NCBI GenBank assembly: GCA_008330645.1
Contig: VLTN01000060.1
Span: forward strand, 153,334-217,333
Direction: 5' to 3'
DNA length: 64,000 bases
DNA from: Cafeteria roenbergensis
Lineage: Eukaryota > Sar > Bigyra > Bicosoecida > Cafeteriaceae
Of this stretch, positions 1-64,000 are shown piece after piece. The position numbers and the translations under genes were made by a program. The notes under the pieces were generated by a model, which saw nothing but the letters and a program-made list of their open reading frames with translations, was not told the origin of the DNA and searched no databases. How positions within the stretch are numbered: position 1 is the stretch's first letter; the number at the start of each line of letters is the position of its first letter.

Positions 1-2
1 GC

Positions 3-1871
3 AGCGCGCTTTGCAACTCGCCCAGCGCGCCCGCCCGCGGCGCAAACTTTGGCAGGCCCGGGCGCGAACCCAGCCTCACTGGCTCCCCGGTGGGGCCCGG
101 GGGGCTTGGCCTCTCCGGCGGCTTCGCAAGCGGCGTGCTGCTGTCCCCGCCCCCTCGCGCCCGCCTCTCCGGCGGCTCCTTCGCCTCCAGCGCTTCCAGC
201 CGCCGGAGCATGCCCCTGCCCACGGCACCCACCCTTATCGCCGGGCCCGGCACCGTGCAGCGCGCCCTGAGCGAGCAGGTGGGGAGGCGGCACCGGCGGG
301 GCGAGGACAGGCGGCCGCCCGTCGCGGCGCTCCTCCGGCGAGGCGACCCGTCGCCCTCCCACTGGCGCAACCCGGCCTCCCCCATGACCACGCCGCTCGC
401 TCACGGCCCCCCCAGCGTGAGCCCGGGCGGGCAGGTGGCCATGCTCACGCGCAACGTGGTCTCCATGTCCGAGATGCGGCCCCTGGTGGAGGCTCTCGTC
501 GACCACCATCAGGACACGGCCGAGCTTGCCGCCGACGAGACCAAGCGCGCCAGGTACGTCACCACCGTCCTCGCGCGCCTCGTCTGCATCCTCCACGGGC
601 ACACTCGCTGCGACGTGTCCGCGTCTGAGGTGCTCGACTCCAACATCGCCGACGTCTTCCGCGTTTGCACCCGCCGCACCCTCGACCACGTCGTCCCGTT
701 CCGCCCCGCCGAGGCCGACGCCATCGCCCACCGCTTCGACGCCATCGACCGCCACGGCCGCGGCATCATCGAGTTTGCCGACGTGGAGGCCCACTACGAG
801 GGATGGCTGCGCGCCGGGTCGCCCTACCCCGCCCCCTTCGTGGTGCCGCTGGAGCTGGTGCGCCGCGCCATGCAGGGCCACGCGAGGCAGCTCGCGTCCG
901 GCCGGACCGGCTACTTTTGCTTCGAGGACTGGGTCTTCTTCGAGCTCGCGCAGGCTGACTCGATGGCGGACACCAGCATCGACTACTGGTTCCGACTCCT
1001 CGACGAGGACGGCGACGGCGTGCTCAGCCACGCAGACGTGCGGCGGTGCTTCCGGCTCGTTGGGGATGCCGTCCGTCAAGCCGCGCACCTCCCCGAGGAC
1101 ACCCCGGCCACGCAGGCCGCGGCCGCCGCCGCAGAGGCCGAGCGCCTCGGCAGCGCCGCCGCCGGCCGCCGCTTCACCGGCGAGGCAGCCCTTCTCATGC
1201 GGGTGGACTCCATCGTTCGCTCCCGCCGCGACTGCGCCGACGCCGCCCCGCTGCCTGCCGAGGCCCGCGCCCGGTCCCGCGCTGCCAGCTCTGCAGCCAA
1301 CAGCGCCGCGACGAGCGACACCGGAGTGGAGGACCTCCTAGCCGGCGAGCGGGCCCCCTGGGCGGCATCCCCCTCCCGCGGCGGCAGCGAGGAGAGCGGT
1401 TTCGCGGCCGCGCCCGCCACCGGCGGCGGGCTGTCGTCACTTGGTCTGCGTCCCGCCGGCGAGCGGCTCCGCGCCGGCGCTGGCGCCTCGGTTCTCCCCG
1501 CCGACTTCCGCGGCGTCGCTGCCTTCCCCTCGGGCTCCGCGGCCGCCGCCGCGGCGGCCAGCAGCGGCGCTGCCGTGGGCAGCCCCGGAGGTCACCCGTT
1601 CTCGGACTTGGTCGAGCTGCACCCGCACGCCATGGCCTCCAGCCCGCCTCGCCACCATGGCGTGTGGGACGAGACCACTGCGCCACCGCCCATCACCGCC
1701 CTTTTCCTCAAGTGGGCCCGCCTCGGCAACCAGCTCTTCGACGCCTTCGTGCGGCTCTACTCCCGGCACCCCGACCGCACGGAGAGAGCCAAGGACTGGC
1801 ACCAACGCGTGGCTGCGCACTCCCCCCCGCTGCCCGACCCCGCCGACACGGACGACGACGCCGTGTCGTAA
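3..1871 (+). CDS. PP2A regulatory subunit B''-like EF-hand protein (5' end beyond window)
   Basis: Probable protein phosphatase 2A B''-type regulatory subunit, which targets the PP2A core enzyme and binds calcium. The frame is open from the left edge with no clear initiator, so this is probably the last exon of a longer gene; the first in-frame ATG is at 385. A helical stretch ending in a YVTTVLARLVCIL segment matches the B'' N-domain. An EF-hand pair follows: the first is degenerate (around 745-790), the second is canonical, DEDGDGVLS near nt 1000-1030, directly preceded by TSIDYWFRLL, the B'' signature equivalent to TSIEYWFR. After a long Ser/Ala/Gly-rich insert (about 1090-1660), the C-terminal helix LKWARLGNQLFDAFV matches the B'' end. 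The insert is longer than in animal or plant B''. It ends at TAA 1869-1871. TON2/FASS-like membership is possible. Confidence 0.72.
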   Translation, partial: SALCNSPSAPARGANFGRPGREPSLTGSPVGPGGLGLSGGFASGVLLSPPPRARLSGGSFASSASSRRSMPLPTAPTLIAGPGTVQRALSEQVGRRHRRGEDRRPPVAALLRRGDPSPSHWRNPASPMTTPLAHGPPSVSPGGQVAMLTRNVVSMSEMRPLVEALVDHHQDTAELAADETKRARYVTTVLARLVCILHGHTRCDVSASEVLDSNIADVFRVCTRRTLDHVVPFRPAEADAIAHRFDAIDRHGRGIIEFADVEAHYEGWLRAGSPYPAPFVVPLELVRRAMQGHARQLASGRTGYFCFEDWVFFELAQADSMADTSIDYWFRLLDEDGDGVLSHADVRRCFRLVGDAVRQAAHLPEDTPATQAAAAAAEAERLGSAAAGRRFTGEAALLMRVDSIVRSRRDCADAAPLPAEARARSRAASSAANSAATSDTGVEDLLAGERAPWAASPSRGGSEESGFAAAPATGGGLSSLGLRPAGERLRAGAGASVLPADFRGVAAFPSGSAAAAAAASSGAAVGSPGGHPFSDLVELHPHAMASSPPRHHGVWDETTAPPPITALFLKWARLGNQLFDAFVRLYSRHPDRTERAKDWHQRVAAHSPPLPDPADTDDDAVS

Positions 1872-2553
1872 GGCGGCGCTGCAGAGGCCACCTCCTCCAG
1901 GTCTGGCCTCATACCCCCCCCCTCCCCCATTCTTGTTGCCGGCAAGGCCTTCGCCGCCGGCAGTGTCTCTCGTTTCTTCCCCGCCTGCGTATCTTCCCGA
2001 CCCTGCAGCCACGCCGCACCAGCCGCATAGGTTGCTGGGGGGCAGCGTGCTCCCGTGCGCCGCCGCCTGATTGGCGGAGCGGCAGCGAGCGATTGGTGAG
2101 GTGTTCGTAGCAACGAGGCGAGGTGGCGTGGCCCGCCAAGCGAGCTGTGCCCACCTCCGCCTCGTCGGCGACCCGCCATCGCGCGCTGCTCGCTGTCTGG
2201 CGCCCGAGCTGCACCGCCGCCCCCTTGCTATGCCGTCTGCTGCGGCTGTATTAGACTTCCGTTTGCTCGTATTGCATCTCACTGGTCCTGCAAGCAATCC
2301 GTTCTCTTGGGAGCGACCCCGCTGCCGTGCACACACCCCGCGATGCGCCACAGCCTGCCACTGAATGCAACCAGAACCACAGCCGCGCACGCCCTCACCC
2401 CATTACAAGCCCCCCACGGCCCTCTGGCACACAGACAGTGGCATCGGCGGCGGGAAGGGGCCCACGTCCCGGGCCGGCGTTTGCTGCCGGCAAGCGCACC
2501 GGCTGTGACGTGTGGCCGTGTCCCCCCCCCCCTGGTGAATCGCAGGCACGCTT
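1872..2553. other. Convergent intergenic region
   Basis: A 682-bp interval between the stops of the PP2A B''-like gene (+) and the LRR gene (-). No coding exon or RNA gene is supported. It holds several C-runs (around 1911-1925 and 2520-2532) and presumably both 3' UTRs. Confidence 0.5.
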
Positions 2554-4704
2554 TCACTCGCCCAGGCGCAGTTCAACCTCCACCGTCGCGCTGGCTGCGC
2601 GGCAGAGCGCCCTGCAAGCAGCCGCTGCTCTGGAGGCTGCTTCCGCGCGCTGCTCCTCCGTGAGCGGCGGCGGCGCCTCGGCCTTTCCTTTGGCCGGTTT
2701 CTTCTTGCCCCCCCCCGCGGCCTCGGCAGCCTCCTCCGCCAGTTCCTTCTTCATCTCCGCCTCCGCGGCCTCTGCTGCTGCGGCGCGCGTTGTGGGGGGA
2801 AGCTGCTCAATCCTGAGAGTGGCCCGGGAGACCACGCTAGCCGAGTCGCTCGTGTCGCCCACTTCCAACAGACCTGCTGCTGCCACCAGAGCACGGCCGA
2901 TCACAACCGACTCCACGGCGCCCGACGTCGCACCGCTGCCGCCAGAGGCGCCGCCATCCGTGCCAGTCGGGGCCTCGGCGTCCTGGGCAGCGCCGGCAGT
3001 CGCAACGCCAGGGCCAGCCGCACCGCCACCGGCCGCCTCGTCAGCGTCCGCGTCCGCGTCCGCGCCCGTGCCGGACGCATCGGCCCTGCTCGCAGGCCGT
3101 TCGGCGATCAGCGTGACGTCAATCCCATTCACCGCAAGGGCGTCTCTCAGCTGCCACGACGTCGCTCCTGTCAGGCACACGACCGGGCCCGGGACGTCGC
3201 CCCCGAGGGCAGCATCGAGCAGAGGAAGACCCGTATCGCTTGCGTCGTCCGACCCCGAGCCGGCAGGCGAAGACGAGGCGCCCACTGTAGCCTGCGTCGT
3301 CGTACCCGCAGCAGCAGCAGCAGCAGCAGCGTCGGCGTCGGCAGCACCAGCACCAGCACCAGCTTGGTCAGTCGCACGCGGCGCCCCTGCCCCCCGGCCC
3401 CGTGGCGGCCCCTGCTGCAGCGGGCTAGGCAGAGCCGAGGCCCTGTCGGCCACCGCCCGCGGAAGAGCGACAAGCCGCAAGCGCCACGGCGCAGCGGCGG
3501 GAGCGGCGGGAGGCTGCTCGGGCGCGGCATCGCCCTCGCCCTTCTTCGGCTTGGATTTTGATTTGGCTTTGCTCGCCTGCGCCGCAGCAGCGGCGGCCTC
3601 CGCCTCCGCCTCCTCGCGGGCCTCCCGCCAGCCGGGGACGTCGGCGGGCAGGGGGACGCCCTCCACTGCGAGCACCCGGACTGAGATGGCGACGCCGCTT
3701 CCCGCTCTCGGGCTGGAGGCGGGGCTGGGCCCCGGGGACGCCTCCGCCTGCACTGGCAAGCCGTCGAGCAGCGCTAGCACCCCCGCCGGCGGGGCCAGCG
3801 CCGAGCGCACGGCGCGGCGGTAGCCTGGCAGCAGGCAGAGCGGGTTCCCGTGCAGTTCTAAGCGTCGCAGCGAGCCCGCTAGCGGTGCCAGCGCCAGCGT
3901 GACGTCGTCCAAGCTCTCGATGCGGTTCCAGCTCAGATCGAGAGACGCCAGCGCAGGGAACGCCGCCGGCACGCCGCGGCAGCTAGCGAGGTCGTTGTAG
4001 CCCAGCCCGAGGTGCACGCAGGCGCTAAGAGGCGCCTCCTGACGGATCTCCGAGATGCGGTTGCCGAAGGCTTGCAGCGACTCCAGCTCGGCGGGCAGGT
4101 TTGCGAGCGAGCGGAGGCGGTTACCGGACACGTTGAGCTCGCGGAGGCCGCGCAAGGAGCGGCTGCGCTCGTCGATGGTCGAAAGCCGCATGTTGACCAG
4201 CTTGAGCGTCGCGAAGCGGCCGTAGAGGAAGGCCCTCGAGGTGAACTTGTGCAGCGCCGCGCCTCCTGCGCGACTGCGCTCGGCCTCCACCTCGCGCAGC
4301 AGCTCAGGGGCCTCGGGCGACCACGCCAGGCCGGTCACGCCGATGGGTGCCTTGCGGCGAACGGGCTGCGCGGTAATGGCAGCGTCGATGGGGCCGGCCG
4401 GCCCGCCCTTGCGCTCGGGTGCCGTTGCAATGCCGCCCGCCTTTTCGGCTGCCCCCGCCGCCAGGCGCCTGTCAAACTCGTCCATCGCGCGCATGGCCTC
4501 GGCAGCCTCCGTGTCGATAGGGTCCGTGGGGTCGCCGTGCTCCGCGGTCGTCATCTCGGCGGCCACTGCGCGCACAACCGAGGCTGGCAGCTCCCGAAGC
4601 GTCGGGTCGCCGCCAGCGGCTGCATCGCGCACAGGCTTGATACCCAGAGTGACAGTCAGCAAGTTCTCAAACGCCCCCGACAGCGAAGTCTCCGCAGCGC
4701 TCAT
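2554..4704 (-). CDS. Leucine-rich-repeat protein, possibly LRRC43-like
   Basis: A single-exon reading frame of 716 residues. I start it at the ATG at 4704 (MSAAETSLSG); an in-frame start 66 nt upstream gives a Cys-rich leader that looks untranslated. About five SDS22-type leucine-rich repeats lie at residues 165-300, with segments such as LRELNVSGNRLRSL, LASLDLSWNRIESL and LRRLELHGNPLCLLPGYR; the last is the LRR cap seen in LRRC43 and dynein-arm-associated LRR proteins. The rest is low-complexity Ala/Asp/Glu-rich sequence plus a Lys/Glu-rich coiled-coil-like tail. A role in the axoneme is inference from similarity only. Transcription is convergent with the preceding gene. Confidence 0.6.
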   Translation of the reverse strand: MSAAETSLSGAFENLLTVTLGIKPVRDAAAGGDPTLRELPASVVRAVAAEMTTAEHGDPTDPIDTEAAEAMRAMDEFDRRLAAGAAEKAGGIATAPERKGGPAGPIDAAITAQPVRRKAPIGVTGLAWSPEAPELLREVEAERSRAGGAALHKFTSRAFLYGRFATLKLVNMRLSTIDERSRSLRGLRELNVSGNRLRSLANLPAELESLQAFGNRISEIRQEAPLSACVHLGLGYNDLASCRGVPAAFPALASLDLSWNRIESLDDVTLALAPLAGSLRRLELHGNPLCLLPGYRRAVRSALAPPAGVLALLDGLPVQAEASPGPSPASSPRAGSGVAISVRVLAVEGVPLPADVPGWREAREEAEAEAAAAAAQASKAKSKSKPKKGEGDAAPEQPPAAPAAAPWRLRLVALPRAVADRASALPSPLQQGPPRGRGAGAPRATDQAGAGAGAADADAAAAAAAAGTTTQATVGASSSPAGSGSDDASDTGLPLLDAALGGDVPGPVVCLTGATSWQLRDALAVNGIDVTLIAERPASRADASGTGADADADADEAAGGGAAGPGVATAGAAQDAEAPTGTDGGASGGSGATSGAVESVVIGRALVAAAGLLEVGDTSDSASVVSRATLRIEQLPPTTRAAAAEAAEAEMKKELAEEAAEAAGGGKKKPAKGKAEAPPPLTEEQRAEAASRAAAACRALCRAASATVEVELRLGE

Positions 4705-4942
4705 GTCGCGCCAGCGCGGCGGCCCCGTGTGAGGTGCAACTCGACAACTACAGACCGAGTCTGCTTGCAACTATTGCGGATTTGGCCGCGCGCGAATTCA
4801 AGCAATTGCGCCACGCATTCTGGACTCGGCAAGCAGCGGAGGCTGTCCCCAGGGCCCGGTGCCCCACACACGCAGCGATGCCCCCCCTGCACCCTTCCCG
4901 CCCGCCATCGCAAGCTGGCGCGACGCAGCGCCCTGCGGCCGT

Positions 4943-5700
4943 TCACGAGAGGTGCAGCTTCCCGCCGGACACGCTGCGCTGCAAAAGGCAAAACACGAGC
5001 CCAGCCGCGAACACCACGGCAGCGCCTGCAATGTGCGCGTCGAGGCTCGTCTGTACGTATGCATGCGCCCCTGCGGCTGCAACGGCCGGCTTGGCCCAGA
5101 ACGGGACGGCCTGGCCAGCAGTCGTCAGAACCAGCATGCAAGCTGCCGGCACCCAGTTTCCCGCGCGCTCCACGAACTCGCTGCGGGCGGTCGGAATAGG
5201 GGGGGGGGGGGTACAGGCAATTGCGCTCATGCTGCACGTCGCACTCCAGCCAGCCAAGGACGCGAACGGCGGAACCAGCCCGCGCTGTTCGAATCTCGCG
5301 AAGCGTCGCAGCTGAGCAGCCGCCGCAAAATTGCGGCACCCAGCGACCGCAGCCGCAATCGCGTCCGGCGAGCAAGCCGGTCAGCGTGGTTTGCCGACAC
5401 TCACAGCACCCCCTCGCCGGCGAGTGGCCGCATCAGGGCCGTAGAGATGCCCCAGAGCGCCGCCCAAGCGAACAGGGCTGGGTCCACCGACGGCCACAGT
5501 GCAAGGGCCGCAACCACCATGTCCACGACGCCGATGACGGGCATCAGCTGGCGGCTCGTGCTGGCGGAGAAGCCGGCCACACTCATGTACTTGAGCCACT
5601 TGTCGTTCACGCCGAAAGCCAGCGCGCCGTGGCCCGCAAACGTGGCGGCGACGCTGGCGCGCAGCATCCAGGCCACGGTGGTCATGACTGCTCCGCTCAT
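4943..5700 (-). CDS. Small DoxX-like four-helix membrane protein, two exons
   Basis: Two exons, 5700..5405 and 5180..4943, give 177 residues. The intron starts GTGAGT, ends CGCAG, and is phase 2; joining the exons turns two truncated frames into the continuous segment GEGVLEFVERAGNW, typical of the DoxX/DoxX-like fold. Four hydrophobic helices are visible (VAWMLRASVAATFAG, LMPVIGVVDMVVAALALW, VPAACMLVLTTAG, AGAAVVFAAGLVFCLL). The HG motif after helix 1 and the RPLAGEG-FVERAGNW stretch between helices 2 and 3 resemble DoxX proteins, whose function is poorly defined. It starts at the ATG at 5700 and lies 144 bp downstream of the carboxypeptidase stop on the same strand. Confidence 0.6.
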
Positions 5701-5844
5701 CTGCAGCGCGGGAAGAGGAAACGCAGCGGGGCGGTGCGCGTGCCGCCAGTCGAGCACAGGCGGAGTGCGGCATGGGCGAGGCAGGGGCGCGCGCTCGCAC
5801 AAGGCAACTGCGCGATGGCTCTCGCGCTCGGAGCTGGGATGACG

Positions 5845-8800
5845 TCATCGCCGGCTGGAGGCCTTGGCCCGCAGCTTGCGGCCCCCGCCCAAGCGGGCTG
5901 TCGAGCGGCCGGAGCCCGCCTGGCCGCCGGGACGTCCGGCAGATCCTTTTCTGGCAGCGCTTCGGGATCGCGCGGCGTGCCTGGGCGTGGACGCAAGGGA
6001 CGAGCCGCTGCCAAGGCCAACGCCCGCGCCCGCAGCCCCCGCGCCCTGCTCAGCCTGCACTTGAAGGGAGCGGAACGTGTCGCACGGGAACTTGTCCGGG
6101 TGCGCGTCCGCGTGCTCTTTGTACACTCGCGCAACGGCCGCGGCCTCCTCTGACAGGCGCGCTCCCGGGGCGGCCGCAGCTCGCAGCAGCCGCCACTGAA
6201 AGCGCCACCGCGCCAGCCTGGCAGCGTTGACCGGCTCCTCCGCAACCGCAGCAAGCCCGGCCTGCCTGCCCTTGCCGCCCCGCGGGGAGCTTGGCGCCGA
6301 CGAGGCCGCCGCCTCCGGCCGCCGCCACCCGCCGCCCGCCGAGTCAGGCGCAGGCCAGAGCGGGCCGGCTAGCGCCGGTGCTGTCCCGGGCTCGGAGCAG
6401 TCTGTCGCCGCCGCCGCTGCGGCAGCAAGCGCCAGGGGCGTCACCCCCTCCGCCTCAGCGCTCTCGACAGCCTCAACCTCCATCCGCCACACACCGATGC
6501 CCCTGCTGCGGCTGCTGCTGCTGCTGCGGCTGCTGCTGCCGCCACCGCCGCCACTGTCACCGCCGCCACTGTCACCGCCACCGCTGTCACCGCCGCCGCC
6601 GCCGCCGCCGCCACCGCCGCCGTTTTTGCTCTCGCCGCCCAAGCCCGTGTCCGTGTCCGCCCCCCCCTCCCGCTTCGCGCCTGAAGGCGTCACTGCCCGA
6701 CCCCCCAATCGCAGCACGTTCGCCCACGCCGTCGCCGCCGCCTCCTCCGCTGGCGCTCGCAGCACCACCGGCCACGGCAGCCCTGCCGCAGCCAGAGCCT
6801 TGCTACCGTGCAGCAGCGCGTGCACGCCTGCCGCCCACGCCGCCACCGGCCGCTGCTTCCAAAGACACACAAGGTCGTGCAGAGCCGCAACGAAGTGTGC
6901 CCCCGTCTCCTCCAGCGACAGGGGAGTGAAGTGCTCGTGCGCGCGCGCGCCCCCCGACGCGCCGGCGAAGGACGCCTCGATGGTGTACGAAGTGGCCGAC
7001 GGCAGAGCCGCGAACATGGCGCCTCGAGCCGTGCCTGCTTTGGCGGCGGAGAGCGCGAAGCTACACCCCTCCATAGAAAAGTCAGGAGCCAGCCTCGCGA
7101 GCAGCAGCGGCAGCAGCCGGGAGGCGTCGCCTGCGGCGCAGCTGCCCCCGAACATGAACACGTTCCTGCGGCGGGAGTGTCCGTGGAAGTCCGTGAACAG
7201 CACCGGCCCGCGGCGCTGCCGCGCTAAGGACAGCAGCAGCGCTCGCAGGTGCCACACTGTGGGGCTGCGCTCCCGCGACGGCTCGGCCCACTGTCTGTTG
7301 AGGTCGAGGCCGGCGAGGTTCGTGCGGTGGTGTCCGTTGATCACGCCGTCGGGGTTGAGCATGGGCACCACCTTGAACACGAGCGATCGACGAAGGGCGC
7401 GCGCCTGCGGGCACGACGATGTGAGGAACTCGATCGCCCCTCGCAGCAGCCATGACGCGTTCGACTCGCCGGGGTGAACGCGCCCTGAGAGAACCACAAC
7501 GGGCCTGTCACCGAGGGGCACAACGATCCCGCCCAGCCCGCCGCCGCTGCTGCTGCCGCCGCCGGTGTCGCTGCCGGCGTCGCTGCCGCCGCCGCCCCCG
7601 CCGCCCCCCTGGGAGCGCTCGCTGGCCTCGTCAAAGTCCGTAATCGTCAGCAGCGGCACCGGGACGCCTGCCAGCGTGTGGCAGAGCAGCCCCCGGTGCA
7701 AGCAGGGGCTGGCCCACAGGCTGCCGAGGCAGTGCGCAGACCCGTCCGCGATGCCAGCGAGCCAAGCCACGCCGGCGAGCGCTGCCTCGGACTGGTCGCT
7801 CCCTGCGCCGGCTGCTGTCGGCGGCGCTGCAGCGGACGGCGACGACGAGGGCGACGACGAGGGTGGCGGCGGGGCGTGGAGGATCGCTTGGCCGCCGGGA
7901 GCGGCCTCGCCGCCGCCGCCGCAGCGCGCGCCGCCGCCGCTGCTGCTGCTGTCGCTCAGCGGGCCGCTGCGTGGTGACATCGACAGTTCCGGGTCTGCCG
8001 GCTGCGGCGTTGGTTCTGCCGCAGACAGCATCCTTGCTCCGGCCACGCCCGGCGCGGCGGCGCTGTGGGGCGAAACCGCCTCCGGCCACGCGGCCCACCG
8101 GCGCTGCGGGCCGGCCGATGGCGCGTCGGCCGGGGCCCACCCAGGCGGGGCCGCCTGCCCGGCCCAGGGCAGCAGCTGCTGGGGGTCCGTCGCCGCCCGC
8201 CACCCGTCCGCCACGGGCACGGTGGCCCCGGCCGCGCAGCCGGCCGCCCTGCTCTGCCAGCGCAGGACGTCGGCGCCGAGGTCTGCGAAGGAGTAGGGGT
8301 AGCAATACGCCAGCCACGCGGCGCGCGTGCCGGGCGGGAAGACGATGCGCCAGGTCTGCTGGTGCAGCCGCCTGTCGTCGGAGGGCGCGGCGTCGGTGGC
8401 CGGGACGCCCTTGGAGCGCTTGGATGACGGACGAGCGTGACCCTTGGCCGTGCCGGGGGCGGGGGCGGACACCCCGCGGGGGACGGCTTCACCGACGCCG
8501 TCGCCACCGGCCGAGCCTGGGGTCGTGCGGCCGGCGCCGCGGTCTCTGCCCGGCCCCGCCGACGCCCTGTCCCCATCGGCTGCGTCATCGTCGTCGTCAT
8601 CGTCGTCGTCGTTGTCGTCGTCGTCGCCATCGTCGCCGTCCTCATCGTCACCGTCATCGTCACCGTCGTCATCATCACCGTCGTCGCCGTCGTCACCGGC
8701 ACCACCACCCTCGTCGCCATCACCGCCTCCGGCCGCCGCCGCGCCGCTCGATCGGCCTGCAGCGCCAGGCCAACGTGGCGACGCAGCTGCAGTGGCCACG

Positions 8801-11800
8801 CCCGCGCCGGCAGAGCCAGCATTGGCCGCTGACCCCGGCTCCGGCAGCGGTGGGGGCGGAGGTGCCAACTCCCCGTCCTGCGCCTCTGCAAGCTCTGCCG
8901 CCCGAATGACCAACCGGGTCACCTCCTTCGCCTCCGCGTCGGCGCCAAGATGTCCCGCCGTTGCACGAGCCTGCCGTCGAATCGCCGCGATGTCCACAAC
9001 GGGCGCCGCCCCGACGCGGCGCGCGCCCTTCCAGCAGTCGCCTTCGCAGTACACGACGCCCTCCCCCGCCCGGCGCCAGCCGCTGCCTGGCTGGGGCGGC
9101 GGCCACAGGAAGGCGTCGCCCGAAGCGCTGCCGCGGTCGCGGGCAGGGCAGCCGAACGTGGCCGCGCCGGCCACGCGCTCCTCCCAGGCAGCCGCTGCTA
9201 GGTCGTCGTCCGCCGGGCCCTGCAGGAACACGAGTGGCCGCATGCCCTGGTTGAACGACGAGTCGGGCTTCTCGAGGTTGATCATCCGAAACTCGTACTC
9301 GACGCAGCCGGCGTCGCGCCAGTGCGCCCGACCGCGCTGAACCAGCCTGGAAGGGTCAATCGGGGCGCTGCCGCCTTCGCGCCCGGGCTCTTCCCCCCGC
9401 CCGGAAACATCGGCACCTCTGGAAGGGTCGGCACCGCCGGAGGGATCGGCACCATCGGAAGGATCGGCACTGCCGGAAGGGTCGTCCTTGTCGGCGGAAC
9501 GATCCCCCGACGCGCTGCCGGCAACTGTTGCGCTCGCTCGCTGCTCCGCCGGCGTGGCACCGGGGGCCACCATGCCCGTGACCCTGAAGTTGAACCACTG
9601 TGTGTGCCCCGTTGTGTTCGTGTCCGGGTCCAGCACCAGCGAGTAGCTGGCCGACCCATCTCGCACCGCTGCGCGAAGATTCCCGCCCTCGAACCGCGAC
9701 TCGAACTGCAGCGGCGGGACGCGACCCTCCTCCAGCTCCGCTGCCCCCTCCCAGGCACGCGTGAGCACGTCTCTCCCGCCCTGACGCGGGGGGGCCCAGT
9801 CCACAGCCACGCCTGCGCTCACGCGGGCGGCGTTGTCTGCGTCGCCTAGCGCTGCCGAGGCCGCGAACGGGCCGGTGGGCGGGTCGGCGCCCCGCTCCGC
9901 CGCCGCAAGCGCATGGGCCATGGCGCTGGCTCCACCGGGAGTGTCGTACCGTGATGACGTCATGATGGCCGCCAGACCGGCGGGTGGCCGGGGCGAGTCA
10001 ACAGGACGATGGTCGCTCCCACCCTGCACGGTGGGCCAGCCGCCACTGCCCACGCTGCCGCTGCCACTGCCCACGCTAGCGTGGCCGCTGGCACAGGCGT
10101 GCCCGGCGTGGCCGCTGTGCGTATCTAGCACAACCTGCATATACTGCGTTGCGCAGCCGGCCGCCACGGCCTCCTCCACCGCCTCCAGGGACCGGTCTCG
10201 AGCGACGCTGGAAGCCATGCTCCGCCGCTGCGGGGCTGGGAGCGCGCCACACGCCACGGCGAGCCGCGCCACCCCAGCAAGGCCGGCCGCACGCGACAGC
10301 TTGCGGCGGCTTGGCGGCCGCAAGGCCGTCACCGGCTCCGGGAACGCAGGCGGCAGCGCCCCAAGACCGGGCGGCAGAGCCCACACTGGCAGGACGTGCG
10401 CGCGGGCCGAAGCAACGCCAGTGGCAGGATCCACCCACGCATGAGGCGGCGGACTGGAAGGGTTCGATCCTGCCACCGCCTCCGCGGCTCGAGGAGCCAT
10501 TGGCCCGCACGCCGGCGACAGCAGCGCCCACGACCAGGGGGGCGGCCCTGCTTGCGATCGACCAACGGGCGGGGCTGTGCCGGGCCCGCCCCGGGCGTGG
10601 CGCCACCACTGGCGCCAGCTGGGGTCGGCGAGCACGTGGCTCGCTATGTCTTTAGCGGCAGAGCTCGGGCCCACCTCGTCCCTCCAGCGGCGCGCTGCTG
10701 CGAGCTGCTGCTCCGGCCACCAGTGGGGCGCGACTCGCCAGTGGTCCGTCCCGGCCAGAGCCAGGGACGGCTCGTCGCGGGGGGGGCTGCTGGCGGCAGG
10801 ATTCCCGGCAGAGCCGCACTGGACGCGATCCGCCGCAGTGGCGAGCCCGGGAGAGCCGGTGGGTGTGGACGCGTCCGGTGTCGGCCGGCGGGACGCTGCC
10901 CGGGCCGCGCCGCAGGGTCCCGTGGCCGCTGTCGTGCGCGCGTCTGGGCTGGGAAGGGACACGTTTGCGGCGGTCACCGGCGCATCACTGGCCAGTCTGC
11001 CAGCCGCCCGCGGCGAAGCCCTGGCTGCAGGCGCGACAGGCCCCCTTGCCAGTTGCAGCCGCACCGGGGAGGGCCCCCTTCGAGGCCCCCCTCCCACGGA
11101 GGCGCCGCTGCCATGGCTCAGCAGTGCGGGCGGCGGGCCCACCAGCGGCGGCGACGGCGTCTCCCTAGCTGTCGCCGCGCCTGAACGCTCTCGTAGCTGC
11201 CGCCTCCCCCCCCCTGACGCGAAGCCGCGCTGGGCGTCTGCCGCCGCCGCGGCGAGCGCCGAGCGCGCGCTGCCTGGCACCGCGCTCCGGGTGTGACTCG
11301 ATGCTGATGCGGACGTCAGCTGACGAGCGCTGCCCGGGGACTGGCCGCGGCTCCCCGACGCAAAGGCGCCGCCGAGCGACGCGCTGCTCCGCCGCTGGCC
11401 CGCCGCCTGCATCAGCAGCGCAGGCGTCACGTCGACGCCGGCAGCGCTGCCGCCTCTGCTAGCGACGGCGCTCCCCCCTCTGGACCCGGACCGGCTGCCC
11501 TCCCGCGGCAAGACTGTCCCGGTGACGGGGGAGGGTGCCCGAAGCGCTCTGCTGTGCGCTGACTGACGGGAAGTGTTGGTCAGGAAGTGGAGTGCAGAGG
11601 CAGGCACTGGCGTGTTCCGACTCATCGCGCCGGTGCCGGACGACGCAGCGGCAGTCGCGGCTGCAGAGCGAGCAGCGGCAGCTGCTGCCGCAGCTGCCGC
11701 CGCCCGCGACCGGCTTGGCGACCCGATCGCCGGCAGCGGCCGCCGCCCGCCCGACGGCCCCACCGGCAGCGGCACCCCCCCCCCGGACAAACCAGCCGCC

Positions 11801-14634
11801 GCCCGGCCCACGCCAGGCCGCCTCACCGCGCCGGCAGAGCCGGATATTCCCGAGCCGCTGCCGGCAGAGCTCATTTGGGGCGTGATCACCACCGGCGCGC
11901 CACTCCGCCGCGGCGGGCCGTGGGCGGCGTGGGCCGCCCGGCCGCGCCTGGGCGAGGTGGAGGCGCCCGCCCCACGCGCCGACCGCGCCGCCGCCGCGGC
12001 CCACGGCGCTGCCGGCAGCCCGGGCCTCGTGGCTTGCCCCCGGCTGGCGCCTCTCAGCCCGCGAGCCGCTCCCGCAGCCTCCGTCGCAAGGAGCGACGCC
12101 GGCGCCGGCGCGGCGTCGCTCGCTTCCGCTGGTCCAACCGACGTCGGCGGCTTGCTGCTGCCTCTGCTGCTTCTGCGCGTCCCGGCCTCCTCCGGCAGAG
12201 CCACCGGTGTCCAGCTTCCAGGCCTTCCTCCGTCCACTTCGTGGCTCTGCCGGCCGACAGCGATGCGACTCCCGTCGAACGGCTGCGCGCCGCGGCGCTG
12301 CCCGGCCGCCCGGCGCCGCGCCGCCGGCACGCTGCTTCCCTCGGAGTCGCTGCTCACCGGCTCTGACGCCGCCACGTCGCTCAGAGCGTCGCTAGCCACG
12401 CCGCCACCGTCACCCGTGCGCTCCTGCCCCGTCAATGCTGCGGCGCCCGGCACCCCCGGCGGCAGCCTCAGGGCAGAGCCGTTCGTTGCTTGGGCAGGAC
12501 CGCCTGTCGAACCCCCCACCCTCTCTTGGGCTGGCGCAGCGGGGACGAGCGACGGGTGGCTGGCTGGCTCTAGGGGCCCCCAGGGGGCCCCTCCGGCTGA
12601 GGCTGACGACGGGGTGCCGGCCACAGCCGCCATTGGGTCCGGCCCCGGGATGGTTGGCCACGGATAGCGCAGCGGCAGAGCCCAGTTGCGGGTGCTGTTG
12701 AGGTCCAGCCCGCCCGGCCCGCTGCCGCCCAGCACGCCAGCAGCGGATCCTGCCGCTGCCGATCCTTCCGCTGCCGATCCTGCCGCCGCCGATCCTGCCG
12801 CTGCCGATCCTGCCGCTGCGGCCTCCTCCCCCAGCCGCTCCGCCCCCTCGCGAGACAGCACCCACAGAGCGCTGGCAATTGCCTGGCAGGCCGCTGCGGC
12901 GGCACGCGCCACGCCCTGCGCCGCGGGGGCACGGCGCGTCGCTCCCCTGCCCCCCGCTGCTGCTGCCGCGTCGCTCAGCGCGAGAAGATCGATGGTCCTC
13001 TGCTTGAGGGGTCCGGCCGTGGCCGCCGCCGGGTCGACCGGCGAGGCCGCCGCCTCGTGCTTGCACAGCGACCCCCACAGCGCCGGGAACGCCCCCAGGT
13101 CCCAGAGCAACGCCCTCTGGACCCTGTGGCCCGCCAGCCCGTGAATGAGCGTCGCGCACGCAGCGTGCAGCCGCGGCTTTCGCGCCTCTAGCCGGATGGC
13201 CGCCAGCGCCGCCCAGCCACCCAGGGCGCCGCTCACCGCCTTGGCGCCGAGGGGCCCCCCGCTGACCGCTGCCAGGCACCGCAGGAGGGGCTCGAGCACC
13301 GTGGAGCCGCACGCCTGCGGGGGGCACGCCGACGGCCAGGCCACGCCCTCCGGCCGCAGCCGCCGGGGCCTTGCGGGCCACGGTGGCTCCTCGGCGCTGC
13401 CCGGCGCCGCCCCTGGGATGACCAGGTCGTCTCTGTTGGTGCGCAGAGCGAGGGCAACCACTGGGGCCGGCGGCCCCACCTCCGCCACCAGGAGCCGGGC
13501 CACGGCGTCCGGCCCCCGCTTGGCAATGAAGAGACGTCGGCAGCCCTCCGAAGCGCTCAGCCACGACGCGAGCAGAGTCAGAGCCGGCGCAAGCACGGCC
13601 CGACGGCGGGAAATTTCAGCTTCCATCGCGGCTGGCGCCCCAGCGCCAGCAACGACGCTGGCAGCAGGTCCTCCAGACGCAAGGCTTGTAGCTGAGGCGC
13701 CTCCAGCGTCAGAGCCAGCACCAGCACCAGCACCAGCACCCGAGGCGCCGTCAACCCCGCCTGCGGCAGCAGCCGGGGCTGTGTCGCTCCCAGCAGACGC
13801 CTCAAGCCTCGCCGTCCGGCGCCCCGCGCTGGCTTCCTCGGGCGACGCCTGCCCCTGCGACTTGAATTCTTTGCAAACCGCCAATACCAGCTGGATGCCG
13901 CCCATGGCGCGGCCGAGCAGCAGCGCGTTGGAGGACTTGCGAGCTCCCCCCGCGCGGCGCTGCAGGCTGCGAATCGCCGCCAGTGCGGGGCGGGCGAGGG
14001 GCGGGGGCGGCGCCGCGTTTTCTGGCGCCGCGGCCACGAGCAGCTCGAGCAGTTGCTTTGCGCCGCCGTCCTTGGCAAGCGCGGTCGCCGCGCGGGCTGC
14101 GGGCGCGGGAAGAGAGGGCACAGGTACGGGGAAGCACCAATCCGCGCTGGGTGTGGCGACGTTGGGGCCGCTTCAACGGAGCGAGCGCTCGGGCGCTGCC
14201 GGAGAGTGGACAGCGCTGCAGCAAATCAGGGGAAATTTGCGGCGCCTGCCTTGTGCTCACGGGAGGCGCGAAGCAGCTGCTCCAGGGACCAGCACACGGA
14301 AGTGCACCGCCGCAGGCTGGCTTCGCTCGTGATCGGGCCGAACTTCCCCTCTGTCAGGGAGGCGGCCAGCATCATCAGCCGCGACGCGGCTGACTCCGCC
14401 GTGAGCGCCGAACGGCCGTCCTTCGAGCTGCAGATGGACCGGATGCGGGCCAGCGCCGAATCGACGACAGCTTCGTCGGCCTGGGTGAGCTGTAGCACCG
14501 CCGAGCGCGCCTGCGAGCGAGGAGACCTTGCGTGTGCAATCGGGGTTGACTCTGGACGCCCTCGCGCGCTGGTCGCCCCCAAGGCCCGCGAGTCGACGGC
14601 TCACATCATCGCCTTCTTCCCATTCGCTGGCCAT
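5845..14634 (-). CDS. Giant cytosolic carboxypeptidase (CCP/AGTPBP1-type tubulin deglutamylase)
   Basis: Three exons, 14634..14605, 14510..14261 and 14096..5845, give 2,843 residues. Introns of 94 and 164 nt both start GTGAGC and end CGCAG, and the joins keep frame. Exon 1 encodes only ten residues (MASEWEEGDD). The N-terminus is armadillo-like, with DGGAKQLLELL and MGGIQLVLAVCKEF matching CCP1. Near residue 1560 starts the CCP-specific beta-sandwich (FESRFEGGNLRAAV, FNFRVTGM). The M14 zinc-carboxypeptidase domain follows: HPGESN (zinc His and Glu, about residue 2300), NPDGV, DFHGH (zinc His, about 2395) and YTIEASF (catalytic Glu, about 2464). The enzyme would trim glutamates from tubulin tails. 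It is much larger than animal CCP1 (about 1,200 residues) because of Ser/Ala/Gly-rich, poly-Asp and poly-Gly inserts; unrecognised introns within these inserts cannot be excluded. Confidence 0.85.
8586..8704 (-). repeat. Poly-Asp-encoding trinucleotide tract in the carboxypeptidase gene
   Basis: An imperfect GTC/ATC trinucleotide run on the plus strand encodes an almost uninterrupted Asp/Gly acidic stretch (about residues 1890-1930) of the carboxypeptidase. Likely length-variable. Confidence 0.8.
12735..12820 (-). repeat. 15-nt tandem repeat in the carboxypeptidase gene
   Basis: About five to six units of a 15-mer (plus strand GATCCTGCCGCTGCC, with one- or two-base variants) encode Gly-Ser-Ala-Ala-Ala/Glu pentapeptides in the carboxypeptidase. 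A related 15-mer encoding Gly-Ala-Asp-Pro-Ser units occurs at about 9420-9490. Confidence 0.75.
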
Positions 14635-14831
14635 GAGCTGCCGGGCCCGCAGGGTCCCGCCGGGCACCGGCCGGCGGCCCAGCGGCCCAGGGCGGTGGCT
14701 TGCGTGGACGAGCTCACAACGTTTGGCAGCTCTGCCTGAATCGGGCAAAAACGCCTCGGCGCGGCCGTGTTGGGCCATCGCGCGCGCAGCGTCCGAGCGC
14801 ACCCCTGCAGGGCCGGCCGGACTGCCCCGAG
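14635..14831. promoter_or_regulatory. Divergent promoter region, carboxypeptidase / PDI
   Basis: A 197-bp interval between the start codons of the carboxypeptidase (-) and PDI (+) genes must hold both 5' UTRs and promoters. No TATA box or recognisable element was seen; the call rests on geometry. Confidence 0.45.
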
Positions 14832-16994
14832 ATGGCAAGACTGCTTCTCGCTGCAACTGCGGCCGCGGCCCTGGCCTCTGCTGCGGCCCGAGTCGTCAAC
14901 CTGGACGACTCCAGCTTTCAGCGCGCAGTCGGGGAGTCGAGTGAGCAGGCGCGACAGCGCCCCTGGCGCTACCCCGGACGCCGCTTGCCGCGCGGGTGGC
15001 GGGAACGTTTGCCCCCTCCCCCGTTTCGACCGTGCCGTGCGTGGGAGCCAGTGTCCAGCCACACCCCGCCGGCGCGCACCGTTCCGATGTCGCCACGTTG
15101 TCGCGCACTGATTTGCGCCCGATGCGCTCGCAGGCGCCCTTCTCGTCAAGTTTTACGCACCGTGAGCAACGTTCGATACGCCCGCCGGTGCCCTCGGCAC
15201 GTGCCTGCGTGCTGCTGGTGCCGTCCTTCGGCGCAGCGCGCGGCTGCCACTGCCGGGCTGCCACCCTCACAGCAAGTTGCGCGCCTCCCGCCCTTTGCGC
15301 CGCGCTACGCTGCCTCGCAGATGGTGCTCGCACTGCCAGGCTATGGCTCCCGAGGTTGACGCGCTGCCGGCCGCTCTGGAAGGCTTGACAAATGTGAATG
15401 GCGACCAAACGACCGTCGCTCGCGTCGACTGCACCTCGCCCGCCTCCCACGAAACGTGCACCTCCCTGCGCGTCGGGGGCTACCCCACCGTTAAGCTCTT
15501 CACTCGTGACTCCGCCTACGCGTTCGACGACCGCCGCACGACGGACGCTCTCAAAGCGTTCGCTCTGGAGGGCTTCGCCTCCTCCCCGTCCGAGCCCTTC
15601 GTCTCCACGTGGCAGGCCCCTGCCGACCAGGCCGCGCCCGCAGCAGCGGAGGCAGATGTGCAGGCCGCCGGGGAAGCGGGTGTGCAGCCGGCGCAGGAGC
15701 GCCCGGCAGAGCCTGAGGCACGCGAGCCCGAGGCCGCCCCCCAGCCAGATGAGGCCGCCCCCCAGCCCGAGGAGGCTGCCCCCCAGCCAGATGAGGCCGC
15801 AGTGGGCGCGGGGGTGGAGCCCGTGACAGTGGAGGTGGAGCGTCCCAGCGACCAGCAGCAGGAGCCCGAGGAGCCCGAGCAGTTGGTGTTCCGCGCCGAC
15901 GCGCGTGAGAGCGCGGTGCGGGAACTCACGGAGGAGTCGTTCGAGCACGACACGCAGGCCGCCACAGGCAGCACCACCGGAGGCTGGCTTGTGGAGTTCT
16001 ACGCGCCGTGAGTCGCGTGGGCGCGCACCCTGCTCGCTTGGTTGCTGCGGCTATCGCGCTGGACAGAGGCAGTTCGCAGGCAGTGTTTCCGGCACGGCGC
16101 GCAGCCGCCCGTCGCATCGGACCGCTTCTCGGCGGGTGGGGGCCTTGTTGCGACCGCGCCAGGTTCGCACTCACGCGCCTAGGGCGGTCCCGCTGCGCCG
16201 CTCCACCCCGCCCCGACTCCCCCCCCCCCCCACCCTCCACCTCCCCTCCCTGCCGCCGCAGCTGGTGCCCTCACTGCAAGTCCTTCGCACCCCAGTACGA
16301 GAAGGTGGCCCGCGCTCTCCGCGCCCGCCGCGCGCCTGTGACTGTCGCCAAGGTGGACGCCGCTGCCCACCCCGCGCTCGCCCGCCGCTTCGGCGTCCTC
16401 TCCTTCCCCTCGCTGCGGCTCATCGCCAACGGCAGGGTGTGGGCATACCCCAGCGACCGGTCGCGCTCCGTGGCCAGCGTGGTGGACTTCGCACAGTCCG
16501 CCTTCAAGGCGCTGCCCTCGGAGCCCGTTCCCCCGCCCGCCACGCTCCTCAACCAACTCCAGGAGGAGCTGTCCGCGGCGGCCGCCGCAGCCGTCAGGCT
16601 GGCGTCGTCCGAGACGCAGGCCGTTGCGCTCATCGCCGCGTCGGCCTTCCTGGGCGGCATGCTGGTTATGCTAGCCATCACTGCAACAGTCATGTGCATC
16701 CTGCCAGTGCCCGCCCCGCGCGCTGCTCCAGCGCCGGCACAGGCCAGCATCGCGACGTCCGTGGCCCGCGCGCTTGGTCCCGCCGCCGCGGCCCAGGCCA
16801 GGCACCACAGCGCGGCCGTCTCCCCGTCAGTGGGCCCGGGGGCGGGCGGCACGGTGACGCCGCCAGTCGACGGCACCATCACACCCATGATCCTAGAGGC
16901 GGACCTGAGCGAGGACGAGGCACCCATTCTCGGGGCGGCCGCCTCCCCCAAGCCCAAGGCCCGCCGGCGCAAGGGTGCTCGCAAGCCCAAGTGA
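14832..16994 (+). CDS. Membrane-anchored protein disulfide isomerase with two thioredoxin domains
   Basis: Four exons, 14832..14940, 15134..15161 (28 nt), 15321..16007 and 16262..16994, give 518 residues. An N-terminal signal peptide (MARLLLAATAAAALASAA) leads to thioredoxin domain 1 with active site WCSHC and the cis-proline segment GGYPTVKLF. An acidic Glu/Pro/Ala linker with repeated AAPQPDE/AAPQPEE units follows, then thioredoxin domain 2 with WCPHC and LSFPSLRLI. One transmembrane helix (ALIAASAFLGGMLVMLAI) precedes a Pro/Ala-rich, presumably cytosolic tail ending in a basic KARRRKGARKPK. A role in oxidative folding in the ER lumen is expected, as for TMX-type PDIs. All introns run GTGAG to GCAG. 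Introns 2 and 3 fall at the same codon, just before the Trp of each active site (both phase 2). Confidence 0.85.
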
Positions 16995-17284
16995 CCGGCA
17001 GCCGACCGGCAGGTGACTGGGAGCTGACTGGTGCCGACGCGCGCCACGCAGCCCCTTCGCACGCTCCCCACCCCCCGGGCTGTCCCCTGCCCGAGCGTGC
17101 CGGCCCGTGACATGCTGACCCGACTCTCGATTCCAGCGTCGGTGCTGCGGCCGGCGCTGGGGCCGGTGCTGCAGCCGGCGCAGAGTGCGAACCCGCGCAA
17201 CGACGCTGCGCCCCGAATCCCGCTGTCCGTTGACCCGCACCCTGAAGCCACCGTGCCGCCGCCAAAGCACCACCGGCCTGCCTG

Positions 17285-17941
17285 TCACCCAGACTGCGAT
17301 GGCTTGGCCGCAGCCCACGCCTTGAGGCGCTCCACGACGTCACCGCAGCCGGCGCCCGTCACGCCCGAGCAGGCGATGCACTCGAGCTTGGTGCCCCGCT
17401 CCTCGGCAGCCAGCGCCACCTCGCACAGCCCCATCAGGTCCGCAGTCTCGGCGACCGTGAGCCGGCGCAGAGCGTCGATCTTGTTGAGCAGCACGAGGCA
17501 AGGCGTGCCCTTCATGCCCTCATGGCGAATCAGCCGGTTCAGCTCCACGCTGGATGCCGCTACCTGCTCCGGCTGGGACAAGTCCACCACAAACACTAGA
17601 GCATCACTCGCAGCCAGGTAGCTCGGCCACAGCGGGATCATGGGCGAGCCGACCTCCCGCAGCGTAGTGGACACCTCTCCGGTTGCAAGCGACTCGATCT
17701 CCTGGCCCGTGGTACTCGCGGTCTCGAGGTGGCCGCGCTCCAAAGGGGTTCCAGACGTTATGGCTGCGGCCGCGCGTGATCAGGCAGGTGGGGCTTTGCG
17801 TGGGAGTTCTGAGCGCGCAACGGAGCCAAGCCCAACGACATGTCCTTGCGCCGAGCTCTCACACCGAATGCGCCGCGCCAGCAAAGTCTTTCCGACTGCC
17901 TCGCAGCCCAGAAGGAGGACATTCAGACTGCCATCTGCCAT
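17285..17941 (-). CDS. ARL16: ARL16-like small GTPase
   Basis: Two exons, 17941..17863 and 17763..17285, give 185 residues, close to human ARL16 (197). The intron (99 nt) starts GTGAGA, ends CGCAG and is phase 1. Exon 1 has the P-loop LLLGCEAVGKT. The joined protein continues through STTGQEIESL (switch region) and REVGSPMIPLWPSYL, where the usual DxxGQ is replaced by an E-V-G-S context as in ARL16, whose equivalent is ELGG-C-M. It then has DALVFVVDLS and LLNKIDAL (the NKxD guanine motif). No N-terminal myristoylation glycine is seen. ARL16 is known from ciliary traffic; a flagellar role here is inference. It is divergent from the DnaJ gene 174 bp away. Confidence 0.82.
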
Positions 17942-18115
17942 CGCAGTGAGCAGCGGGGCGGCGGGGGGGGGGCGCGGGCGATGCACCGGTGGTGTGAATG
18001 GCGTTTCGGGGACTCCCGCCATCAATTCCGGCAGAGTCGGCAGCGATATTTGGCCTTCCATTGGGCGCTGACGACTGCAACGCTGCCGCTGCGCACACGC
18101 GCGTCCCTGGCGCGG
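17942..18115. promoter_or_regulatory. Divergent promoter region, ARL16 / DnaJ
   Basis: A 174-bp interval between two start codons on opposite strands. Shared promoter inferred from spacing only. Confidence 0.4.
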
Positions 18116-18978
18116 ATGGCAATGAGCTCCGCCGCACGGCGCGTTGCCGCGCGGATTCACCGGGCCTTGCCGGGCAGCTCGATTCCGCGGCGACCCATCC
18201 ACGCGTCCTCGGCGTCGCCTGCCGACCAGCGCCAGCACTCGGACCGAAGCGCCTGGCACAATGTCAGCGCCGGCCCCGCGGACCACTACCGCATCCTCAA
18301 CATCCCGCACCACGCCACCAAGGCGGAGGTCAAGCGCGCCTACCTCCTCATGGGTGAGCCCGGGAAGGCGCCGCCTGGCCTCGGTTAAGAATTGTGCTTT
18401 CCGCGGGCGGCTAGCGGCCAGAGCCCCCCCACCGCGCATTGCTTCCGCGCCATTGCTGAATGCTGCTTTTGTTCCGCGCAGCGAAGAAGCACCACCCGGA
18501 CGTGTCCGACAGCACGTCCAGCGACGCCATGTTCCGTGCTGCCGCTGAGGCCTACGAGACGCTTGGGGACGACGCGAAGCGCAGGGAGTACGACGAGGAG
18601 CGGCTCGGCTCGTCGATTGTTGCGGAGGCGACCGAGGCCGAGGCCGAAGCGCGCCCAGGCCAGCGCAGGCCGCGCACAGCAGCAGACCTGCGGCGCAAGA
18701 ACGAGCCGTGGAACACCAGCGTTGGCGGTGCGTACACGCGCGCGGAGCATGAGGCGGCGTTCCGCGACGCCATGTACGGCACCATGGAGCGCATTCGGAT
18801 GGAGCGCCAGATGCAGGGCACGCTCAGCCGCGAAAACCGCGAGCGCGTGCACGTCCCCTCGCAGGCGGAGACTGTGCGCTCGCTGGTGGGGCGGCCGCTC
18901 GCCTTCGCGGCGGTGGTTGCGGTGAACTGCCTGCTCGCAATGGGGTACTTTTACCCGCAGCTCAGCCCCCTCGCCTGA
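18116..18978 (+). CDS. Mitochondrial J-domain (DnaJ/Hsp40) protein with C-terminal membrane helix
   Basis: Two exons, 18116..18353 and 18482..18978, give 244 residues. The 128-nt intron (GTGAGC to CGCAG) splits the J-domain just before the HPD loop; joining gives DHYRILNIPHHATKAEVKRA, YLLMAKKHHPD and AAEAYETLGDDAKRREYD, a complete J-domain. The N-terminus (MAMSSAARRVAARIHRALPG) is basic and amphipathic, like a mitochondrial presequence. No Gly/Phe region or Cys-rich zinc domain follows; instead there is a charged segment and a hydrophobic helix near the C-terminus (LAFAAVVAVNCLLAMGYFY). It would stimulate an Hsp70 ATPase, probably at a mitochondrial membrane. Confidence 0.8.
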
Positions 18979-19395
18979 GCGGGCCTAGGCCGTCTCCGGC
19001 TCCCCTACCACCATTCATCGCCCGCCCCTCCCTCCTGTGCCGGCCGGGAAGACGCCCCCTCCCCTCTCCCGGCCTTGGCGGAAGTATTTCCCGCGGCTCA
19101 CTTTTGCCGGGAGCCCGGGGCGTGTTTTTTGCGTGCCTTCGTCTGCCCCGAGCTGCTGTGCGTGAGGCTGCCGTGCCACTGCGCAAAACCTGTAAACTGT
19201 GCCGCGTTTGAAGCCCGGCGCGGCTGCTCTCCCGTCACAGCGCGCGCCCCAAGGCCCGCGCAGTGTGCTGCCAATCTGACGAGCAGACCGCCACGAACTC
19301 ACGCAGCTTCGAGCACACGCACCCACGCAGCATGCAGTCGGGGGACGCCAAGCAACGGCTGCGCGCAGGCGCCGTCGCCCCCGCACCAGGCACGA
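18979..19395. other. Convergent intergenic region
   Basis: A 417-bp interval between the DnaJ stop (+) and the CID gene stop (-). A TGTAA motif lies at about 19190, 210 nt after the DnaJ stop; it may be a polyadenylation signal, but it is not seen consistently after other genes here. Confidence 0.4.
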
Positions 19396-21888
19396 CTACC
19401 TCTGGCCCGGCACGCGCGCGGCGCGCGAGGGGTGCACGGGGGGCATGCGCCTGGCCGCGGCAGGGGCTGCGCTCCCGGCAGCGCCACCGCCAGACCAACC
19501 CGCCGCAGCAGCGCCGCCGGCCGCCGGGGCGCCACGTCCGCCTGGTGGCGGGGGGCCCCCGAGGAGGGAGCGGCGCGGCTGCGCCGGGCCCCCGAGCAGG
19601 CTGCCTCTGCCCGGCGGCCCGGCAGCTGCCGCCGGCCCGTGGGAGGCAGCGTAGCCGCCCGTGGGGCCGTACGCACGCCCACTCTGGGCGGCGAGGCCTT
19701 GCGGCGGCGCCGCGCCGCTCGACGGCGGAGGGCCCCCGTAGGCAGGCGGCGGAGGGCCCCCGTAGGCAGGCGGCGGAGGGCCCCCGTAGGCAGGCGGCGG
19801 AGGGCCCCCGTAGGCAGGCGGCGGAGGCCCTCCTCGGTAGCTCTGGCCCTCATACCCCGCCCCGGCAGCCGGCGCACCGGCCCCGTCCTGCAGCACCGCC
19901 TGTGCATCCCCAAGCCGGTCCACCTCCGCCTGGACGGCCAGGTACGTGGTGGCTGCCGCCTCCGCGGCCGCCGTGGCCCGGTCCAGGTTGGAGCGGTCGC
20001 GCGCCAGCCCCGCCTCCAGGTCCGCCGCCGTGCCGAGCAGGCGGTGCGCTGCTGCCAACTGCGTGTCAGCCGCGTCCCTCAGAGCCTCGCGGAGGCGCCG
20101 GAGCGACGCAAGCGCGGCCGACGTCTCCAGAAGCAGCGCCCCTGCGGGCGGGGCCGCCTCAACCGTCAGCCGGACCCGCCACTGCTTGGCATCGCTGCCA
20201 GCACCGGCGCTGCCGGCGGCAGCTGCGCCTGCCCCGTCCGCGCCCGGGCCAGGGCTACCTTCGGACCCAGGGCTGTACACTTCGGCAGCGCCCTCGCCGT
20301 CCGCGCTGCCGCCAGAGCCCGCCGAGACGGGACTGCCCGCTGCCGCTGCGCCGGCGTCGGCGTCGGCGTCGGCAGCAGCAATATCGTCGTCCCCTACGCT
20401 CGCGGGCGAACCCACTTCCTTCTCCTGTCCCTCCTCGGCAGAGCCGGAAGAGCCCGAACGTGCCCGCTTGCTGGGCGGCGCATCGTCGTCGTTGTCCCCG
20501 CGGAGCTCTGCCCTGGTTGCCTCGAGCGACGTCGACTCGTCTCCAGCTCTGCCAGTCACAACCCAGTCACCCTCTGCACCGCCGCGCACCACCACGAGCT
20601 GGCGCACCTTGTCAAGCGCGTCGCCGGCCTCGCGAGAGGCGGCCTCGAGGTGAACCCTGGACCCTTCCATCCGCTCTGCCGCCGCCAGGCCGGCCTTGAC
20701 AAGGGGCGGTTTAGTGTCGGGCGCGTCTGCGAGCGACACCGCGGCCAGCGCGGCCTGCCTGCTGGCCTCGTCGTCCTCCACCTCCTGCGAGCCGCGGTAG
20801 GCGGCGAGCAGAGTGAGGAGCGGGCTGTGCCTCGGTCCCAGGCCCCACCCTCCGCTGCCGCCGCGCGACTTTCGGCGGCTGCTTCGGCCGCTGGTCGCGT
20901 CGCCGGATGCCTCGCTGCTGTCGATCACGAACCCGCCGCCGCCGCCGCCGCCGCCGCCGCCCGTCTCGAGGTCGTCCTCCGGGTCCAGGTCGAGAGCGGC
21001 GTCTGCGGCGGCGTCTGCAGCGGCCGCGTCCTCGTCGTCGCTGTGGTCGATGTCTTCCTCCTCGTCCCGGCCGCTGCGCGCGTTGTGGCCGCCCCCCGCG
21101 CTCGCTTGCCCGTGGCCGTGGCCGTGGCTGTGGCTGAGGCCGCCGCTGGTGGCGCCGGCGCCAGCCGGCGAGGGCGGGGCCGCAGACGCGGCCTCGCTGT
21201 CACCGCGCGCGATGGCCAGCAGGCGAGCAGCCGCCGCCCCGCCCAGCGTGCCCCTGTCGCGCCAGATGCCGAGCACGCGATCCACCTTGGGGCGAATTTC
21301 GGCGCAGGCCGCGTCGTCGCGCACGGCCGCAACGGCGCGTTCCATCACCTCCTGCGCGAGCCCGGCGGGCGTGTCGTCGTGGTCCTTGCGGGCGCGCTGC
21401 AGCACGTCGTTCAGCACGTACCACAGCGCCAAGCGGCCGTCGGGTGCCGCCTGGGCAAAAACCTCCCACCAAACGCCAAGCGTCTCCTTGAAGCTCGCCT
21501 TGTGCAGCCGCACGTACGTGGACATGGCTGCGAGGCACGGGTCAGCCACACGGATGGCAGCAGCCTGGCTTTGAGCGCGCTGGGCGTCGCGGGCCTCGCA
21601 AAGTCTTGTTTGCCAACGAAGCGCCCCCCGAGCCTCCCTCTCTCATGAGAGAGGGAGCCCGGAGCCACGTGGGCAGGCACGCCCGCTGGGGCCGCGCGCG
21701 GCACTTGCAAAGGGCCCGTGCGCTCCCGCTTGCAGGGGCGGTGCAAGGCCTCGCCACCGCGCGGAGCGAGGAGCGCGGCAACCTGCGCGCACCGCCCGCC
21801 CGGCACGAGCCGCCTCACTATGGATTGACTCTTGGGACCTGTCCAGCGCCTCGAGCCGCTTGCGCATGGCCCCGGCGTTGAAGGGCAT
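19396..21888 (-). CDS. CID-domain protein (RPRD1/Rtt103-like RNA polymerase II CTD binder)
   Basis: Two exons, 21888..21819 and 21527..19396, give 733 residues. The intron (291 nt, GTGAGG to CGCAG, phase 1) lies inside helix 1-2 of the CTD-interacting domain. Joining produces MRKRLEALDRSQESIHTM then STYVRLHKASFKETLGVWW, WYVLNDVLQRARK and RPKVDRVLGIWRDRG, the CID fold of RPRD1/Rtt103/Pcf11. It should bind phosphorylated heptads of the polymerase tail during termination. The middle is acidic and low-complexity. A helical coiled-coil-like region lies around 19950-20150, as in RPRD proteins. The C-terminus is Gly/Pro-rich with tandem Tyr-Gly-Gly-Pro-Pro-Pro-Pro-Ala octapeptides. It is divergent from SDA1. 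Confidence 0.8.
19723..19818 (-). repeat. Four perfect 24-nt tandem repeats encoding YGGPPPPA
   Basis: Four perfect copies of a 24-mer at 19723, 19747, 19771 and 19795, followed by a partial variant at 19819. They encode Tyr-Gly-Gly-Pro-Pro-Pro-Pro-Ala octapeptides in the tail of the CID protein. Confidence 0.9.
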
Positions 21889-22042
21889 GGCGCGCCCCGA
21901 GAGCCGAGCGGCCGGCTGGTGCCGCTGCGCCCGACCTCCAGAGCCGCCCGCGAGTCTGCCAGCGACTGGCGGGCGTCCGTGCGGCTCTGCTCGGCGCTGC
22001 GGGGACGCACACCCTTCGGCGCCCGCGCGCCCGTGGGTCGTC
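21889..22042. promoter_or_regulatory. Divergent promoter region, CID protein / SDA1
   Basis: A 154-bp interval, the tightest divergent pair in the window. Both transcripts must start here. No named motif recognised. Confidence 0.45.
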
Positions 22043-24834
22043 ATGTCGGCTCAGATCATCGACAAGCTGCCGCTGCTGCAGGTGAGACGGGCGCCTCCGC
22101 AAGCGGCGCGGCCGCGCGCGAAGCGGGCCGGGCGGCCGCGGCGGCCGCCTCTTTGCGGGCGCCGATTTGCCTTCCGGTTGCCGCACCCTTTGCGACTCCT
22201 TCTCGCCCGCGGTGCCCCTGTGCGACGCAGAACCTGGTCAAGCGCGATCCCATTGCGTACTCGGATGAGTTCCGCCTGCAGCTCCGCGCCTTCGAGGCGG
22301 AGCTGGCGATGCTCAAGATGAACCCCGACCGCGACTCCGAGGGCTTCCGCGAGTTGCTGACGTTCCTCTGTCACGTTTCGACGTGCTACCCCGAGGACAC
22401 GGAGCACCTGTGCGACCTGTGCCTGGACCTCCTGAAGGAGCACGCGGACGCGCTGCACCCGGAAGTGCGCAAGACGATTGTGCACTGCCTCGGGCTGCTG
22501 CGCTCCAAGGGCCGCGCGCCCGCGCTCCCCGTGCTGCGCCAGCTCTTCGCGCTGTTCCGCGTGCAGGACCGCTCGCTGCGCGACCTCGTGTTCGCGGCCA
22601 TCGTGATGGACATCAAGGGCCTGCACATCAAGGGCGGCGAGGAGGCCGCCGCCACCTCGCGCTCGCTGCAGGGGTACCTCTTCTCGCTCGTGTCGGACCG
22701 CGGCTCGCCCACCCTGGCGCGCCGGTCCCTGGACGTGCTCGTCCAGCTCTACCGCCGGCGCGTGTGGACGGGCGGCCGCGTGGTGAACGCCATCGGGCAG
22801 GGCTGCTACAGCCGCGCCCCGCGCGTGCTGGGCGCCGCCGTCCGCTTCTTCCTCGGCCGCGAGGACGAGGACGAGGAGGACGAGGAGGACGAGGAGACCA
22901 GCTCGGACCCCGTCAAGGGCGCGGGCATCGGCGCCGTGATCCGCCGCGTCAACCAGCAGCTCCCCTCCGCCCACACCCGCGCCACGCGCAAGCGGGCACG
23001 TAAGGCCTCCACCCTCGCCAACCGCGTTCGTCTGGCGCGCTCCCGCGAGGAGCGCCGTGCCGACGGCGGCGCCTGGGACCCCGCCCGCGTCCGCTGGCCC
23101 GCCATCGAGCTGCTGCACGACCCGCAGAAGCTCGCCGAGTCGCTGCTGGCCACGGTCCGCCGCCTCCAGACTGGCGGCGGCGGCAAGCTGGAGCTGCGTC
23201 TGCTCTGCCTGGACCTCTGCACCCGGCTGGTGGGCCACCACCGCCTCATCGTCCTCCCCCTCTACTCCTACCTGGCCCGGTTCATGTCCCCCTACACCGT
23301 GGCCGTCACGCGCATCCTCGGCGACCTCGTGCAGGCCTGTCACGAGCTCGTCCCGCCCGCCGAGCTGGCACCCCTCCTGCGCTCCGTGGCCGACGGCTTC
23401 GTCAGCGAGGGCTCCGCCAACGAGGCCATGCAGGTGGGCCTCAACACCACGCGGGAGGTGCTCCTCCGTGTGCCGCTCGCCGCAAAGGAGGAGGGCGTGC
23501 GGGACCTCATGTCCGACCTGGCCGGCTACAAGCGCCACCGCGACAACGGCGTGGTCGCCGCGGCGAAGTCGCTGATCCACGTGTTGCAGGAGGTGGCGCC
23601 GGAGGTTCTCAGGAAGCGCGACCGCGGCCGCCCCGACGCCCCGGGCAGGCACGACGAGGACGGCGACGGCGAGCGACTGGGCCAGCGCGAGTACGGTGCC
23701 ACGCGGGTGCTGCGCACCGTGGAGGGCATTGAGCTGCTCGAGAGGATGGGCCTGCTGGGCGAGACGGCAGAGGCGGGGGCGTCGTCCGGGGCCGCCAAGC
23801 CCAAGGGGAAGGGTGGCAAGCCCGCGGCGGACGACGAGGACGACGTCGACTCGGACGCGGAGATTGACCCGGAGGACCTGGACGAGGACTTCAAGAGGCG
23901 CTTCCGCATGGCAATGGGCATCCCCGAGGAGGACGACGAGGAGGACGACGAGGACGAGGAGGCAGCGGCCGGCGGCGAGGACGAGGCAGAGGACGAGGCA
24001 GAGGACGATGACGACGATGACGACGAGGAGGACGAGGGCGAGGAGGAGGAGGAGCAGGGCGCTGGCGCCGCCGCTGCCGCGTCATCCGCTGCCGCCGCCC
24101 CGGCCGGCTCTCCCGCGAGCCGCACGCGCGCCCGGAAGCGTCGTGCGGAGGAGGACGAGGAGGCTGACGAGGAGGCGAAGCCGTCCCCCGCCGCCGCCGA
24201 GGGCGCTGCGCGCGCCAGGAGGCAGCGCGCCGCGGACGGCAAGCCCGTCTTCGCCGGCAAGGCCGCAGCCGCGAGCGAGACCTCCAACACCGAGGCTGAG
24301 GAGGACGAGGAGGACGACGAGGAGGAGGAGGATGCCAAGCGCTCGAGCGCCGTCACCACCCGCATCCTCACGCAGCTGGACTACGACCGCATCCGCCAGC
24401 TCAAGGCGCTGGCCCTGCTCTACAGCGGCAAGCTGGCCGGCGGGGGGTCGTCCCGCAGCCGCCGCTCGCAGCTGGAGCGCCTGCGCCGCGCCGCCGAGGG
24501 CCTCGACGAGCTCTCCCGCGCCGCGACCGTGGACTTCGACCCGACCGAGCTCGAGGGCGAGAAGGCGCGCAAGCGCCGCTCCGCCCTGATGCGCGCGGAG
24601 GAGGACGAGGCCGCCAAGCTGGAGCGCAAGTCCCGCGGCGGCGCCAAGGAGCGCGAGGGCGGGTCGACCAACACGGAAAAGAGCCGCGGGAAGAACTTTG
24701 GCATGCTCTCGAAGAGCCGCGCCGTGCAGTCCAAGCTCAAGATGTCCCTGCGGGAGCAGCACAAGAAGATCCGCAAGCACATCAAAAACATGGCGATCAA
24801 GACGGGCGGCCCGCTCAAGCGCCGTCGCAAGTGA
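22043..24834 (+). CDS. SDA1: SDA1-family nucleolar protein (60S ribosome biogenesis)
   Basis: Two exons, 22043..22081 (13 codons) and 22231..24834, give 880 residues; the intron is GTGAGA to CGCAG, phase 0. The start MSAQIIDKLPLLQ continues directly into NLVKRDPIAYSDEFRLQL, the SDA1 N-terminus. It is followed by FRELLTFLCHVSTCYPED, LRKTIVHCLGLL-type HEAT segments (here VRKTIVHCLGLLRSKGRAP) and LRDLVFAAIVMDIKGL, highly conserved in SDA1/SDAD1. Internal Asp/Glu-rich tracts sit at 22860-22905 and 23930-24330. The C-terminus is basic (KNMAIKTGGPLKRRRK). Yeast Sda1 (767 residues) is needed for 60S export and G1 progression; the acidic inserts account for the extra length. Confidence 0.9.
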
Positions 24835-25071
24835 TCGCTCTGCCCCGCCTGCCCGCCGTGTCGTGCGTGTCCTGCTCGCATCTGTGTCCGAGACGGCCGC
24901 TGCCACCCCAGCCATCGGGGGCCACACCGCAAGTCGCGCGCCGAACCACTGCCACGCCCGCACGCGCCGGCCGCCTCAAGCGACTCCGCCGGACGCCCCT
25001 CCAACCACGCCCGCCGGCAGAGCCGCCGGTTGCCGCGCCGCGCGTGCCACTGCGGCCGCAGGCAGCGCCCC

Positions 25072-26789
25072 ATGCCGCCCTCTGCGGAGGCGGCGCGAGC
25101 CGACGAGGAGGCAAAGAACCTCCACTGGGACTTGTTCCGATGGGGCACTCTGTCGTTGGGCATCGTGCTCAGCGGGACGGCCGTGTCGGCTTTGACTCTG
25201 GCGGGCTCAGCAAAGGTGAGTGCCATTGCTCGCCCGCACGCCCGCGCCCGACACCCTCGTTTCCCGCGCGGGGGCAAGCTGGCAGGCGGGTGTTTGTCAA
25301 CGGGAGCTGCGCGCCCGGTGGTCTGGGAGCCTCCGCCTGCGGCCACCGCTCGCCCAGCCATCGATGTCGCTCCGAACGCCCTCCCCGCCTCTCACCGCAG
25401 TCGGAGTGCCCGGGTCTGGTGCTGCAACGGTGAGTCTGCCTCTCGGCCGTTGTGGTGGAGATGGCAATGCTGTGCCCGTGGCACGAGCGCTGCTAGCGCC
25501 CGCCGGCTGGTTCTGCCTCCGCTCGCCTGAGGACACGCCGAGCCGCCAGCCGCCGATGCCCTCCCCCCTCGCCTCGCCTCGTCTCGCCTCGCCTCGCCTC
25601 GCCTCGCCTCGCCTCGCCTCGCAGCGTTGGCACGTCCGCCGCGGTCCTGGCCGCCATGGCGGCCTCGTGCCTCCTCACCTACGGCCTCTACTACGTGCGG
25701 CTGCCGGTGTCGGACCGCGCCCACAAGGAGCTCAAGCTGCCCTTCACGCGCTCGCGCATGGTGTCCAGGGCGGGGCTTTGCTTCTTCGGCACCGCGCTCA
25801 ACGCAGCAGTGTGGACCATCATCGTCATCGCCGTCGCGGCCGTGGCTGCGGAGGCGGCCCTAGCCACGGCAGGAGGCGGAGCTCCGGCCGCCGCCGAACC
25901 CTCATTCCTTCAGCGGCTGGCGCAGGAGCCCAAGGGCGGCGGCAGCGCGGCCAAGCCGGCCGCCGACCCCTCGCCGGCACCGGAGCCCGCGGCACCAGCC
26001 AGGCTGTGGCCGGAGGAGGGCGGGCCAATCGGGGACGCGGGCGCCTGCGGGGATGAGCTGCTCGGCGGGGCCATGATCGCGGCGGAGGGTTTCGCCGGCA
26101 TCGCCGACGCCGTGGGGCTCTTCTTCTGCGCGGTCATGCTGATGCCAGTCCTCTGCCCCGTGTGCCGGGACCGGCGGTGCGGCAACGCCAGGCCCGTCAC
26201 CGTGCGTCTCCCCCTCTTCCTCGCCCCGGCGGGCCTCATATACCCCCCCGAGCTGCGCGACGAGCTGGCGGCTGTGCTGGATGCCAGCGCGAAGGCGTCT
26301 CTCAGCGGGCCCGGCGGCGCCACGTGCGTGTCGGGCAAGCCCGTCCCCGACAGCCTCGGCGCAGCCGTCGCCGAGCGGCTCCACTGCGCCTCCCTCAACC
26401 CCTGGCGGGAGGTGGAGGTGGAGAGCTGGTACCGCGTGGGGCCCGACGGCAGCCCCGTGGACGCCCACGAAACGCGCATCCGGGACGCATTCCTCGCCCG
26501 CGTCGCAACCGTGCCCTGGTCGAGGGGCGTGCTCGCGGACACGTCCGCGCCTGGGTGGGCAGCGGCTCTGCCGGAGGCGGCGGAACTTTCCCCCGCCTCG
26601 CGCTCCGCCTACCTCGCCGCCATGGCCTCCGTCTTCGGCGCGTCCGCCGTGGCCGAGAGCCCCACCGACGAGGCGGCTGCCCTGGAGCTGCACGACGCCA
26701 TCGGCGACACGGAGGACGAGCGACTCGGCAAGCAGCCCCGGCTGCCCGTGTTCCTCCGTGATTGGGACCCGGAGACCTCCTACCGCTGA
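25072..26789 (+). CDS. Unknown multispan membrane protein, three exons
   Basis: Three exons, 25072..25215, 25401..25429 (29 nt) and 25625..26789, give 445 residues; introns are GTGAGT to CGCAG and phases 0 and 2 match. About four hydrophobic helices are visible: LFRWGTLSLGIVLSGTAV, VLAAMAASCLLTYGLYY, FFGTALNAAVWTIIVIAV and GIADAVGLFFCAVMLMPVL, the last followed by CPVCRDRRC, a possible Cys pair motif. The C-terminal half is soluble, with a WREVEVESWYRVG segment and FLRDWDPETSYR at the end. I recognise no family. It starts 237 bp after SDA1 on the same strand. Intron 2 carries a CCTCG-type microsatellite. Confidence 0.6.
25566..25624 (+). repeat. CGCCT pentanucleotide microsatellite in an intron
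   Basis: About ten CCTCG-type units with one TCTCG variant, lying immediately before the intron 2 acceptor of the membrane-protein gene, in the place of a polypyrimidine tract. Confidence 0.85.
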
Positions 26790-27051
26790 CCCGCAGCGAG
26801 CCGGGCGGGGCGCTTGAGGGTGCGCGGGTGGGGTGGCTTCGTGTGTCGGCGAGTACCATTGCGTGTTGGGGCGTGCGTGTTGGGGTGCGAGCGTCTGGCA
26901 GCGGGTGCGGCCGCGGCGTCTGAAGCGGTCGGCGTGCGGCTTGCTGAACACGGTGCGAGCTTGCGCTGCGTGGCACACCCCGCCACTGCGCTGCCCACAG
27001 AGCCGTCGCTCCAGGTCGACACCGGGCCAGCACCGGGTCAGCACCGGGTCA

Positions 27052-27678
27052 TTATTTGGCCGCCCCCGCCACGCACAGCCAGGCGGCGTTCTCGACAAGC
27101 GCCCTCCCCGTGGCAGGGCACGACCCGAACTGCGCCTCCGCCCTGACTCCCTCGGGCGTCGCCTCTGCCTCCCAGAGCAAGCGAGCGCCAGGCAGGTACC
27201 CCCTGAGAGTGTCCTCGTCGTCCTCCGCCTCCTCCAGCGTATAGGCGGTGCTCACCATCGGGACGCCCAGACCGGCCAGCGCGCGGCAGCCAGCCTCCCA
27301 CGACGCGTAGCCCCAGAACCCGGGCATGAAGCAGACCACCAGGTCAGGGCGCCAGCCGCCCAGCCCGGCAAGCGCGGTCTCGGCGGCGCCGGGAAGCGCG
27401 AGCACCTCCAGGCGGGCTGCCGCGGCGGCCAGCGCCTCGCTGCCCTTGCCATGCAGCTCGGGGCCAAGCACCACCAGTCGCACTGCCCGGCCGCCCACTG
27501 TGGCGGACCAGTCGCTTTTCGCGAGGGCCTCCGCCTCCGCGCTCGTGGCGCCGGCCACAACGAGCGTCACGGCTCCGGGAGACGCCGGGGCCCAGCCATG
27601 GTCGCCCTCGAGACGCCGGATGGCCGCGGCAATCACGCGCAGGCGTGTGCCGGGCTCGCCCGCGGCGGAGCATGCCAT
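27052..27678 (-). CDS. MSS51 C-terminal-domain-like protein
   Basis: A 208-residue frame from the ATG at 27678. Segments TLVVAGATSAEAEAL, VRLVVLGPELHG and PDLVVCFMPGFWGYASWEAG, then VPMVSTAYTLEEAEDDEDTL, follow the order found in the C-terminal domain shared by MSS51 and ZMYND15-like proteins (GPE, PDL-V-F-PG-W, then P-x-x-T-Y-x-x-x-E-x-x-x-D). No MYND zinc finger is encoded. The frame stays open upstream to 28002, overlapping the transporter's coding start, so the true N-terminus is uncertain; no GTGAG donor is seen upstream. A mitochondrial or translational role is not demonstrable from sequence. Confidence 0.55.
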   Translation of the reverse strand: MACSAAGEPGTRLRVIAAAIRRLEGDHGWAPASPGAVTLVVAGATSAEAEALAKSDWSATVGGRAVRLVVLGPELHGKGSEALAAAAARLEVLALPGAAETALAGLGGWRPDLVVCFMPGFWGYASWEAGCRALAGLGVPMVSTAYTLEEAEDDEDTLRGYLPGARLLWEAEATPEGVRAEAQFGSCPATGRALVENAAWLCVAGAAK

Positions 27679-27951
27679 GAAGGGCAACCCGTCCAGCGAC
27701 GCCGGCTTGTTGGGCCGGCAGGCGCGCGATTCCAGCGCCAATCGGGAGCCGGTCCAGCCGCGGGGAAACTTTCGGGGTCCTCGACGGCTGGCCCCGTGGC
27801 CTGCGCCTGCGGACAGGCCACGCTGGGCGCCGCAAAGGCTCAACTTGCCGCACTGCGGCAGAGCTGCCTCTCCCGTCACCGTCAAACACAATTTGTGATC
27901 CGCCCCGCGGCCGCGCGACCACAGGGGCTCCCCTCGCGGAACGCCTCGGCA
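27679..27951. promoter_or_regulatory. Divergent region, MSS51-like / amino-acid transporter
   Basis: At most 273 bp between the two start codons; shorter if the MSS51-like protein starts upstream. No motif recognised. Confidence 0.35.
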
Positions 27952-29808
27952 ATGGGAGGCGCTGAGAAGCAGGAGGGCGCGGGCGGGTGCCTGGGCCCCC
28001 ACTGGCGGCAGGAGCTTGGGGCGGCTGCCACACTCGCCGGCTCAACAATCGGAGCAGGCGTGGTCAGCCTTCCCGCGGCCTTCCAGGAGGCGGGGCCGCC
28101 CGTGGCTGCCACGCTGATGGTCATCGGCGTGTTTCTCACCATTACATCGCTCTACTACGCGGTCCGGGCGGCGCAGCTGGGAGGCGCAAACCAGTACGGC
28201 GGGCTTTGCCAGTCGATGGGTCGCGCACCCCGCGTGGCCGCGGAGCTTCTGACCCTGCTGGTCCTGATCGGCGTGTCGGCATCGCTGGTGCGGCTGGCAG
28301 CCGACTCGCTGGCCGGGCTGCTGCCGGCGGATCCGTCGTCCTCGTTCCTCACGCCGTCGTTTCTGGTGCCGGTCGCCTGCGCGGTGTTTGTGCTGCCGCT
28401 GAGCCTCACCCAGGCGCTCCTCTGGCTGCAGCACTCCAGCATCGTGGCGATCATCGCCCTCATGTACGTGGTGGGCCTCCTCATCGCCCTGGGGGTGGAC
28501 GGCCTCCGCAACGAAGCCTCCACGCAAACGGCGCCCGCTGGAGTCACCGTCGGCCCCGGCACGGGGGCGTGGTCCTCGCCGTCCCTGGAGGGCGCGCTTC
28601 AGGGCCTCCCGGTGATGATTTACGCCCTGGGGTGCCAGGTCCAGGCTGTGCCGGTGTTCGCGGAGCTGCCCAAGGCGGCGCGGCGGCCGGCCCGGTTCGC
28701 CCTCCGAGTTGCCGGGGCGTCGGTGCTGGCGGCCGGGGCTGCCTACGGCTTCGCGGGGACGTTTGGCGTCTTCGCGTTCGGGTGGATGGGGCCCATGTCC
28801 GGGGACGTGGTGAGCGACCTGCCGGCGGAAACCAGCTCCCAGGCTGCCCGGGGCATGCTTTGCGTGAGCGCGATGGCGGTGCTGCCGCTGCTGGTGTGGC
28901 CGATGCGGAGGGCGGTGGCCGCGCTGATGCTGGACGGCGGGTGCGCATCTCGCCTCGACGAGGGCACGGACGAGGAGGAGGACGAAGAGGCCGACGGCGG
29001 GGACGGGGCCGCCGTGGGGTCCCGCTGTGAGGTGGAGGTGTCCATGGCAGGGAGCGACGCGGTATCGCTCCTCGACGCGCCATCCACTCCACTGCGCGCG
29101 TCGGGGGCACGGGACGGCGGGGCCGGCCGCGCCAGCAACACGCCCAGCGTTGTCAGAGCCGGCCTCACACCAGCCGACGGGCGACGACCGGCAGCATCGC
29201 TCAACCACGCTGGACACCCCCGGGCGCAGCCCCCCGCCGGGCTTCTCGACCTCAGCTTCGAGCTCGGGGACGAGGAGGAGGGCGGGCACGTGGTGGGGGG
29301 CGCAGGCGTGGCCATGGGCTTCGACGCCAGCCCCAGGGTGCACCACCCGAGCCAGCCGCGGCACCACCGCGCGCGTTCCGCGGAGTCGGTGGACGGGCCG
29401 GCCGCTGGCCCGCCGGCGGGCTCGTGCCGGAGGCGGTTCCTTGAGCCGGGGCTGCTGCGGCGCGGGTGGATGTCGGCTGTGATGCTGACGCTGGCGGTGG
29501 TGATTGCGCTGGCGGCGCCCTCGATCAAGGCCGTGTTCCAGGTGGTGGGCGCCACGGGTGCCGCCATCATGTTCTTCATGATCCCGCCGCTGGCGCTCCT
29601 GCGCCTGGCCGCGTGGCAGGCGCGCACGCACGGCCCGCTGTCCGAGGACGGGGCCGCGTGGCCGCGCTCCGCGCGCGCCACGGCGGTGCACGCCGTGCGT
29701 GCCCCGGAGGTATCGCGCTGCGAGGTCATCGGGGCATGGATATTCCTCGCCACGGGGGTGGTGCTGTGTATTGCTTGCACCTCTGCCGTCATCGTTGGGC
29801 TGGCTTGA
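27952..29808 (+). CDS. Amino-acid transporter, AVT/SLC38 (AAAP) family
   Basis: A single exon of 618 residues from the ATG at 27952. The first helix LAGSTIGAGVVSLPAAF carries the unwound G-S-T-I-G-A-G substrate and sodium motif of the amino acid/auxin permease family. About eleven hydrophobic helices follow, for example ELLTLLVLIGVSASLVRLA, VPVACAVFVLPLSLTQALLW, IIALMYVVGLLIALGV and LPVMIYALGCQVQAVPVF, where the Q-V-Q-A-V-P-V-F-x-E-L helix is typical of SLC38. A long charged loop (about 28960-29400, with an acidic EEEDEEAD run) is inserted before the last three helices and may be regulatory. Expected to move neutral amino acids across the vacuolar or plasma membrane. Confidence 0.85.
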   Translation: MGGAEKQEGAGGCLGPHWRQELGAAATLAGSTIGAGVVSLPAAFQEAGPPVAATLMVIGVFLTITSLYYAVRAAQLGGANQYGGLCQSMGRAPRVAAELLTLLVLIGVSASLVRLAADSLAGLLPADPSSSFLTPSFLVPVACAVFVLPLSLTQALLWLQHSSIVAIIALMYVVGLLIALGVDGLRNEASTQTAPAGVTVGPGTGAWSSPSLEGALQGLPVMIYALGCQVQAVPVFAELPKAARRPARFALRVAGASVLAAGAAYGFAGTFGVFAFGWMGPMSGDVVSDLPAETSSQAARGMLCVSAMAVLPLLVWPMRRAVAALMLDGGCASRLDEGTDEEEDEEADGGDGAAVGSRCEVEVSMAGSDAVSLLDAPSTPLRASGARDGGAGRASNTPSVVRAGLTPADGRRPAASLNHAGHPRAQPPAGLLDLSFELGDEEEGGHVVGGAGVAMGFDASPRVHHPSQPRHHRARSAESVDGPAAGPPAGSCRRRFLEPGLLRRGWMSAVMLTLAVVIALAAPSIKAVFQVVGATGAAIMFFMIPPLALLRLAAWQARTHGPLSEDGAAWPRSARATAVHAVRAPEVSRCEVIGAWIFLATGVVLCIACTSAVIVGLA

Positions 29809-30548
29809 CGCTCTCCCTCGCTTGCTCGCTCGTTCGCTCGCTCGCTCGCTTGCTTGCTCGCTTGCGTATTCGTGCGCCGTACGCCCCGCGGGTTTATTGG
29901 TCGGTCTGCTTCAGAGAATCGAGCCTTTCGTCGCGCGCCGCCCAGGCGCCGCACATCGTTGCCAAGCGTTGAGCCGCCCGCCCATGACATCAAACCGCGC
30001 TCTCCCGCTCCCAGAAAACGCGTGCTCGCACGCGCACCCAAACACCCAAGCAGGCGGCTGCTGTCGCTGTCGCGGCCACGGGAGCATCGCTCTTCGGTGG
30101 ATCGAGATGTGGGGGCTCGGAGAGCTGGCAGCGACGCAGTCACGTGTGACGCGGCCGCACAGGAGCAGCCAGCTGCAGGCATTGCTAGCCGCGTTCGGGT
30201 CGGGCAAGGCGCACAAGCAGCTCGTGGCGCTGGCGCAAAGGAGACTCCACTGACACTGCGCTGGGGCACACCGGCTAGGCACGGCGGCCGAGCAATCGGC
30301 GCCGGCAGCGCACGAGCAGGTCGTCCATCGCTGCTGCCTGGCGCTGCGATTGGGAGCTCGGAGCCGCCCGGCCGGCGCTCTGGCTCGCTGGGGCGACGTC
30401 GCTCGCTCAGGAACAGCGCCTGGATATCCGCTAGGCTGTGTCGCAGGTTCACTGGTTTGCGATTCAACTGGCTGGCTAGCTTTGTTCCTGGCTGGCAATT
30501 GCACTGTCTTGCTATCCACCCCGAAGGGCTATGCGCCTGGATCGCAAT
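29809..30548. other. Convergent intergenic region with GCTC-type microsatellite
   Basis: A 740-bp interval between the transporter and RRM gene stops. A tetranucleotide run (CTCG/CTTG units) spans about 29817-29872. GCTGGCT-type repeats occur near 30470-30500. No coding exon supported. Confidence 0.55.
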
Positions 30549-33500
30549 TCACATGGATTGGTTCGGCTCTGTGGGCGCCTCGCTCCCCTCTGTCGGCGAA
30601 GGGGGCGAGGGGACCTCCTCGGGGTTGTCGATGGCGTTGAGAAGCTCGATGGAGAGGTGACTGGCCTCTGACTCGCCGCGCTCCCGAGCAGCGAGGCGAG
30701 AGGCGGCGGTGTCGCTGTTCGGGCTGGCGCCGGCGAGGTGCCCGGCGCTGCCGGGGCGGCTGGCGGGTGTGCTGCTCACGTCCACCTCCCGCCGAAGCAT
30801 CGAGCCCAGAGGCGACGCGCGCGCAGCCGCGTCCGCGGCGCCGGCTTCGTCTCCCAAGGTCGTCACGCAGGAGGGCGAGGCGCGGTTGGCCGATGGCCGG
30901 CGGCGGCCAGTCCTGCTGCTAACCACCCTCGTGGGCGTGGGCGGCTTGCCCAGCGGGGAGCCTCGCGACGGGCTGGCAGCGTCCGCGGCGACAGCGGAGG
31001 CGGCAGCGGCGGCGGCCGCGGCCGCTGCTGACGCCGCCGCTTCTGATGCGGCGGCACCAGGAGCGGCTGTGGCTGCGGGGCCTGGCCCTGTGGCGCGCAT
31101 TCCAGCCGCGGCAATGGGCTGCTGGGCCTGTGTCAGGTCCCGCGAGTGGGCAGGGTGGTCCGTCCAGTCGCGCAGCGGGGGCGGCAGACGACCAGTCAGC
31201 GCTGCCGGGGCGGTGAGGTTTGAGAGGGCCCCGCCGGAGACGCCGCCCGAAGTTTTGTCTGTGTCATTGCGCTCCATAGCGGGGGGCGCGCCGCCTGAGC
31301 GACGGCCCTGCACCGCCACGCCGGCCACCTGGCGGCGCCGCTGCGGCATCGCGTCCTCCTCATGGCTGTGCGATGCTGAGAGGGTGGCCCCGGCCGAGAA
31401 GGCGAGACGGAGGGGCGGGTACTCGCCGCCGCCCTCGCTGAGGTCATCCTCCGTGACCTCCTCGATGCAGTGACCGCTGCCGTGCCCAGCCAGGTCGCCT
31501 TCCGCCACTGCCACGGTCGCGCGCCTGCCGCCGCTCCCAGCGGCGCCCGACCCAGCCGCAGACAAGACGCTGCCGCTGCCGCTGCCACGGGCACTGCCGC
31601 TTCCGCCGCGGCTAGTGTTGCCGCTTCCGCTGCGGCTGATGTTGCCGCTACCGCTGCGGCTGATGATACCACTGGTGTCGCTCCCGGCGTGGTCCCGGGC
31701 GCCCGAGCCGCTGAGGGCGGTGCCCGCTTCGCACATGCTCTCGTAGTGCTCGCGGCGCACCGCCTCCGCCGTGGCAGCAGCAGCTGCGGCGGCCTCGGCG
31801 GCGGCCTGGGCGCTGCTGAGGGGGCGGCTGCGGCCGTCGCCGCCCGTCGGCGTCGATCCCAGTGCGGGACCTGAGGAGAACGATCGGTGCTGCGGCGGGG
31901 CGTGGGGGCCCGTGGACTGCGCGGGCGAGTCGGAGCTGAGCATTGGGCCGTCGCGCGAGGCTTGTCGCCCGTCGCCGAGGGAGGCGACGGCGAACACGGA
32001 GCCGTCGTATCCGAGGAAGCGGGCCGGAGCGCTGGCGACGCTGTACCCAGAGTATGCCAGCGACATGGGGGGCGGCGGCGCGTCGGCAGTGCTCGCGAGC
32101 GGTGCCGATATCGCCACATCGGTCTGCGCGCTCTCGCCGTCAGCCCACGCCACAGAGTGCGGCCCGCTCGGGCGCGGGCGCGACGGGGAGGCGGGCCCTC
32201 CCTCGCTCAAGGCGCTGTACGATCCGCTCGGGGCCTCAAACCCTGCCGACGCGGCCGCGCCGTATCCCGCTCCGTCAGCGCTGCCAGGCTCAAAGCTGCC
32301 GCCGCCGCCGCCGCTGCCACCAACAACGCCGTCACCGCTGTACTCGGCCGGCAGCGCGGCATAGGCTCCTCCGGGCGCCGCCCAGTAAGAGAGCCCGCTC
32401 GCTCGAGCAGCATCGGCTTCAGCGGCGCCGACGCCGGCGCCGGCGCCGGCGGGCGGCCCCACGAACATGGGCCCGGCTGCGGTCATCACCAGCGACCCGC
32501 CGGCAGCCCCGTGGGAGCCCGGCCCGAGCTGCACCAGCCCCCCCGCGCCGTCGGATACCCACACGCCCGGCGGGAGGTGGGCCGCCCCGTGCTCCGGCCC
32601 TGCCGTTCCTGCTGGGCTGAGGGGCAGAGCCCCGAACCCGGCCGGCGCCGCGTCGGCCATGGCCGGTGCAGCGCGGGAGGCGAAGTGGGGCGCAGAGTGA
32701 GGGGGCAAGTGCCGCTGCGGCTGGGGCGCCAGCTGGGCGTGGTAAGGGTCGAAGGGCGCGCTGTCGGCGGGGGCAGCGTCGGCTCCGTAGGCGTGGGCGT
32801 GGCGGGGATGGTAGGCAGACGGCGGCGGCGGCGGCGGCGGCGGTTGGTGCTGATGGTGCTGATGGTGCCGCCGCTGCGTGGGGTGGTGGTGGTGGTGGTG
32901 TTGGGGCGGCTGCGCCTGCGCTGGCCTGGGCGGCTGCCGGGACGAGAACGCCGACTTCACCTCTGCCAGCCGTCCAGCGATGCTCTGCCGGGGCTCTGCC
33001 ATGGCGCGTGCTGCGGAATCGGCGTCGGCAAACGTGACAAAGGCGAAGCCGCGGCTCCGGCCGGTGGTGTGATTCCGTTGCACCTCGGCGCTGAGGACCG
33101 GGCCGAAGGCCGCGAAGTGCGCAGCGAGACAGGCGTCGTCCGCGGCGAAGCTGAGGCCGCCCACGAAGACGCGGCGACCCTCGGAGGCGGCAGCGGCGGC
33201 CGCGGCGGGAAGGCCTGTGGAAGGCTCCGGCTTGCCGGGGAGGCGCTCTGCCGCGTCTGTGGCGTACTGGGCGGCGGCCGGCGGCATGAGCGGGTGGGCG
33301 GAGGGGGGCTGCGGGGCGGGCAGGGCGTACACCGCCCCGGCCGACGCGTACGCGGACGAGACGGGAGGCTGATGCTGGGCCAAGGCCGGCTGGTGGGAGG
33401 GGACGAAGACGAAGCCTGCGCTGGTCTGCAGCCAGGCGCCCGCCACGGGCGGCGCTGCCTCGTGAGGGAACGCCGAGCCGGGGTGGCCGCGGCCGCCGAA

Positions 33501-34342
33501 GTCGGCGTGGGGGGCCGCATAGCCGGTCCTGCGCGGGCCTGAAGAGCGATGCGGGCGCTCGGCGCCCTGCTGGTAGTGGTGGTGGGGGGGCGGGTGTGGC
33601 GCCCGGGGCACGACGGGCGGCGGCGCGGCCTGCCGGGTCATGGCGGGCTTGACGTCCACAGTGCGCCCGTCCACCGTCGGCGCACGGTCCAGTAGCGCCC
33701 TGGCGCACGACCCATCGTCGCCAAACGTGACGAAGGCAAAGCCTCTGCTTCGGCCGGTGTGGGGGTCGCAAATAATCTCGGCAGTCTCCACTGGCCCGAA
33801 CTGGCCAAAGAACGCGGCAATTGACTCTGCGGGAACGGTGCACCATATGGCGAGCTCGTGGTCGGGAGTTGTGGTCGCGGCCGGCCGGTTGGCAGCGGAA
33901 ACGGCAGTCGACATTCACCAAGCCACCCGAATGACCGCACGACTTTGTTCCGGGCGGCCTCGCAACGCGGCCCGCAGGGAGCCGCTTGGCCAGCGGCGCC
34001 CCCTCCGGGCGCGCGGCCGCGTGCTTTTCAAAGCCATTAGCGTTGCTTGCGGCAGACATGGCCGAGGTTCAGAGCGGGTGCAGCCGCAGACGAGCGGTTC
34101 GCCTCGAACTCGCGCTCCGCGTCGAAACGCTCCGCGAAAGGCACCGGTCTGGGCTCACCATTGGTGGACGAGAACGACACGCTTCCCACGAAAATCCTCC
34201 TGCGGGGTCGCCAGGCATTGCGCGGCGGAGCGGAGCGGGGCAACGTGTGGGACAGGCGGGCGCCTCCAGAGTTTATGCGCAGCGGCAGAATCCCGCCACC
34301 TCACCGGCTGACGAGACCGCTGCCCGAGCCAGGGGCGTCCAT
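30549..34342 (-). CDS. Two-RRM RNA-binding protein (hnRNP A/Musashi-like) with long disordered tail
   Basis: Three exons, 34342..34305 (38 nt), 34199..34159 (41 nt) and 33826..30549, give 1,118 residues; introns are GTGAG to CGCAG, phases 2 and 1. The two tiny exons supply the start MDAPGSGSGLVSRRIFVG and the first RNP2 motif, without which RRM1 would be incomplete. The joined RRM1 reads RRIFVGSVSFSSTNESIAAF with RNP1 GRSRGFAFVTF. RRM2 (about residues 245-320) has RRVFVGGLSF and a second GRSRGFAFVTF. A His-rich run and a Pro run follow near residue 340, then some 750 residues of Ser/Gly/Ala-rich sequence with no recognised domain. Expected to bind mRNA; a tail this long suggests phase-separating behaviour (inference). 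Confidence 0.82.
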
Positions 34343-34621
34343 TGGGTGCCCCGCAGACCTTGGCCCCGGTGCGGCCGCGCGGTCCTTCCCAGGGCGTGGC
34401 GGGACGCGGACGCAGCGACGACGGTCGAGGGATCGCCGGAGGAGTGAATCAGGTGACTCCGAAAGTCCGGCCTGCCCAACTCAGGCTGGCATTCGGCCAG
34501 GCGGGCCGGCAGATGTCCTCGCTGAGCAGAGGCGCGACAGTCCGACGGCAGACTCGCTCGCCCCGCTGGCGGCCGGGCGCCCGCACAGCCGCTGCAGTCC
34601 GCGTCGCAGGCCGCTGCAACG
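34343..34621. promoter_or_regulatory. Divergent promoter region, RRM protein / NDUFB2-like
   Basis: A 279-bp interval between divergent start codons. No recognised motif. Confidence 0.4.
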
Positions 34622-35263
34622 ATGCCCGGCCGCTTTGCCTCCGTCAAGGTGCCGCACTACCCCAAGTCCTGGAAGCTCGCTGGCGACGTCTTGGTCACCG
34701 GCATGTGGCTCTGGGTGCTGTTCATGTGCAAGGAGAAGGGCCCTTACACGTTTGTGAGCCTTCGGGGGTGCACCAAACACGCGTTTTCGGCAAGGACATG
34801 GGGGAGGGGCGGGCGCGCAGTCGTGGGGGGCGCGCAAGTCCGCGAGCCTCGGCCTGGCCTCCGAAAACCAGTCGGCGCAAGCAGCGTCCCGTCGCCTTGC
34901 GCCCGCCGCGCGCTGTGGCGTGTGCCGTTGTGCCCCAGGCAGTCAAGGCGCGCTGGTGTGCTTGCCAATGCTGGGCCCGGGGGGCGGGGGCGGGCGGGGT
35001 TGGGAGATGGAGGGGCGGAGCGGGAGCGCACCCGCTGAACAGGCAGCCCGAAGCGATGCGAACTACTCCCACGGCCGCGCTCGTTGGCTCCCCCGCGCGT
35101 CTTCGTCTTCTCGCAGGGCCTCCGCGACCCGTTTGCCGACCATGCCACCCCCACTGAGTACATCCAGTACCACGAGAAGGTGTGGTCTCAGCCGCCGGCC
35201 GACTACGTCCCTGAGGAGCATGTTGCGCCCGACGGCGTAGCCGTCCGCGGTGCCCGCGCCTGA
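34622..35263 (+). CDS. Mitochondrial complex I B2 (NDUFB2/AGGG)-like subunit
   Basis: Two exons, 34622..34753 and 35117..35263, give 92 residues; the 363-nt intron is GTGAGC to CGCAG, phase 0. The protein begins MPGRFASVKVPHYPKSWKL, has one transmembrane helix with Trp residues (VLVTGMWLWVLFMCKEKGP), and ends in a soluble tail containing LRDPFADHATP. This matches small accessory subunits of the NDUFB2 type: a basic start, an M-W-x-W-V-L helix, a Lys/Gly-Pro turn, then a His/Pro tail. It should sit in the membrane arm of respiratory complex I. No cleavable presequence is obvious, as is usual for this group. Confidence 0.6.
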
Positions 35264-35409
35264 GCTGACGCTGGGTGGGCTGGCTGAGTTCTGTTTGAGT
35301 GTGCGGGCGCGCTTTCGGTTGGCCGCGGTGGCTGACGCGGCGCCAGTGCAACGTTGCGCGCTTCGCTGCAGGTATTGGCTGGCTGCGTCGACGCGAGCCA
35401 CGCACGCTC

Positions 35410-37083
35410 TCAAGCCCTCAGCCCCACCGTCCGGGTGGCGCAGTCGTGCGGAGAGTAAAACACCCGCCTCGCCTCGGGGCTCGCGAAAGGTCCCGGGCAG
35501 ACGCCGCACTCGACAACCTCGTCGAAGCCCTCGAGCCCGTCCGCCGCGCTGCCCTCCCGCCCCATGCAGAGCGGCGGCGGGCCCCCCTTGCTCGCCCCCG
35601 CCACGGCCAGCTTGGCCCTCTTGGCCGGCTGAGCCCCGCCCCCTCCGAAGAAGGATGTCAGGCTGCGCTGCGCCGGCTTGGCGTCGCGTGCGCAGCCTCC
35701 TCCGATCGCTCCGCTCGCGCCCCCACTGCCCCCGCCGCGGCCCCCCCCGTCGGAGGACCCCGCCACTTGAGACGCCGCCCACGGCGCCGGGTAGCCTGCC
35801 GGCGCGGCCCACGGTGCCGGCTCCAGCCACGCGGCCGGGGGCGGCCCGCCCTGCACAACGACGCCCCCCGCCCCAGCGCGCACGCACGGCCACACCAGCG
35901 CGGCCGCGTGCATCAGCACGACCCGCGCGTCCACCTTGTCCGCCCCCCGCGTCCTGTCGCGGTGGTCCGGCGCCCTGCCAGCGTCCGCCGGGCCCGCCAC
36001 CTGCCACGACGTCCACGGCCGCGCGCCCTGCCGGCAAGCAAGGTGGTGCATAACCACGGGCATCACCAGCCCCCAGCGCAGGCACACGCACCGGCAGCCC
36101 ACGCCCTCCTCTCTGGCAAGCCGCACCCACGCCGCCCGCCGGGCCGGCGCGACGTTGGTGGCGTCCACAACGGCCGCGCGCCCCGACCGCAGCACCCGCC
36201 TAGCCAGCCTCTCGCACGCCTCTGCGCTGCCCAGGGCGTCCTGGCTCACGCGAACATACGCCACACTCCCCGGCTCTGCCCGTGCGCCGGACCCTGCGGT
36301 AGTTCCAGCCGCGGGCCACCCTGCAGGCGCCTCGCCGTCCGCGGCCCCGTCCCATTCCCCGGCCCAGACGGCGGCGCGGCCGCAGCCCAGCTCCACCGCG
36401 CACAGGCTCGACTTCCCGGATCCCGCCACCCCCACCAGCACGAGCACTTCCGGCTTGGCGGCTCTGCCCACAGAGCCGCGGGAGCCCGGGCACCCCTCCG
36501 CTGCCAGCCGCCCGGCGCTGGCAACAGGACGGCAGCCCGCAGCCGTGGCCACGCGCCACACGAGCGGAGTAGCCCCCCCCCCCGCTGCCGTCGCCCCCTC
36601 CTCCGGCATCCTGACAGCCGACTCCGCCACCGTTGCGGCCTTGCTCGAGGCGGAGCGGGGCGCAGAGCGCAGTCCCATCGGCCGGCCCTCGCCCAGCTGC
36701 AGCGGAAACCACCAGCCATCGGGCCGGCCACGCCTCCCCTCGTCCTGCCCCAGGAAGAACGCCTCCGGGGTAGCGAACCCCACGCCGCAGGCCAGTGCCA
36801 GGCCGGCGTCGCTGCCGCTGAAGTCTGGCTTGGTCGACCCGGCGCCGGCAGGGCGCCCGGCCGCGTCGCCAACCATCACGCTGCCCCCGACATCGATCAT
36901 CGGGCTCCCGCCGCCCGCCCAGCGCTGCAGCAGACGCAGCACCAGCGCCCACATCCCCGTCCGGGGCTTGCGCGCCCAGTCGTAGTCTGGCGCCGCCACG
37001 AACAGCAGCGGGCAAGCGCTCGCCCCCGGCCCCACCTGCGCCGAGGTGCCCGCTGCGTCCGAGGCACCCGTTGGAGCGAAGAG

Positions 37084-37124
<41 letters not shown>

Positions 37125-38175
37125 TGAGCAAGGAACAGAGGCCGTCCGCCCTGCCCGCCACCTGCTTCAGCGAGGTCTTGCCCCTCGCCACGCCGCCCTG
37201 GTTCGTGACCACAGCAAGCACAGTTCCCGGGATCTCCATCTCCGCTGCCAGACGCCGCCGCACCTCCCGCCGGTGCCAGAGGCGCTCCCCCGCGCCGCCG
37301 CCGCCAGCACTGCCCCGCCCCCCGAACGCAGGCTTGATCACCAGCGTATCGTCGAGGTCGCACATCACAACGCGGACGGGGCGCCCTGCGGCCGAGGCCG
37401 CCGCCACCCGCCCGCGCAGCTCCCGCGCGTCCGCCGGCCGCCCGCCCACGCACACCCTCACGGCCCCGGCGCCGCCGCGCACCACCGCGTCGCGGAGCTC
37501 CACTGCCCCGGACCGGTAGCACACTACCCCGCCCTCGCAGCCGTCGGCCGCGGGGGGAGGCTCTGCCGGGTCTAGCACGCTGATGGACGGGGCGGCGTCG
37601 TCGGGCCACCCGCCCGCCAGAGCAAGGGCCTGGGCCACAGGTATGGCGCGCGGGCCGGCCGGTCTGCCTGGCCAGCCAGTCGCTATCGACGGCGCGGCCG
37701 TCCCCGCCGCGTCGGCCGTGGACGCCGGCGGGCTAGCGGACCGGTCCCGCTGCCGCTTCACCCTGCGCGCAGGCGACGCACCGGCTGCAGAGGCGCCCGA
37801 AGCCACTGTCGGCGCCACTGGTGGCGGTATGGCCAGCGAAAACAGCTCCGGGCTCGGCATCGGCTGACTGCCGGCTGCCGCCCTTGAGCACGCCAGCACC
37901 CACGAGTCTCGGACCACCACAGCTGCACGTGCTGCAGCCTCGCCCAGCAATGGAGCGGCGAACGTGCGAGCACTGCCCTCGCCGGCAACCCCGGGATCGC
38001 CCGGGTCGTCGGGGTTGCAGCCTGTCACAATGACCGCGGGCCGAGGCGCGCTTGCCGCATCTCCTGCTGCGGGACTCGAAGCGCCAAGCTTTTGCGTCGC
38101 AGCCAAGAGCAACGCAGCCCTGGAGCTAGAGAGCCAGGCATTGGGTGCAACGGCGACGACCAAGCCCTTCAGCAT
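35410..38175 (-). CDS. PNKP: Polynucleotide kinase 3'-phosphatase with N-terminal BRCT-like region and PIP box
   Basis: A single exon of 921 residues. A HAD phosphatase domain carries VVMCDLDDTLVI (catalytic Asp pair, about residue 273), TNQGGVARGK and KPRTGMW (about 405), as in PNKP. A P-loop kinase domain follows, with LVGVAGSGKSS (about 585) and VDATNVAPARRAAWVRLA, matching the PNKP kinase lid region. Together these restore 5'-phosphate/3'-hydroxyl ends during strand-break repair. The N-terminus lacks the FHA domain of animals; residues 1-115 instead resemble a BRCT fold (VVVRDSWVLACSRA near its end). QRSLTSFF at about residue 837 fits the PCNA-binding consensus. The two catalytic domains are separated by a low-complexity Gly run and Ala/Pro-rich linkers. 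It is convergent with NDUFB2. Confidence 0.85.
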
Positions 38176-38277
38176 GGCTGCGACGGACGTGCCGAGTGCT
38201 CAAGCTGCCCGACGGGTTGCAGAATATTGAATCGATTCAAATTTCCCTCTGGTGCGCGCAATGTCGAGGGCATGCTG

Positions 38278-40971
38278 GACCAGCTCGCGAGGCTCTCGCA
38301 GGCCGCTACCCTCGATGACTGATGGCGCGTGGCGTGTGTGGCGCTGGGCAAGGCAACGGCAACTCTGCACTCGACTGGCGTCGTTGTGGCTGGGCGCAGT
38401 CCCCAAGCGCGAGCACGCACACACACGAGCGGGCGCCTCCAGTGACCGCCGTACGCCGCGGCTCGAGTCGCTGTCAGCGCTGCTGCGAGGGATAGAAGGG
38501 CGGGTGGGGGTGAGAAGGCATGGGCACGTGCACGGTTGATGGGGGGCGCTCTGCAGGCACTGGCCGCGTCAACCACCAGGAGACCGCCTCGCGGACGGGA
38601 TGGATCGACGGTGGGGGAGGACGTCGCTGCTGGCGGCCGGCGGCTGGAGCTGGCTTCAAGAGATCGGGAAAGATTTCGTCAGGTATGATTATCACTGCTT
38701 ATCCCCACGGTTAAGTAAGACTGGGGCGGCAGTACAATTTCGTCATCTCCCCTGAAGCACAGCATCCAGCCGCAGCCGCACAGCAGCAGCGGCGCACCTC
38801 CACCTCCGCAGAATCCATATCCGGAGCCCCGCCTCCACCCATCAGGAAGGAGGCGGTCGGGACGGGCTGGCCGCCGGCCGGCCTTGCCATCGAGCGTCGG
38901 ACTTAAAAAGCTCGATTAGGGTTGTTTCAACAGCGGACCGAGGCCCTTTTGCGTTGAATTTCCTCGTCATCCGCTCGGGCAAGGCCGCGACGGACGGAGC
39001 CATGGCTGGCCAGTTGGCGCGATGGTGGGTCAGAGAAGGGGGATGCGGTCTCGTCACCGCGGCCCATCGTGTGGGCCGCTTGGAGACTCTAGTCTGAAAA
39101 CATCCGAGATCGTCATACCCACCAGTCGGCCGGCCGGACGGGCCTCAGGGCAAAGACGACAGAAGTGCAGTCTGTCACGCGCCCGCACCAGGCAGCCCCA
39201 TTCCGCGGGGCGCCCGGACCGGGCATCCAGACGGAGTACGCACATTCGGCTCATCACTGGCCCGAGGACGGAGGCGGGCGCGAGCCATGGCTGGGGAAGG
39301 CGCACTGGCCGGGACTCACGAGTTGCGCACGGCCAGCGGCAGCCGGCGAGCGGTGCAGCCGGCCCTCAGAGAACGAGACAGCCGCGCGTGGCCCGGGCAC
39401 TGCGCGGTCGGGTCGGGGGACGGGAGGCGGCCAGGCGGAACGATGGCGTCGGCGGCCGGGAGGCAGTCCGCCGCCGGGCGGCGGGGATCCTAGTGTCAGA
39501 CAGGGGCGAAAGAATGCGAGATGTCTCCATATGGACGGTGTCCGGTCGGAGTGAACTATGCATGAGTGTGGGTATCATCACCCACTAGGTTGCCCACCGC
39601 GGCACGGCACGGAGCACCGGCCGTGCCGTCGGGAGCGGCGGGGCGGGGCGGATGGGGCTGGAGCGCGGCAGCGGGGGGTGGAGGGCTCGGTAGGAAGGCA
39701 GCTCGGACGAAAAAGATCGATTTTTCACCGACTGGTGTTCCAGCCATCAATGGCAGGGGGCGAACCCCACCATGTCCTTGTTCGTCACCGCCCCCGGGCC
39801 CGCCGGACGCGCTCGCTCGCCCGCCATGGTGCAGCCCATCTCACGCCAATCGTCGCCGCTGGGTGCCTCCAATGGAGGCCTCCCGCCGCGGGATCCGCCG
39901 TCCGGAAGGCAACGTCGCTGCGGGGCACGGCGGACCGGGGGAGGGCGGGAACGACACACGACGATGCGGTGGCCAGGGGCACGGGTCGGAGCGGCGCAGC
40001 GCGCCACGGCGGTGGGAGTCGCTCAGAGATCTTGGTGATAGGTAATGTCTCATCACGTCCGGTTGATGGCCGGTATCAAGAGTAGCAAATAAAGTTAACA
40101 TCGTTGCGGCTCGGCGCGGCACGGGGACCGCTGGCGGCAGCACCCTCGCCCCGACCCTCCCGCGTTCATTCTCAGACAAATGCCTCAGTATAATCAAGGT
40201 GGAACCCCCTCCAGCTGAATGGATTGGTGCCTTCAGGGTCATACTCGTCATCTTTTGTCATCACAGAATGCGCGGGACGCCGCGGCCAACGGGAGCGCGC
40301 GCGCACACATGGCGTGCAACGGCGAGTCTCACAGGTACCGCATCCGGAATCTCGGCGGCGATGGCCAGGGGGCGGGTGCGCTCAGGGCGCCGAGGCAGCG
40401 GCAGGAGCCGCGGAAGGACCGCCGCCCGTTGCCGGAAGGGTTGTTTGAAACAGCCCCAAACGTGATGGACTGCTGCGCCCCCGACGGCCGTGGCCAGATC
40501 GGGAGCGCGCAGCGCAGGCGACCCCCACTAGTCGGGAAGACCGGCCATGGCTGCGGGCGGGAGCGGACGCGAGGGCCGACACGGAAGGGGGAGGGCGCTG
40601 GTGGCTCGGGGCGCGCCTGACATGGCCGCCAACGACGAGCACTTCGCGAGCGCAAGCCCGCGTCGAAACGCGGCCTCGCGCCGCGACAACGCGATGTGCG
40701 TGTGCTTCGGGTCAGTCTAGAACGGCCCCCTGGCTTGAATGTTGGGGGCCGTCCTCTTTCCAAGAAGTCATGGTCGATCAACCGGGGAAAGAAGGTGCTT
40801 TGCATCACACCCGGAGCGCACGCTGGCGAGGCCGCAGCGCAGCAGCCCTGGCACGCGCCGGGCGCGGGGGGGGCAGGGAGCCCCTCGGCCGGCGCGTGGC
40901 TTGGCTGGCAGCTTGGCGGCCGTGGCCGTCGCAGGAGTTGGGGGGGCGGACGCGAAGCAAAAGGCTCACCT
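38278..40971. repeat. 2.7-kb direct duplication, left copy
   Basis: Nearly identical to 43484-46170. By eye I find about four substitutions plus one 7-bp indel (left copy has 7 extra bases near 39430). The first 45 bases are the 3'-terminal 14-15 codons and stop of the Ala-rich gene downstream of this copy. The remainder has no supported coding exon; GC content looks lower than the flanks and there are several inverted repeats (for example 40722-40752). The right end coincides with a GTGAGC on the minus strand. No terminal inverted repeats or target-site duplication were found at the boundaries. Confidence 0.93.
40722..40752. repeat. Perfect 9-bp inverted repeat (hairpin)
   Basis: ACGGCCCCC at 40722-40730 pairs with GGGGGCCGT at 40744-40752, with a 13-nt loop. 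It recurs in the right copy at 45921-45951. Function unknown. Confidence 0.8.
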
Positions 40972-41410
40972 GCACGGCGGGGCAGCGCAGCTACCTCAAT
41001 GACGGGTGCTCCGGGGCCGGAAGGAGGCCCCGCATCGGAGGCAGCCAAGGCCTGAGACATTGACGCGATTGTCCGAGGCTGGCCAGAGGCTGAGTGCTCC
41101 GCAAGGGGAAGACTGTCGGGCATCTACAGCCTCTGCCGAATGTTTGCGCATGCACAAGAGACTTGCGCTCCAGGCGGCGCTTGGCCCAGCTTGCCGCCCG
41201 AGGCGCCCCATTTTGCCACAGGCTGGTGTGCAGCCCCTGCACTGCTCAAGCGCCCCTGTCTGCGCGAACCACGCCCGGGACACACGCCCGTGCCCTTGCG
41301 AGACGGCGGGCCGCGCAGCATTGCTCTGCATTGGGAGACGCGAATTGCAGCGCGATCAGGCGGCGAACCTCCACTTGTTGCGCTCTCCCCACCCCCCGGT
41401 CAAGCGCGGG

Positions 41411-43528
41411 ATGTTCTCTTACCGTGAGCCTGGCCACACTGCCGCGCTTGCTGCCGCCGGGCTGCGTACGGCTCCAGCTCTTGGAAGCCCGCCCAGGGGC
41501 CGATGCGCGCCGCGACTGCCCCAGCGGACACTGCACGGCCTGGCAGCCGTCGTCCTGCCCCACGCGACTGGGCGTCCGCTTCACGACGAGGTGCGTCTGT
41601 GGCCCGCAGATCTCGCTCTCCGCCACGCGGCGGACGAGGAGGGCAAGGCCGAGGCCTCGGCCACGCTGGAGGGTCTGTCGCGCGTGGCGCGGCGCAGCAT
41701 CGCGGGCGCGCCCGACCAGGCCACGGCCACAAGGAACCTCGCTGCCGCCGCTCGGCCAGGGCAGCGGCAGAGAGACCTTGCCCTGCAGGTCACTCGGCGA
41801 GTGCTGGAGGCGGCGCGCTCCCCCCACGTGAATGATGCGGCGGCGCGGCAGGCTGCTGCGGCGCTGCGAGGAGCGCAGTCGGCCGCCGAGGACGCTGCGG
41901 CGCGCGCGCAGGGTGCGGCGCCGGTGCACAACACGCACAGCCGCAGGCTGGCGGCAGGGCTGGGGCACGTGTGCGCGGGGCAGGAACCGCGAAGCCGCGC
42001 CATTTCGTCACCAACCAGAGCGACGGGGCACGAGACGAGGGGCGGCGCGACGAGTGCGGCCCCGTGGGGGGCGACGGACGTGGCCATGGCAGCAGCCCGC
42101 CAGGCCGCCGAGGAGGCGGCGGCGGGATCGGCCCACCCCGAGGCTGAGCCGGCATCGGCGGGTGTTCCGGGAGGCCGCTGCTTTGTGGTTGCGGGCGGGG
42201 CGGCAGGACGGCTGCAGCACGCGCCAGGCCCCGAGCAAGGATCCCCGGCGCTGCGGCGCTCAGCGGCAGCTGCCGCCATCGCCGAGCAGACTCTGGCCGT
42301 CGCAGGCGGGGGCCGCCCGGGTCCGCTCGGCTCTGCTGGAGGAGGGATCGTGGGAGGCTCCTTCGCTGCGGGCCAAGCCAGCCCGGCGTCCCGGCACCGT
42401 CGCCTTGCTCCTGCACTGAAAGCAGTCCGCTTGAGCTGGGAAGACGCTGTGGCGCAAGTGCTGCCGCTGGCTCGGCGAGTGGCGGCGGCGTGTGTGTCTG
42501 CCAAGGCTGCTCGTGCAGGCCGAGGTGGCAGGGTGGGGCAGCAGCAGGGGGGGGCGATGGGGACGGCGCACCCACGCGCCGGTGTCTCGGCGGCGCAGGC
42601 GGCAGCCAACAAGGCTGCGGAAGCCGCTGCCGCGGCCCACAGGCAACTGGCGGCGCAACGGGCGTTGCTTGCTCGTGAGGGCAGGTTCGAGGAGCTGAAG
42701 GCCCTCCCTTCTGCCGCTGTGACGCGTGCTCTGGCGGAGGCGGCAGCCGCCGCAGCGGCGCAGGAGGAGGACGACGACGCCGACGAGGGGGGCTGCCTCG
42801 GTGCCGCCACTGCAGGGCTGCTGCCGACCAGAGCTGGCAGAGGAACGGCGCACGAAGGCCGGCGCCAGTGGGTGCTCACGGGGTGCGGCGACGCGTCGGG
42901 CCTCTCTGGCCGGGCGGGAAGGGGAGACATAAGCGGGGGCGCCATGCCGACGTCGCTCAGGGCAGCAGAGCCGTATGTCGACCAGCGGCCAAGCCAGCGA
43001 GGGTCAAAAGTCGAGGCGCTGCCAAGGCGCGCCGCAGGCAGGCGCATGGCGGGAGAGCGCAAGACTTCAGGGCCGGCCATTCCAGTCGCGACTGGAGCAC
43101 GGACCAGTCCCGAAAGAGGGGGTCGATTGTCTCGTGAACGCCTGCCGCTCCATGCGCCCAGAGTCGTGCCTGGGACGCAATCAGCCTCTCAGAGAGTTCG
43201 AGACACCAGGGCCCGGGAGAGCGCCAAGGATGTCAGCGAGCGGCCCTTCAAGCACTTGGCCTTCAAGACCGAGCGCAAACAAGCGGCGGAGGACCAGTCT
43301 GCAATCGAACACAGAGCTGTGGCGCTGCAAGTGCGGTTCCTCACGCAGGCTGCCCACCAGAGAGCTGACAGGGAGCACCGACAGGCGTTGGAAAGGTACA
43401 TGAAGAGCCGGCGGAACTGGGATCACGACGGGGAGTCTGCGTCGGTTCCAAGCAAACGCTCGTTGCTTCGTCAAAGCAGGCTAGACCAGCTCGCGAGGCT
43501 CTCGCAGGCCGCTACCCTCGATGACTGA
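41411..43528 (+). CDS. Unknown Ala/Arg-rich protein lying between the duplicated blocks
   Basis: An open frame running from at least 41006 to the TGA at 43526-43528; in-frame ATGs occur at 41150 and 41411, and a possible GTGAGC donor at 41424 means the 5' structure is uncertain. From 41411 the product is 705 residues. It is mainly Ala-rich helical sequence with repeated Ala-Ala-Arg and Glu-rich segments; a short acidic run (EEDDDADEG) lies near 42770. The most protein-like part is the C-terminus: RPFKHLAFKTERKQAAED and AVALQVRFLTQAAHQRADRE, a likely coiled coil, ending LDQLARLSQAATLDD. No family recognised. That last segment also occurs at 38278-38322 as part of the left duplication. Confidence 0.45.
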   Translation: MFSYREPGHTAALAAAGLRTAPALGSPPRGRCAPRLPQRTLHGLAAVVLPHATGRPLHDEVRLWPADLALRHAADEEGKAEASATLEGLSRVARRSIAGAPDQATATRNLAAAARPGQRQRDLALQVTRRVLEAARSPHVNDAAARQAAAALRGAQSAAEDAAARAQGAAPVHNTHSRRLAAGLGHVCAGQEPRSRAISSPTRATGHETRGGATSAAPWGATDVAMAAARQAAEEAAAGSAHPEAEPASAGVPGGRCFVVAGGAAGRLQHAPGPEQGSPALRRSAAAAAIAEQTLAVAGGGRPGPLGSAGGGIVGGSFAAGQASPASRHRRLAPALKAVRLSWEDAVAQVLPLARRVAAACVSAKAARAGRGGRVGQQQGGAMGTAHPRAGVSAAQAAANKAAEAAAAAHRQLAAQRALLAREGRFEELKALPSAAVTRALAEAAAAAAAQEEDDDADEGGCLGAATAGLLPTRAGRGTAHEGRRQWVLTGCGDASGLSGRAGRGDISGGAMPTSLRAAEPYVDQRPSQRGSKVEALPRRAAGRRMAGERKTSGPAIPVATGARTSPERGGRLSRERLPLHAPRVVPGTQSASQRVRDTRARESAKDVSERPFKHLAFKTERKQAAEDQSAIEHRAVALQVRFLTQAAHQRADREHRQALERYMKSRRNWDHDGESASVPSKRSLLRQSRLDQLARLSQAATLDD

Positions 43529-46170
43529 TGGCGCGTGGCGTGTGTGGCGCTGGGCAAGGCAACGGCAACTCTGCACTCGACTGGCGTCGTTGTGGCTGGG
43601 CGCAGTCCCCAAGCGCGAGCACGCACACACACGAGCGGGCGCCTCCAGTGACCGCCGTACGCCGCGGCCCGAGTCGCTGTCAGCGCTGCTGCGAGGGATA
43701 GAAGGGCGGGTGGGGGTGAGAAGGCATGGGCACGTGCACGGTTGATGGGGGGCGCTCTGCAGGCACTGGCCGCGTCAACCACCAGGAGACCGCCTCGCGG
43801 ACGGGATGGATCGACGGTGGGGGAGGACGTCGCTGCTGGCGGCCGGCGGCTGGAGCTGGCTTCAAGAGATCGGGAAAGATTTCGTCAGGTATGATTATCA
43901 CTGCTTATCCCCACGGTTAAGTAAGACTGGGGCGGCAGTACAATTTCGTCATCTCCCCTGAAGCACAGCATCCAGCCGCAGCCGCACAGCAGCAGCGGCG
44001 CACCTCCACCTCCGCAGAATCCATATCCGGAGCCCCGCCTCCACCCATCAGGAAGGAGGCGGTCGGGACGGGCTGGCCGCCGGCCGGCCTTGCCATCGAG
44101 CGTCGGACTTAAAAAGCTCGATTAGGGTTGTTTCAACAGCGGACCGAGGCCCTTTTGCGTTGAATTTCCTCGTCATCCGCTCGGGCAAGGCCGCGACGGA
44201 CGGAGCCATGGCTGGCCAGTTGGCGCGATGGTGGGTCAGAGAAGGGGGATGCGGTCTCGTCACCGCGGCCCATCGTGTGGGCCGCTTGGAGACTCTAGTC
44301 TGAAAACATCCGAGATCGTCATACCCACCAGTCGGCCGGCCGGACGGGCCTCAGGGCAAAGACGACAGAAGTGCAGTCTGTCACGCGCCCGCACCAGGCA
44401 GCCCCATTCCGCGGGGCGCCCGGACCGGGCATCCAGACGGAGTACGCACATTCGGCTCATCACTGGCCCGAGGACGGAGGCGGGCGCGAGCCATGGCTGG
44501 GGAAGGCACACTGGCCGGGACTCACGAGTTGCGCACGGCCAGCGGCAGCCGGCGAGCGGTGCAGCCGGCCCTCAGAGAATGAGACAGCCGCGCGTGGCCC
44601 GGGCACTGCGCGGTCGGGTCGGGGGACGGGAGGCGGAAACGATGGCGTCGGCGGCCGGGAGGCAGTCCGCCGCCGGGCGGCGGGGATCCTAGTGTCAGAC
44701 AGGGGCGAAAGAATGCGAGATGTCTCCATATGGACGGTGTCCGGTCGGAGTGAACTATGCATGAGTGTGGGTATCATCACCCACTAGGTTGCCCACCGCG
44801 GCACGGCACGGAGCACCGGCCGTGCCGTCGGGAGCGGCGGGGCGGGGCGGATGGGGCTGGAGCGCGGCAGCGGGGGGTGGAGGGCTCGGTAGGAAGGCAG
44901 CTCGGACGAAAAAGATCGATTTTTCACCGACTGGTGTTCCAGCCATCAATGGCAGGGGGCGAACCCCACCATGTCCTTGTTCGTCACCGCCCCCGGGCCC
45001 GCCGGACGCGCTCGCTCGCCCGCCATGGTGCAGCCCATCTCACGCCAATCGTCGCCGCTGGGTGCCTCCAATGGAGGCCTCCCGCCGCGGGATCCGCCGT
45101 CCGGAAGGCAACGTCGCTGCGGGGCACGGCGGACCGGGGGAGGGCGGGAACGACACACGACGATGCGGTGGCCAGGGGCACGGGTCGGAGCGGCGCAGCG
45201 CGCCACGGCGGTGGGAGTCGCTCAGAGATCTTGGTGATAGGTAATGTCTCATCACGTCCGGTTGATGGCCGGTATCAAGAGTAGCAAATAAAGTTAACAT
45301 CGTTGCGGCTCGGCGCGGCACGGGGACCGCTGGCGGCAGCACCCTCGCCCCGACCCTCCCGCGTTCATTCTCAGACAAATGCCTCAGTATAATCAAGGTG
45401 GAACCCCCTCCAGCTGAATGGATTGGTGCCTTCAGGGTCATACTCGTCATCTTTTGTCATCACAGAATGCGCGGGACGCCGCGGCCAACGGGAGCGCGCG
45501 CGCACACATGGCGTGCAACGGCGAGTCTCACAGGTACCGCATCCGGAATCTCGGCGGCGATGGCCAGGGGGCGGGTGCGCTCAGGGCGCCGAGGCAGCGG
45601 CAGGAGCCGCGGAAGGACCGCCGCCCGTTGCCGGAAGGGTTGTTTGAAACAGCCCCAAACGTGATGGACTGCTGCGCCCCCGACGGCCGTGGCCAGATCG
45701 GGAGCGCGCAGCGCAGGCGACCCCCACTAGTCGGGAAGACCGGCCATGGCTGCGGGCGGGAGCGGACGCGAGGGCCGACACGGAAGGGGGAGGGCGCTGG
45801 TGGCTCGGGGCGCGCCTGACATGGCCGCCAACGACGAGCACTTCGCGAGCGCAAGCCCGCGTCGAAACGCGGCCTCGCGCCGCGACAACGCGATGTGCGT
45901 GTGCTTCGGGTCAGTCTAGAACGGCCCCCTGGCTTGAATGTTGGGGGCCGTCCTCTTTCCAAGAAGTCATGGTCGATCAACCGGGGAAAGAAGGTGCTTT
46001 GCATCACACCCGGAGCGCACGCTGGCGAGGCCGCAGCGCAGCAGCCCTGGCACGCGCCGGGCGCGGGGGGGGCAGGGAGCCCCTCGGCCGGCGCGTGGCT
46101 TGGCTGGCAGCTTGGCGGCCGTGGCCGTCGCAGGAGTTGGGGGGGCGGACGCGAAGCCAAAGGCTCACCT
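43484..46170. repeat. 2.7-kb direct duplication, right copy
   Basis: Partner of 38278-40971. It begins inside the last codons of the Ala-rich gene and ends 178 bp before the eL31 start codon, so it occupies the whole spacer between those genes and may contain eL31 regulatory sequence. No coding exon is supported inside. The internal hairpin is at 45921-45951. Confidence 0.93.
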
Positions 46171-46348
46171 TGCACTGTCGTGACGAAGATCGTTCGAGTG
46201 GCCTGCAAAGGCTGCCTCGTTCGGTCTCGTGGCGGCTCTGCAACAGAGGCGGCAGGCCGACGTCGGCCTCCTCACGGTCGTCAAAGTTCCGCCTGCTGCG
46301 CGCCTCCAGAGCCCTCGCCACTTGGGCCGGTTCCCCGATCTAGCTGCC

Positions 46349-47363
46349 ATGCCCCGCGATGCCAAGGACTCCAAGCCGGCGCTCAACGGTGAGGGCACTG
46401 CGTGGCCAGCCTCAGCGTTCAGCGGCGTCCGGGGGCAGAGCGGACGCCCTCGCCTCGCGCCTTGCTACGCGCATCCCCCTTCTAGCGCCGCCAGACCGCG
46501 CGACGCGGCCCCTCGCCTGGGCATGTTCGCCAAACCTCCTTGTCTGGTCGATGGCTCGTCAGCGCTCGCCTTGCTCGATCTACTCGTCTCGGCGACGAGG
46601 CTGCTTTGCGGCCTCGCCAGCCGGCTGCGGTCCAAAGCTCATTTTACCGTCGGTGTCCGGCCCCTTGCCGCTGGTACTGCTGGGACAGCCCTGGTGGACG
46701 GAACGTGTGCGGGGGGTGCCATGCGCAACGGGCCAACGGTGATGGGGCTTCGGGTGCCACATCAGGTGGGGGGGGGGAGCCATGGAGCGTTTTGCTTCGT
46801 GTGGGCCAACAGCCCAGCAGCACCATGTGCCTCCCAGCTGGCCTGGGCAGGACCGTTGCGCGTGTCCGCTCTCCAGATAGCCCGCCGTTGTGCCGGTGCT
46901 CATCTGGCGTCGGCACTGCTTGCAGGTTCCTTGCATCGCCTGGCCCGCTCCACGGCCGCCTTGACCATTGCTTCGTGCTTCTCCGTGCCTCCGCCACGCA
47001 TTGCGAACCGCAGAGCCCCGCACCATCGAGGCCACGGTGAACCTCCACAAGCGCCTTCATGGCAGCACCTTCAAGAAGAAGGCCCCCCGTGGCGTGCGCG
47101 CCCTCAAGGCTTTCGCCACCGCGACCATGGGCACCAAGTACGTGCGCGTCGCCGGCGACCTCAACCGCTTCGTGTGGCACAAGGGCGTCCGCAACGTGCC
47201 GTACCGCGTGCGCGTGCGCATGGAGCGCAAGCGCATCACCGAGAAGAAGAAGCAGGACAAGTACGGCGAGATGTACACCATTGTCAGCTTGCTCGAGCCG
47301 GAGTCGCTCGCTGGCCTCAAGACCACGCTCGTGACCGAGGCTGACGAGGCCGACCTTGAGTGA
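46349..47363 (+). CDS. RPL31: 60S ribosomal protein eL31
   Basis: Two exons, 46349..46388 (40 nt) and 47014..47363, give 129 residues; the intron is GTGAGG to CGCAG, phase 1. The joined start MPRDAKDSKPALNEPRTIEA leads into VNLHKRLHG, FKKKAPRGVRALKAFA, MGTKYVRVAGDLNRFVW and GVRNVPYRVRVRMERKR, the complete eL31 signature. Length is typical (about 115-125 residues). eL31 sits at the polypeptide exit tunnel of the large subunit. The 625-nt intron is the longest found in this window and contains no supported exon. Confidence 0.95.
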
Positions 47364-47446
47364 TGTGCTGTTGCGGCGCGCCATGCTGCAGCCAACTTTG
47401 GGGAGAACCGTCCATTCTCTGGCAGCATTCTCGCCCCTTTTCTCAA

Positions 47447-48478
47447 TCACGCTGTCACGCTCGCACCCACGCGGACGCCTGCCTCGTCGACGACGAATGG
47501 CAATGATGACCCGAGGCATGGCCCAGCGGCATGGTCACGCACTTCTGCTCCGATGATGCCAGTCACACCCGATGCGCTGCCCGAGGGCAGCGGCCCCAGC
47601 GAAACAGCGAGGCCGGCCGCTGCCCACAAGGCGGCCTCGAAGCCCTCCTGGTGGGACGCCATTCCCTCGGGGGCAGCTGCTGCAGCTTCCGCTGGCAGTA
47701 CCCGTGATCCCAAAGACTGCGCCGCCGGCACCAGTTCGCTCCTGACCCGCACGCACACTCCCGCGACGGCTGGGTCGGCGTGCGAACGAGCCCCGTCGAC
47801 CTCAGCCGCTGGACGAGCGCCAGCGCCCCGAAGCAGCCGCGCGATTCCCGCACAGGCTTCCGCGCCGCAGATGCGCCCCGCGCTGTCCACAGCACCTCCC
47901 ACGTCGTCCACTATGACGAGCACGCGCGCTGGGCGATCGCCGCCCCACCCCCATCCGCCTGCTCCGCCTGCCGCGACACCATCCAGCTGCCTCCTCGCGG
48001 TGGCTGCCGGCAGCTCGCCCTCCTGAATCTCAACATGTGCGACTCGCCGTTCCAGCGCGGCAGTGGGAAGGCCCTGCGGGCGATGGGCAATGGGGGGGGG
48101 GGGGGTGGAAGCGGTAGCTCTGGCGCCGAAGTCAGGCCAGGGCTGCCCGCACTCAGTGGTGCGCCAACCACTCTCTGCGCCGCGGCCCCCTTGGCCGCGA
48201 CTCCACGAGCGGGCCCGCTGCAGCCGCACGCATCATCGATACTGTCCACTCACCGCCTTGCGAAGCGCCTGGGCCCACTGCTCCCAGCGAGCGGGCTCGC
48301 TGAACACAAGCAGCGCTGCCAGCCCCGCATCGCGAGCCAGCGCGCCGGCCACCATCCGGGCCAAGAGCCACGAACCATCCACATCTAGTGAATCGGCCAC
48401 CACCGTGAGGCGCCCTCGGGCAGAGAGCGCGGAGCCGAGCTCCAGCCCGGGCCCCAGAACCAAGCTGGTGTCAGCCAT
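47447..48478 (-). CDS. Elongator complex subunit 6 (ELP6)-like protein
   Basis: Two exons, 48478..48254 and 48073..47447, give 283 residues (human ELP6 has 266); the intron (180 nt) is GTGAGT to CGCAG, phase 0. The protein begins with a core strand LTVVADSLDVDGSWLLARMV matching ELP6 GKLTLLCD-x-x-x-DGSFLVHHF. It continues LLVFSEPARWEQWAQALRKA, then GLPTAALERRVAHVEIQEGE, parallel to the ELP6 stretch ending in LVFLEGL. LVIVDDVGGAVDSAG corresponds to its VDDLSVLLSLG strand. As in ELP6, the RecA-like fold lacks an intact Walker A. It would form the Elp456 ring needed for wobble-uridine modification of tRNA. The middle is shortened and Ala-rich. Confidence 0.68.
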
Positions 48479-48942
48479 GCCGCTCCCCCGCTACGGCAGT
48501 GCCTCGTCGACGTGTGGCTTGCTCCAGCTCCGACCGCGGCCCGCGCGCCCGCTCGCTGCTGCGGTGGTGGCGGCAGCGGCGGCAACCGCGGGGGGGGTGA
48601 GGGGTGGCAGCCGGCTTTGGCTGCCAGGCAGAGGGGCAGGCCTGGCAGAGCGCCTTGCCCCTGCGTCACCGGCCCGAGCAACCATGCTTTGCGGGCTCCC
48701 AAGCGCGCCACTCAGCACAACCGCCCGCCCTGCGACGGCCCCCGTGGGCATCTCCCGCGGCTCGTTGCACCCGCGCCTGCCTGTGGCGCTTGCCCTGCTC
48801 CGCTCTGCCGAACCCGCGCTGCCCGCGAGAGCGCGACCTGGGCCCGTCACAGCGGCGTGTCCCGGAGCGGCTTCACCAAGAAAGCCTCGGCCTGCACTCG
48901 CAGTCCCCATTCGTCTTGCTGCTTGCCGACTGGAGGGGCTCC
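48479..48942. promoter_or_regulatory. Divergent region, ELP6-like / peroxiredoxin
   Basis: A 464-bp interval between divergent start codons. No additional exon or motif recognised. Confidence 0.35.
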
Positions 48943-49914
48943 ATGGCGGCAGCGGGCGCGAGTGACGGAGGGGCGGACGCTGCAGTCCGCCTCGGCGACC
49001 AGCTTCCCGACTGCGCGATCACCACGGACCAGGGGACGAGTAGTCTCCTCAGCTTCGACCCCAGCAACTGGCTGCTCCTCTTCTCGTATCCCAAGGACAT
49101 GACTCCCGTGTGTGCAACGGTGAGCATGCACGGCTCGGCCGCCGGCCTCTTGCGTGCCAGCGAGGCGGGCCTGCGGAGCGGTGGGTCCTCCCTTGCTTCT
49201 CCGCGCGCGCGCGCGCGCGCGCGCGAACTCGTTGGGTGTGGCCGATGGCATGGCCCCAGTTCTTGGCGCTGTTTGCCTCTTGTGCTTGCCTTTGTGCAGG
49301 AAATGGCGGAGCTCGCCAAGTGCCACGAGGAGTTTTCGCGCCGCGGAGTTTCCCTGCTTGGACTGTGCGTCGGGACCGTGGAGGAGCACCGAGCCTTTGT
49401 CCAAGACGTGGAGGAGACATTCGAGGTCTCGATTCGTTTCCCGGTGATTGCCGACGTGTCCCGAGAGGTGGTCCGCAGCCTGGGCCTGATTCACCCCCGC
49501 ATGCGCGGCACCGCCGGCGGAAGGCACAGCGTTCGCAGCGTGATCGTCGCGTCGCCTGTCGAGCCGGATGCCGCAGGCCGCGAGGTGGAGCTCTTGCTGC
49601 ACTACCCGCCGCACATTGGCCGCGACACCACGGAGCTGCTGCGCTGCGTGGACGCGCTCCTGCGCTCTCACGCGGATGGCGACATTGGCACTCCAGCCAA
49701 CTGGCGGGCCGGCGACGACGTCCTGTTGCTTCCCACCGCCACAGAGGAGGAGGTCGATGAGAAACAGGCCGCCCGGGCCACCGCTGCTGCAACAGCAGGG
49801 CCGGGCGGGGACGCGACGGCAGGCGCCCCCGCTGCACCCTCCGGCTTCAGCCAGCTTCGGTCGTATTTGCGCCTCAAACCCGACCCCGGCATTTCGTTGC
49901 GAGACGACCTGTAG
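48943..49914 (+). CDS. 1-Cys peroxiredoxin (PRDX6-like)
   Basis: Two exons, 48943..49119 and 49300..49914, give 263 residues; the intron (180 nt, containing an alternating GC tract) is GTGAGC to TGCAG, phase 0. Exon 1 ends within the active site and the join gives LFSYPKDMTPVCATEMAELA, with the peroxidatic Cys in the P-V-C-x-T-E context of PRDX6. LLGLCVGTVEEHRAFVQDVE and FPVIADVSREVVRSLGLIHP match the rest of the thioredoxin-like fold, and the PRDX6-type C-terminal arm contains LLHYPPHIGRDTTELLRCVD and ANWRAGDDVLLLP. A second resolving Cys is not evident. The last 50 residues are an Ala/Gly-rich extension ending LRLKPDPGISLRDDL. It reduces hydroperoxides. Confidence 0.88.
   Translation: MAAAGASDGGADAAVRLGDQLPDCAITTDQGTSSLLSFDPSNWLLLFSYPKDMTPVCATVSMHGSAAGLLRASEAGLRSGGSSLASPRARARARELVGCGRWHGPSSWRCLPLVLAFVQEMAELAKCHEEFSRRGVSLLGLCVGTVEEHRAFVQDVEETFEVSIRFPVIADVSREVVRSLGLIHPRMRGTAGGRHSVRSVIVASPVEPDAAGREVELLLHYPPHIGRDTTELLRCVDALLRSHADGDIGTPANWRAGDDVLLLPTATEEEVDEKQAARATAAATAGPGGDATAGAPAAPSGFSQLRSYLRLKPDPGISLRDDL
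49201..49224. repeat. Alternating GC dinucleotide tract in intron
   Basis: About 12 CG units inside the peroxiredoxin intron; potential Z-DNA or slippage site. Confidence 0.8.
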
Positions 49915-51162
49915 TGGCTCGCTTCTGCATCGGCTTGGCAGCACCTCGGCGCGCGCTCGAATTCGTTGGGGCTGGGCGGCTGCTGCAGGGCAGCTCGTGG
50001 GGGAGGTGCGCCGGCGCAGAGTACCGCGGGTGCCCCTGGACTCTGAGCGCTGCGTTTGAAACCGTTGCCTGGCTGCCTGAGCCAGGTGACCAAAACCCGC
50101 GGTGCCGTTCTTGTGTGTGCGCCCGCCAGCTCAAGGCACTGCACGCGCTTACACATGCGGTGGTGGTACGAGAACTGGCCCGACGCAACGTGCGCGCGTG
50201 GGCGCTGGCAACTATAAGCCGCCAACACGTGGCTTGAAACGCATTCTGGCGTTCGGTCCAGACTCTCCTGGGGCTCTTGCTCTTGCCACCTGACTGCCAG
50301 AAGAGGTTACTGCCTTTTGTCTCCCTCGCTAAGCTGTCTGTTCACCGGGCTATCCTTGTGACATGGTCGAATGCCGAAAATCGCGTCTTGCCGTTTTGTG
50401 CGAAACGTTAATCCAGGCGCTGATTCTGCTGGCCGAGAAGTTAGCGAATGGACTGCGCAGTGGGCCCACTCCGTTCAGCCATGACAACCACAGGTTGGAG
50501 GCTGCTTCAGTATCGAAGCCAGAAACGCTAAAGAATGTGGTCCATTGCCGATGTGGCCAACAGCAGCCATGCAGGCGTTGGGCCTTGGCACAGGTCCTGG
50601 ACTGGCTCGGAATCAGAAACGTGTGAAACGTGTTCACGACCAAAAAGGCTACGACGCGCATCAACCAAGTTGTCGCCGGCTCGTGTGAGCTGGTGGCAGT
50701 GGCCAGCGCAGGCAGGGAAGGCCGCGTGGGGCAAGGTTGACGAGGCAAGGCCAGCGCAAATGGGTGGTGTGAGGGCATCGCATTGGGGACGCGGACGAGC
50801 AGAGGGCAGGCAAACAAGAAGCTGACCGTCCGCGGAGACGCGATTGGGTCCCCTCGCTGCCTGACCCCTCGCCCGGAAGCACCGCGACGTTGCAGCACAA
50901 GGTGAGCGTGGGCAAAGCTGCCAGTTGGCGCTTCGCCCAAATCTGGGAGGCGTGGCGCTCCGGAACGCTGACCACGCGGCCAGTACCAGGCGAATGCCCG
51001 ACTTTGGCATGCGCCGCTTGGTCGCGCGGCGCGTGAACAGCGAGGGCGTGCTTCTCAATTGGCAACGGCGTCAGCTCTGCCTTCCCGGAGCCTTTTTGTT
51101 TGCTGTTTGCTGGCGGCTGAAGCGCACCTCCGCGGGCAACCGAACAGCCCAGACCCCCGAGG
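49915..51162. other. 1.25-kb interval without recognised gene
   Basis: Between the peroxiredoxin stop and the cytochrome b5 start, both on the plus strand. The part at about 50280-50650 is visibly richer in A and T than the surroundings. I see only short frames with no domain and no convincing splice-joined exons. It is unusually long for this gene-dense stretch and could hold an unrecognised RNA gene or a decayed element. Confidence 0.45.
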
Positions 51163-51912
51163 ATGGCGTCTGTGCGCAAGACTGCAGCCAAGGCGGAGCC
51201 CGAGGGCACGGCGAGCGCCTCGCCTGCCGAGGCGCCCCTTCCCGAGATGACCTTGGAGGAGGTCAAGAAGCACGCGAGCGAGAAGGACTGCTTCATCGCC
51301 GTGGACGGCCTTGTGTGCGACGTGACCGAGTACCTCCCCAACCACCCGGGCTCCATGGAGCAGCTCCTGGACGTGGCAGGTGAGACCCAGTCGTCCGGGC
51401 TGGCGCGGTCGCGCGCTCGACCAGGGGCACAGCCGTGGCTGGCGCCCGAATCAGTGCAGCCCCTGCGCGCGCGCCGCCCCCGGGGGCCTGCAGCGAGCGT
51501 TTGTCTCTGACTCCTCACCTTGCCTCCCTCCCGTGCCCTCTCGCTGCCAACAACAAAACCCATCCCTCCCACGGATCCGCAGGGCAGGACGCGACCGGCG
51601 AGTGAGTCCGAAGCGACTGCGGGCTCGGCGGCCGGCGCAGCCAGTTGCCCAACCTCGACGACTAACCCAGCCGTCTGAACGTCTTTCCCGCCTCCGTCGG
51701 TGCGCAGGTTCTTTGACCACGGCCACTCCCTCAATGCTGTCCGCAAGATGAAGCAGCTGGCCGTCGCCAGGCTGCCCAAGGGCGAGGGCGAGCGCCACAC
51801 GGCTTCGGTCCCGACCTCCGGCGAGCAAGGCTCATCGGGCTCCACGCCCGTCATCGGCCTGGTGCTTCTTCTCGTTGCCCTCGCTGCGTACTACGTGCTC
51901 ACCAAGCAGTGA
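51163..51912 (+). CDS. Tail-anchored cytochrome b5
   Basis: Three exons, 51163..51379, 51583..51601 (19 nt) and 51708..51912, give 146 residues; introns are GTGAG to CGCAG, phases 1 and 2. The joined heme domain reads EMTLEEVKKHASEKDCFIAV, DVTEYLPNHPGSMEQLLDVA, GQDATGE (micro-exon plus split codons) and FFDHGHSLNAVRKMKQL. Heme-ligand histidines are in NHPGS (usually HPGG) and GHSLNA. A C-terminal hydrophobic helix (VIGLVLLLVALAAYYVL) followed by TKQ is a tail anchor for ER or mitochondrial outer membrane. The 19-nt exon is essential for the frame and for the conserved G-x-D-A-T segment. It donates electrons to desaturases and other oxidases. Confidence 0.92.
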
Positions 51913-52304
51913 TTGGCCCCTCCCCCCCTTGGCGCAGCTGAAGGCACAGATGCGTGAGAGCGCTCGCTGGCAATCGCCCGAACGTCCCCCGCCCCGCCCC
52001 CGCTCCGCTCAAGGCCGGCGGCCGGCCGCTGGGCGTTTTCGCGATTCCGACGTCGCTCTGGTCAAAATGCACACGCATGACCAACCCACCGCGTGCAGCC
52101 CGGCGCTGAGTCAGTCCCTGAACCTGGCCAAGGCACCCGAGCACATTGCGCCCAACCCGGTTGACACGCACCGAGAGATCGGCGCGGAGCTCGAAGCCAC
52201 ACAAACACCCCTGGGTCACACAGCCACTGGCCCACACACCACGGCAGTCGGAGACTCGTGGCGGGCGCAACACTCGCCCCGCCGCAAGAGTCCCGCGCGT
52301 GCGC
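51913..52304. other. Convergent intergenic region
   Basis: A 392-bp interval between the cytochrome b5 and TTC4-like stops; presumably both 3' UTRs. No other feature seen. Confidence 0.45.
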
Positions 52305-53600
52305 TCACGGAGCGGAAAGCTCCGGGACGCGGAGCTCGCGAATGGAGCCCCCGTTGTCGCGGCGCATCAGCGACTCGGCCTCAGACCCCGACGGCACCAC
52401 ATACAGGACCGGCATGCCGGGCACGACGCAGTCAGGCTGCAGCAATGGGAGCACCAGCGGCGCGGCAAGAGGAACCCGAATCCACTCCCGAGCCGGTTCG
52501 TCAGCGGCAGGGCGCGAGGCAGCCAGGTCAGCATCATCGTCGTCGGCGGCGGCCTCTGCGCCCTCGATCTGCGCAGCCCACAGCGCCTCAGCCGGGACTT
52601 GGGGCGTTTCGTGCGTGCGGTAAAAGACGGACACGTTGTCCACGGTGTAGGCGCCCTCCGTGTCCCACGGCGCCGGAGGACCGGAGCCCCTGGTCGCAGG
52701 GAGCATCGCAGCAACAAGGTCCCGCACGCTGGCAGACTCGGCGCACGACTGGACCATCTCGCTGATGCCTCGAGCGGGGAAGAGGAGCGTCACAGGCCAG
52801 TGCATGGTGCCGTCCTCGTCCACGCTGGGCACCGCGTCGGAGGTCCGCACCATGTCCTTCATCAGCGGCTTGCCGATGCGAAGACCGCGCTCGGCGCACG
52901 CGCGCCTCGCAGCCGCCACTCGACGCTCGCGCTCAGCAAGCTTCGCCGCTGTGGCCGCGCGGCGCTCCTCTGCCACGCGCACGCTGTCCTCTGCCCGGGC
53001 CAGCAGTCGCTCTACCGCCGCCTTGGCCGCGCCCTCGGTGAAACCCAGCGCTGGCCGGAGCGCGTCCACTGCCTTTTGAAACTGGCCGAGCTCCACGCAG
53101 CAGGACCCCTTGCGAAAGGCCGCCTTCCCGTTTGACGGGTTGGCGACCAGGGCCTCCTCAGTGGCGCCCAGCGCGCGATGCCACACGCGTCGCTTCATGT
53201 ACACGGCGGCGATGTTCGAGTGGAGAACGGACTCCAGCGCCCGGCGCTCCTCCAGCAGCGCAGGGGAGTCTTCCACTTGCCCAGCAAGGCCAAGTGCATC
53301 TTTGTAGTGGCGAAGGGCGTTGCCAAAAAACTCGGGACCCTTCTTGAAGGCCGCATTCCCGCGGTCCTTTCGCTTCACTGCGCTGCTGAGAGCCTCTCTA
53401 TCGTCTGCCACGTCCGCCGCGCGCATGGCCTCTCCAAAGTCTGCCGCCTCGTCCGGGGACACATCCCGGAACAGAGGGTGCTCCTCGGCGTCGCCAAGGC
53501 TGTCCAAGTAGCGCTGATGCTCCTCGTCGGTCCATTCTTTCACGTCGTCGAACGCGCTTGCAACGACTTTGGAGGCCTCCGAGGCGGCCCGGTCCGCCAT
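52305..53600 (-). CDS. TTC4/Cns1-like TPR co-chaperone
   Basis: A single exon of 431 residues from the ATG at 53600 (MADRAASEASK); the frame is open for 53 codons upstream, but that part is unlike the family. The N-terminal motif EEHPLFRDVSPDE matches the H-P-L-F-M segment of TTC4. Three TPR units follow: AVKRKDRGNAAFKKG, VLHSNIAAVYMKRRVWHRAL and KAAFRKGSCCVELGQFQKAV. A charged helix (around 52900-53000) and a C-terminal 'wheel'-like domain with MHWPVTLLFPARGISEMVQ and VDNVSVFYRT complete the TTC4/Dpit47/Cns1 plan. Such proteins bind the C-terminal EEVD of Hsp90/Hsp70. Confidence 0.82.
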   Translation of the reverse strand: MADRAASEASKVVASAFDDVKEWTDEEHQRYLDSLGDAEEHPLFRDVSPDEAADFGEAMRAADVADDREALSSAVKRKDRGNAAFKKGPEFFGNALRHYKDALGLAGQVEDSPALLEERRALESVLHSNIAAVYMKRRVWHRALGATEEALVANPSNGKAAFRKGSCCVELGQFQKAVDALRPALGFTEGAAKAAVERLLARAEDSVRVAEERRAATAAKLAERERRVAAARRACAERGLRIGKPLMKDMVRTSDAVPSVDEDGTMHWPVTLLFPARGISEMVQSCAESASVRDLVAAMLPATRGSGPPAPWDTEGAYTVDNVSVFYRTHETPQVPAEALWAAQIEGAEAAADDDDADLAASRPAADEPAREWIRVPLAAPLVLPLLQPDCVVPGMPVLYVVPSGSEAESLMRRDNGGSIRELRVPELSAP

Positions 53601-53995
53601 GGCAAGCCCCGCTGAGCCAAACGCGCGGGAGGACCAGAGAGCCGCTGCGTGGTCGGGCCAGGCAACTCGAAGGCGGCCTGGAGGTGGGGTCTTCGCCGCT
53701 TTGGACCTTCTTTGCGCCCACACGGCTCTGCTCGACAGTGCCGTGGGCCAGCCGATCACGACACCACAGCAAGACGGCTGCAGCAGGTGGCATCCATGGG
53801 GCCCCTGTGATGGAATCTCGCGGCTCTCGCGACCAGTCTCGTCTCACGTGTGGGAGGCGGGGGGGGGGGAAGGGGGCGGGGTGCGGGCGACACAGACGCA
53901 GCCGCAAGCAAGGGGCAAAACTTGGAGGCTCTGCCTCGCCCGACCAGCACTCGCCAGAAATCGGCGCTGCCGAGAACAAGGCCGTCCCTTCAATG
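53601..53995. other. Intergenic region upstream of TTC4-like gene
   Basis: A 395-bp interval between the TTC4-like start and the decayed ankyrin exon. It includes a G-run at about 53861-53880. No exon or element recognised. Confidence 0.4.
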
Positions 53996-54483
53996 AGCGC
54001 GGGCGAAGAGGGGTGAGCGCTTTGGAAGGCAGCGAGGGATGGGAACGCTGCCGAAGCCCGCAGACCGCTCGACGCGGGCGCTCCAGTCGACGGGGGAAAG
54101 GCTGCCAGCTTGAGAGCCCTGGAGCCAAGAACTGGCTTGCCGCACGTAGTCGGGGGCACGGCGCAACCAACAGGGCTTCCCCGAAGCCATTTGCTCGCAA
54201 TGCGGGTTGCTGTGCCGTGCACCAAGCCGGACGCCACGTGCTGGGGCCGGGTCGCAACGCCCTACCGGCAGCGACCGGGCGGCCCGGGGCAAGCATGGGC
54301 TGGCGTGCGAGGCGGCACGGGAGCACGGCGCGGCGGCTGTGGTGCGGCGATATGAGTGGCATGCTTCATCCTGCGGCCTTGTAGCGCGGCGCCACGGCGC
54401 TGTTGGCAGCGGCGGCAGGCGGACACTCGGACGTTGTGGAGCTGCAGCTGGACCGCGGCGCCGACGTGGAGAGCAAGGACGAT
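53996..54483 (+). pseudogene. Decayed 5' end of an ankyrin-array gene (exon 1 remnant plus one ankyrin exon)
   Basis: 54018-54105 aligns with exon 1 of the ankyrin gene at 58698: it encodes ALWKAARDGNAAEA then a DAGAPVD segment, versus ALWEAAKAGNTAEA and DAGAPVD. An in-frame TGA (about 54015) sits just before it and the initiator context is altered. A 99-nt ankyrin exon lies at 54385..54483, encoding RGATALLAAAAGGHSDVVEL then DRGADVESKDD, followed by a GTGAG donor. Its acceptor is TTGTAG rather than the CGCAG used by nearly all other introns. The piece looks like a diverged paralogue or the abandoned original start, now cut off from the array by retroelement insertions. It could still be transcribed. 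Confidence 0.6.
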
Positions 54484-54690
54484 GTGAGACCACTGGCAAG
54501 GTGGCCCGCACGACGGGCCACACCAGGCGTCACGAGCACGGGGCGGTCTGCGGTGAAGGGCCGCGTCGTGGGGTCTGCGGCCGGGAAGCGAGCCCGAGTG
54601 GCTGCACCGCCTGAGGGCGAGGCTGCAACTGCGTGGGGGTGACGCGGGTACGTGGGCACGCAACTTGGCGACACAGTACTGCTACATGCT

Positions 54691-57600
54691 GAATGAACAT
54701 CGTTGGGGGGGTTCGAAAACTCGCGTCACCATGCCACACACTCGATTCACAGACTCACCAAACACCAATCGAGCAACTCCAGCACCGATGAATCACAAAC
54801 CGCGCCAAACCCGCAATCCCAAATCCCAAGCCCCAGATCACTCCCATCACACTGCCTCGAGTCGCCACTCAGCCGCCCCTGCTCACCGCATACGCTCCAC
54901 CTGCTGCCGCAGGTACTGCGTCTGCCCGGTCAGCTGGGTCGCCAGTCCCTTGGCGATGACCTCGTTCAGCCTCGACAGCCAGCGGAAGGCCCAGCGCGCA
55001 CGCTCCCTCGGCCGGTCGCCGAAGGCCGTGTCCGCCACCTTCTTGAGGAAGGCGAAGGCCGCCGGTCCCATGCGTCCCGTGGTCGTGACGACGAAGGGCA
55101 CAATGGAGCTCAAGTTGTCCTTTGTAGCTGAGCTCTTCTTGTACTCCCTCATCTTGTCATTCTCACGGCGCTCGAGAAAGGCGTCCATGTTCTGCAGGCC
55201 CTGCGTCACGTAGGACTTGCTCACCGCCGAGGTGATCTGCACGTCGACGAGACGGGTGGTCTCGAAGTCGACGTGCACCCGCAGGTCCGGTCGCTTGCGC
55301 GCGGCCTCGCTGGACCCCGGCTGGGACCCGAAGCGCGTCTGCCCGTCCTGCCAGCTGGAGGGCTCCACCACCGACTGTAGCCCCGCCGAGCGCACCGCCG
55401 CGTGCAGGACGTCGCGGACGTCGTTGTGCGCCCGGATGGTGGAGCCCTTGCCGCAGCGGCAACGCGCCAGGTGGTGCGCCACGCCCGAGATCCCGCCGAT
55501 GTGGACGGTGCCTCTCGCGGTGGTGTCCCGCTGCACGCACGCGCAGTTGATCGACACGCCGTCCGGCACCACGTGGTCGGCCTCGGAGGCTCCGATGCGG
55601 TAGCGGGTGACCACCGCGAACTCCTCGTCTGTGAGCCCGCGGGGCCCCATCATCGTGTTGCGGAGCCAGTAGTGCGTTCCCGGCACGCACGCCTCTCGGA
55701 ACGCGACCAGGTCGCTCATGACGCGCAGCATGGCCGGGTCGTCGATGTTGGCGACACGCTTCTCCGGCGTGCCCTTGGCCAGCGCCTCGGCCCTGCAGCG
55801 TGCTGTGCAGGCCCTGCGCGCCTTGGCCAGACGGCGCAGGAAGACACACTCGTGCTTGATGCGCATCATGTCGTCGTGATGCAGCACCATCTTGCGCTGC
55901 CAGGGCGCCTCGGTCTGCTCGTTCGCCCGCGCTGTCACCCCGTCGCCGTATAGGCACTTGCGGAGCTTGGCCTTCAGCTCGCCCGGCAGCTTACCCAGGG
56001 TGTCGGGCAAGAAGCCCTCGAACCCTGTCGCTGCGGCCAGGCAGCGGGCTCCCTTGCATGCCCTGATGAACTCCTCCACCAGGTTTGCAGTTGCCTCCAT
56101 GTCATCCGACGACTCGTCGTCAGATCTGAGCTCCATCATCGCCTCCAGCGCCAGCTCCTCGATCTCGGCGCGCAGCTCTTCCAGGCCCTCGACAGCCCCC
56201 GCGATGTCCGACCTCCACACGTGCGCCAGCTGGTAGCGCTTCTTCACCCTGGCGTCATGAAGGTCGGCCTCCTTGCCCACGACGCAGTCCTTGTCCGGCC
56301 TGAAGTACCGTGCCTCGGTGCAGGCGTCCTTGTACTCCTTGCTGTCCCGCTCGTAGTCCCGGTAGGCTCCCTTGGCGACCTCCTCGCATCGCAGCAGGAT
56401 GTCGCCCACCTCCTTGGTCGCATCGCTGCGGTCTGAGCGCTTCAGCGCCCGCATCACGAGTTTCTTGAGCGAGATGCCCTTCCAGTTGCGGTCGTTGCCG
56501 TCCGCGTCCGCGTCGGGTCCGTCCCTGGCCAACCCGATCGCCGGCGTTCGCCTGACCGAGTAGACCTGTGCCGCATCCGCTCTCGGCTGTGCGGCATCAG
56601 ATGTCTCTTGGCCGGTTGGAGCGCCAGCCGCACTAGCTGCCGCTGCGCCGCCGCCGCTCGTCGTCATCTCGGTTGCCGCTCCCGCCGCGCTGGCGGCAGC
56701 CGCACCTTCGCCGCCCGTCTGGCCTCCGCCTGTCGGTGTTGGCTGATGCCCCGGTTCAGCCGCTCCCTCCGTACCGCTGACGAGCCACCCATCCAGCGTG
56801 CCCGCAGGCTGCTGCCCATGCACCGGCCCCTCCTCGCAGTCCTCCTTGGACTCGCTCTCCCCGATCGCCGAGTGGTCCACCCACGGCGTGCCGCCCGCTG
56901 CAGCAGCCGCCGCACCCGACTCATCCTCCGCTTCCGCCTCGCCGATGCTGGCTGGTCCCGCTCCGGCACCACTCCCCGACGCCGGCTCTCCTCCGCCTCC
57001 ACCAGTGTCGGCCCCGTCAAGGGCCTCCTCCGGCGGTGGCGCCATCTCGAACCGCCCTTTCCGCATGTCCCGAACGGCCTCGATGAAGCCCGCTGTCGCC
57101 TCGAAGCGGAACTGCGCCACGCCAGGCAGGCCCATGCCACCGGCTTTGCAGCCCTTGCTCAGCATCTTTGCCAGCCTCATCTGAGCGTAGCCTCCCTTCT
57201 TCAAGGCCGGGTTGGACGCTGCCGATGCGAGCCGAGTCACACCGTCGGCTTCCCGGCCCAGGAGCGCCCACCACGCCTCCCGCCTTGCGTGCTCGTCCGG
57301 CAGCCCCCGAACAAGCGCCTCGATGGCCTTGGACATGGCCTCGCGGAAGTCGCCCTCGGTCAGCGTGCACATCTCGTCCGAGAGCGCGTGGCCGATCGCA
57401 TCCAGCTCCGTCTTGTGCGCCACTGCCGACAGGTTGGCCAGCAGCGCCGCATGGAACACCGCCAGCTCCTGACCCGCCGCCGCACCCGCTGCTCTGTGCA
57501 GGTAGCTGAACTTCTGTCCGAGCACTGACAGCAGCAGGTGGTGCGCCCGCTTGAGCCCGCAGACCTCGATGCCTGCGAGCAGGCGCTCCGCGGCCGGCCC

Positions 57601-57931
57601 AAACTCCTTCTCTAGTCGCTTCATCGACTGTTCTAGAGCCACCTCCGTCGAGAGGTCCTCCCCCACAGGACACTGCAGCACCGCCACGCTCCGTTCGGTG
57701 AGGCGACACCCCTCCAGCACCGGAGGTGGGGACCCTGGACCGTCCCTACTCCGTTGAATCTCCCGCTGGATTCTGGCCTTCGTTTCCTCGCGCTGTCCAC
57801 GTTTGCACAGCACCTGGGTCTTGTCGGTGTTCATCCGCAGCCCCACCGTGCTGAGCCGCTCGGCCAGCATCTGGGCTGCCTTGAAGGCGCTCTTCCTCGG
57901 GCCCACGAGCGTCGTGTCGTCGGCCATCTGC
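54691..57931 (-). mobile_element. 5'-truncated non-LTR retrotransposon with C-terminal restriction-like endonuclease (copy 1)
   Basis: A 3.2-kb element in minus orientation. Its 3' end (plus 54691) shows a TTCATTCA-type tail; its 5' end is truncated inside the reverse transcriptase at the A-D-D box (57925). About 190 nt of 3' UTR separate the tail from the stop at 54883. The same tail and UTR recur at 57932-58128. The truncated end abuts the 3' tail of copy 2, so copy 1 appears to have inserted at, or been templated from, the tail of an earlier copy. Confidence 0.8.
54883..57930 (-). CDS. Retrotransposon polyprotein fragment: RT C-terminus, zinc knuckle, PD-(D/E)XK endonuclease
   Basis: About 1,015 codons remain open. 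The first residues are the RT catalytic box in degenerate form (QMADDTTLVG, replacing F/Y-x-D-D), then MNTDKTQVLCKRG, the RT thumb entry. A long thumb/linker region follows, with an Ala/Gly/Thr-rich insert. Near the C-terminus are a Cys/His cluster (C-A-C, then VAHHLARCRCGKGS, then AHNDVRDVLHAA) and RPDLRVHVDFETTRLVDVQI. The spaced RPD and VDV motifs are those of the restriction-like endonuclease of R2/NeSL/Utopia-type non-LTR elements. No apurinic endonuclease domain is seen. The frame continues 27 codons upstream into copy 2's tail by chance. With its 5' half missing, it cannot be autonomous. Confidence 0.75.
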   Translation of the reverse strand, partial: QMADDTTLVGPRKSAFKAAQMLAERLSTVGLRMNTDKTQVLCKRGQREETKARIQREIQRSRDGPGSPPPVLEGCRLTERSVAVLQCPVGEDLSTEVALEQSMKRLEKEFGPAAERLLAGIEVCGLKRAHHLLLSVLGQKFSYLHRAAGAAAGQELAVFHAALLANLSAVAHKTELDAIGHALSDEMCTLTEGDFREAMSKAIEALVRGLPDEHARREAWWALLGREADGVTRLASAASNPALKKGGYAQMRLAKMLSKGCKAGGMGLPGVAQFRFEATAGFIEAVRDMRKGRFEMAPPPEEALDGADTGGGGGEPASGSGAGAGPASIGEAEAEDESGAAAAAAGGTPWVDHSAIGESESKEDCEEGPVHGQQPAGTLDGWLVSGTEGAAEPGHQPTPTGGGQTGGEGAAAASAAGAATEMTTSGGGAAAASAAGAPTGQETSDAAQPRADAAQVYSVRRTPAIGLARDGPDADADGNDRNWKGISLKKLVMRALKRSDRSDATKEVGDILLRCEEVAKGAYRDYERDSKEYKDACTEARYFRPDKDCVVGKEADLHDARVKKRYQLAHVWRSDIAGAVEGLEELRAEIEELALEAMMELRSDDESSDDMEATANLVEEFIRACKGARCLAAATGFEGFLPDTLGKLPGELKAKLRKCLYGDGVTARANEQTEAPWQRKMVLHHDDMMRIKHECVFLRRLAKARRACTARCRAEALAKGTPEKRVANIDDPAMLRVMSDLVAFREACVPGTHYWLRNTMMGPRGLTDEEFAVVTRYRIGASEADHVVPDGVSINCACVQRDTTARGTVHIGGISGVAHHLARCRCGKGSTIRAHNDVRDVLHAAVRSAGLQSVVEPSSWQDGQTRFGSQPGSSEAARKRPDLRVHVDFETTRLVDVQITSAVSKSYVTQGLQNMDAFLERRENDKMREYKKSSATKDNLSSIVPFVVTTTGRMGPAAFAFLKKVADTAFGDRPRERARWAFRWLSRLNEVIAKGLATQLTGQTQYLRQQVERMR

Positions 57932-58577
57932 ATGAATGAACATCGTTGGGGGGGGTCGAAAACTCGCGTCACCATACCACACACTCGATTCACAGACTCA
58001 TCAAGAACCAATCCAGCAACTCCAGCACCGATGAATCACAAACCGCGCGAAACCCGCAATCCCAAGTCCCAAGCCCAAATCACTTCCACCACGTCGCCAC
58101 GAGTCGCCACTCAGCCGCCCCTGCTCACCGCATGCGCTCCACCTGCTGTCGCAGGTACTGCGTCTGCCCGGTCAGCTGGGTCGCCAGTCCCTTGGCGATG
58201 ACCTCGTTCAGCCTCGACAGCCAGCGGAAGGCCCAGCGCGCACGCTCCCTCGGCCGGTCGCCGAAGGCCGTGTCCGCCACCTTCTTGAGGAAGGCGAAGG
58301 CCGCCGGTCCCATGCGTCCCGTGGTCGTGATGACGAAGGGCACAATGGAGCTCAAGTTGTCCTTTGTAGCTGAGCTCTTCTTGTACTCCCCCATCTTGTC
58401 ATTCTCACGGCGCTCGAGAAAGGCGTCCATGCTCTGCAGGCACTGCGTCACGAACTTGGCCACCCCGATTGTCTGCGTCCCCCCCGCCGAGTAGACCTGC
58501 ACGGCATCCGCTCTCAGCTGCGCGTCAGCTGCTGTCTCCTGGCTGGCTGGAGCTCCGGCCGCACTGGCCGCCGAACC
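57932..58577 (-). mobile_element. Internally deleted, 5'-truncated copy of the same retrotransposon (copy 2)
   Basis: The 3' UTR and last ~105 codons (58125-58447) closely match copy 1. Upstream of 58450 the sequence jumps to a part that in copy 1 lies about 1.3 kb further 5' (DGAPASQET-like and ADAVQVYSAGGTQTIG versus ADAAQVYSVRRTPAIG). The element ends near 58577, only about 120 bp before the ankyrin gene ATG. The deletion junction keeps the translational frame open. It may supply promoter or 5' UTR sequence to the ankyrin gene (inference). Confidence 0.72.
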
Positions 58578-58697
58578 CAGGGAAACACACGCAGCCCCGG
58601 GTCGAACGAGCATCGTGGCCGCGTGGCTCTGCACCAACGCCTGGCCGGTCCACATTTCCCAACCAGCTCTCGTCCGCCACCCTGCGCATCTGACAGC

Positions 58698-61600
58698 ATG
58701 GCCACCCTTCCTATGCAAGAGGGTGCAATGGCCGGCGCGCTTTGGGAGGCGGCAAAAGCCGGGAACACCGCCGAGGCCAGCAGGCTGCTGGACGCGGGCG
58801 CGCCGGTCGACTGTAAAAACGACGCAGACGTGAGCGCTCGTTGTCACGGCGTGCGTTGCAGCCAGTCCTGCGTCTCTGTCCCACCAGGCGAGGCTGCTGC
58901 CTTCGAGTTGGGCCGCGCGCGGGTGCCAGGAGCTGGCCGTGGGCCGCGGTGGCAATGGGGGCAGCATCACTGGCTGCTGGCGAGCGGGAGGCGTCTCCGG
59001 TGGCATGCGGTGACGGCTGCGGTTGTTGATGGCACAGAGCCTCGCAGAACGGATTCACGGCGCTCGTTGCCGCTGCATCCGGTGGCCACACGAACACGGT
59101 GGAGCTGCTGCTGGATCGCGGCGCCGACCTGGAGGCCAAGGATGAGGTGAGTGCGGCGGGCGTGTTTGGCTGCGCGACGGGCCGCGGAGGGCATCACGCT
59201 CAAGCCCGGGGCGGGGGGCGGGGCTGGCGATGACATGTCGGGGCGTCGTGGTCGTGTGGCGGGCCGGCGTGGGAGGCGGGGCCGGAGTTGGGGGGGGCAT
59301 GTCGGTTGGGGGAGCGATGGTGCGCCGAGGTGAGTTGGCATGCGGGCCTGCTGGGTCGCAGTATGGTGCTTCGGCACTTTGTATGGCTGCATCCGGTGGC
59401 CACACGGACGCGGTGGAGCTGCTGCTGGACCGCGGCGCCGACCTGGAGGCCAAGGATGAGGTGAGTGCGGCGGGCGTGTTTGGCTGCGCGACGGGCCGCG
59501 GAGGGCATCACGCTCAAGCCCGGGGCGGGGGGCGGGGCTGGCGATGACATGTCGGGGCGTCGTGGTCGTGTGGCGGGCCGGCGTGGGAGGCGGGGCCGGA
59601 GTTGGGGGGGGCATGTCGGTTGGGGGAGCGATGGTGCGCCGAGGTGCGTTGCCATGCAGGCCTGCTTGGTTGCAGTATGGTGCTACGGCGCTCTGTCGTG
59701 GCGGCATCCGGTGGCCACACGGACGTGGTGGAGGTGCTGCTGGACCGCGGCGCCGACCTGGAGGCCAAGGATGAGGTGAGATCGGCGGGCGTGTGTGGCT
59801 GCGCGACGGGCCGCGGAGGGCATCACGCTCAAGCCCGGGGCGGGGGGCGGGGCTGGCGATGACATGTCGGGGCGTCGTGGTCGTGTGGCGGGCCGGCGTG
59901 TGAGGCGGGGCTGGAGTTGGGGGGGGCATGTCGGTAGGGGAGCGATGGTGCGCCGAGGTGCGTTGACATGCGGGCCTGCTTGGTTGCAGTATGGTGCTAC
60001 GACGTTAGCTGTGGCTTCATACGGTGGCCACACGGACACGGTGGAGCTGCTGCTGGACCGCGGCGCCGACCTGGAGGCCAAGGATGAGGTGAGATCGGCG
60101 GGCGTGTTGGCTGCGCGACGGGCCGCGGAGGGCATCACGCTCAAGCCCGGGGCGGGGGGCGGGGCTGGCGATGACATGTCGGGGCGTCGTGGTCGTGTGG
60201 CGGGCCGGCGTGTGAGGTGGCACTGGAGTGGGGGGGGCATGTCGGTAGGGGAGCGATGGTGCGCCGAGGTGCGTTGACATGCGGTCCTGCTTGGTCGCAG
60301 CATGGTGCTACGGTGCTTGTTGAAGCCGCATACGGTGGCCACACGGACACGGTGGAGGTGTTGCTGGACCGCGGCGCCGACCTGGAGGCCAAGCTTGTTG
60401 TGAGTTGGGTAGCCGTGTGTTGCTGCGCGACGGACCGCGCGGGGCGTCACGCTCAAGCCTGGGGGGAAGGGGCGGGGCTGGCGGTGACGTGCCGGGACGT
60501 CGTGGTCGTGTGGAGGGCCGGTGTGGGATGTGGCGCTGGAGTTGGGGGGGGCATGTCGGTAGGGGAGCGATGGTTCAACGAGGTGCGTTGACATGCGCGC
60601 CTGCTGGGTCGCAGCATGGCGCTGCGGCGCTTGTTGTTGCTGCATCCGGTGGCCACACGGACACGGTGGAGCTGCTGCTGGACCGCGGCGCCGACCTGGA
60701 GGCCAAGGATGAGGTGAGATCGGCGGGCGTGTGTTGCTGCGCGACGGGCCGCGCAGGGCGTCACAGGCGGGCCGGGGGGGGGGGGGGGGGCTGGCGGTGA
60801 CGTGCCGGGACGTCGTGGTCGTGTGGCGGGCCGGTGTGGGATGTGGCGCTGGAGTTTGGGGGGCATGTCGGTAGGGGAGCGATGGTGCGCCGAGGTGCGG
60901 TGACATGCGGTCCCGCTGGGTCGCAGCATGGTGCTACGGCACTTGTTGAAGTCGCTCCCGGTGGCCACACGGACACGGTGGAGCTGCTGCTGGACCGCGG
61001 CGCCGACCTGGAGGCCAAGGATGAGGTGAGATCGGCGGGCGTGTGTTGCTGCGCGACGGGCCGCGTGGGGCGTGTCGGGCGGGCCAGGGGGAGGGTGGGG
61101 GGGCTGGCGGTGACGTGCCGGGACGTTGTGGTCGTGTGGCGGGCCGGCGTGTGATGTGGCGCTGGAGTTTGGGGAGCATGTCGGCAGGGGAGCGATGGTG
61201 CGCCGAGTTGCGTTGACATGCGGGCCTGCTTGGTCGCAGCATGGTGCAACGGCGCTTGTTGAAGCCGCATACGGTGGCCACACGGACACGGCGGAGCTGC
61301 TGCTGGACCGCGGTGCCGACCTGGAGGCCAAGGGCCGCGTGAGTGCGGCGACCGTGTGTTGCTGCGCGACGGGCCGCGCGGGGCGTCTCGGGCGGGCCGG
61401 GGGGAGGGTGGGGGCTGGCGCTGACGTGCCGGGACGTCGCGGTCGTGTGGCAGGCCGGCGTGGGAGGCGGGGCCGGAGTTGGGGGGGCATGTCGGTTAGG
61501 GGAGCGATGGTGCGCCGAGGTGCGTTGCCATGCAGGCCTGCTGGGTTGCAGTATGGTGCTACGGCTCTGATGGCGGCGGCAGCCGGCGGCCACACGGACA

Positions 61601-64000
61601 CGGTGGAGGTGTTGCTGGACCGCGGCGCCGACCTGGAGGCCAAGCTTGTTGTGAGATGGGTAGCCGTGTGTTGCTGCGCGACGGACCGCGCAGGGCGTCA
61701 CGGGCGGGCCCGGGGCGGGGGGCGGGGCTGGCGGTGACGTGCCGGGACGTCGTGGTCGTTTGGCGGGCCGGTGTGGGCTGTGGCGCTGGAGTGGGGGGGG
61801 CATGTCGGTCAGGGGAGCGATGGTGCGCCGAGGTGCGTTGACATGCGGGCCTGCTTGGTTGCAGTATGGTGCTACGACGTTAGCTGTGGCTTCATACGGT
61901 GGCCACACGGACACGGTGGAGCTGCTGCTGGACCGCGGCGCCGACCTGGAGGCCAAGGATGAGGTGAGTGCGGCGGGCGTGTGTTGCTGCGCGACGGGCC
62001 GCGCGGGGCGTCTCGGGCGGGCCAGGGGGAAGGGGCGGGGCTGGCGCTGACGCGTCGGGGCGTCGTGGCCGTGTGGCGGGCCGGTGTGTGATGTGGCGCT
62101 GAAGTTTGGGGGGCATGTCGGTCAGGGGAGCGATGGTGCGCCGAGGTGAGTTGACATGCGGGCCTGCTTGGTTGCAGTATGGTGCTACGGCTCTGATGGC
62201 GGCGGCATCCGATGGCCACACGGACACGGTGGAGGTGCTGCTGGATCGCGGTGCCGACCTGGAGGCCAAGGATGAGGTGAGATCGGCGGGCGTGTGTGGC
62301 TGCGCGACGGGCCGCGCAGGGGCATCACAGACGGGCCGGGGGGAAGGGGCGGGGCATGGCGGTGACGCGTCGGGGCGTCGTGGTCGTGTGGCGGGCCGGC
62401 GTGTGAGGTGGGCTGGAGTGGGGGGGCATGTCGGTCAGGGGAGCGATGGTGCGCCGAGGTGCGTTGACATGCGGGCCTGCTGGGTCGCAGTATGGTGCTA
62501 CGGCTCTGATGGCGGCGGCATCCGATGGCCACACAGACGCGGTGGAGGTGCTGCTGGACCGCGGCGCCGACCTGGAGGCCAAGGATGAGGTGAGTGCGGC
62601 GGGCGTGTGTGGCTGCGCGACGGGCCGTGCAGGGTGTCACAGACGGGCCGGGGGGAAGGGGGGGGGCTGGCGGTGACGCGTCGGGGCGTCGTGGCCGTGT
62701 GGCGGGCCGGTGTGTGAGGCGGGGCTGGAGTTGGGGGGGGCATGTCGGTCAGGGGAGCGATGGTGCGCCGAGGTGCGTTGACATGCGGTCCCGCTGGGTC
62801 GCAGGATGGTGCAACGGCATTTGTTGTGGCTGCATCCGGTGGCCACACGGACGCGGTGGAGCTGCTGCTGGACCGCGGCGCCGACCTGGAGGCCAAGGAT
62901 GAGGTGAGTGCGGCGGGCGTGTGTGGCTGCGCGACGGGCCGCGCAGGGTGTCACAGACGGGCCGGGGGGAAGGGGGGGGGCTGGCGGTGACGCGTCGGGG
63001 CGTCGTGGCCGTGTGGCGGGCCGGTGTGTGAGGCGGCGCTGAAGTTTGGGGGGCATGTCAGTAGGGCAGCGATGGTGCGCCGAGGTGCGTTGACATGCGG
63101 GCCTGCTTTGGTCGCAGTACGTTTCTAAGGCACTTGTTGCGGCGGCATCCGGTGGCCACACGGACACGGTGGAGCTTCTGCTTGACCGCGGCGTCGGCCT
63201 GGAGGCCAAGGGCCGAGTGAGATTGGCGGCCGTGTGTTGCTGCGCGACGGGCCCCGTGAGGCGCCACGGGCAGGCCGGAAGGAAGTGGCTATGGCAACGA
63301 TGCGTCGGGGCGTCGTGGTCGTGTGGCGGGCCGGCGTGGGAGGCGGCGCTGAAGTTTGGGGGGCATGTCGGTCTGGGGAGCGATGGTGCGCCCAGGTGCG
63401 TTGACATGCGGGCCTGCTGGGTCGCAGTATGGTGCTTCGGCACTTTGTATGGCTGCGTCCGGTGGCCACACGGACGCGGTGGAGCTGCTGCTGGACCGCG
63501 GCGCCGACCTGGAGGCCAAGGATGAGGTGAGATCGGCGGGCGTGTGTTGCTGCGCGACGGGCCGCGCAGGGTGTCACAGGCGGGCCGGGGGGCAGGAGGG
63601 GGGGCTGGCGGTGACGCGTCGGGGCGTCGTGGTCGTGTGGCGGGCCGGTGTATGAGGCAGGGCTGGAGCGAGGGGCATGTCGGTCAGGGGAGCGATGGTG
63701 CGCCGAGAAGCGTTGACATGTGGTCCTGCTTGGTCGCAGTGTGTTGCTACGGCACTTGTTGTAGCGGCATCCAGTGGCCACACGGGCACGGTGGAGGTGC
63801 TGCTGGACCGCGGCGCTAACCTGGAGGCCAAAGACCGCGTGAGATTGGCGGCCGTGTGTGGCTGCGCGTCGGGCCGCGCAGGGCGTCGCGGTTAAGCCGG
63901 GGGCGAGGGGGGGCTGACGGTGACGCGTCGGGTCGTCGCGGTCGTGTGGCGGGCCGGCGTGTGATGTGGCGCTGGAGTTTGGGGGGCATGTCGGTAGGGG
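58698..64000 (+). CDS. Ankyrin-repeat protein made of tandem single-repeat exons (3' end beyond window)
   Basis: Exon 1, 58698..58829, begins MATLPMQEGAMAGALWEAAK and holds a capping ankyrin-like repeat (ALWEAAKAGNTAEASRLLDA, GAPVDCKND). It is followed by ankyrin exons 59048..59146, 59362..59460, 59676..59775, 59990..60088, 60301..60399, 60615..60713, 60927..61025, 61240..61338, 61552..61650, 61865..61963, 62178..62276, 62491..62589, 62805..62903, 63118..63216, 63428..63526 and 63740..63838; the gene runs off the right edge. All are 99 nt and phase 0 (one ankyrin repeat of 33 residues) except 59676..59775, which is 100 nt. Each carries a TAL motif (for canonical TPLH), GGHTDTVELLLDRGADLEAK-type helices and a variable last pair of residues. 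Donors are GTGAG, acceptors CGCAG or TGCAG. Predicted product is an extended solenoid for protein binding; partner unknown. Confidence 0.78.
59048..64000 (+). repeat. Tandem 310-314-bp exon-intron repeat array
   Basis: Sixteen complete units are visible, each a 99-nt exon plus an intron of 211-215 nt; start-to-start spacing is 314, 314, 314, 311, 314, 312, 313, 312, 313, 313, 313, 314, 313, 310 and 312 bp. Introns are as alike as exons: each has a GTGAG donor, a CTGCGCGACGGGCCGC block, a GTCGTGGTCGTGTGGCGGGC-like block, a GGGGGGCATGTCGGT block, GCGATGGTGCGCC and an acceptor region GGTCGCAG or GGTTGCAG. Introns after units 1-4 (exons from 59048 to 60088) share a 'GGAGGGCATCACGCTCAAG' variant absent from most later units, giving local subfamilies. 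Confidence 0.93.

What the first reader, a model, noticed from the sequence alone, without database searches (positions are those of the whole stretch)
58698..64000. Ankyrin gene built from at least 16 near-identical 99-nt single-repeat exons in a 313-bp exon-intron array
Seen directly: exon = one ankyrin repeat, all phase 0, with intron lengths held within 211-215 nt. Any whole number of units can be gained, lost or skipped without breaking frame, so the locus is organised for repeat-number change both by recombination and by alternative splicing. Most ankyrin genes have repeats spread over irregular exons. This module-per-exon, co-homogenised architecture could be a fast-evolving recognition system.
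Basis: partly seen in the sequence, partly recalled or inferred. Interest (0 to 1): 0.9.

Follow-up and report, generated by a model that had tools for sequence, protein, structure and literature searches.

The report
Ankyrin gene of swappable one-repeat exons
A gene in a GC-rich eukaryote, probably a microalga, is built from at least sixteen copies of one exon-plus-intron block, each exon coding for one ankyrin repeat; the copies look mixed and matched by recombination, and they differ mainly at the end of the repeat that usually binds other proteins.

Summary
The array is real. Sixteen consecutive units of about 313 bp each hold one ankyrin (ANK) exon between a GTGAG donor and a YGCAG acceptor, after a 132-nt first exon coding for an ANK cap. 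Fifteen of 16 exons are 99 nt and phase 0; one (59676-59775) is 100 nt and frameshifted. The array runs off the window.

Indels: 1 in the exons, 26 in the introns. A diverged upstream ANK copy (53993-54689), broken in its first exon, keeps an open 99-nt exon at the same boundaries while its introns have nearly lost similarity. Both argue for coding, not a satellite.

New here: units are recombinational mosaics (PHI p 0.0005, the permutation floor), and variation concentrates in ANK positions 1-14 (beta-hairpin and inner helix), a segment split by the intron in DNA but contiguous in protein. That points to a protein-level cause.

Best reading: an ANK gene diversified by unequal crossing-over and short-tract conversion, like Podospora NLR ANK repeats but exon-borne. 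Positive selection is not shown by pN/pS; splicing is untested; function is inferred; the organism is unidentified.

The parts
58698..58829 (+). exon 1, 44 codons, N-terminal ankyrin cap, phase-0 donor GTGAGC
   Evidence: translation and sequence; Pfam Ank_2 covers residues 15-109 of the exon 1-3 translation
58830..59047 (+). intron 1, 218 nt, not recognised as related to the array introns
   Evidence: sequence; not among the hits of the array-intron profile
59048..59146 (+). ANK exon 2 (99 nt)
59362..59460 (+). ANK exon 3 (99 nt), same protein as exon 16
59676..59775 (+). ANK exon 4, 100 nt, frameshifted, ends in a stop
59990..60088 (+). ANK exon 5, identical in DNA to exon 11
60301..60399 (+). 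ANK exon 6
60615..60713 (+). ANK exon 7
60927..61025 (+). ANK exon 8
61240..61338 (+). ANK exon 9
61552..61650 (+). ANK exon 10
61865..61963 (+). ANK exon 11, identical in DNA to exon 5
62178..62276 (+). ANK exon 12
62491..62589 (+). ANK exon 13
62805..62903 (+). ANK exon 14
63118..63216 (+). ANK exon 15
63428..63526 (+). ANK exon 16, same protein as exon 3
63740..63838 (+). ANK exon 17; its intron is cut by the window end
59147..64000 (+). span of the array introns (between the exons listed): 15 complete, 211-215 nt, and one cut; G-rich on the coding strand
53993..54109 (+). relic first exon of a related ANK gene: in-frame TGA, and TT at the place aligned to the GT donor of exon 1
   Evidence: similarity to exon 1 (78.7% over 75 nt); translation and alignment
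54385..54483 (+). relic ANK exon, 99 nt, open, AG before and GTGAGA after
   Evidence: profile hit E 3.5e-15; boundaries
54484..54689 (+). diverged intron-like remnant after the relic exon
   Evidence: first 60 nt 62-65% and whole 57% identical to array introns I4, I7, I12; 60 shuffles of I7 give mean 49%, highest 63%

Best explanation
This is the 5' part of a spliced protein-coding ankyrin gene. The sequence shows that each array exon encodes one 33-residue repeat and that the exon-plus-intron block of about 313 bp is the unit repeated in tandem. It also shows that the units are mosaics whose segments have different histories, as unequal crossing-over plus short-tract gene conversion would leave, and that variation is concentrated in ANK positions 1-14 (the end of one exon plus the start of the next) while the second helix and the loop stay nearly fixed. 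Inferred: homogenisation acts on the whole block while selection on the protein keeps many different binding-face cassettes, so the locus can shuffle recognition modules and change repeat number in frame. Inferred: the protein binds varied or changing protein partners. What it binds and which domain follows the repeats are unknown.
For: Anatomy: 15 of 16 exons 99 nt, splice motifs at all 16 units; 12 of 15 complete introns carry a frame-0 stop, and 12 of 15 have TGAC 26-28 nt before the acceptor (calling it branch-point-like is recall). Indels: 1 in 1585 nt of 16 exons against 26 in 3206 nt of 15 introns, Fisher p 0.00035. The relic keeps an open 99-nt exon, 45 of 54 sites identical to the array consensus in nt 37-90, with 7, 5 and 14 differences at codon positions 1, 2 and 3 over the whole exon, while its intron is about 57% identical. 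Recombination: PHI 0.316 against a null of 0.588, p 0.0005 (window 5; windows 10 and 20 give the same p); exon nt 1-36 distances uncorrelated with the six other segments of the unit (Mantel r -0.02 to 0.08) and with the preceding intron end (r -0.05) and exon end (r 0.11, p 0.16); exons 5 and 11, six units apart, share an exact 158-nt tract though the introns after them are 86% identical. Arc: mean amino-acid distance 0.43 in positions 1-13 against 0.10 elsewhere; the most variable arc of 13 or 14 residues starts at ANK position 1 (shuffle p 0.0008 and 0.0002), of 12 at position 2 (p 0.0032), of 15 at 33 or 1 (p 0.0024). Intron sequence beside the junctions is ordinary (0.136 and 0.115).
Against: pN/pS is below 1 in every part (whole exon 0.135/0.220; residues 1-11 0.252/0.379; 12-31 0.048/0.094; 32-33 0.362/0.641), and pS is high where pN is high, so diversifying selection is not proved; old cassettes or weak constraint could give the same. 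Diversity by codon position in the array is only mildly highest at the third (0.158, 0.128, 0.189). The seven DARPin contact positions alone are not significantly more variable (p 0.085), and two of them are invariant. Positions 9 and 10, the most variable, are not classic contact positions (recall). Exon 4 is frameshifted. 18 of 205 nine-column intron windows are as diverse as exon nt 91-99, and one intron stretch reaches 0.250 over 36 columns. No transcript and no second strain.
Confidence: 0.6

Rival explanations
1. The variable arc is merely the least constrained part of the repeat. The array is an ordinary expanded ankyrin scaffold that drifts by duplication and conversion, with no recognition role.
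For: pN/pS below 1 throughout and synonymous diversity also high in the arc; DARPin contact positions alone not significant.
Against: Diversity of exon nt 1-36 exceeds all 178 overlapping 36-column intron windows (maximum 0.250 against 0.282), more than drift alone would give if the introns are neutral; 12 distinct 11-residue heads among 15 open repeats despite homogenisation.
Confidence: 0.25
2. Decaying or unexpressed tandem repeat: a former ankyrin gene, now a satellite-like array.
For: Frameshifted exon 4; a broken relic copy and retrotransposon-like sequence directly upstream.
Against: 15 of 16 exons open with GT and AG at every unit; indels about 13-fold rarer in exons (odds ratio 12.95); the first exon is open and completes an ANK cap.
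Confidence: 0.12
3. A combinatorial splicing locus: near-equivalent splice sites allow different sets of phase-0 repeats to be joined, giving many isoforms from one genome, and exon 4 is skipped.
For: Nearly interchangeable donors and acceptors and phase-0 exons.
Against: No transcript data; similar introns follow from tandem duplication alone. Docking or selector sequences were not searched for.
Confidence: 0.12
4. The introns are introners: one mobile intron family inserted repeatedly at the same repeat boundary.
For: Introns alike in sequence and length; introners are reported in other algae such as Aureococcus (PMC9860276, passages).
Against: The array-intron profile finds the 16 array introns and, outside them, only a weak hit beside the relic exon (E 0.21); exons are about as alike as introns, which block duplication explains by itself. 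Target-site duplications and terminal repeats were not searched for.
Confidence: 0.03
5. Assembly artefact: unit number or order is wrong, or the array is partly collapsed.
For: Similar tandem units; one single-base anomaly in exon 4.
Against: No two of the 15 complete introns are identical (highest pair 98%), so units are distinguishable by long reads. No reads were available here.
Confidence: 0.05

Closest known systems
Podospora anserina NLR ANK repeats with high internal conservation (Dyrka et al. 2014, PMC4986451; abstract and passages seen)
   Different: There the repeats sit in NLR proteins, differ in number between strains and show positions under positive selection; the term 'intron' does not occur in that text. 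Here each repeat is its own exon with a homogenised intron, the first exon opens directly into an ANK cap, and no strain data exist.
Podospora hnwd WD-repeat allorecognition genes (PMC2873952; passages seen)
   Same: Exchange of repeat units, with selected variation at the interaction surface.
   Different: WD40 propellers with a known allorecognition role; 'intron' does not occur in that text.
Vertebrate ankyrin genes ANK1/2/3 with many 99-nt single-repeat exons (recalled, no call)
   Same: One ANK repeat per 99-nt exon.
   Different: Recalled as old, diverged repeats with introns of unrelated size and sequence; not a homogenised array.
PRDM9-type zinc-finger arrays (recalled, no call)
   Same: Homogenised repeat units whose contact residues stay variable.
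   Different: Zinc fingers within one exon, DNA binding, strong positive selection.

Membership tests
Ankyrin-repeat protein | 33-residue ANK repeats matching the family profile | tested here: met
   PF00023 E 1.1e-40 on joined exons 5-10 and 1e-20 on exons 1-3; best PDB sequence matches are ankyrin-1/2 constructs and designed ankyrin proteins (455 sequences matched, best 60 listed)
One-repeat-per-exon ankyrin gene (ANK1 type, recalled) | 99-nt exons, one repeat each, same phase | tested here: met
   15 of 16 exons; splicing itself not tested
Fungal NLR with homogenised ANK repeats | NOD domain (NACHT or NB-ARC) on the N-terminal side of the repeats | tested here: not met
   On the gene model starting at 58698, exon 1 opens directly into an ANK cap; Pfam on exons 1-3 gives ANK families only
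Fungal NLR with homogenised ANK repeats | repeats of high internal identity with variation on the binding face | tested here: met
   13 of 33 residues invariant over the 15 open repeats. The 85%-over-100-residues criterion of that paper was not computed
Fungal NLR with homogenised ANK repeats | positive selection at binding-face positions | tested here: inconclusive
   pN 0.25 and pS 0.38 in exon residues 1-11
Fungal NLR with homogenised ANK repeats | repeat-number polymorphism between strains | not testable with these tools
   one sequence only; no genome held for the window
Introner family | same intron sequence in unrelated genes | tested here: inconclusive
   none in the 64-kb window beyond the array and a weak hit beside the relic; genome not available
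Combinatorially spliced exon array (Dscam-like) | isoforms with different exon choices | not testable with these tools
   no transcript data

The most novel reading that the evidence does not exclude
A single-cell eukaryote runs a modular recognition gene in which each binding module is a self-contained exon cassette. Intron-borne homology drives constant unit exchange, and interchangeable splice sites also let the cell choose module sets per transcript, giving both inherited and somatic diversity. The strand-biased, G-rich introns would be part of the recombination device.
Probability: 0.12. Interest if true: 0.88.

Novelty: new variant of a known kind. Interest (0 to 1): 0.55.

Why it matters
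If the reading holds, an alga-like eukaryote has arrived at the same solution as fungal nonself-recognition genes (homogenised repeats with a variable binding face) through exon cassettes. The intron gives an internal control for selection, because the variable protein arc is split by it in DNA. That makes it possible to test from strain data alone whether selection on the protein or local mutation drives such hypervariability.

Tried and rejected
Own genome search: none held. Array-intron motif in viral contigs: 0 exact matches; in the window with up to 3 mismatches: 15 matches, all in the array. ANK relatives: 9 phage records, all below 60% identity, 5 of the 9 listed, and one contig of the viral collection with intronless ANK ORFs at 45%. 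tblastx of the flank against the array gave mainly scattered low-scoring pieces, was cut in the output and was not used. Below-cutoff non-ANK Pfam matches on exons 5-10 (VWA_3_C, MT0933_antitox, ADPrib_exo_Tox) were taken as chance. The DARPin-contact-only test was not significant (p 0.085).

Literature: searches aimed at one-repeat-per-exon or tandem-exon ankyrin genes (0, 2, 1, 20, 4 and 6 papers, with 15 of 20 and 4 of 6 listed) showed no title or abstract opening on this architecture; the wider searches were listed in part (15 of 26, 20 of 72, 12 of 19). Five papers were opened, by term search only. The library lacks most subscription papers, so this does not show that the architecture is unpublished.

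Organism: GC is 65-76% in 2-kb steps, and some genes have Pfam matches in one long frame, SDA1 nearly complete. Diacronema lutheri (73.25% GC, 45% single-exon genes; PMC8379373, passages) is only a lead. Structure prediction and fold search were not used, because the spliced protein is not read letter for letter from the window.

Rows dropped: exon 4 from the codon and amino-acid analyses (15 of 16 exons used); exons 4 and 17 from the exon diversity figures (14 of 16); the cut intron after exon 17 from the intron diversity, indel and PHI figures (15 of 16 units). Exon 4 was kept in the PHI and Mantel tests and in the pairwise identities.
Full report
Observation. Tandem Repeats Finder gives one array, 59057-64000, period 313, 15.8 copies. 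Reading the boundaries gives exon 1 (58698-58829) and sixteen ANK exons from 59048 to 63838. Fifteen are 99 nt, and the 15 complete introns are 211-215 nt. All 16 array donors are GTGAG[T/A] and all 16 acceptors [C/T]GCAG (borders were first picked with these motifs). Exon 4 (59676-59775) has 100 nt and runs out of frame to a stop. The array is open at the window end.

Is it coding? Pfam Ank matches the joined translations of exons 5-10 (E 1.1e-40) and exons 1-3 (E 1e-20). The best sequence matches in the PDB are ankyrin-1/2 constructs and designed ankyrin proteins. The 16 exons carry 1 indel event in 1585 nt, 15 introns carry 26 in 3206 (Fisher p 0.00035; 20 in 2801, p 0.002, when the G-run columns are left out). 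Of 15 complete introns, 12 contain a stop in frame 0, so the array cannot be read through unspliced in that frame.

A relic supports the gene model. A profile of the 15 open array exons, run on six-frame pieces of at least 20 residues at E up to 1, finds one ANK exon outside the array, near 54385 (E 3.5e-15). It is 99 nt, open, with AG before and GTGAGA after; it matches the array consensus at 45 of 54 sites in nt 37-90, 21 of 36 in nt 1-36 and 7 of 9 in nt 91-99. The intron-like stretch after it aligns to array introns I4, I7 and I12 at 57%; 60 single-base shuffles of I7 give mean 49% and maximum 63%, so over its whole length it is not clearly above chance; its first 60 nt are 62-65%, and blastn matches run from the relic exon some 60 nt into it. 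A first exon related to exon 1 lies at 53993-54109 (78.7% over 75 nt), with an in-frame TGA and TT where the aligned donor has GT. So between paralogues the exon is kept and the intron is not, while inside the array exons and introns are about equally alike (mean pairwise identities 84.5% and 83.6%, the latter lowered by the cut intron). That is what homogenisation of whole blocks looks like.

Mosaic structure. Over 72 informative sites in units 2-16, nearby sites are far more compatible than distant ones (PHI 0.316 against a null of 0.588, 2000 permutations, p 0.0005, the floor). Mantel tests over the same 15 units show exon nt 1-36 uncorrelated with the six other segments of its unit (r -0.02 to 0.08). 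Exon nt 91-99 follows the start of its intron (r 0.71, p 0.002) and the exon centre (r 0.52, p 0.008), and intron columns 41-100 follow distance along the array (r 0.58, p 0.0005); the other segments do not follow distance significantly. Exons 5 and 11 share an exact 158-nt tract from 53 nt before the exon to 5 nt after it, while the introns after them are 86% identical. These patterns fit unequal crossing-over for neighbours and short conversion tracts for distant units.

Where the variation lies. Over 14 exons (4 and 17 left out) diversity is 0.282 in nt 1-36, 0.049 in nt 37-90 and 0.250 in nt 91-99. None of 178 overlapping 36-column intron windows reaches the first value (maximum 0.250), but 18 of 205 nine-column windows reach the last. 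In ANK numbering (position 1 = the D of DxxGxTPLHLAA, recalled) the variable arc is positions 1-14: over 15 exons, the most variable circular arcs of 13 and 14 residues start at position 1 (shuffle p 0.0008 and 0.0002), that of 12 at position 2 (p 0.0032), that of 15 at 33 or 1 (p 0.0024). Mean amino-acid distance is 0.43 in positions 1-13 and 0.10 elsewhere. The arc is contiguous in protein but lies on both sides of a 213-nt intron in DNA, and intron sequence at the junctions is ordinary (0.136 and 0.115). A local mutational cause would have to strike both sides and spare the intron between, so I prefer a protein-level cause. Against this, pN/pS is 0.66 in exon residues 1-11 (0.252/0.379), 0.56 in residues 32-33 and 0.51 in residues 12-31, and pS rises with pN; the seven DARPin contact positions alone give p 0.085. 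Nine single positions (6, 9, 13, 14, 18, 19, 20, 22, 29) have pN above pS, with no formal test, and five of these nine lie outside the arc. Diversifying selection is thus plausible but unproved.

Known parallels. [quoted passage not shown] The hnwd WD-repeat genes exchange units and vary at the interaction surface (PMC2873952, passages). Repeats in proteins mostly evolve by duplication and loss, with some concerted evolution (PMC5120217, passages). The present locus works like the Podospora genes but is not an NLR by the N-terminal test, and it carries each module as an exon. The word 'intron' does not occur in the first two texts.

Mechanism. Shown by the sequence: a tandem block array, mosaic units, a conserved framework with a variable arc. 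Inferred: splicing, a binding function, and selection for cassette diversity. Exon 4 is either skipped, a recent lesion or a sequencing error; these cannot be told apart here.

Setting. Between the relic and the gene lies minus-strand retrotransposon-like sequence (54690-58573). It has an open frame with reverse-transcriptase-like and nuclease-like motifs (my recalled reading; no Pfam hit), and its end is repeated at 95.8% (54690-55210 and 57933-58452). The array introns have GC skew +0.41 against +0.16 in the exons, and the array's +0.33 exceeds every other 5.3-kb window sampled at 250-base steps (-0.10 to +0.09). Whether such strand bias promotes recombination is speculation.

Holding the report against the calls corrected the number of exons behind the diversity figures, the list of positions with pN above pS, the end of the relic first exon and the arc widths tested.

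Noticed in passing
window 59147-64000: Array introns are strongly G-rich on the coding strand (skew +0.41); 10 G-quadruplex-type motifs on + and 0 on - in 58698-64000 (9 of the 16 introns hold at least one), against 18 and 20 in the remaining 58.7 kb.
   Followed up: partly
window 54690-58573: Minus-strand retrotransposon-like sequence between the relic and the open ANK gene; its end is duplicated at 95.8%.
   Followed up: partly
window 38270-40975 and 43476-46175: 2.7-kb direct duplication, 99.4% identical, about 5.2 kb apart.
   Followed up: no
window 5845-38175: Frames with Pfam matches to M14 carboxypeptidase, SDA1, amino-acid transporter, RRM and polynucleotide kinase-phosphatase; apart from SDA1 the matches are mostly partial, so introns are possible.
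   Followed up: no
window 48604-49914 and 52305-53759: 1-Cys peroxiredoxin-like frame and a Cns1/TTC4-like TPR frame.
   Followed up: no
L001 2745-7594: Viral-collection contig with several consecutive intronless ankyrin ORFs.
   Followed up: no
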